Positions 1 to 23,601 of a stretch of DNA of 23,601 bases are shown here, in pieces. This stretch comes from a virus: positions 1 through 23,601 of IMG/VR virus record IMGVR_UViG_3300044737_000121; one strand, written 5' to 3'. Position numbers and translations under genes: made by a program. A model generated the notes under the pieces. The model saw nothing but the letters and a program-made list of their open reading frames with translations. It did not search any database and was not told where the DNA came from. Every line of letters starts with the position of its first letter. Within the stretch, counting starts at the first letter, position 1.

Positions 1-171
1 ATGAGCACGCGCTCGATCAGTTCGTCGCCTCCACCTGTGATTTTCGACGTTTATGCAGCTGGCAAGACCGGCACTACCGATTCAGCGAATGACGCTTGGT
101 TTGTTGGCTTCACCAACGAGGCCACGATTGCCGTTGAGTACTTGCATTCGAAGCGATCGATCCGAGACTAA
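1..171 (+). pseudogene. Penicillin-binding protein C-terminal fragment
   Basis: The frame open from base 1 to a TAA at 169-171 encodes 56 residues. It contains GKTGTTDSANDAWFVGFTNE, which matches the KTGT(T/S) box and following strand of penicillin-binding protein transpeptidase domains (class A PBP type). In those enzymes the box lines the active site that cross-links peptidoglycan. After this block the similarity fades (ATIAVEYLHSKRS replaces the expected VAVWVGYDN-like segment) and a stop follows. The catalytic SxxK serine and glycosyltransferase domain would lie upstream and are not in the window, and the ATG at base 1 cannot start a functional PBP. I read this as a relic, perhaps left by insertion of the island. 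That it is a fragment is fairly sure; which PBP it came from is not. Confidence 0.6.
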
Positions 172-272
172 CGATCACATTACATGATTGCCGGTCCTGA
201 GCTGTACGCGCGACGAGAATCTAGCAGTAGAATGCTACCATGGCGTGAGCTAGTATGGTTTGATGACCGCGA

Positions 273-280
273 GGGGAGGA
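273..280 (+). promoter_or_regulatory. Shine-Dalgarno site that decides the helicase start
   Basis: GGGGAGGA lies 8 bases before the ATG at 289. The in-frame ATGs at 184 and 232 have no comparable purine-rich site upstream, so translation probably begins at 289. Confidence 0.6.
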
Positions 281-288
281 ATTCAGCA

Positions 289-3200
289 ATGGCCCTACTC
301 GTATTTGTTGCGGACGGTTGCCAAGCTGACGCTGAGCGACACGGCCAAGGGTCGATGGTCGAAAATCTCAAAGCCTCCGTTGAGGGTTCGCAAAACCTGA
401 CCGGCTTCACCTTTTTTCCGTCCACGCCTTTTATAAAGAAAAACCTGGGTCGGAGCTTCAGGCTCATCGCATATAGCGTTCCCTTTGCCGATAATGAACT
501 CATCCTCTTTCTTCGGATTCTCGCCCGCGGCAGCAACGAATACGAAAACTTCCTGGCGAACTGGGACGACGACACGCCCGGCATAACACGGCAGTTTCAG
601 CCGTACGACAGCGCTCAACTTCAAAGGATTTACGCTCAATTGACGAGCATCTCTCCACCGACTCAGCCGCCAGAGCCCAGCGCGGAGGAGAGGGCATGGC
701 TGTATGAGGTCTTCCGGAAGACGGCGCCTGAAGACGAGCTTCTGGTACTAGAAACCGAGGAATGGGTGCGGAAGATGCGGGCCCCTGAGAACCGCGACTT
801 CCTCGCGCTTTACCATCAGATGATTGAACAGCTTGGGACGGACAAGCTCCGTGCGGCGACTTCCAACACCGGGATGGTGACGCACTGGGAAGACAATGGG
901 CGCCTAGGGGTCGTATATCTGTATCGACCGGACCTTCATCGTCTGCTTTTGCTTGAACCTATTCGTCAATCAGATGACGTTAACGCTGTGCTCGCAGAAC
1001 ACGGCAAGCGTCTGGCCAGCACAGGAGGAGAACAGCAAGATCTCTCGCGCATCGCGGCGCGTTCCTATCCCTATCTCATGATACTGGATCAGACTGCTTG
1101 GTTGGCGATCCAGAAGGACGAGGAAGCCAACCTCGCCCTTTCTCCAGAAGAAGCGGAACTGCTCGAATCCATCCATCGAGCAGGAGTCGAAGGAGAACTT
1201 GGATACCCTCTCTTCATCAACGGCCGCGCTGGTAGTGGCAAGTCGACGATGCTGCAGTATCTCGCGGCGGATTACGTTGACTTTGCTCTGCGAAGAAACG
1301 CTGCACCGCTTCCGTTGTACATGACGTGCAGCCGAGATCTGCTTGAACGCGCCCGAGAGACAGTGCGAGGGCTGCTGATGGCACACCATGAGCGTCTCCT
1401 TGAGGGAGCGCACAGCGCAGCCGACGTCGATAGAATACTAAATCGCTCATTCGCGGTTTTCCATGAGTTTCTGTACTCGCTGCTTCCCGCAAACGTGCAG
1501 AATGAGTTTCCACGTGACCGATACGTAAGCTACGCGGAATTCAGGCGGCTGTGGTCCAACGATTTTGCTCGGCGCCCGGAGGCGCGGCAGATTTCCCCTG
1601 ATTTGGCTTGGCATACTGTGCGCTCATACATTAAGGGAATTCGTTCTAGCAATGGTGATGAACTCGCGCCCGAGGAATTCAACGCTCTTCCGCGCCGCCG
1701 CCGCTCGGTCTCTGAGGAAACATATAGGCGGATATACGACAGAGTTTGGTGCAGCTGGTACAAGCGACTTTGTGAGGAGGAGCTATACTGGGATGACCAA
1801 GATCTTGCAGCTCGCGTGCTGCAGCTCGGACTGGCGCGGGGAGTCGACTGCTCGGCGGTGTTTTGCGACGAGGCACAGGACTTCACCCCTGCGGAATTGG
1901 ATATCATTTTTCAGTTGTCGGTATTCGGGCGGCGCTCTCTCCAGCCCGAAGAGCTGCGGCGGGTACCGATCGTCTTTGCAGGTGATCCTTTGCAAACCAT
2001 CAACCCGACGGGATTCAGATGGGACGCGGTCCAAGCCGACTTTCACGAACGGTTCTGCGCAATTCTCGACCCGCGCCGCCGGGCCCGCATCGAGGTAAGC
2101 TACCGAGAGCTTCGATTCAACTACAGATCCAACCCGGGCATCGTTAGATTCTGCAATCTGATCCAACTCGTTCGTGCTGCCCTTCTGGGTGCCGCAGGCA
2201 TAAGCCCACAGGAGGCGTGGTGGGTCGATGTGCCGGTGCAAACGGTGTGGTTTGCGCTTGATAACGCGCAGACCAAGCAGCAACTTGAGAAGCGTCCTGA
2301 TCTCGTGAAGCTCGTTAATTGTGAGGAGGGCGAGGAAACGGACTTTGTTCGTGCCGATTCGATTTTGAAAGACCTGAAGGAGGAAACTGAGGGCATCTAC
2401 CGAAATGTCTTGGGGCCCACACGCGCTAAAGGCCTCGAGTTTCCGGCAGTGGTGGTGTATCGATACGGTGAAGCTGCGCCGACGAACTTCCTGAGGTTAC
2501 TTTCCGGGGAAATTGTCCTGCGGGACTCAGAGGAACGACTCCCCTACGAGTACTTCCTCAATCGTCTTTACGTGGCCGCGAGTAGGGCGAAGGGTCAGCT
2601 CGTCATTGTGGACTCAGGCCGCGCCCTGGAAGCCTTCTGGCGTTTTGCCACTGACACAGAGATGATCGACCGCCTTATGGAGAAGGCAGGTGGTGTTGAG
2701 ATATGGAAAGACGCCATCACATTCCTTGTCCCGGGTCGGGAACAAGCGTGGAGCGGCGAGCGCATCGACCCAAGAGAGCAAGCGGTCGAGTATGCCACTC
2801 AGGGCCGGCGCAAGCGGGATCCTTACTTGCTTCGACAGGCGACCCTCGCCTATCGCAGTGCCGGCGATGAACATGAAGCCGGGAAATGTCTTGCGCTCGC
2901 TGCCGAGTTCGAGGGGAGACGTAAAGAGGCTGGAGACAAATACCGCGAACTCGGCTTCTATGAGGAAGCTTTCCGCTGCTATTGGGAAGGGCGCAACTGG
3001 ACCCCGCTCTGCGAGCTGACCGCCCGAGAATTTGCGCTAACATCAAGATTGGAGAGCCAAGCCGCTGATTTCATGGCGCGCACAACCAGCCCGCTTGGAA
3101 CGTTCCTCACCGGTTTCATTGACGCGGCTGCCGAATCCGATTGGAGAAGCGATGTTAGTCGCGACACTACGTGGCGAGAGGTTCTAAGCCGGTTGGCTGA

Positions 3201-4536
3201 ACGGCTTTCGAAGACAATTGGCGATAATGCAATACCGTGGGTCAAGCTTCTTGAAGCATTTCAGAGCTTGGTGAACGCCGGAGTCCCCATAGATGATGCG
3301 CATCTCGCAGCGATCGCCTACGCGGCGAAAGACTTCAACCGGGCTGTAGAAATTTGGGATCGCGCGGGAACGACCGAAAGGGACGAGTACCGTCGGGCGA
3401 AGGCGCACGTTGATCCCTTTCCAACGAACCTGAGATGGTTCAGTAGTTTGAAGGAGCATAGGCAAGTATTGCAGCAGTGGCGACAGCATTATGCGGAGTT
3501 AACCGACATCTCAAAACTTGAGGAGCGCGTGACCGCGGTGGTCGTGGATGCGGCTTTGGCGGAGAATGATTTGTCTCTGGCCGCAACAATGCTGGATCTG
3601 AGGCCCGACCGAGATCGTGTTGTAAAGCTCTTAAGTTTCGCAACCAAAGGTGGCGATGCCAACATTACGTCGGCGGCTGCCGTTCTTGCAGCAAGAACGT
3701 TTGTGCGGACGCGAGCGTGGAAATCCGCAATCGGGGCCGCCGAAGATACTCATTTCCCAGGACTCGCAGGCATTCAACTGGAAAAAGTCCGTTCCGTCCT
3801 GGGAAAGTCCAATGGTGTGACCGACGTTTTCCGAACCGTTGTCGATGAACTTGCCATCTCTGATGATTTAGCTGCAGAGTCAGCCGAACAACAAGCTCCT
3901 GTGGCCGAGTTCCTGAATAGGCATTTCATCGGGAAGGGCGGGCCGCAAGGGCAAGCGCATGTCATTTCTCCCGTGGTAATTGGTGCGGCCATCGAGCGGG
4001 CAGGTAAGATCGTGGATGCTCTTCAGTTCTACGAGGACGTCGGACGCCAAGCCGCTGCTGAAGAAGAACAGAAGTTTGCCGCTGAGCGATTGGTCCGAAA
4101 CCTAGAGCGGCACGCCGAGTACTTCCTGAGCAGAGGAGACGAGCGCCAAGCACGCCAGCGGCAATCACGGGCTCAACAGCTGCGCGAACGAGGGCGCCTG
4201 GGCAATGCTAAGGTTTCGGACTACCCGGTCGTGAGACCAGGCGTCGCACACGACGGTTCAACGGAATGGGCACGTGGACCCTTTAAAGTTGTCCTGTCCA
4301 AATCTCACGAGCGCTTACGCATCGAGCATACTGAGCGCTTTGAGACCGTCACCCTCAATTGGAAGGATCACATTTTGCTCGGTGATGCCAAGTTCTCGGA
4401 ACTAGATCGGTCTGGAGATGAGTTAGCTGCATGGGCAATCGAGGGCTGGAATGCCACGATCCGGCTCGTCAATGGAGGCAATACTTTTCGGGTAGTTGCT
4501 AGCTTCGGGAAGGAGCCCTTTGAAATCACACTTTAG
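289..4536 (+). CDS. Large SF1 (UvrD-like) helicase with TPR-like C-terminal region
   Basis: A 1415-residue protein from the ATG at 289; the frame is open from an ATG at 184, which would add 35 residues. The SF1A helicase motifs are complete: Walker A GRAGSGKST (about 312-320), Walker B DEAQDF (527-532), GDPLQT (565-570), NYRSNPGI, TRAKGLEF (711-718) and RLYVAASRAK (759-768). It should therefore be an ATP-driven 3'-5' DNA translocase. The first 300 or so residues match no domain I recognise. Residues from about 840 onward are alpha-helical with TPR-like repeats (for example the stretch containing AYRSAGDEHEAGKCLALAAE), a likely protein-interaction arm. UvrD/Rep are only about 700 residues, so this is a fused, specialised form. 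Such proteins often sit in defence islands, but a defence role here is inference. It stands alone, without operon partners. Confidence 0.85.
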   Translation: MALLVFVADGCQADAERHGQGSMVENLKASVEGSQNLTGFTFFPSTPFIKKNLGRSFRLIAYSVPFADNELILFLRILARGSNEYENFLANWDDDTPGITRQFQPYDSAQLQRIYAQLTSISPPTQPPEPSAEERAWLYEVFRKTAPEDELLVLETEEWVRKMRAPENRDFLALYHQMIEQLGTDKLRAATSNTGMVTHWEDNGRLGVVYLYRPDLHRLLLLEPIRQSDDVNAVLAEHGKRLASTGGEQQDLSRIAARSYPYLMILDQTAWLAIQKDEEANLALSPEEAELLESIHRAGVEGELGYPLFINGRAGSGKSTMLQYLAADYVDFALRRNAAPLPLYMTCSRDLLERARETVRGLLMAHHERLLEGAHSAADVDRILNRSFAVFHEFLYSLLPANVQNEFPRDRYVSYAEFRRLWSNDFARRPEARQISPDLAWHTVRSYIKGIRSSNGDELAPEEFNALPRRRRSVSEETYRRIYDRVWCSWYKRLCEEELYWDDQDLAARVLQLGLARGVDCSAVFCDEAQDFTPAELDIIFQLSVFGRRSLQPEELRRVPIVFAGDPLQTINPTGFRWDAVQADFHERFCAILDPRRRARIEVSYRELRFNYRSNPGIVRFCNLIQLVRAALLGAAGISPQEAWWVDVPVQTVWFALDNAQTKQQLEKRPDLVKLVNCEEGEETDFVRADSILKDLKEETEGIYRNVLGPTRAKGLEFPAVVVYRYGEAAPTNFLRLLSGEIVLRDSEERLPYEYFLNRLYVAASRAKGQLVIVDSGRALEAFWRFATDTEMIDRLMEKAGGVEIWKDAITFLVPGREQAWSGERIDPREQAVEYATQGRRKRDPYLLRQATLAYRSAGDEHEAGKCLALAAEFEGRRKEAGDKYRELGFYEEAFRCYWEGRNWTPLCELTAREFALTSRLESQAADFMARTTSPLGTFLTGFIDAAAESDWRSDVSRDTTWREVLSRLAERLSKTIGDNAIPWVKLLEAFQSLVNAGVPIDDAHLAAIAYAAKDFNRAVEIWDRAGTTERDEYRRAKAHVDPFPTNLRWFSSLKEHRQVLQQWRQHYAELTDISKLEERVTAVVVDAALAENDLSLAATMLDLRPDRDRVVKLLSFATKGGDANITSAAAVLAARTFVRTRAWKSAIGAAEDTHFPGLAGIQLEKVRSVLGKSNGVTDVFRTVVDELAISDDLAAESAEQQAPVAEFLNRHFIGKGGPQGQAHVISPVVIGAAIERAGKIVDALQFYEDVGRQAAAEEEQKFAAERLVRNLERHAEYFLSRGDERQARQRQSRAQQLRERGRLGNAKVSDYPVVRPGVAHDGSTEWARGPFKVVLSKSHERLRIEHTERFETVTLNWKDHILLGDAKFSELDRSGDELAAWAIEGWNATIRLVNGGNTFRVVASFGKEPFEITL

Positions 4537-4798
4537 CGGGACGGCCTGCGTTAAAACCGGCGCGAATCGGGTCGGCTCCGGCAACATTGCCGATCAGGTA
4601 GGCTGCGATCCCTGCCTATGTCCTTTTCGCCCTTCTGGCCGCCAATTGAGCCAAATGATTCTTTCGTACCTGGTTTCCGGAGAAGCAGGCGCGGAAAACT
4701 TCACCGGTTGAGCCAAACCATGGCGGCGTAGCTCCCAAACGTATTGGCCCCGCGCTTCTCAACACGGACCTTCAGGCTGCCGCTGGTATCCATCTAAA
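4537..4798. other. Gene-free stretch between helicase and IS
   Basis: No convincing gene on the plus strand. The 10-base sequence TTGAGCCAAA occurs twice (4646-4655 and 4708-4717), and CGGCAACATTGCCG forms a short palindrome near 4582. The right part (4701-4793) can be read on the minus strand as a protein C-terminus and is described in the entry on the IS-split gene. No terminator with a T-run was found after the helicase. Confidence 0.4.
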
Positions 4799-4823
4799 GG
4801 GCACCTCGAACTATGACCCATTC
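4799..4823 (+). repeat. IS left terminal inverted repeat
   Basis: Begins GGGCACCTCGAACTATGACC and pairs with the right end at 6031-6055; the outer 12 bases differ at one position. The target duplication TAAA lies immediately outside. Confidence 0.75.
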
Positions 4824-4942
4824 AGCGCGTGTTTGGCCGGCGGTGCGGATATCGAACCAATTTCGATGATGATTTATCGCCGATGCAGCTTTCTTTTTGT
4901 TCGCCGCGGGGCCCGTCGGGGCGCTGCGGGCGGACTCCACCC

Positions 4943-5980
4943 TCATGCGGCGGCCATCCGGTCCAGGGTGACCATGCGACGAATGTTGTAGGCCAAATTC
5001 TGCAGGCCGATCTTGGCGCGTGCCCGCACGATGCCGATCGTGCGCACGATCCGGCCGCCCACCGAACTCTGCTGCGCTCCGAACCCATGCTCGATGCGTG
5101 CGCGAATTCTGCTCTTGGCGCGGTTCGCCCGCGTTTGCGCATCCGACAGCGGATGGTTGCGGCTGGCGCGCCGATGAATACGGCTGCGAAAGCCGCCAGC
5201 CTTGAGCTTTGCCTCGGTCTCGGCCGAGCGATAGGCGCTGTCGGCGAACACTTCGGTCGACGTGTTGCCCTTGGTCAAGAGTGCGTCGAGCGGCTGGCTG
5301 TCGTGCACCGCCGCATCGGTCACCTCGTATCGTCGGATCAGCTTGTGCTTGGCGTCCGCATTCACGTGGTTCTTGTATCCAAAGAAGCTCTTGCCGTGTT
5401 TCTTCGTCCAGCGGGCGTCGTGGTCCTTCTGGCGCAGTTTTGCAGGTTTCTTCTCCCACTCCGTCGGCGTTTGGCCGGCCTTCACGGTCTCGTTCTCGTC
5501 ACGGCTGTTGCGTTGCTTCGGTACCGGCACGATCGTGGCATCAACCATCTGACCGCCACGCGCCATGTAGCCCTGCGCCGCAAGATGCTGGTCGAAGCGC
5601 TCGAACAACTTCTCAATCAGCGAAGCCTTGGCGAGCTTCTCGCGGAACAGCCACAGCGTCGTCGCGTCCGGGATACCGTCCTCAATGCCCAGCCGCAGAA
5701 ACCGCGTGAACGAAAACCGGTCGCGCACCTGGTATTCCGCCTGCTCGTCCGAAAGATTGTGAAGGGCTTGCAACACCAGCATGCGGAACATCACGATCGC
5801 ATCCATCGGTTTCCGGCCGGCACTACTCTTCTTTACCTCGTCCGGTGTCAGCACCACCGCCTCGATGTCGGCGCGAAAACTCTCCCACGGCACCAGTCGA
5901 TCGATGGCTTCCAGCGAATCACCCTTCGCAGACAGCGCTGCCAACCGCTTCTCCGTATCGAAGAACCCAAGCTGACCCAT
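4943..5980 (-). CDS. IS5-family DDE transposase
   Basis: A 345-residue transposase that cuts and pastes the surrounding IS. The start at 5980 is preferred over the in-frame ATG at 5998 because GGGAGG lies 5 bases upstream. The N-terminus (MGQLGFFDTEKRLAAL) and the DUF772-like segment (RKPMDAIVMFRMLVLQALHN) are typical of the family. Catalytic acids can be placed at D in MVDATIVPVPKQRN, D in VFADSAYRSAE and E in RARIEHGFGAQ. The reading frame is uninterrupted, in contrast to several neighbours. It lies entirely between the two terminal repeats. Confidence 0.92.
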   Translation of the reverse strand: MGQLGFFDTEKRLAALSAKGDSLEAIDRLVPWESFRADIEAVVLTPDEVKKSSAGRKPMDAIVMFRMLVLQALHNLSDEQAEYQVRDRFSFTRFLRLGIEDGIPDATTLWLFREKLAKASLIEKLFERFDQHLAAQGYMARGGQMVDATIVPVPKQRNSRDENETVKAGQTPTEWEKKPAKLRQKDHDARWTKKHGKSFFGYKNHVNADAKHKLIRRYEVTDAAVHDSQPLDALLTKGNTSTEVFADSAYRSAETEAKLKAGGFRSRIHRRASRNHPLSDAQTRANRAKSRIRARIEHGFGAQQSSVGGRIVRTIGIVRARAKIGLQNLAYNIRRMVTLDRMAAA

Positions 5981-6030
5981 CTGCGCCTCCCGAATCATGC
6001 TGCCATCGATGAGACTCGCACGGCGCAGTC

Positions 6031-6055
6031 GGAGTGGCTATTTTTCGAGGCGCCC
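6031..6055 (-). repeat. IS right terminal inverted repeat
   Basis: Read inward on the minus strand it begins GGGCGCCTCGAAAAATAGCC, pairing with 4799-4823. TAAA follows immediately outside at 6056-6059. Confidence 0.75.
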
Positions 6056-6149
6056 TAAAGAGTATTCGCCCATGCGCGTTCAGGCGGAAGTCCATGTCGC
6101 CGAGGCCGCCGACGCGCACGTCGAACAAATCAGCGCGGTTGCTGCTGCG

Positions 6150-6373
6150 GAACTCACCCCAGAATACGGGTGGCGCGAGCACCGACGCGTGATCGGCATC
6201 GAAAACCTAATCGCTTCAGCTATGCTGACTCGGTAACCGGCGATGGTGGCACCAATATGCTGACCGGCGGACTTGGCAACGAATCCCTGTCGGGCGGGGT
6301 CGGAGCGGATACTCTGTTTGGAATCCAGGATAACGACATCCTTTTTGGCAATCAGGATATCCGGACTGGCTGA
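6150..6373 (+). pseudogene. RTX (hemolysin-type Ca-binding) repeat fragment, frameshifted
   Basis: The segment ending at the TGA at 6371-6373 reads TGDGGTNMLTGGLGNESLSG and then GADTLFGIQDNDILFGNQ, matching the GGxGxDxLx nonapeptide repeats that bind calcium in secreted RTX proteins. Just upstream, VIGIENLIASA and YADSVTGDGG, normally one continuous piece, lie in different frames, so a base has been lost or gained near 6222. A second shift probably separates GGASTDA from VIGIENL near 6190. No secretion signal or complete protein remains. This is a small relic between the IS and the end of the terminase gene and may mark a recombination junction. Confidence 0.65.
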
Positions 6374-6432
6374 CGTTGCCAGCCAAGGTTCCAGCTTCGA
6401 AATTTTAGCCGATCACCGAGAAAGCGCGTTCG

Positions 6433-8159
6433 TTATTGAAGATGTGAATGTGATGCGGGGCGGCCAAGGCGCACAATTTCAGACCATGACCGCTTCAGAA
6501 ACTCGTCAAGACTTGGCTGTTCCTCGAACACCATGTGGCGGCCGAGGGCCATGATGAGGGCCACGGCTCCGTCGATTTTGTTCTCCGGCCGCTCCTTACG
6601 TGGGTAGACGTTCTCTTTCGCGTCGTAATGACCGACCACATTCCCGATCATCCAGGCAAGGACAGCGTTGCCGTCGTGTACGATCTTTCCCGAGCGCATC
6701 AGCGCATCGAGCTGTTTGGTGGGTTCGGAGAAGTTCGCAACCGTCTGCCGGAACTCGACGACGCGTGCACCTTGCGTCTGCAAGCGGGTTGCGAGCTGGG
6801 TTGCCTGCCAGGGATCGTAGGCGACTTCGCCGACCTGGAATCGCTTGCTCGCTTCGAGAATGTCCGCTTCGATCCGGTCGAAGTCGATGATATCGCCCGG
6901 CGTCGCGGTCATCTGGCCCTGGGATACCCAAGCCCGGTAGCTGTCGAGGTGTGGGACATCGGCCGCAGCTTCCGGGACATAGAAGCGCGCGAACGGGATC
7001 AGTTTTCCGTCCTTCTGGAAGAGAAGAATCACGGCCGCAATGTCCGTCTTGGTCGCGAGGTCGACCGCGATGATGCAAGGCTGGCCCTCGAACTGTTCGA
7101 GGGCAAGGCCCCGATCGGCGCAACGTTCCCAGGCCGCCATGTCGAACAGGGCCTGGTCCACCTGGATCCAGACGTCGAGGTGCTTGGTCAGAAAGGAGGC
7201 CCGGGAGGCCGGCGACTGCATGGCCTTGCGACACTGCAAGGCGAGATGTTCGGGCTCGACCGAGATGCCGTAGTTCGGATTGGCCTTGCGCCAGGTCGCT
7301 TCGGCCGTCCAGTCGTCGCCCTCATCAATGGTGTAGATGATCCCAAAATAGTTCTCGTCCTTGATGGTCCCCTTCAGGATGTTGCGCACGTAGGCCTGCT
7401 GCTCGTAGCAGACGCCTAGCGTATCGGAACCCGCGGTCGCGATGGCCCAGAGCATCGACTGGTCGCGCTTGCCGGCCCCGGTCTCGATGGCGTCGTAGAC
7501 GTCGCGGCTGCGGTGGGCATGGAACTCGTCGATCAGCCCGAAGTGGACATTCTTGCCCTCCAGGATGTCGGCGTCGGCGGAGACCGCTTCGAAGTAGCTC
7601 GCAGACCGGGCCTGCACGATCCGGTGCGCCAGCACCTCGACGCCGAGCGACCTGCGGAAGTCCCTCGACCTCCGTACCATCTCCTGCGCGGTCCAGAACG
7701 CGATCTTGGTTTGGTCGCGCGTGCGGGCGGCGCTGTAGACCTCGGCGCCGCCTTCCCGATCGGCCGTCAGCATGTAGAGCGCCGGCGCATCGGACATCGT
7801 GGTCTTGCCGTTGCCGCGCGGCACCTCGATGTAGACCGGCGGAAGCGCCGCTTGCCCGTATCGGCCCGGACCCAGCCGAACGCGGTGGTCAGGATGAAGG
7901 CCTGCCAGGGGGCCAGCTCGATGCGCTGGCCGGCCATGGGCCCCTTGATGTGGGGCAGCAGCTCGGCAAACCGGCAGATCCGTTCTGCGGCCAGCGGGTC
8001 GAACCGGTAGGGCCAGCGCCGCCGCGACAGGTCGCGCAGTTGCCGTTCACAGGCCTGCCGGACGAAGACGCAGGCCGGAATCCGGCCCTCGATGACCTGC
8101 TCGGCATAGCGCAGGGCCCGCGCCAGGGGCGGGCGGGGGGCTTTAGCTCGGGCGGCCAT
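6433..8159 (-). pseudogene. Phage terminase large subunit (Terminase_1 type), split by a one-base frameshift
   Basis: The large terminase is the ATP-driven motor and nuclease that packages phage DNA. The N-terminal part starts at 8159 (MAARAKAPRPPLARAL) and runs through IELAPWQAFILTTAFGW to about 7840. The rest continues in another frame from VYIEVPRGNGKTT (Walker A) through HFGLIDEFHAH (Walker B) and the nuclease acids in IIAVDLATKTDIAAV and RPENKIDGAVALIMALGR. At 7836-7839 the sequence reads CCGG where one more C would restore a continuous protein of about 575 residues, normal for the family. Both halves are otherwise well preserved, so either the break is recent or it is a sequencing error. 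The start overlaps the small-subunit gene by 17 bases. The C-terminal tail (SWSEIVRLGRPASHSHLQ) may be foreign sequence. Confidence 0.85.
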
Positions 8160-8643
8160 CCATTGCCCAGAATTGGGAGAAGCTCTCCTGAGGGTCATGT
8201 TCGAAGGGCTCCTTGGCGATGCGGCTGCGGGCGCTCGGCGTCATGCCGAACTCGGCGGCGTAGCGCACCATGTCGACCATGGCCCGGTTGGCGATCCCGA
8301 CCAGCGGGTTCTGGATCGGATTGCCGTTGGTGGTCTTGATCATCAGGCCGGAGGTGAGCTGGTCGCGCTCCGCCATGGTCGAGATCGCGCGCTCGGCCTT
8401 GAGCCACCGGCCATAAGCCTGGGCGTACGCGGCAAGCGCCGCGCGATCGATCTCGCACAGGGTGCCGAGCTGATGGAGGAGCGGAGCCATCCGCTCCCAC
8501 TCGAGCTTGGCGTCTTCGCACAGCTCTGCGGGCGGGCTCGGCAAGGCCGCCTCGGGCTTCGGTTCCTGCTCGTTGAGCGCGCGCTTCCCGGGATTGCCGT
8601 TGAGAAGTTTCAGATACGTGGGCTTTGGCTTGCGTCCGCGCAT
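8143..8643 (-). CDS. Phage terminase small subunit (P27 family)
   Basis: A 166-residue protein, usual for P27-type small terminases, which recognise phage DNA and hand it to the large subunit. It opens MRGRKPKPTYLKLLNGNPGK, the family hallmark, followed by the helical region around AKLEWERMAPLLHQLGTL. The open frame extends upstream, but the ATG at 8643 is chosen because GGAGG lies 7 bases before it and the conserved region begins there. It sits 2 bases after the stop of the methyltransferase and overlaps the large terminase start, so the three are co-transcribed. Confidence 0.88.
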   Translation of the reverse strand: MRGRKPKPTYLKLLNGNPGKRALNEQEPKPEAALPSPPAELCEDAKLEWERMAPLLHQLGTLCEIDRAALAAYAQAYGRWLKAERAISTMAERDQLTSGLMIKTTNGNPIQNPLVGIANRAMVDMVRYAAEFGMTPSARSRIAKEPFEHDPQESFSQFWAMDGRPS

Positions 8644-8645
8644 GA

Positions 8646-9934
8646 CTAGCCTCCGACCGGAGAGGTGACGGTAGGGTCGACGCAAGTTGCGCCCGTGCGC
8701 TTCGCAGCAACCTCGGCAAAGCTTTCCTTCGTGGCCTCCAGCATCGCGGTGTGTCCGGTGAACGCCTCCCAGCGCTTGATGGCGACGTCCACGTAGGCGG
8801 GCCAGAGCTCGATCCCGTGGCAAACCCGGCCGGTGATCTCAGCCGCGATGATGGTGGTGCCGGAGCCGCAGAATGGGTCGTAGACCGCTTGGCCGGTCGA
8901 CGAGTTGTTCTGCATCGGCCGCTTCATGCACTCCACCGGTTTCTCGGTGCCGTGGCCGGTCTCCGACCTGGCATGCGGGATCTCCCAGACTGTCGTCTGT
9001 TTGCGGTCGCCACCCCATTGTCCGGTCTTGCCCTTGCGCACCGCATACCAGGCCGGTTCGTGCCTCCAGTGGTAATCCCCCCGGCTGATCACCAGTCGGG
9101 TCTTGTCCCAGATGATCTGCGAGCGGATGACGAAGCCGGCGGCTTCCAGGCTCGTCGCCACGTGCCGGCGTGCAGCGCGCTGTGCCACACATAGGCGACA
9201 TCGCCAGGAAACAGCATCCAGGCCTCGCGCCAGTCGTCCCGGTCGTCATTGAGCACTTCACCGCGGGCCAGCGTACTCCCGTCCGAGAGCCCCGCCTGCG
9301 CGCGCCATTTCGGGCTGTAGGACACGCCATAGGGCGGATCGGTCACCATCAGGTGAGGCACAACCCCAGCCAGCACGGCGCTCACTGCGGCTGCGTCGGT
9401 ACAGTCGCCGCATGCGAGCCGGTGCGCTCCGAGCAGCCACACGTCGCCGACGCGGCTGACGGGCTCGACCGGAGCCTCGGGGACGTCATCCGGATCCGTC
9501 AGGCCCTGGTGCTGTGCGGCTGCGAACGAGGTCAGCTCCCGGTCCGAGAACCCGACCAGTGAGAGGTCGAAGCCCAACGCGGTGAGATCGCCGACCTCCA
9601 ACATCAGAACTTGCTTGTCCCACCCTGCGTTCTCGGCGAGCTTGTTGTCAGCGAGCACATAGGCCCGGCGCTGCGCCTCGCTCCAGCCGCGCGCGACCAT
9701 GACCGGCACGTCCTGGAGTCCGAGCTGCCGGGCGGCCAGCACGCGGCCGTGGCCCGCGATGATGGTTCCCTGCTCGTCGACGAGCACCGGATTCGTCCAG
9801 CCCCACTCCCGGATCGACGCTGCGATCTGCGCCACCTGCGTGTCATCGTGCGTGCGGGCGTTGCGCGCGTAAGGCACCAGCCGATCGAGCGGCCATCGTT
9901 CGACCTTGTCGGCTGGCCAATCACCGCTGCTCAT
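8646..9934 (-). pseudogene. ParB-domain DNA methyltransferase, split by a one-base frameshift
   Basis: A phage-type protein with an N-terminal ParB-like domain (IIAGHGRVLAARQLGL) fused to an N6-adenine/N4-cytosine DNA methyltransferase. The catalytic motif is DPPYG in MVTDPPYGVSYSPKW, and the SAM-binding motif YDPFCGSGTTIIAAE lies near the C-terminus; this IV-before-I order is the beta type. The frame changes at about 9161: after HSALHAGT the protein continues as VATSLEAAGFVIRSQIIWDK in another frame, and one extra C at 9161 would join them into about 430 residues. Start at 9934 (MSSGDWPADK) with a G-rich site upstream, overlapping the HNH gene by 14 bases. Its likely role is protecting phage DNA from host restriction. 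As written it would be inactive. Confidence 0.85.
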
Positions 9935-10346
9935 TTGACCCCCCGGTCCAATTTCGCGGACGCAGAAGTTTTGCGAGGGCACCGGTCCCGCTGCGGGGAT
10001 CGTGGACTTTTGACCCCCCCCCCTCTGGCCGGTTTCTCTCCTGACGCTGTTTGGCGCTGTCATGATGTGGCTGGCACAGCGACTGCCAGTTATCCGGGTC
10101 CCAGAACTTCTGGTGATCACCGCGATGCGCTACGACGTGGTCGACCACGACAGCGGCCGTCACCCGGCCATCGCGCTCACAGAAGACGCAGAGAGGGTGT
10201 TGCGCGAGATACGCTGCCCGCGCCTTCTGCCACGCCGTCGTGTAGCCGCGCTCACGCGACGAGCCGCGGCGATGATCGAACTCACGCCGGCAGTCCGTGT
10301 GAGTCCTCTGGCCGAGAGCTTGATGGAGGGGCGGGCATTTCGGCAT
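9921..10346 (-). CDS. HNH endonuclease (phage type)
   Basis: A 141-residue protein from the ATG at 10346. The HNH fold is visible: CVFCERDG (zinc-binding cysteines), VVVDHVVAHRGD (first His), DPDNWQSLCQPHHDSAK (Asn, Cys and final His). Phage HNH proteins next to terminase genes often assist DNA cleavage during packaging, and the position upstream of the methyltransferase and TerS/TerL fits that role. The start lies 2 bases after the stop of the preceding small gene and the end overlaps the methyltransferase start, so translation is probably coupled. The ribosome site is weak. Confidence 0.85.
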   Translation of the reverse strand: MPKCPPLHQALGQRTHTDCRREFDHRRGSSRERGYTTAWQKARAAYLAQHPLCVFCERDGRVTAAVVVDHVVAHRGDHQKFWDPDNWQSLCQPHHDSAKQRQERNRPEGGGSKVHDPRSGTGALAKLLRPRNWTGGSNEQR

Positions 10347-10348
10347 GG

Positions 10349-10554
10349 CTAGCGTACCTGCTCGACCGCAAGGCGGGCCGCGAACAGTTCCCGCTCCCCG
10401 AGGGCGCCCGCCACATAGGCTCGGCACAACCGCTCGACGATGGAGCCGTCGATCGCGTCGAGGCGCCCAAGAGCATCGATGCCGCCGTCGCCCAGCATTG
10501 CGGCGACCTTGACTTCGATCGCACCACGTTGGCTCCTGCGATAGCGGAGTTCAT
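10349..10554 (-). CDS. Small prophage protein of unknown function, start obscured
   Basis: The conserved-looking part reads YRRSQRGAIEVKVAAMLGDG and LCRAYVAGALGERELFAARL and stops just before the HNH gene. In its own frame the nearest upstream ATG is at 10699, inside the preceding gene and without a ribosome site. A good start (GAGGATC before ATG at 10554) exists in a neighbouring frame; adding one base within the first few codons would join it to this frame and give a protein of about 68 residues. I therefore suspect a single-base loss near 10545. No function recognised; tight spacing to the HNH gene puts it in the phage operon. Confidence 0.5.
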
Positions 10555-10607
10555 TGTGCTGATCCTCTTTCTTCTTATCGGACGTCCCCTTTCTTGGGAC
10601 GGATGAA

Positions 10608-11105
10608 TTAACATGGATGAGTAATAAGGATTCCCTGACATCCGTGTCCGCTCTGGTGGGGACTGGTTTGTCCTTTTGTCGAGACAATCTTGTCTTCATC
10701 GCCCGGCAGAAACACCGGAGCATACCGGTACCGGCTCCTGCTGCGACGAATGAGGAGCACGGTCAGGCCCTCCAGGCCAAGCGCTGCGCGCTGAATCGTC
10801 TTTTCCGATTTGAAGCCGAGTAGCTGCGTCAGCCGGGCCTGACCAGGCCATGCGTCCAACGTCACACAGTTGAGATGTTCAGCGATTGCATACGCGAAGC
10901 ATTTCTCGGTGGACGTCGCGACCGTCCCGTACATGACCCGCCGCAGCCATCGGGCCTTGGCCCGGGCAACCCGCTTGTAGAGAGTTTCCGAACCCGTCGT
11001 GGCGTCTGCTGCCTCCTCCTCCTCCCCAGATGCGTCTTCTGTCAGCCCATCGTGGAGACGCGCGACGACTTCACGGAGGTGGTTGGTCCTCAAGCCGGTG
11101 CGCAC
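10608..11105 (-). CDS. Helix-turn-helix prophage protein
   Basis: About 165 residues from a GTG at 11105, preceded by AGAGG; a TTG at 11168 in the same frame is possible but overlaps the upstream gene more deeply. The central part, KCFAYAIAEHLNCVTLDAWP then TQLLGFKSEKTIQRA, looks like a winged-helix/HTH domain of the kind found in phage replication or regulatory proteins. The region before it is acidic (DASGEEEEAADA) and probably flexible. It follows the AlpA-like gene with a short overlap, consistent with a phage regulatory module. The exact role is unknown. Confidence 0.6.
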   Translation of the reverse strand: MRTGLRTNHLREVVARLHDGLTEDASGEEEEAADATTGSETLYKRVARAKARWLRRVMYGTVATSTEKCFAYAIAEHLNCVTLDAWPGQARLTQLLGFKSEKTIQRAALGLEGLTVLLIRRSRSRYRYAPVFLPGDEDKIVSTKGQTSPHQSGHGCQGILITHPC

Positions 11106-11338
11106 GATACCGGCCCTCTGTTCTGGTGTACTTTGGGCGCAGGACTGACAGTGTTGGAATCCGTCCAATCGATCAGAGCGTCACGTCGATACCGAATTGC
11201 TCGGCCACAGCGACAAAATGGAGGACCAAAACGCTTGAGCCTCCATGCTTGCAGTGTTCGCGTTGAAACCGAGAGGAAGCGAGCGGCCTCGGTCTCGGTC
11301 AAGAGAGCCGCAGCATCTGAGGACGTGTAAGCTGTCAT
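11090..11338 (-). CDS. AlpA/excisionase-like HTH protein
   Basis: An 82-residue protein from the ATG at 11338. LLTETEAARFLSVSTRTLQA followed by FGPPFCRCGRAIRYRRDALI is the MerR-like helix-turn-helix plus wing of AlpA/excisionase family proteins, which bind DNA as regulators or recombination directionality factors. It is the right size and lies upstream of the phage operon, with a strong palindrome (11442-11464) about 100 bases before its start. An upstream extension of the frame to 11458 lacks conserved residues. Whether it acts with the serine recombinase at 13385 is unknown. Confidence 0.75.
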   Translation of the reverse strand: MTAYTSSDAAALLTETEAARFLSVSTRTLQAWRLKRFGPPFCRCGRAIRYRRDALIDWTDSNTVSPAPKVHQNRGPVSCAPA

Positions 11339-11441
11339 TGACCGCGCTCCGAGCGAGGAGAGGTCACGTGACCCCTCTCCCAGGCGCACGACGAATAACG
11401 GATTCGGAGCAGCACTCAGACGGAGTGAAATTTCGAGATTG

Positions 11442-11464
11442 GCCAATTTGGTTTCCAAATTGGC
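11442..11464. promoter_or_regulatory. Perfect 10-bp inverted repeat, probable operator
   Basis: GCCAATTTGG and CCAAATTGGC are exact inverse complements separated by TTT. A second palindrome, ATTGGCCAAT (11438-11447), overlaps the left arm, so the pentamer TTTGG/ATTGG recurs in both orientations. It lies in the 139-base gap between the 268-residue protein gene and the AlpA-like gene. No T-run follows on either strand, which favours a protein-binding site over a terminator. Confidence 0.5.
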
Positions 11465-11477
11465 GGATTCAGAATTC

Positions 11478-12284
11478 TTATCCCCTGATAACAGCGCGGA
11501 TATGATCGCCGATCGTCTTTGCTTTGAGCCCTTCTGTTGTGGGGGGCAGAAGACCCCTGGTGATCAGGTCGGCGTTGACGGTCATGACGATTTGCGCCGC
11601 CGTGTTGCTGGCATCGTTCCTCAGAATGGGATGAGAGGACCAATAATTCTCCGCATGGACGCCGATGAGCCGACGAATTTCATTGGCACGCTTCCGCTTC
11701 ACGGCTGGACCGGCCGCACGAGCTTTTCGCGCGGCAATTCCTGCTGCCGCCAGATTATTGATCGTGCCAGCAAGGGAAAACGAGCGATACGCGTTCATCG
11801 CTCGATTGATGTGCCATAGATGCTCATCAATCCCTGGACGCTTTAGTAACGCAGTAAGTGCATACAACACGTCGCCGGCGGCACGTTCCTTCGAGAGAGG
11901 CTCCGTCAGCTGTTCAAGCCTTTTGCGCCAAGTTGAGCCTCTCAGATTGCGTTGGGCCTGCGGGCGGGCGCCGGCAAGATCCGGCTCCCATTCTCCGTCG
12001 TCGATTTGAATCCAAAACGGAATGCGGTCTGAAGGAAGGCCGAGCTTCTCCAGCTGGTCCCTGGTATTCTCACACAATTCTTCCAGCCGTTGTCTGTCAG
12101 AAGAACTGCTCATATCCTGCAATCCAAGAGCCAAGGACTCGTAATGCCGGGTTTCGGTGGCCAGTACCCCTCGAATGTTGTGGACCACAGAGATCCTTGT
12201 ACCGGTTTTAGGATCTGTGTCGGTCCACTCGTTGCATTCCAGCGTCGGCTGCTTCGGACGGCGACCCATCTTCTTGCTTTGCAT
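11478..12284 (-). CDS. Protein of unknown function (268 aa)
   Basis: I do not recognise this protein. The start at 12284 (MQSKKMGRRPKQPTLE) is chosen because AGGAGAG lies 5 bases upstream; the open frame continues to 12602 but that extension looks non-coding and contains the parS-like site. The protein has a hydrophilic front (NEWTDTDPKTGTRISVVHN), a middle segment FWIQIDDGEWEPD and a basic, helical C-terminal half (ARKARAAGPAVKRKRANEIR). No signal peptide or membrane segment is evident. It is the first gene of the minus-strand phage-derived run and divergent from the recombinase cassette. Confidence 0.65.
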   Translation of the reverse strand: MQSKKMGRRPKQPTLECNEWTDTDPKTGTRISVVHNIRGVLATETRHYESLALGLQDMSSSSDRQRLEELCENTRDQLEKLGLPSDRIPFWIQIDDGEWEPDLAGARPQAQRNLRGSTWRKRLEQLTEPLSKERAAGDVLYALTALLKRPGIDEHLWHINRAMNAYRSFSLAGTINNLAAAGIAARKARAAGPAVKRKRANEIRRLIGVHAENYWSSHPILRNDASNTAAQIVMTVNADLITRGLLPPTTEGLKAKTIGDHIRAVIRG

Positions 12285-12748
12285 CTCGGCTCTCCTGAAT
12301 TCTTGGTTACGGCGACGCGAGGCCCTTGCCTCCATTGGAGGACCAAAATGATTCGGTATTAGGCTGCGTCTCGAGTTGCCGAAGAAGAACTTTGCCTCAG
12401 TGTTCCACAGGATTGATGGAGTTGGGCACGAGTGTCTTCCCTGATAGTAAGCGCACGTATCCCATCGTACGCAGTGTGTTTCATGTGAAACACGAGGGCT
12501 GACTGGCTGTACGATAATTTGCGCCCGCGCTTGGCCGGTGCATATCGGCGCAGCATCTCGCTCACGTACGATTTGTGCGAATCGCATTGCCTCGGGATCC
12601 ACTCACCGCAGCATAGACCCTGGTTTGATCTCTTTTATTCACACGCAAATCGCGCGATCGAACGCGTTTGATTACGATCCAGTTCGGGCGCGTACGTCGT
12701 CGGATTCATCGGTCTCGACTTCCTATTTTTTTGGGACATTTTGGGGAG
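12285..12748. other. Divergent gene-free region, 464 bp
   Basis: This region separates the minus-strand phage-like run from the plus-strand recombinase cassette and should hold both promoters. Its clearest feature is the parS-like palindrome at 12477-12492. A half-site-like TGTTCCAC occurs near 12401. I saw no convincing pair of -35/-10 boxes and no small gene with a good start. Confidence 0.5.
12477..12492. promoter_or_regulatory. parS: parS-like site (ParB-binding palindrome)
   Basis: TGTTTCATGTGAAACA matches the widely conserved chromosomal parS sequence TGTTTCACGTGAAACA at 15 of 16 positions. The symmetry extends one base on each side (GTGTTTCATGTGAAACAC, 12476-12493: 8-bp arms around TG). 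In known systems ParB loads here as a CTP-dependent clamp and spreads along DNA. The site lies in non-coding sequence between divergent operons, about 9-10 kb from the two ParB-like genes of this window. Which ParB it serves (host chromosomal or island-encoded) cannot be told from sequence. Confidence 0.65.
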
Positions 12749-12949
12749 ATGAGCGCTGCGCCAAGCCCACGGGAAAGCGGAGACGAACGCCTCGCCGAAA
12801 TCGCCGAAATTTTCGCGGCCGGCCTAATACGGCTGCGCGCGCGACAGTCCAATCCTTTATTTCAGGACACCGGAGAATTTTCGCTCGACATCTCGCCCAG
12901 CCAGAGCGGTCATCCAATCCGCGTGGACCGGAGAAACTCGGATGGCTGA
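12749..12949 (+). CDS. Small conserved protein of the recombinase cassette
   Basis: A 66-residue protein (MSAAPSPRESGDERLAEIAE...) with a helical front half and no membrane segment. It overlaps the DUF2924 gene by 8 bases, so translation is likely coupled. The start at 12749 follows a G-rich run that is very close (GGGGAG directly adjacent), so the true start could differ; the frame is open from 12668 with TTG. Small proteins in this position are, to my knowledge, common in Rhizobiales recombinase cassettes, but I know of no assigned function. Confidence 0.65.
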   Translation: MSAAPSPRESGDERLAEIAEIFAAGLIRLRARQSNPLFQDTGEFSLDISPSQSGHPIRVDRRNSDG

Positions 12950-13388
12950 CACCGTTCTGGGGCAGTTGGCGACCCTCAAAACCGCCCCAATCGCCCACCT
13001 CAAACAGAAATGGCGCGAGTTGTTCGAAACCGAACCGCCGCCCTATAACCGCAGGTTTTTGGAGCATCGCCTTGGTTATCGAATCCAACAACTCGCCTTG
13101 GGCGGGCTTAGGCCCGAGACGATCAAACGGCTCAAGGACATTGCCTGGGCCCTCGACGGCCGAGACCCAGCACGTCGCCGCCGCCCAGGCAATGACAGAC
13201 CGCTCTCCGGCACGCGCCTGATCCGGGAATATCAGGGGGTCGAGCACTGCGTGACGGTGCGTGACGAGGATTTCGAATATCAGGGTCGGCCTTTCAAATC
13301 GCTGTCCGCGATTGCACGCGCCATTACAGGCACGCGATGGAACGGGCTCCTCTTTTTCGGCTTGAAGAACCGGCGGGGAGCGGAATGA
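12942..13388 (+). CDS. DUF2924 family protein
   Basis: A 148-residue basic protein. AHLKQKWRELFETEPPPYNR and RFLEHRLGYRIQQLALGGL followed by GTRLIREYQGVEHCVTV match DUF2924, a family regularly found directly before serine recombinases in alphaproteobacterial islands. The C-terminal half (FEYQGRPFKSLSAIARAITG, then WNGLLFFGL) resembles a small DNA-binding module, which suggests an accessory role in recombination; that is inference. It overlaps the preceding gene by 8 bases and the recombinase by 4 (ATGA). Confidence 0.85.
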   Translation: MADTVLGQLATLKTAPIAHLKQKWRELFETEPPPYNRRFLEHRLGYRIQQLALGGLRPETIKRLKDIAWALDGRDPARRRRPGNDRPLSGTRLIREYQGVEHCVTVRDEDFEYQGRPFKSLSAIARAITGTRWNGLLFFGLKNRRGAE

Positions 13389-14698
13389 AGAAGCCCATCG
13401 TCCGAAAGCTCCGGTGCGCCGTGTACACGCGCAAGTCCAGCGAGGAGGGGCTGGATATGGAGTTCAATTCGCTCGACGCACAACGAGAGGCGTGCGAGGC
13501 GTACATCGCAAGTCAGAAACCGGAAGGCTGGGTGCTCGTCCCCGACCGTTATGATGATGGTGGGATTTCCGGGGCGACGCTGGAGCGACCTGCGCTGCAG
13601 CGGTTGCTCGCCGACATTGAAGGCGATCGCGTCGACGTCATAGTCGTCTACAAGATCGACCGCCTCAGCCGAGCCTTGATGGATTTCGCGAAGCTGGTCG
13701 AGGTATTCGACCGCAATAACGTCACCTTCGTGAGCATCACGCAATCGTTCAACACGACCACGTCCATGGGGCGGCTGACGCTCAACATCCTGCTCTCGTT
13801 CGCTCAGTTCGAGCGGGAGGTCATCGGCGAGCGCATCCGTGACAAGTTTGCTGCTTCTCGCAAGAAGGGGATGTGGATGGGTGGGTTCGTGCCGCTCGGC
13901 TATGACGTCAAGGATCGCAAGCTCGTCTTCAATGAAGCCGAAGCCGCAACGGTCCAGCGGATCTTCGAGAAATTCACGAAGAGCGGCTCGGTAACGGCAC
14001 TCGTCCGGGTGCTTCGAGCTGAAGATGTGCGCGGAAAACGCGGGCGCCTCATCGATAAGTCCTACGTCTATCAGCTCTTCAGGAACCGGGTGTATCTTGG
14101 CGAGGCCGTCCACAAGGGCACGTCCTATCCTGGCGAACACCACGCCATCATCAGCAACACGCTGTGGGACGAGGCCCACGCCATCCTGAGCGAGGGCGCG
14201 CGTCAACGTGCCGCCAGCACTCGCGCGCAGACCCCGGCGTTGCTGAAAGGGCTGATTTTCGGTCCGAGCGGATGCGCCATGACGCCAACGCACACGCGTA
14301 AGGGCGGACGTCTCTACCGCTACTACATCGCGACCACCGTGCTGAAACACGATGCTCCACAGTGCACGGTGCGAAGGGTATCGGCCGGTGAGATCGAGGG
14401 TGCAGTTATCGACCAAGTTCGGGGCCTTTTGCGATCGCCCGAGATGATCGTGCGAACGTGGCGGGCGGGAAAGCGGCTGGTTGCTGGGCTGCAGGAATCA
14501 GAGGTGAGTGCCGCTTTGCAGCGTCTCGACCCGCTTTGGGACGAACTCTTCCCCGCCGAGCAGGTTCGCATCATCCAGTTGCTCATCGAACGAGTCGACG
14601 TGGACCCGGATGGCATCGACATCCGACTGCGAACAGAAGGGCTAGCGAACCTGACGGCGGAGCTGGACGCGGTCAGGCCAGGGCAAAAGGCTGCGTAA
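13385..14698 (+). CDS. Serine recombinase (large, site-specific)
   Basis: A 437-residue recombinase. The resolvase domain is complete: YTRKSSEEGLDMEFNSLDAQ holds the catalytic serine (S18), with DRYDDGGISGATLERPALQR and YKIDRLSRALMDFAKLVE after it. GYDVKDRKLVFNEAEAATVQ begins the recombinase domain that contacts attachment sites. The C-terminal zinc-ribbon region is reduced, with only two clear cysteines (FGPSGCAMTP, HDAPQCTVRR). The start at 13385 overlaps the DUF2924 stop and follows a GGGGAG site; the longer frame from 13337 is not preferred. It probably integrates or excises the surrounding island, but no attachment sites could be identified within this window. Confidence 0.93.
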   Translation: MKKPIVRKLRCAVYTRKSSEEGLDMEFNSLDAQREACEAYIASQKPEGWVLVPDRYDDGGISGATLERPALQRLLADIEGDRVDVIVVYKIDRLSRALMDFAKLVEVFDRNNVTFVSITQSFNTTTSMGRLTLNILLSFAQFEREVIGERIRDKFAASRKKGMWMGGFVPLGYDVKDRKLVFNEAEAATVQRIFEKFTKSGSVTALVRVLRAEDVRGKRGRLIDKSYVYQLFRNRVYLGEAVHKGTSYPGEHHAIISNTLWDEAHAILSEGARQRAASTRAQTPALLKGLIFGPSGCAMTPTHTRKGGRLYRYYIATTVLKHDAPQCTVRRVSAGEIEGAVIDQVRGLLRSPEMIVRTWRAGKRLVAGLQESEVSAALQRLDPLWDELFPAEQVRIIQLLIERVDVDPDGIDIRLRTEGLANLTAELDAVRPGQKAA

Positions 14699-15111
14699 TG
14701 ACGAAGCCGAAGATCAGCAGCGACGGTCGCACCATCACCGTGCGGGTGCCGATTTCAATTCGGAAGCGCGGTGGCCGGAAACTCGTTGTTGCTCCCGACG
14801 GCACGAACGTGACGACGGCGCCCATCGCCCGCCGCATCGACAACGCCACGGTCAAGGCGATCGCCAGGGCGTTCCGCTGGCGGGAAATGCTGGAGAACGG
14901 CACCTACGCGACCATCGCAGAGATCGCCGCCGCCGAGAAGATCAATGAGTCTTACGTGGGTCGCGTGCTACGGCTGACCCTGCTCGCTCCGGAAATCATA
15001 GAGCGCATTGCGCAAGGGCGGCAGCCCACAGACTTGTCTCTTTCGAAGTTGTTGGCGCCCCTGCCGGTGTGTTGGCGAGAACAGAAGCGCATGGTGGGGC
15101 TCACCGTGTGA
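14698..15111 (+). CDS. HTH protein of the recombinase cassette
   Basis: A 137-residue protein whose ATG overlaps the recombinase stop by one base (TAATG). The C-terminal half, YATIAEIAAAEKINESYVGR then VLRLTLLAPEIIERIAQGRQ, is a clear helix-turn-helix resembling those of ParB/KorB-like and recombinase-accessory proteins. The N-terminal part (SDGRTITVRVPISIRKRGGR) is strand-rich. It probably binds DNA and assists or regulates the recombinase. It ends 116 bases before the seven-gene locus and has its own stop, so the next operon may have a separate promoter. Confidence 0.75.
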   Translation: MTKPKISSDGRTITVRVPISIRKRGGRKLVVAPDGTNVTTAPIARRIDNATVKAIARAFRWREMLENGTYATIAEIAAAEKINESYVGRVLRLTLLAPEIIERIAQGRQPTDLSLSKLLAPLPVCWREQKRMVGLTV

Positions 15112-15162
15112 GTGGGTCCCGTACTTGCTGTGCAAATCGGAAGTACCGTCCGTGAATATCCC

Positions 15163-15191
15163 TTGAGTAGGCGAATCGAGGGTGCAATAAC
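15163..15191 (+). promoter_or_regulatory. Possible sigma-70 promoter for the DGQHR operon
   Basis: TTGAGT (15163-15168) and AATAAC (15186-15191) are separated by 17 bases, each 4-5 of 6 to consensus. They lie 37-65 bases before the ATG at 15228. Downstream, GCTGCA/CTGCAG is repeated three times between 15191 and 15219, possibly an operator. This is weak evidence from similarity only. Confidence 0.35.
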
Positions 15192-15227
15192 TGCAGTCTA
15201 CGGCTGCAAGTGCTGCAGGATGGCCTA

Positions 15228-16268
15228 ATGACGGATGGGAAGAAGACCAAGCTCTACGGGCACCTAGGCCAGGCGGTGCGGCAGCCCGCGTTGGTTGGAT
15301 TTGCGCCCGCAACCGTTCTGCACCGGCTGAGCTACGCCGATGTTCTCAACGAAGACGCTGGCACAGGCTATCAGCGGCGCCTCAATCCACAACACAGCCT
15401 GGATTTCCGGCGGTACGTTCAAACCGACGGCTCCATGACCATACCGCTCACGTTTAACGTCCGACCGGAGGCTGCCAATCACTGGCGCCTGATAGGCAAA
15501 GGCGCCCATGCGCGACTCGAAATTGACGGGGATGCACGTGTACTGGCGCAGGTGGATTGCCAGCATCGCTTGGGGCACCTCCACGACCTCGACGTACCGC
15601 TGCCCTTCATGTGTTTTATCGGGCTGAGCGCACGCGAAGAGATGGAAGCATTCCGGGTTATCAACAGCAAGGCCAAAGGGCTGAGCACGAGCCTGCTCGA
15701 CTTTCACGACGCGCAACTCGCTGCTGATCTGGCATCAGAGCGCCCAGAGCTATTCATCGCATTGCAGCTGAACGTAAACGAACAATCTCCTTGGCGACGT
15801 CAGCTTGATTTAGGTGGCGACAAGACGTCTGGTCTCACGCGGCGCGCCTCACTGCGGACAATGCAAAAGGCGGTGCGGGACTACTTACTCACCCCAACGG
15901 GAATCCTCCAGCGTGAAAGCGCAGAAGCCGTGGCCGCTATGGTTGTCGAGTTCTGGCTTGCAGTCACGGATGTCATGCCAGGCCCTTGGAGCGACCCGCG
16001 CGGGCATCTAATAACGAAGGGCGTCGGTGTTTATGCGCTTACCGGACTGATGGCCCAGATTTATCAGGAAAAAGGCGCAGCGGCCGCTTGCGCACGTCGC
16101 GCCTTCCGGACCGAACTCGCAGAGCTGGGGCCGAGTGTTGATTGGACTGGACAGGGCACATTCAAGGGACTCGGCGGAGAGTCGGGCGCCAAGGAAGCGC
16201 TGCGAGTCTTGCTGAAGATAAGAAGCGAAACGCTTGCTACCGAAAGGACGGGTAGCCATGGCCGGTAA
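15228..16268 (+). CDS. DGQHR-domain (DndB-like) protein
   Basis: A 346-residue protein starting at ATG 15228, with AGGA 7 bases upstream; a GTG at 15210 is the alternative. The signature ARVLAQVDCQHRLGHL (D110-C-Q-H-R114) corresponds to the DGQHR motif of the DndB family, with Cys in place of Gly. The second family block, EAFRVINSKAKGLSTSLLDF (140-159), is also present. DndB proteins accompany DNA phosphorothioation genes and act in regulation of, or DNA binding by, the modification system. Here no Dnd sulfur genes are nearby; instead the gene overlaps a radical SAM gene by 11 bases. A role as DNA-binding partner or regulator of a modification enzyme is inference. Confidence 0.8.
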   Translation: MTDGKKTKLYGHLGQAVRQPALVGFAPATVLHRLSYADVLNEDAGTGYQRRLNPQHSLDFRRYVQTDGSMTIPLTFNVRPEAANHWRLIGKGAHARLEIDGDARVLAQVDCQHRLGHLHDLDVPLPFMCFIGLSAREEMEAFRVINSKAKGLSTSLLDFHDAQLAADLASERPELFIALQLNVNEQSPWRRQLDLGGDKTSGLTRRASLRTMQKAVRDYLLTPTGILQRESAEAVAAMVVEFWLAVTDVMPGPWSDPRGHLITKGVGVYALTGLMAQIYQEKGAAAACARRAFRTELAELGPSVDWTGQGTFKGLGGESGAKEALRVLLKIRSETLATERTGSHGR

Positions 16269-17898
16269 AAACATTCTGCTCATCGAGCCGGGGTACAAGA
16301 ACAAATATCCACCCCTCGGTCTGATGAAGATTGCTCAATATCACGGACCGCAAGGAAAGCAGGACAAAGTTCGGTTTATCAAAGGCGAGGACAAGAGTGT
16401 CCTTTCGACCGCTTGGGACCGTATCTACGTCACGACCCTCTTCTCGTTCGAATTCGCCAAGATTGCGCAGACCATAGACTTCGCTCTGCATGCCGCGAGC
16501 GGGCAGGCAGATAAGGTCTTCGTGGGCGGCATCGCGGCCTCGCTTATGAATGAGAGATTTCGCGCCAAACCGGAATGGCACGGCATCCGTTTCATCAAAG
16601 GGCTTCTGAGCGCGCCGCCAGCGGTAGCGCTTCAGCTCGATGATTTTTCCGAAGAACTTTATTCCGGGGACACGAGCGGACGTCCGATCGAGGATCTCGT
16701 CCCCGACTACAGCATCCTGTCGCAGATTGAATACCACTATCCTGTCAACGACGCATATTTCGCCTACACGTCTCGGGGCTGCATCAGGAAGTGCCACTTC
16801 TGTGGCGTCCCGAAACTTGAAGGCGCGCAACGCGACACGGAGTCACTCACCGGACTCGTGCGAGAAATCGATCGGCTCTATGGGCAAAAGAAAGACCTGA
16901 TGCTCATGGACAACAACGTCGTCGCATCGCCCCGCTTCAAGGAGATTATTGCGGAGATACGCGACCTTGGCTTTACGCCGGGCGCCAAGCTCAAGCGCGA
17001 TGGCACGCGGACGCCAGTGCAACGTCGGGTCGATTTCAACCAGGGCGTCGACGCCAGAATCCTATGCAAGGATCCGGTGTATCTCCGAGAACTCGCGACC
17101 ATCTGTCTGAAGCCGCTCCGGATCGCCTTCGATCATCTCGGGGTGAAGAAGCCGTACGAGCAAGCGATCCGCTATGCACATGAATTCGGGCTGACAGAGC
17201 TCTCCAACTATATGCTCTACAACTTCCACGATGGTCCAGCCGACTTGTTTGAGCGAATGCGTCTGAATGTCAAACTGAACGAGGAATTGGGAGTACGGAT
17301 TTGGTCGTTTCCTATGCGCTATCAACCAACTAATCGACCCGACCGCGGCCATGTTGGTGAGAAGTGGACTCGATATCAGCTTCGTTCGTTGCAGATTGTT
17401 CTGCAGGCTACGCACGGCGTCGTCAGCGGCGAGCCTGACTTCTTCAAGCGCGCCTTCGGAGATACACAGAGCGACTTTGAAGGCATCCTTGCGATGCCAC
17501 ACGACTTCATCTTCAACCGAGATTGGTACGAACGGTTCGAAGGCAAGCCCGAACTTCATGACTACCAAGCCGCGTATCGGCGTCTCACCCTTGAGCAGCG
17601 CTCCGAACTAATCATTCTTCTCTCTTCATGCGATCCACGCGAGTTTGCAATGTTGGTCAAGCGCTGCACCGACGCGCGTCTCAAAGCTGCTCTCCAGTTC
17701 TACATTCCGGTTCCGAAGGATGAACTCGCCAGAATTTGGGCAAAGCAAAAGCTCCTGACCGCCAACGACAAGCAGCTTCAGATCGGACTGGCAGACGACG
17801 AGATTGTGGAGGACGCTGACCTCGAAAGCGAGGTTTCCTCACAGCCAACGGCTGTACAGAACCCGAAAGCGCGCAACGAAAGGACAGTCTTACAATGA
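16258..17898 (+). CDS. Radical SAM protein with B12-binding-like N-terminus
   Basis: A 546-residue protein; the ATG at 16258 is preferred to a TTG at 16234. The N-terminal 130 residues resemble a cobalamin-binding fold (NILLIEPGYKNKYPPLGLMK, later VFVGGIAASLMNERF), though the classical DxHxxG cobalt-ligand motif is absent. The radical SAM domain follows with YTSRGCIRKCHFCGVPK, cysteines 175, 179 and 182 in the CxxxCxxC spacing that binds the 4Fe-4S cluster. Such enzymes generate a 5'-deoxyadenosyl radical; B12-type members often methylate or rearrange carbon centres. The C-terminal 150 residues form an unassigned region with an acidic stretch near the end (DDEIVEDADLESEV). The substrate is unknown; its place among DNA-acting genes makes DNA a candidate. 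It overlaps the next gene by ATGA. Confidence 0.88.
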   Translation: MAGKNILLIEPGYKNKYPPLGLMKIAQYHGPQGKQDKVRFIKGEDKSVLSTAWDRIYVTTLFSFEFAKIAQTIDFALHAASGQADKVFVGGIAASLMNERFRAKPEWHGIRFIKGLLSAPPAVALQLDDFSEELYSGDTSGRPIEDLVPDYSILSQIEYHYPVNDAYFAYTSRGCIRKCHFCGVPKLEGAQRDTESLTGLVREIDRLYGQKKDLMLMDNNVVASPRFKEIIAEIRDLGFTPGAKLKRDGTRTPVQRRVDFNQGVDARILCKDPVYLRELATICLKPLRIAFDHLGVKKPYEQAIRYAHEFGLTELSNYMLYNFHDGPADLFERMRLNVKLNEELGVRIWSFPMRYQPTNRPDRGHVGEKWTRYQLRSLQIVLQATHGVVSGEPDFFKRAFGDTQSDFEGILAMPHDFIFNRDWYERFEGKPELHDYQAAYRRLTLEQRSELIILLSSCDPREFAMLVKRCTDARLKAALQFYIPVPKDELARIWAKQKLLTANDKQLQIGLADDEIVEDADLESEVSSQPTAVQNPKARNERTVLQ

Positions 17899-19589
17899 CT
17901 GAAGGTGCCCTCGCTCTCAAGACTAAAGGCCCGGTCGCGGAGACGGAGTCGATCGACAAGATCGTGATCGGAAAGGATGTGCTCGAACTGGTGTCGAGCG
18001 CGATGTATGTCGATCCGCTGACGATCTACCGCGAATATGTGCAAAACGCCGCCGATGCGATTGATGAGGCGCTGGCGGCAGGGCTGTACGGGAGGCACAA
18101 GAAGGGACTAGTTACCATCAGCATCGACTCGGCATTACGGAAGGTTACGATTAGAGACGACGGCATTGGTGTGCCCTGGCAAGATTTCGCGCGCTGTATG
18201 ACCTCGCTCGGTGCGAGCGGAAAACGAGGCGGCGTTGCGCGCGGCTTCAGAGGCGTAGGTCGCTTGGCCGGATTAGGATACGCGCAGCGCCTCACGTTCC
18301 GTTCTCGCGCACAGGGCGAGAGCCGCGTGTCCGAACTGAATTGGGATTGCCGACTGCTCCGCTCCGTTCTTCGGTCGAGCGATCCAGACGCAGGTATCGA
18401 AGATCTGATCCGACGGTCGGTGTCGCTCTCGCGTATTCCGGCCGACGGATATCCCTCTCGCTTCTTTGAGGTTGAGCTTGATGGCGTAGTACGGTTACGC
18501 AGCGACAAACTGATGAGTCCGACGGCGATTGCAGAATATCTATCGCAAGTGGCTCCCGTCCCTTTCTCTCCGGAATTCCCTTTCGCCGAAGAGATTCGTC
18601 AAGCCGTCGAGCCGGCGGTGAAGTTAGACACCTTTGACCTTCGCGTTTCTGGCGTGGACGGCGCGATCTATCGGCCACACCGGCGTGGTTTCACTGACGA
18701 GAAGAAGCAAGGGAAGTTTGAAGGGCTAGAGATTTTCACGATCCCAGACGTTGACGGAAATTCGGCCGCGATCGGCTGGCTCTTGCATCACGAATATGAT
18801 GGCGCTGTACCAACAGCAACGGGTTTCAAGGGGGTGAGGCTGCGCGTCGGCAATGTCCAGATCGGCGGAAACGCGCTCTTGGAAGAATTGTTCACGGAAC
18901 CGCGCTTTAACTCCTGGTCTATCGGAGAAGTCCATATTCTCGACAGGCGCATCATACCGAACGCCCGCAGAGATGATTTCGAGCAGAACGCGCACTACAG
19001 CAACTTGCTAAATCAGGTCACACCCATCGCGCGAGCGATTTCGAAGCGTTGCCGAACCAGCTCCAAGCGCCGGCAATTGCTGCGGGACTTCGAACTACAG
19101 GAGCAGGGAGTGAAGGAACGGCTGCATATCCTGAAGCAGGGTGGCATCAGGAAAGAAGCGCGCCGAGGGCAGTCGAGGCAGATTGAACATGCCTTGAATA
19201 AAATGAGGCGACTCGCCAACGCTCAGGAGGTGGACTCCGAGAAGGATAAATTGGGCACACGCATATTAAAGATAGAGGAGCGGGTACGTGAAGCTACGAG
19301 ATCGTTGCCAAGTTCTCCACTCGACGTCCTACCACCAGCGAAACGCGGCATGTACGGGCAAATGATCGAACTGATCTATGAGTGTTCGACCAATCGCGTT
19401 GCGGCAAAATCACTGGTAGACCGCATTCTGGAAAAGATCGCTCTAAGCGATGAAGCAAATACGGGGACTTCCGCCAAGAGTCTAAAGAGAAGCAAGAATT
19501 CACCTGTCACGGTGCCCCGAAATTCAAAGACTCGCGCGAAAAAGCGTGGCGCGCGGGAAACCGGCCAAAAGGCTCGACGTCCTGGCTAA
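17895..19589 (+). CDS. GHKL ATPase (Hsp90/MORC-like)
   Basis: A 564-residue protein starting in an ATGA overlap with the radical SAM gene. The Bergerat ATP-binding fold is clear: REYVQNAADAID (E47, N51, D54), RDDGIGVPW (88-95) and RGFRGVGRLAG (116-126) with the ATP-lid glycines. The order and spacing match Hsp90/MutL/MORC-type ATPases rather than histidine kinases, because no phosphoacceptor domain is present. Residues about 200-380 fit the following S5-like and middle domains. The rest is charged and probably coiled coil, with a strongly basic tail (KTRAKKRGARETGQKARRPG) suited to DNA binding. Bacterial MORC-like ATPases are known from restriction-linked operons. Here it would be an ATP-gated clamp or sensor for the locus; this is inference. 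Confidence 0.85.
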   Translation: MTEGALALKTKGPVAETESIDKIVIGKDVLELVSSAMYVDPLTIYREYVQNAADAIDEALAAGLYGRHKKGLVTISIDSALRKVTIRDDGIGVPWQDFARCMTSLGASGKRGGVARGFRGVGRLAGLGYAQRLTFRSRAQGESRVSELNWDCRLLRSVLRSSDPDAGIEDLIRRSVSLSRIPADGYPSRFFEVELDGVVRLRSDKLMSPTAIAEYLSQVAPVPFSPEFPFAEEIRQAVEPAVKLDTFDLRVSGVDGAIYRPHRRGFTDEKKQGKFEGLEIFTIPDVDGNSAAIGWLLHHEYDGAVPTATGFKGVRLRVGNVQIGGNALLEELFTEPRFNSWSIGEVHILDRRIIPNARRDDFEQNAHYSNLLNQVTPIARAISKRCRTSSKRRQLLRDFELQEQGVKERLHILKQGGIRKEARRGQSRQIEHALNKMRRLANAQEVDSEKDKLGTRILKIEERVREATRSLPSSPLDVLPPAKRGMYGQMIELIYECSTNRVAAKSLVDRILEKIALSDEANTGTSAKSLKRSKNSPVTVPRNSKTRAKKRGARETGQKARRPG

Positions 19590-19606
19590 TCGGCTTGTGA
19601 AACAAC

Positions 19607-19623
19607 GAAGCTGTTCAGGCTTC
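19607..19623. terminator. Weak hairpin between the convergent operons
   Basis: GAAGC and GCTTC can pair around a 7-base loop, followed by AATTT on the plus strand. It lies at the meeting point of the two operons, which are only 25 bases apart stop to stop, where a bidirectional terminator would be expected. The stem is short and the T-run poor. Confidence 0.2.
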
Positions 19624-21057
19624 AATTTCTGAACGCTCGTTCTGTTCCGGCCACAACAGCGCGCGTAGGATTTCGGGCTTGCTCAGAGCAAGATCTTCCT
19701 GAGCGATGCTGCCTACATCCTGCTGGACATATTTCGCGAGCCTTGCCTTCTGCTCTAGGCAGAAGTCAATAAATTTGTCAACTGTGTTCTCAGCTACAAG
19801 CAATAGGATTTCGCAGTCCCGAGTCTGCGAGATGCGATGGATGCGATCCTGCGACTGGATGTAGTCAACCAAATTGAATGTTCTGTCTAAGTATATGGCG
19901 AGATTGGCTTGAGTGAGCGTCAGGCCTTCACGCGCCGCTGCTGGGTTGGCAATCATTAGCTTGACCTGGGGATCGCTCTTGAAAGCGCGTACCGCCGCAT
20001 CCCGCTCCGGGCCCGAAATAGCACCATGGATAGTGACCGGCCGGTACAGAGCATAGCGTCGCTGAAGAACGCCCATATTCGGTACAAACGAACTCCAGAC
20101 GATCGCCTTCCTCCAATCTTGGGACAGAGCTTCAGCAAGAATACGGTCGAGAGCGGCGAATTTCGAAGGTTCCTCTTTGTATGCTGCATCCAGCAGTCCG
20201 GGGTTCGACGCGAGTTGTGCCAAGCGCACTAGCCTAGCAAGGATGGCGTCGGCCTCTTGAAGTACCTGCTCACCCGTGAGCGACTTCACCCACAGCGCGA
20301 GCTCGTTCCGCATGCTATCGTACATCGCCTGCTGATGAGGAGAGAGCTTCACCCTAAATCGGCGAATCTGCTTCGCAGGAAGTTTTACGGCATGATCCTT
20401 AAGGCGGCGCCTTGAGAGACCAGCAACCTTCAAACGAAGATCGTCTAGCGATTGGTAGGCGCCGCCCGCGCCCTTATATCGCGCGCGGAAGTCATCCAAG
20501 GTCTCCCCAAGAGATACGCCGTCGTCTAGAAAGTAAAATTGACTCCACAAATCCTCAGGCTTGTTCGCAACGGGCGTGCCGGAGAGGATATAGCGGCGGG
20601 CGGCGTGGCCGCGTAGCTGCAGAACTGCTCCTGTAACTTTTGCATCCGGCGTCTTGATACGGTGGCTTTCGTCGAGGACCAATGCCATCGGCTTGAAGCG
20701 CAACAGCGCCTTCAGGGCTGGCAACTCCGCTCCCACCGCCTCGTAGTTGATAACGTAAAACGCAGCACGCAGTTTTGTGAAAGGGCGCCGGCGCGCTTTG
20801 CGGCCGGCCCCGAACACTGCAACGGGCAAGTCCGAGAATTTCTTTATTTCTTCAACCCAGGTCGTCTTAAGCCCGTTCGGACAAATAATGACAGCACCGC
20901 TCAAGGTTTCGCCCTTTATTTCGGCGGCGATGGCGTCGATCAGCTGCTTAGTCTTTCCGAGCCCTTGCTCGTCAAAGAGAGCTGCACGATCGTTTTGTCG
21001 AAGGAACTCGGTCCCCTCTACTTGATGAGGAAGCGATGCGATCTCTTCACGCGGCAC
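19615..21057 (-). CDS. SNF2-family helicase/translocase (compact)
   Basis: A 480-residue protein starting at GTG 21057; GGAGG sits 8 bases upstream, inside the end of the nuclease gene, so translation is coupled with an 11-base overlap. An ATG at 21090 would add 11 residues. SNF2 motifs are complete: FDEQGLGKTKQ (Walker A, 32-36), LVLDESHRIK (DESH, 129-132), ILSGTPVANK, and QSQDRIHRISQTRD near 401-413. No accessory domain is present, so this resembles the minimal SMARCAL1/HepA-like core. SNF2 proteins move along duplex DNA and do not usually unwind it. Placed directly behind a small PD-(D/E)XK protein, it probably acts as the motor of a two-subunit nuclease. Confidence 0.92.
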   Translation of the reverse strand: MPREEIASLPHQVEGTEFLRQNDRAALFDEQGLGKTKQLIDAIAAEIKGETLSGAVIICPNGLKTTWVEEIKKFSDLPVAVFGAGRKARRRPFTKLRAAFYVINYEAVGAELPALKALLRFKPMALVLDESHRIKTPDAKVTGAVLQLRGHAARRYILSGTPVANKPEDLWSQFYFLDDGVSLGETLDDFRARYKGAGGAYQSLDDLRLKVAGLSRRRLKDHAVKLPAKQIRRFRVKLSPHQQAMYDSMRNELALWVKSLTGEQVLQEADAILARLVRLAQLASNPGLLDAAYKEEPSKFAALDRILAEALSQDWRKAIVWSSFVPNMGVLQRRYALYRPVTIHGAISGPERDAAVRAFKSDPQVKLMIANPAAAREGLTLTQANLAIYLDRTFNLVDYIQSQDRIHRISQTRDCEILLLVAENTVDKFIDFCLEQKARLAKYVQQDVGSIAQEDLALSKPEILRALLWPEQNERSEIEA

Positions 21058-21480
21058 GGCGAATTCCTCCGAGCAGGATTTCCGGTACATGCAGCCGCAC
21101 GACGTGGCGCGCGCGGATGAGCCCCGTCTTGATGAGGATCTCGTCAAGCTTGCGGGCTTCGTAGCGCGGGACGGAAATGTACAGCGGACAGAGGAGGCCG
21201 CCACCTTTCATCCTAACATTCCCGAATGTTCGCAGCTGAGCGAGAGTGTGTCCGTTGTCTATGTCGGCGGCCGTTTTTGCCTCGGCGAAGGCGAGCAGGG
21301 CGCCATCTAGTCGCGCCCCCCACGCATCCGGCCTATGTCCCCTCAGCATGAACGGTGTCGACAGCTCGTTCCAGAAGCCTGCCTGGTCAGCGCTGTGGTC
21401 GAAGCCCGTGACGACGAACCCGTCCGCGCACATCCGTCGCGCGCCCAAAGCAAAAGCGTCTGATGCTTGCCGCTCGGCAT
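21047..21480 (-). CDS. Small PD-(D/E)XK nuclease, interrupted by a probable one-base deletion
   Basis: The main frame (from about 21440) reads CADGFVVTGFDHSADQAGFW, then RPDAWGARLDGALLAFAEAK, then HTLAQLRTFGN. PD followed 13 residues later by EAK is the PD-(D/E)XK nuclease signature. This frame has only a TTG (21448) or an unsupported ATG (21433) as start. The natural start appears to be ATG 21480, with GGGA before it, which gives MPSGKHQTLLLWAR in another frame; a missing base within 21440-21446 would join the two into a protein of about 144 residues. It lies 7 bases after the upstream ParB gene and overlaps the SNF2 gene by 11. The nuclease assignment is reasonably sure; whether the break is real or a sequencing error is open. 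Confidence 0.7.
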
Positions 21481-21487
21481 CTGGTCC

Positions 21488-22528
21488 CTATCTACGATTT
21501 CCAGCGGCTCGCCTAGCGGTCTTGGGCACAGAAACGCGGTCGATATTTTCGAGCACCGCCGCCAGTGTCTCCTGAAGAGACGTGAGAATCTCCAGGCGCT
21601 CCGGACACTGCCGGGCTTCAACCATCTCCGCGATGGACATTTTGGCAAGGCGGGCGCGCGTCTTTTCGAGCTGTAGATAAAGCTCCTGTTCGCGAGGGTT
21701 GTTCTCCGCGAGGTACTCTTCAGCTGCGTCGAAACCGTTCACCTCCAAGAGGCGCACAGCCTCTTTCGCGTCAAGAATCTTCGGCAGCTTGCGGACCTTC
21801 ATGCCCGTATCGACTTTGCCATCTCGTACCCAACATGCGAAGCGCTCCGGGAGATTATTCATTCCTTCTCGGTGCTGTGTAATCCGCGTGTTGCGCGTGA
21901 ATTCAAGGAAGTATGAAAATTTGCTGCGGTGATCGGGATGAGCAGGGTCCTCGGTGATCGGAACGTAGATGCGGTCCATCATATTTGCCGCTTCGATATG
22001 TTGACGCACATCATTTGTGGTCATGCGGTACCGCTCGGCGACCTCGGCTTCGATGAGACCGGCCTTTACCAGCGCTCGCATTTGCAGCGCTTTTTCATAT
22101 GGTGCCCAACCGCGAACAGACCCGAGATGAATCTCGTTTAGAAGGTCTTGAACGGTTTCCTCCGGCGTGCCTTCCGGGATGATCCAGGCTGGCATTGTTT
22201 GGAATGCCGGATTACCGGGATGCTCTTCCTTGGCCGCTCGTAGGGCTACCACCCGACGATTGCCTTCTGCCACGGTATGGTCATGACGCAAGTAGATCGG
22301 TTCCTGAACGCCACCCGACAAGATGATTGAGCGTTTGAGACCCTCGGTATCCTCTTGGCTGGTCAAGAGCAGCGTGCATGCAGCATCGCTGCGATCCTGG
22401 TCCTCGAGCTGACGCATCGAAAAACCCACCCTCGGGTTAGTGGAATCCAGGATCACGACGTCCGGGTCCACTTCGGTGAGCGTCAGCTCCACTCGCGCAC
22501 CCTGAATATTACGTGTGTAGGCAATCAT
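21488..22528 (-). CDS. ParB-like protein A (downstream paralogue)
   Basis: A 346-residue protein. The ATG at 22528 is preferred because GGAGA lies 6 bases upstream; an in-frame ATG at 22546 forms an ATGA overlap with the preceding gene and is also plausible. The ParB N-terminal domain is visible: VVILDSTNPRVGFS (24-37), VAEGNRRVVALRAAK (86-100, the GxRRxxA nucleotide-binding box) and NEIHLGSVRGWAPYEKAL (131-148), which aligns with the ENxQR box of ParB. An HTH follows (AEVAERYRMTTNDVRQHIEA, 161-180). The C-terminal 150 residues are helical. Canonical ParBs are CTP-dependent DNA clamps; CTP use here is inference. It is a paralogue of the gene directly upstream. Confidence 0.82.
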   Translation of the reverse strand: MIAYTRNIQGARVELTLTEVDPDVVILDSTNPRVGFSMRQLEDQDRSDAACTLLLTSQEDTEGLKRSIILSGGVQEPIYLRHDHTVAEGNRRVVALRAAKEEHPGNPAFQTMPAWIIPEGTPEETVQDLLNEIHLGSVRGWAPYEKALQMRALVKAGLIEAEVAERYRMTTNDVRQHIEAANMMDRIYVPITEDPAHPDHRSKFSYFLEFTRNTRITQHREGMNNLPERFACWVRDGKVDTGMKVRKLPKILDAKEAVRLLEVNGFDAAEEYLAENNPREQELYLQLEKTRARLAKMSIAEMVEARQCPERLEILTSLQETLAAVLENIDRVSVPKTARRAAGNRR

Positions 22529-22542
22529 GGCTGTTCTCCGAG

Positions 22543-23601
22543 TCATTTCAAACCGTCACAGAGGTCGACGAAGCGCTCCAGAGCCGCATTGAGATTACGG
22601 ACGATGGTCTTTGCCCCCCCGGTGGGGTCCTTGCGGACGCGCTGGATGTCGTCGAGGCGCGCATCGGCAAGTGCCTCAGTCATCTGAACCATGAGCTTGA
22701 AGAGTGGCGAGCTGAGCTCCGGCCGATCCTGGTTTAGAATCTTTAGCGCGGCGTCCCGGCCCTGCTTGCTAAAGGCGGCGAGCGCTCTAGGATTCGAAAC
22801 AATATCGCATAGTTCGCGGACGTGCTGTCCCTGAGCAATTTTGTTAGTGCCTACCCATCGGACAAAATCATCGAGCGCTTCGGGCGAGTGCGTCACCCAT
22901 TCTCGCAGTTCTGGTTTCTTGAAAAGCTCCTGGAAGTAGCTGAATTTCCGCACAGCGCCGGGGCCGGGGAATGAAACAAGATATTTGTTCTTCATCACGT
23001 CGAACGCACGAATGTTATGGTTCACCGCGGTCTTTGAGGTCTTAAGTAGCTTGGCGATCTCCTCCTGCACCATTCCGAATTGATTGAATAGCTGATGAAT
23101 GTGACCCGCCTTTTCGAACGCAGACCATTTATTTTTTCCGCCGACGTGAAGCTCGCCCAGCAAGATTGCAATTTGACGATCAGTGATGTCGGCGGGAAGT
23201 ACCCTGGCGGGTATGGCCCGCCAAAGAGGATCGTCCGGAAAATTATCCCGCAGTTTACGATAGACCACGGTGCGGCAGTTCCCTTCTGCCACGACCATGT
23301 TGTTGCGAACGATGATGCGCTCGATAAGGCCGCGGTTGGCGAGAACGGAACGGTAGAGATCGTGCACGTCCGAGTCGGACCATAAGACATCGTTCAGGGC
23401 GCGCTGCTCGGCTTTGGCGCCGCCCGGCAAGCCGGCGGCCACAGTGTTCGCTACTCGCGGGTTTGTGGGATCAAGGAGGACGTCGTCGAGCGGCAGGTCC
23501 TGCCCGCGCACCTGGACCTTCACCTTGTCGAGCGTGATCTCGTCAACCTGCTCGACGACGACATTCGCAGCCCTCGCGACGGCCGCGCTACGCCTTGCCA
23601 T
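22543..23601 (-). CDS. ParB-like protein B (upstream paralogue)
   Basis: A complete 352-residue protein whose ATG is the last codon of the window; its promoter lies outside. The N-terminal ParB domain has VLLDPTNPRVAN (41-52), MVVAEGNCRTVVYRKL (102-117) and LLGELHVGGKNKWSAFEKAG (137-156). The HTH (FGMVQEEIAKLLKTSKTAVN, 165-184) is close to that of chromosomal ParB/Spo0J proteins. It shares the DxTNPRV, VAEGNxR, EKA, and FSYFxE blocks with the next gene, so the two arose by duplication and may form a heterodimer. No ParA ATPase is present in the window. It overlaps the next gene or sits 14 bases from it, depending on the start used there. Confidence 0.85.
   Translation of the reverse strand: MARRSAAVARAANVVVEQVDEITLDKVKVQVRGQDLPLDDVLLDPTNPRVANTVAAGLPGGAKAEQRALNDVLWSDSDVHDLYRSVLANRGLIERIIVRNNMVVAEGNCRTVVYRKLRDNFPDDPLWRAIPARVLPADITDRQIAILLGELHVGGKNKWSAFEKAGHIHQLFNQFGMVQEEIAKLLKTSKTAVNHNIRAFDVMKNKYLVSFPGPGAVRKFSYFQELFKKPELREWVTHSPEALDDFVRWVGTNKIAQGQHVRELCDIVSNPRALAAFSKQGRDAALKILNQDRPELSSPLFKLMVQMTEALADARLDDIQRVRKDPTGGAKTIVRNLNAALERFVDLCDGLK

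What the first reader, a model, noticed from the sequence alone, without database searches (positions are those of the whole stretch)
15228..23601. Seven-gene convergent locus: DGQHR, radical SAM, GHKL ATPase facing ParB-ParB-nuclease-SNF2
Two tightly overlapping operons meet tail to tail with a 25-bp gap. Together they encode a DndB-like protein, a B12-like radical SAM enzyme, a Hsp90/MORC-like ATPase, two ParB-like paralogues, a PD-(D/E)XK nuclease and an SNF2 motor. The set combines likely DNA modification, sensing, translocation and cleavage, and sits next to a serine-recombinase cassette. It does not match Dnd/Ssp, Dpd, BREX, DISARM, Wadjet or Zorya as I know them. Working model (inference): the radical SAM/DGQHR pair marks or senses DNA, ParB proteins load on DNA, and SNF2-nuclease destroys unmarked or invading DNA under control of the GHKL ATPase.
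Basis: partly seen in the sequence, partly recalled or inferred. Interest (0 to 1): 0.9.

Follow-up and report, generated by a model that had tools for sequence, protein, structure and literature searches.

The report
Putative modular radical-SAM DNA defence system
Seven neighbouring genes form a recurring, apparently unnamed bacterial gene set: a three-gene core built around a radical-SAM enzyme plus a plug-in DNA motor and nuclease module; it travels between phyla, sits among antiviral genes, and may mark or license DNA with chemistry not yet seen in known defence systems.

Summary
Among 87 loci with this radical-SAM (rSAM) protein (8 phyla), a GHKL ATPase gene follows directly in 86; the exception ends at a contig edge. 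A DGQHR protein precedes it in 45, with an almost invariant Gly-to-Cys change (DCQHR, 44/45). The facing ParB-ParB-nuclease-SNF2 genes are one of at least four plug-in modules; 64 of 67 well-flanked loci carry at least one. Protein distances show two units (rSAM-GHKL r=0.85, SNF2-nuclease r=0.90, but rSAM-SNF2 0.35), and the module switches on the rSAM tree almost as often as shuffled labels. Close ParB relatives were found only beside the core (6/6 plasmids, 5/5 non-reference genomes). Neighbours include CBASS, Shango and BrxD genes. No PADLOC model hits the rSAM or GHKL; no paper found describes the set. A 40% identical rSAM-GHKL pair sits in a DrmA-DrmB operon where no DNA methyltransferase was found. 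Best reading: a modular restriction-like defence system in which rSAM plus DCQHR marks or licenses DNA, the GHKL clamp gates, and modules destroy nucleic acid. The association is shown; the chemistry is inferred.

The parts
15228..16268 (+). Core gene 1: DGQHR/DndB-like protein of a DCQHR subfamily (346 aa from ATG 15228; a GTG at 15210 is possible)
   Evidence: TIGR03187 6.2e-36, PF14072 4.8e-8, DpdB 4e-20 but 72 bits against a cut-off of 300; motif D110-C-Q-H-R invariant in A2 and present in 44 of 45 rSAM-linked copies, whereas 23 other DGQHR proteins in the same loci keep Gly
16258..17898 (+). Core gene 2: radical-SAM protein (546 aa), new subfamily with a B12-type N-terminal Rossmann domain and an all-helical C-terminus
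   Evidence: CxxxCxxC in 87 of 87 and no other invariant Cys; AF2 pLDDT 84; nearest folds MiaB, AprD4, CysS, OxsB, TokK, RimO; Pfam Radical_SAM below cut-off
17895..19589 (+). Core gene 3: GHKL ATPase (564 aa), Hsp90/paraMORC-like
   Evidence: PF13589 1.1e-8, HtpG 2e-10 by profile; ATP-site motifs REYxQNxxD in 84/86, DxGxG in 77/86, GFRGxG in 84/86; 4-bp overlap with rSAM
19590..19614 (.). 25-bp gap between the convergent stop codons; a weak terminator-like hairpin at 19606-19624, no more than chance over the region
19615..21090 (-). Module gene: SNF2-family motor (491 aa from ATG 21090)
   Evidence: PF00176 3.7e-29, PF00271 9.4e-13; best PADLOC matches are the SNF2 domains of ZorD (2.7e-50) and DpdE (1.6e-42); Walker A 44/44, motif VI 44/44
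21047..21448 (-). Module gene: small PD-(D/E)XK nuclease (133 aa from TTG 21448, 128 aa from ATG 21433); start region frameshifted relative to relatives (ATG 21480 in another frame)
   Evidence: P40 D41 ... E56 A57 K58 ... Q71 invariant in 31 sequences; AF2 pLDDT 89; fold neighbours NucS/EndoMS, MunI, Can2, Mus81, BstEII, all E >= 0.01; for the frames
21488..22546 (-). Module gene: ParB-like paralogue b (352 aa)
   Evidence: same family as ParB-a by iterated profile search; invariant G-N-x-R and His in 53 sequences; profile matches solved ParB N-domain + HTH at 5e-5
22543..23601 (-). Module gene: ParB-like paralogue a (352 aa), starting at the last base of the window; a third ParB probably lies beyond it
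   Evidence: HTH_ParB 3.1e-4, parB_part 1.9e-5, PDC-M38A 4.3e-14; 83% identical in Bradyrhizobium sp. 187, where a third ParB follows

Best explanation
A modular, restriction-like defence system. SHOWN: a conserved core (usually a DCQHR-type DGQHR protein, then rSAM, then a GHKL ATPase, with overlapping genes) is inherited as a unit and is combined with exchangeable modules; in the window the module is ParB x2 (probably x3) + PD-(D/E)XK nuclease + SNF2 motor. The set moves horizontally and sits among defence genes. INFERRED: the rSAM and the DCQHR protein together mark or license the host's DNA (or a nucleotide destined for it) by radical chemistry, taking the place that a DNA methyltransferase has in R-M and DISARM, DndABCDE in Dnd and DpdA-DpdB in Dpd; the GHKL protein is an ATP-driven dimer clamp (as in MutL/MORC) that reads DNA state and gates the effectors; the ParB proteins load onto DNA as clamps; the SNF2 motor translocates and brings the separate PD-(D/E)XK nuclease to invading, unmarked DNA. 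Other modules (PIN + second GHKL) would act as alternative or back-up effectors, perhaps on RNA. My estimates: defence-type nucleic-acid system about 0.8; module A degrades DNA about 0.7; rSAM product is a DNA mark about 0.45.
For: Core linkage: 86 of 87 rSAM loci have the GHKL gene next, same strand, mostly with 4-bp overlap; the one exception ends at the contig edge. Coherence: pairwise-distance correlations rSAM-GHKL 0.85, rSAM-DGQHR 0.60, SNF2-nuclease 0.90, rSAM-SNF2 0.35. Modules: 64 of 67 well-flanked loci have at least one of four; module A changes 17 times on the rSAM tree (shuffled mean 20.6), DGQHR only 8. Reverse test: of 72,556 plasmids the module's ParB occurs in 6, all with the core; in 396 genomes of one family and 399 of one class all genomes with ParB above 300 bits (5 besides the reference) have rSAM beside it. 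Active-site motifs of rSAM, GHKL, SNF2 and nuclease are kept. Defence-island setting. A 40% identical rSAM-GHKL pair lies in an operon with DrmA (2.8e-161), DrmB (1e-52), NERD helicases and an Mrr nuclease, with no DNA methyltransferase found in it; another distant rSAM follows a PD-Lambda-5_A homologue (8e-72), whose E. coli system includes a methyltransferase domain (PMC9519451). Methyltransferase genes are nearly absent beside the core.
Against: No experiment: neither phage resistance nor any modified base is known. The rSAM substrate is unknown; its nearest folds include tRNA- and protein-modifying enzymes (MiaB, RimO) as well as antibiotic-biosynthesis enzymes. The DGQHR family is missing from 41 of the 87 loci (some loci are truncated), so it is not an obligate partner. 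The defence-island test counts models, not proteins, and its control is 12 random stretches. Absence of methyltransferases was tested by motif scan and three Pfam models only. The window's nuclease has a frameshifted start, so this copy may be damaged.
Confidence: 0.6

Rival explanations
1. Same defence system, but the rSAM does not mark DNA: it modifies tRNA, a ribosomal or partner protein, or makes a nucleotide-like signal or chain terminator (as viperin does), and the GHKL ATPase senses that product and releases the effectors.
For: Nearest solved folds are MiaB (tRNA), AprD4, CysS, OxsB and RimO; PIN-domain modules suggest an RNA target in some versions; the rSAM is the most conserved protein (mean identity 0.65 against 0.31-0.55), as expected for an invariant cellular substrate such as tRNA. 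rSAM enzymes do act in defence as viperins (PMC12926258).
Against: The partners in the window are DNA proteins (ParB, SNF2, PD-(D/E)XK, DndB-like); in the distant DrmA-DrmB operon the pair takes the place where a DNA methyltransferase is usual; the second Fe-S cluster cysteines of methylthiotransferases are lacking; viperin did not appear among the fold matches listed.
Confidence: 0.35
2. The system serves plasmid or island maintenance or competition (partition-like ParB clamps plus a nuclease that destroys rival replicons), with phages a side target.
For: Twelve plasmids carry it, seven of them typed conjugative; integrases and a serine recombinase lie near; ParB proteins dominate module A.
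Against: Most loci found are in genome contigs of many phyla, several of them megabase chromosomes; core loci lie among CBASS, Shango and BrxD genes; 30 of 67 well-flanked loci lack the ParB module.
Confidence: 0.15
3. A divergent Dpd, Dnd or DISARM system.
For: DGQHR protein matches DpdB/DndB; SNF2 matches DpdE/ZorD; a distant rSAM-GHKL pair sits in a DrmA-DrmB operon.
Against: DpdB equivalog score 72 against a cut-off of 300; DpdA, DndCDE and DrmA/B are absent from the window and were not seen among recurring neighbours; the SNF2 matches are to the generic motor domain; the rSAM and GHKL match no PADLOC model.
Confidence: 0.05
4. Two unrelated operons lie side by side by chance in a prophage-rich region.
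For: The window's left half is a decayed prophage packaging region with a transposase.
Against: The same core and module recur together, in either orientation and on either side, in 37 of 67 well-flanked loci, and in plasmids the module's ParB was found only with the core.
Confidence: 0.01

Closest known systems
Dpd (7-deazaguanine DNA modification and restriction)
   Same: DGQHR-type protein with a base-modifying enzyme; SNF2-type motor; self-marking logic
   Different: No DpdA (TGT) here; rSAM instead; DGQHR protein far below the DpdB equivalog cut-off and with DCQHR; GHKL ATPase and separate small nuclease; effector modules exchanged
Dnd / phosphorothioation (DndABCDE, DndFGH)
   Same: DndB-family protein; modification core often decoupled from restriction modules (PMC10853773)
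   Different: No DndACDE, no sulfur-transfer enzymes; the rSAM-GHKL core is unrelated to DndC-DndD
DISARM (DrmA-DrmB with methyltransferase)
   Same: A distant rSAM-GHKL pair sits in a DrmA-DrmB operon (L095/L207)
   Different: DrmA and DrmB are absent from the window; in that operon no methyltransferase, the usual DISARM partner, was found
MORC/paraMORC-containing R-M systems (Iyer et al. 2008, PMC2292703)
   Same: GHKL ATPase with SWI2/SNF2 motor and restriction-fold nuclease; proposed DNA-looping or clamp role
   Different: That survey mentions no radical SAM, ParB or DndB; its operons frequently carry DNA methylases
Zorya (ZorD)
   Same: SNF2 motor plus nuclease; ZorD's SNF2 domain is the best PADLOC match of the window's SNF2
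   Different: No ZorA/ZorB; nuclease and motor are separate proteins; ParB proteins instead
PD-lambda-5
   Same: A PD-Lambda-5_A homologue directly precedes a distant rSAM (L096)
   Different: Not in the window; the E. coli system has a methyltransferase domain rather than an rSAM
Prokaryotic viperins
   Same: Radical-SAM enzymes used in antiviral defence
   Different: Different radical-SAM branch (B12-type N-domain, MiaB/CysS-like fold); multi-gene system with DNA motor and nuclease

Membership tests
Dpd | DpdA transglycosylase with DpdB equivalog | tested here: not met
   DpdB score 72 bits against the NCBIfam cut-off of 300; no DpdA match among the window proteins scanned with PADLOC
Dpd | 7-deazaguanine in DNA | not testable with these tools
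   needs mass spectrometry
Dnd | DndC/DndD/DndE with DndB | tested here: not met
   only a DndB-superfamily match; no DndC/D/E match in PADLOC scans of the window proteins
DISARM | DrmA helicase and DrmB | tested here: not met
   absent from the window; present only in the operon of a distant rSAM-GHKL pair
DISARM | DNA methyltransferase in the operon | tested here: not met
   for the distant operon: PF02384 and PF00145 none, PF01555 only about 15 kb away; other methyltransferase families not scanned
Zorya | ZorA/ZorB with ZorC/ZorD/ZorE | tested here: not met
   only the SNF2 domain matches ZorD; no ZorA/B match
MORC/paraMORC R-M systems | GHKL ATPase linked with SFII motor and nuclease | tested here: met
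   GHKL with SNF2 and PD-(D/E)XK at one locus, though facing each other
MORC/paraMORC R-M systems | GHKL followed by an S5 domain; member of paraMORC1-5 | not tested
   no profile of these families was available; Pfam gives HATPase_c_3 and a weak HATPase_c only
MORC/paraMORC R-M systems | DNA methylase partner | tested here: not met
   methyltransferase motif scan of neighbours in 87 loci: one N6/N4-like, no C5-like; one MTase_II in the sampled neighbours
Radical SAM superfamily | CxxxCxxC cluster motif in a radical-SAM fold | tested here: met
   87 of 87; 15 fold matches below 1e-3, all radical-SAM enzymes or models of them, best 4.5e-10
Methylthiotransferases (MiaB/RimO) | three further cluster cysteines in the N-domain | tested here: not met
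   only three invariant cysteines in 87 sequences, all in the CxxxCxxC motif
Cobalamin-dependent radical SAM | bound cobalamin | not testable with these tools
   N-domain is of the B12 type by fold; binding not shown
PD-(D/E)XK nucleases | PD...(D/E)xK in a restriction-enzyme fold | tested here: met
   PD...EAK invariant; the model's best fold matches are nucleases of this fold, but only at E >= 0.01
ParB/Srx superfamily | ParB N-domain plus HTH | tested here: met
   family profile against solved ParB at 5e-5; CTP binding not tested

The most novel reading that the evidence does not exclude
The core is a new kind of self-marking machine: a radical-SAM enzyme, guided by a ParB/Srx-like protein with an active cysteine (DCQHR), writes a chemically new base or sugar modification into cellular DNA, and a GHKL clamp reads it to hold a set of interchangeable DNA- and RNA-destroying modules in check.
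Probability: 0.35. Interest if true: 0.92.

Novelty: new variant of a known kind. Interest (0 to 1): 0.76.

Why it matters
If true, it would add radical chemistry to the ways bacteria tell their own DNA from foreign DNA, where cellular systems so far known use methyltransferases, phosphorothioation and deazaguanine exchange. It would also give a clear case of a defence system built as a fixed core with swappable effector cassettes, and it would tie together rSAM, DGQHR, PIN-like and ATP-binding genes that public records list as separate proteins. A well-known strain, Novosphingobium aromaticivorans DSM 12444 (plasmid pNL1), carries the core, so the question can be tested directly.

Tried and rejected
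Chance juxtaposition: rejected by recurrence. Filing as Dpd, Dnd, DISARM or Zorya: rejected on missing defining genes. Methylthiotransferase: rejected, no second cysteine set. Phage-encoded cargo: the only annotated phage records with relatives are at up to 40% identity and none covers 80% of the query. ncRNA component: Rfam found nothing in the window. Promoter and terminator scan: no better than shuffles. Search for near-identical contigs to decide whether the nuclease frameshift is real: none found. A scan of viral contigs for more of the distant rSAM clade found only the known one. Papers read for an earlier description: PMC10853773, PMC12839542, PMC2292703, PMC8011034, PMC12137116, PMC12458937, PMC9519451, PMC12926258, PMC13391042; none of the passages found describes the set.
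Full report
WHAT IS THERE. The seven genes exist as described. On the plus strand DGQHR/DndB-like, radical-SAM (rSAM) and GHKL ATPase genes overlap; on the minus strand two ParB-like genes, a small PD-(D/E)XK nuclease and an SNF2 motor run towards them and end 25 bp away. Corrections: SNF2 most likely starts at ATG 21090; the nuclease start region is frameshifted by one base relative to relatives (the conserved N-terminus opens at ATG 21480 in another frame); a third ParB probably lies just beyond the window, as in the closest relative, Bradyrhizobium sp. 187. The window is an IMG/VR record of 23,601 bp, so no host genome could be studied.

CENSUS. tblastn of the rSAM and GHKL proteins against 72,556 plasmids found the same 12 records with close relatives, and in the 11 annotated ones the DGQHR gene overlaps the rSAM gene. 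A scan of 84,980 species genomes gave 146 relatives, of which the best 80 were fetched. With six plasmid loci and the window this made 87 loci: after removing near-duplicates, Pseudomonadota 50, Acidobacteriota 15, plus Verrucomicrobiota, Chloroflexota, Gemmatimonadota, Nitrospirota, Binatota and Latescibacterota, several on megabase contigs. Gene maps show GHKL next to rSAM on the same strand in 86 of 87; the exception, L050, ends at the contig edge. Most pairs overlap by 4 bp; DGQHR and rSAM typically overlap by 8 bp. The rSAM family is sharply bounded: in 385 sampled genomes of one class (Alphaproteobacteria) the only full-length match is the reference genome itself, one more is a fragment at 6e-51, and the rest are above 1e-6. 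So the system is rare and patchy but very well conserved where present.

CORE AND MODULES. Among 67 loci with at least 5 kb on both sides, 64 carry at least one of four modules: A, ParB + nuclease + SNF2 + ParB (37 loci; the window's kind); B, PIN_8-domain protein + second GHKL (28; PIN_8 1.5e-19); C, a long DGQHR protein of about 790 aa (15); D, a HerA/FtsK-type ATPase and/or an uncharacterised conserved protein (7). They lie on either side and in either orientation. Pairwise-distance correlations are 0.85 for rSAM-GHKL, 0.60 for rSAM-DGQHR, 0.90 for SNF2-nuclease and only 0.35 for rSAM-SNF2. On an rSAM tree module A changes state 17 times (200 label shuffles: mean 20.6, lowest 14), C 11 (12.8), B 12 (19.2), adjacent DGQHR 8 (20.6). 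Core and module are thus two coherent units that are recombined often.

REVERSE TEST. The module's ParB-a protein has relatives in six plasmids, all among the twelve with the core. The ParB profile was then run over 396 genomes of one Alphaproteobacterial family and 399 genomes of one Acidobacteriota class: all six genomes with ParB above 300 bits have the rSAM beside it; one of the six is the reference genome, chosen because it has the core, so five are independent. Weaker ParB matches (up to 265 bits) lie in other settings, for example G919, where a lone ParB stands without SNF2 or rSAM. So the module depends on the core, while the core does not depend on this module.

PROTEINS. rSAM: CxxxCxxC in 87 of 87 and no other invariant cysteine, so it lacks the second cluster of MiaB/RimO; the model (pLDDT 84, low at the cluster loop) is nearest MiaB, AprD4, CysS, OxsB, TokK and RimO, that is, a radical-SAM barrel with a B12-type N-domain. 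Cobalamin binding is not shown. Pfam and NCBIfam do not recognise it above their cut-offs. GHKL: ATP-site motifs intact; nearest by profile to HtpG/Hsp90. DGQHR: the rSAM-linked copies read DCQHR in 44 of 45 cases, while 18 long DGQHR proteins and 5 other copies in the same loci keep DGQHR. This is a diagnostic residue; since DndB has been placed in the ParB superfamily (PMC10853773) and sulfiredoxin, which shares the ParB/Srx fold, uses a catalytic cysteine (own knowledge), an active cysteine is an attractive but untested idea. Nuclease: P-D...E-A-K and a Gln are invariant among 31 relatives, the model is confident (pLDDT 89), and the best fold neighbours are NucS, MunI, Can2, EndoMS, Mus81 and BstEII, though none below E 0.01. 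SNF2: Walker A and motif VI intact in 44 of 44. ParB: the family profile matches solved ParB proteins at 5e-5.

SETTING. 89 sampled neighbouring proteins matched 90 PADLOC models at E <= 1e-10, including a CBASS cyclase and phospholipase, Shango SngB, a type II methyltransferase, BrxD and PDC candidates; 89 control proteins from 12 random stretches matched only the generic mad3 and mad8. One protein can match many models, so the numbers show direction rather than size. Integrases and transposases are frequent neighbours. In the window the locus follows a DUF2924-serine recombinase cassette next to a decayed prophage packaging region.

DISTANT RELATIVES AS CLUES. A 40% identical rSAM with its GHKL partner (L095/L207) lies in an operon with DrmA (2.8e-161), DrmB (1e-52), two NERD/UvrD-type helicases, a further GHKL-like protein (read from its N-terminal sequence) and an Mrr nuclease. 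No N6 (PF02384) or C5 (PF00145) methyltransferase matched in that record; the only PF01555 match is about 15 kb away. A second distant rSAM (L096) directly follows a PD-Lambda-5_A homologue (8e-72); in E. coli that system includes a methyltransferase domain and was described as an RM+Abi-like system (PMC9519451). Around the 87 core loci a motif scan found one N6/N4-like and no C5-like methyltransferase. rSAM thus tends to stand where a methyltransferase is expected. This is the main argument for a marking role, and it is circumstantial.

MECHANISM. Best reading: rSAM with the DCQHR protein marks or licenses DNA; GHKL dimers act as an ATP-gated clamp between mark and effector; ParB proteins load on DNA; the SNF2 motor and PD-(D/E)XK nuclease destroy unmarked DNA. 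Shown: gene linkage, modularity, kept active-site motifs, defence setting. Inferred: substrate, mark, sensing and cleavage. The strongest rival keeps the defence role but lets rSAM act on tRNA, protein or a nucleotide.

KNOWN OR NEW. No PADLOC 2023 model hits the rSAM or GHKL. The paper searches and the papers opened describe no such set; the library holds open-licence papers only, so an account in a subscription journal could have been missed. By logic it resembles Dpd, Dnd and DISARM and the paraMORC-linked R-M systems; it is not a member of the first three by their defining genes. I file it as a new variant of the self-marking nuclease-motor kind, with a real chance that the core chemistry is categorically new.

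Noticed in passing
window 6436-8198 (-), 8146-8823 (-), 8649-10120 (-): Prophage packaging region: terminase large subunit split over two reading frames, a terminase small subunit, and a ParB-methyltransferase fusion gene also split in two. Either a decayed prophage or indel errors in the contig.
   Followed up: partly
window 184-4536 (+): 1450-aa protein with weak NACHT/STAND-like ATPase and UvrD-like C-terminal matches (GajB-like 7e-4); possibly another defence gene.
   Followed up: no
window 4943-5998 (-): DDE transposase with DUF772 (IS element) between the 1450-aa gene and the prophage genes.
   Followed up: no
window 12942-15111 (+): DUF2924, serine recombinase (Resolvase-Recombinase-Zn ribbon, CcrB-like) and a small recombinase-associated protein (phrog_14161) directly upstream of the locus; a likely integration cassette.
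   Followed up: partly
L207:1-16320: DISARM-like operon with DrmA, DrmB, NERD helicases, Mrr nuclease, two GHKL-like proteins and an rSAM, with no methyltransferase found.
   Followed up: partly
L208:13899-17152: PD-Lambda-5_A homologue directly followed by an rSAM 40% identical to the window's, with a serine recombinase behind.
   Followed up: partly
L183:1-3867: A different ParB (433 aa, PDC-M38A-like) overlapping an SNF2 gene, beside a C5-like DNA methyltransferase (DLFAGAGGL motif): a possible methyltransferase-based cousin of module A.
   Followed up: no
L041:13171-17172: Module D: DndH/HerA-like ATPase, a GHKL protein and an uncharacterised conserved protein, convergent to the core in Acidobacteriota.
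   Followed up: partly
L006:23686-25617: CBASS-type cyclase (DncV-like) and patatin-like phospholipase within 10 kb of the core on a Mesorhizobium plasmid.
   Followed up: no
L225:8288-9322: Orphan ParB of the same broad family (252 bits) in an Acidobacteriota genome without rSAM or SNF2, beside three large uncharacterised genes.
   Followed up: partly

What the first reader, a model, noticed from the sequence alone, without database searches (positions are those of the whole stretch)
16258..17898. Radical SAM enzyme with degenerate B12 domain embedded in a DNA-acting operon
The CxxxCxxC cluster motif and a cobalamin-fold-like N-terminus without DxHxxG are clear, and the gene overlaps both a DndB-like and a GHKL gene. 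Radical SAM enzymes with a DNA substrate are rare, so a new DNA base or backbone modification is conceivable.
Basis: partly seen in the sequence, partly recalled or inferred. Interest (0 to 1): 0.7.

Follow-up and report, generated by a model that had tools for sequence, protein, structure and literature searches.

The report
Radical-SAM core of modular nuclease system
A radical-chemistry enzyme sits at the centre of a mobile bacterial gene cluster whose DNA- and RNA-cutting parts are swapped in and out but, where tested, never occur without it, which suggests that it makes the mark or signal those nucleases read; what it acts on is still unproven.

Summary
The gene is real and correctly placed: ATG 16258, stop 17898, 546 aa, CxxxCxxC conserved in 95 of 95 relatives. 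The structure model (pLDDT 91) shows a B12-type Rossmann domain, a radical-SAM barrel and an extra helical domain. Missing DxHxxG does not show degeneracy.

The main result lies outside the given coordinates. The enzyme heads a core, [DGQHR]–radical SAM–GHKL ATPase, found in at least seven bacterial phyla and co-evolving (Mantel r 0.84 for rSAM–GHKL). Plug-in nuclease modules sit beside it: ParB–PD-(D/E)xK nuclease–SNF2–ParB (also in this window), PIN–GHKL2, or HerA-type. They evolve separately from the core but track it strictly. In 72,556 plasmids, rSAM, GHKL and DGQHR occupy the same 12 records and every nuclease-module hit lies inside that set. In viral contigs 8 of 8 module SNF2s have the rSAM nearby, against 0 of 72 other SNF2s.

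Best reading: a restriction–modification-like system with the radical-SAM enzyme as marking enzyme, DNA being the likeliest substrate. Substrate, cofactor and defence function are untested. I found no description in print in the library searched.

The parts
15210..16268 (+). DGQHR/DndB-like protein (ParB/Srx superfamily), short form with the motif DCQHR
   Evidence: PF14072 and TIGR03187 over cut-off; DCQHR in 43 of 44 short relatives, DGQHR in 18 of 18 long ones
16258..17898 (+). radical SAM enzyme of family phrog_9298 (long form, 546 aa)
16258..16677 (+). N-terminal B12-type Rossmann domain (residues 1-140), without DxHxxG, with GG at 90-91
   Evidence: AF2 model; fold matches AerR and methionine synthase
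16780..16803 (+). CxxxCxxC [4Fe-4S] motif, C175/C179/C182
   Evidence: 95 of 95 relatives
17434..17808 (+). C-terminal helical domain (residues 393-517), outside phrog_9298 (the profile matches residues 4-372)
   Evidence: AF2 secondary structure; extent of phrog_9298
17809..17823 (+). EDAxL tail motif at the start of the disordered C-terminus, candidate docking peptide for GHKL
   Evidence: in 90 of 91 rSAMs followed by GHKL, 1 of 9 others; pLDDT under 50 from 518
17895..19589 (+). GHKL ATPase (GHKL1), start overlaps the rSAM stop
   Evidence: PF13589; downstream of rSAM in 91 of 100 loci; 4-nt ATGA overlap here
19615..21090 (-). SNF2-type DNA translocase, about 490 aa (ORF open to 21204; the likely ATG is at 21090)
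   Evidence: PF00176 3.7e-29; length of relatives
21047..21448 (-). PD-(D/E)xK nuclease (p140 family); the reading frame appears shifted near its N-terminus in this record
   Evidence: invariant PD...EAK...Q in 28 sequences; model of the relative in L026, pLDDT 90.9, fold matches; frames read
21488..22546 (-). ParB-like protein 2
   Evidence: phrog_1033 3.6e-5; same cluster as ParB1, 101 genes in 51 loci
22543..23601 (-). ParB-like protein 1, with HTH
   Evidence: PF17762 3.1e-4, phrog_3694 9.9e-15
13337..14698 (+). large serine recombinase, probable mobility gene next to the cluster
   Evidence: PF00239 3.8e-39, phrog_95 2.6e-108

Best explanation
A modular restriction-modification-like system carried by mobile elements. 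Shown: the radical SAM enzyme and its GHKL ATPase (with a DGQHR protein in about half of the loci) form a co-inherited core; exchangeable nuclease modules accompany it and, where tested, do not occur without the rSAM. Inferred: the rSAM cleaves SAM at its [4Fe-4S] cluster and, with or without cobalamin, installs a small modification (most simply a methyl group) on nucleic acid, most likely the cell's own DNA. The DGQHR protein helps deliver the enzyme to DNA, by analogy with DpdB in the Dpd system. The GHKL ATPase, docked through the rSAM's EDAxL tail, acts as an ATP-driven clamp coupling mark sensing to the effector. The ParB-like proteins and the SNF2 motor scan or translocate on DNA, and the PD-(D/E)xK nuclease (or PIN or HerA-type nuclease) destroys unmarked or wrongly marked nucleic acid.
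For: Core: GHKL directly downstream in 91 of 100 loci; Mantel r rSAM-GHKL1 0.84 (n=87), rSAM-DGQHR 0.65 (n=44), 0 of 500 permutations reaching either; rSAM-SNF2 only 0.25 and rSAM-PIN 0.20, while SNF2-p140 is 0.83 and PIN-GHKL2 0.68. rSAM is the most conserved part (median identity 0.62 against 0.40 GHKL1, 0.22 PIN). Dependency: in 72,556 plasmids, full-length rSAM in 12 records, GHKL1 and DGQHR in the same 12; SNF2 7, p140 6, ParB2 6 and PIN 9 records, all inside the 12; on the Roseomonas plasmid the PIN gene lies about 88 kb from the rSAM. Viral contigs: p140 in 8 loci, 8 of 8 records with the rSAM; 8 of 8 module SNF2s against 0 of 72 other SNF2s. One of these (L150) has a very divergent short rSAM plus the ParB-p140-SNF2-ParB module and no GHKL found, so the rSAM is the constant. 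51 of 59 core loci with over 7 kb on each side carry a nuclease module. DGQHR proteins belong to DNA-modification systems: Dpd is described as using a ParB-like ATPase, DpdB, to insert preQ0 (PMC12839542, passages). GHKL+S5 ATPases with SNF2 helicases and nucleases are a known restriction-modification theme (PMC2292703, passages). Among short phage and plasmid relatives, 5 of the 9 regions opened have DNA methyltransferase genes within 5 kb.
Against: No modified nucleoside, no activity and no anti-phage phenotype has been seen. DNA substrates are rare for radical SAM enzymes. The rSAM is slightly acidic (median pI 6.1). DGQHR (short or long) was found in only 52 of 91 core loci (some contigs are cut), so it is not obligatory. 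8 of 59 full loci have no recognised nuclease module. PIN domains are most often RNases (recalled), which would fit an RNA substrate or suicide effector. Enrichment of known defence genes in the flanks is inconclusive (37 PADLOC models hit among 97 flank ORFs against 17 among 97 control ORFs, with redundant models). Four of the nine short-member regions show no methyltransferase.
Confidence: 0.42

Rival explanations
1. The radical SAM enzyme modifies a protein of the same system (GHKL1, a ParB-like protein or a nuclease) and thereby matures or restrains it; no nucleic-acid mark exists.
For: Tight rSAM-GHKL1 coupling (91 of 100 loci; r 0.84) and an EDAxL tail in 90 of 91 GHKL-linked rSAMs against 1 of 9 others. 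Fold neighbours include protein-modifying enzymes (MgmA, RimO).
Against: Short relatives occur in phages and plasmids without an annotated GHKL, L150 has rSAM plus nuclease module without one, and the partner proteins diverge much faster than the enzyme.
Confidence: 0.2
2. The substrate is RNA (tRNA or rRNA); PIN and other nucleases cut unmodified or phage-altered RNA.
For: MiaB with RNA is among the best fold matches (7mjw, Z 15.2, 339 aligned, rmsd 4.6); PIN_8 modules are common (28 loci).
Against: The commonest module is DNA-type (ParB, SNF2, PD-(D/E)xK; 49 loci with SNF2); the three extra N-terminal cysteines of MiaB/RimO are absent.
Confidence: 0.15
3. Viperin-like: the enzyme makes a small antiviral or signalling molecule that activates the nucleases.
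For: Small-molecule radical SAM enzymes with the same architecture are close in fold (AprD4 Z 17.6, TsrM 15.2, OxsB 14.3); GHKL proteins can sense ligands (recalled).
Against: No PADLOC family, viperin included, matches the rSAM at E up to 0.1; the association with DGQHR and ParB proteins points to nucleic acid.
Confidence: 0.1
4. Not defence: a maintenance, replication or transfer function of plasmids, integrative elements and prophages.
For: ParB-like genes, recombinases and plasmid or prophage locations; flank enrichment for defence genes not decisive.
Against: Sporadic (1 of 198 genomes of the Sinorhizobium order and 0 of 198 of the phylum of Granulicella besides the centre genomes) and with exchangeable nuclease modules, unlike a partition system.
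Confidence: 0.13

Closest known systems
Dpd (7-deazaguanine DNA modification-restriction)
   Same: DGQHR-family protein (DpdB model 72 bits) and SNF2 motor (DpdE models) in one multi-gene cluster; a mark plus nucleases
   Different: No DpdA, DpdC or other Dpd protein seen; a radical SAM enzyme stands where the marking enzyme would be; GHKL and paired ParB genes added
Dnd/Ssp phosphorothioation systems
   Same: DndB-like protein; modification core combined with diverse nucleases (PMC10853773, passages)
   Different: No DndA, C, D or E seen; DndC is not a radical SAM superfamily member (same paper); short DGQHR motif is DCQHR
MORC/paraMORC GHKL restriction-modification operons (Iyer 2008)
   Same: GHKL+S5 ATPase beside SNF2 helicase and nuclease (PMC2292703, passages)
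   Different: That paper has no radical SAM (0 occurrences); here there is a second GHKL paralogue, ParB pair and DGQHR
B12-domain radical SAM enzymes (AprD4, MgmA, TsrM) and MiaB/RimO
   Same: Rossmann plus radical-SAM barrel architecture, CxxxCxxC
   Different: Extra helical C-terminal domain and EDAxL tail; 12-16% identity in the aligned parts; no extra N-terminal cysteines of methylthiotransferases
phrog_9298 phage radical SAM proteins
   Same: Same family (4.6e-39); shared DFNQGxDAR-type motifs
   Different: Phage members are about 300-380 aa, without the C-terminal domain, usually without GHKL; function unknown

Membership tests
Radical SAM superfamily | CxxxCxxC motif in a radical-SAM barrel | tested here: met
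   95 of 95 relatives; fold matches 6fd2 Z 17.6, 9ccb Z 17.1
phrog_9298 | profile match | tested here: met
   4.6e-39
B12-dependent radical SAM enzymes | B12-type Rossmann domain | tested here: met
   fold matches of residues 1-140
B12-dependent radical SAM enzymes | cobalamin bound and used | not testable with these tools
   DxHxxG absent, but known binders lack it too; AprD4, the best match, is recalled as not using B12
Methylthiotransferases (MiaB/RimO) | three further N-terminal cysteines for an auxiliary cluster (recalled) | tested here: not met
   only C175, C179 and C182 are invariant; no N-terminal cysteine is shared by 20% or more of 95
Viperin | match to viperin models | tested here: not met
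   no PADLOC family at E up to 0.1; that PADLOC holds viperin models is recalled
Dpd system | DpdB equivalog and the marking enzyme DpdA | tested here: not met
   DpdB equivalog 72 bits against a cut-off of 300; no window protein scanned matched a DpdA model
Dnd system | DndC/DndD/DndE genes with the DndB-like gene | tested here: not met
   no match among the window proteins scanned
DGQHR domain family (TIGR03187) | score over curated cut-off | tested here: met
   124.5 over 58.85 bits
PD-(D/E)xK nucleases (p140 gene) | PD...E-x-K signature on the restriction-endonuclease fold | tested here: met
   invariant in 28 sequences; PD-(D/E)xK enzymes are frequent at the top of the fold matches, Z 5.5-7.8; the Z values alone would be weak, and Foldseek alone had no match at E 0.001 or better
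MORC/paraMORC | GHKL followed by an S5 domain with family motif | tested here: inconclusive
   GHKL N-box in 85 of 87 and DxGxG in 79 of 87; the S5 family motifs were not tested by profile
Anti-phage defence system | protection in a phage assay | not testable with these tools
   no experiment; flank enrichment inconclusive

The most novel reading that the evidence does not exclude
A new class of DNA epigenetic system in which a radical SAM enzyme, perhaps cobalamin-dependent, writes a so far unknown carbon-centred modification (for example a methyl group on an unactivated base or deoxyribose carbon) into DNA, with a DGQHR protein and a GHKL clamp, and in which unrelated nuclease modules (PD-(D/E)xK-SNF2-ParB, PIN-GHKL, HerA-type) all read the same mark.
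Probability: 0.33. Interest if true: 0.93.

Novelty: new variant of a known kind. Interest (0 to 1): 0.72.

Why it matters
If the radical SAM enzyme marks DNA, it would add radical chemistry on unactivated carbons to the short list of bacterial DNA-marking reactions, and would suggest a role for orphan radical SAM genes in phages as counter-measures or self-marks. Even if the substrate is RNA or protein, the cluster is a widespread modular system whose nucleases depend on a radical enzyme. It is directly testable, since intact relatives sit in culturable strains such as Novosphingobium aromaticivorans DSM 12444 (plasmid pNL1, SARO_RS17520-17530).

Tried and rejected
Rejected: 'B12 domain is degenerate' (motif absence is seen in working B12/rSAM enzymes). 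Methylthiotransferase (cysteines absent). Viperin. Dpd or Dnd membership. Chance neighbourhood (91 of 100 loci; the 72 other SNF2 loci as control).

Led nowhere or inconclusive: PADLOC scan of flanking genes against control regions of the same genomes (37 against 17 models, not members; only 25 of the 37 were printed; of 129 flank proteins first chosen, 97 were scanned). A viral-contig scan for the PIN protein found no relative. Pfam and PHROGs gave nothing for c10, c11 or c13; c10/c11 carry the names NurA/HerA only from the Marinitoga virus annotation. VIA-align cannot exclude families that are not listed. Paper searches for a described rSAM-DGQHR, rSAM-GHKL or rSAM-ParB-SNF2 system found none (listings, plus passages of PMC10853773, PMC2292703, PMC12839542, PMC10250203 and PMC3226654); the library lacks most subscription papers and preprints. 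A search on AprD4 and the B12 domain found nothing, so AprD4 not using B12 is recalled.

Weak points of my counts: the 100 loci are 80 genome, 14 viral and 5 plasmid loci plus the window; L008 and L014-L017 were left out, and near-identical loci (L018/L019, L035-L037) were not merged. The 12 plasmid records include three pairs of near-duplicates. 273 relatives were found in genome contigs, of which only the best 80 were kept. ORFs were called by a simple longest-first script. The clade node separating GHKL1 from GHKL2 (86 of 87 against 2 of 41) has support of only 0.37. EDAxL and GHKL linkage is confounded with phylogeny, and L060, counted as lacking the tail, is cut by its contig end. The plasmid dependency counts rest on E-value limits that I chose (1e-20 for GHKL1, DGQHR and ParB2, 1e-5 for p140, 1e-15 for PIN, 1e-50 for SNF2), so more distant relatives were not counted. 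The window's own record is the only genome held for it.
Full report
What was checked. The frame is open from TTG 16234, but relatives begin at the ATG at 16258. The protein has 546 aa. It overlaps the DGQHR gene upstream by 11 nt and the GHKL gene downstream by 4 nt. CxxxCxxC lies at residues 175-182 and is invariant in 95 of 95 aligned relatives. Pfam's radical SAM model matches below its cut-off, but the phage family phrog_9298 matches at 4.6e-39.

Structure. An AlphaFold2 model built on 82 aligned sequences has mean pLDDT 91.2 and pTM 0.88. The best solved matches are AprD4 (6fd2, Z 17.6, 358 residues aligned, rmsd 3.6), MgmA (9ccb, Z 17.1, 325, 3.7), TsrM (6wte, Z 15.2, 330, 3.5), MiaB (7mjw, Z 15.2, 339, 4.6) and RimO (4jc0, Z 14.9, 326, 4.3). 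The first 140 residues match B12-binding domains. Only the three cluster cysteines are invariant, which argues against a MiaB/RimO-type methylthiotransferase. Residues 393-517 form a helical domain outside the phage family profile; a disordered tail begins with the motif EDAxL.

Distribution. tblastn found relatives covering at least 80% of the query in 12 of 72,556 plasmid records, all alphaproteobacterial, and short divergent ones in 10 of 50,697 phage records. A scan of species genomes found 273 relatives; the best 80 came, by their record titles, from Alphaproteobacteria, Gammaproteobacteria, Acidobacteria, Verrucomicrobia, Gemmatimonadetes, Nitrospirae, Binatota and Chloroflexi, at 56-78% identity. 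It is rare: besides the centre genome, 1 of 198 genomes drawn from the order of Sinorhizobium (L021's genome) and 0 of 198 from the phylum of Granulicella (L051's genome) had it. High identity across phyla with sporadic presence points to lateral transfer.

Neighbourhood. Clustering of ORFs in 105 loci gave GHKL in 95 loci, paired ParB-like genes in 51, SNF2 in 49, short DGQHR in 44, a 139-aa protein (p140) in 30, PIN_8 protein in 28 and long DGQHR in 18. GHKL lies directly downstream of the rSAM in 91 of 100 loci examined. The exceptions are L058, a contig end (L060) and the divergent viral loci L104-L109 and L111. Two GHKL lineages exist: GHKL1 with the rSAM and GHKL2 beside nuclease genes (86 of 87 against 2 of 41 in one clade, node support only 0.37).

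The small protein is a nuclease. p140 has no Pfam or PHROGs match, but its 28 sequences share an invariant PD...EAK...Q. The model of the relative in L026 (pLDDT 90.9) has restriction-endonuclease topology; PD-(D/E)xK enzymes are frequent among its fold matches (BspD6I, FokI, EndoMS, LmuA; Z 5.5-7.8), though Foldseek alone gave nothing at E 0.001 or better. In this window p140 (21047-21448, minus strand) keeps these residues, but its N-terminal part appears to lie in another frame, so this copy may be broken or misassembled.

Modules. Distance-matrix correlation (500 permutations) shows a core: rSAM-GHKL1 r 0.84 (n=87), rSAM-DGQHR 0.65 (n=44), rSAM-long DGQHR 0.70 (n=18). It also shows separately evolving plug-ins: SNF2-p140 0.83 (n=30) and PIN-GHKL2 0.68 (n=28), against rSAM-SNF2 0.25, rSAM-PIN 0.20 and GHKL1-SNF2 0.19. 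p140 is intermediate (0.43 with rSAM, n=30). Of 59 core loci with more than 7 kb on both sides, 51 carry at least one nuclease module and 8 none.

Dependency. In 72,556 plasmids the GHKL1 and DGQHR queries hit exactly the 12 records that hold the full-length rSAM. SNF2 hit 7, p140 6, ParB2 6 and PIN 9 records, every one within those 12. On the Roseomonas plasmid the PIN gene is about 88 kb from the rSAM, so physical linkage does not explain everything. Among viral contigs all 8 p140 loci lie in records with the rSAM. All 8 SNF2s of the module subfamily (48% identity or more) have it within the fetched stretch, against 0 of the 72 next-best SNF2s. In one, L150, the rSAM is a very divergent short form and no GHKL was found. 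p140 was found in 1 of 397 genomes of the Sinorhizobium order, the rSAM-bearing centre genome itself. This one-way dependence is what a marking enzyme with mark-reading nucleases would give. It would also fit an enzyme that matures or restrains the nucleases.

Details that may guide experiments. The short DGQHR proteins carry DCQHR in 43 of 44 cases, the long ones DGQHR in 18 of 18. EDAxL occurs in 90 of 91 rSAMs followed by GHKL1 and in 1 of 9 others, which suggests docking but is confounded with phylogeny.

Comparison with what is known. Dpd and Dnd clusters have DGQHR-family proteins; Dpd is described as using the ParB-like ATPase DpdB to insert preQ0 into DNA (PMC12839542, passages). Dnd modification cores are decoupled from the DndFGH module and occur with other nucleases (PMC10853773, start of abstract and passages). 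GHKL+S5 ATPases with SNF2 helicases and nucleases were described as restriction-modification operons in 2008 without any radical SAM enzyme (PMC2292703, passages). The cluster here fails the defining tests of Dpd and Dnd, works like a modular modification-restriction system, and has a radical SAM enzyme in the place of the marking enzyme. Searches of the paper library found no description.

Verdict. Observation confirmed, interpretation partly supported. Well supported: a real, conserved, mobile gene system with a radical SAM core and nuclease modules. Likely: R-M-like logic. Unproven: DNA as substrate, cobalamin use, defence. Best explanation 0.42; radical-chemistry DNA mark as the boldest reading 0.33.

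Noticed in passing
window 21047-21448 (-): The p140 nuclease appears frame-shifted near its N-terminus: a family-like start lies in one frame, the catalytic part in another. It could be a real mutation or an assembly error.
   Followed up: partly
window 6433-8823 (-): Terminase large and small subunits: the left half is prophage-like, so the cluster lies beside a prophage, with a serine recombinase between.
   Followed up: partly
window 184-4536 (+): A 1450-aa protein with weak UvrD-like helicase and GajB similarity; another large UvrD/AAA protein flanks the core in L074.
   Followed up: no
L106, L107, L092, L096, L014: c10-c11 gene pairs, annotated as NurA-like and HerA in Marinitoga camini virus 1, sit beside the rSAM in phages and genomes, with a GHKL in four of these five: a possible further nuclease module.
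   Followed up: partly
L016, L015, L116, L115, L113: Short phage and plasmid relatives of the rSAM lie within 5 kb of DNA methyltransferase genes, in L016 directly before three in a row; some also have PAPS-reductase-like genes nearby.
   Followed up: partly
L010, L012, L018, L064 and others: A long DGQHR protein of about 780 aa accompanies the core in 18 loci and co-evolves with the rSAM (r 0.70).
   Followed up: partly
L067, L050, L051, L083, L089: In Acidobacteria and one Verrucomicrobia locus, HerA-like (c14) and GHKL2 genes, in four of the five with c13, lie beside the core.
   Followed up: partly
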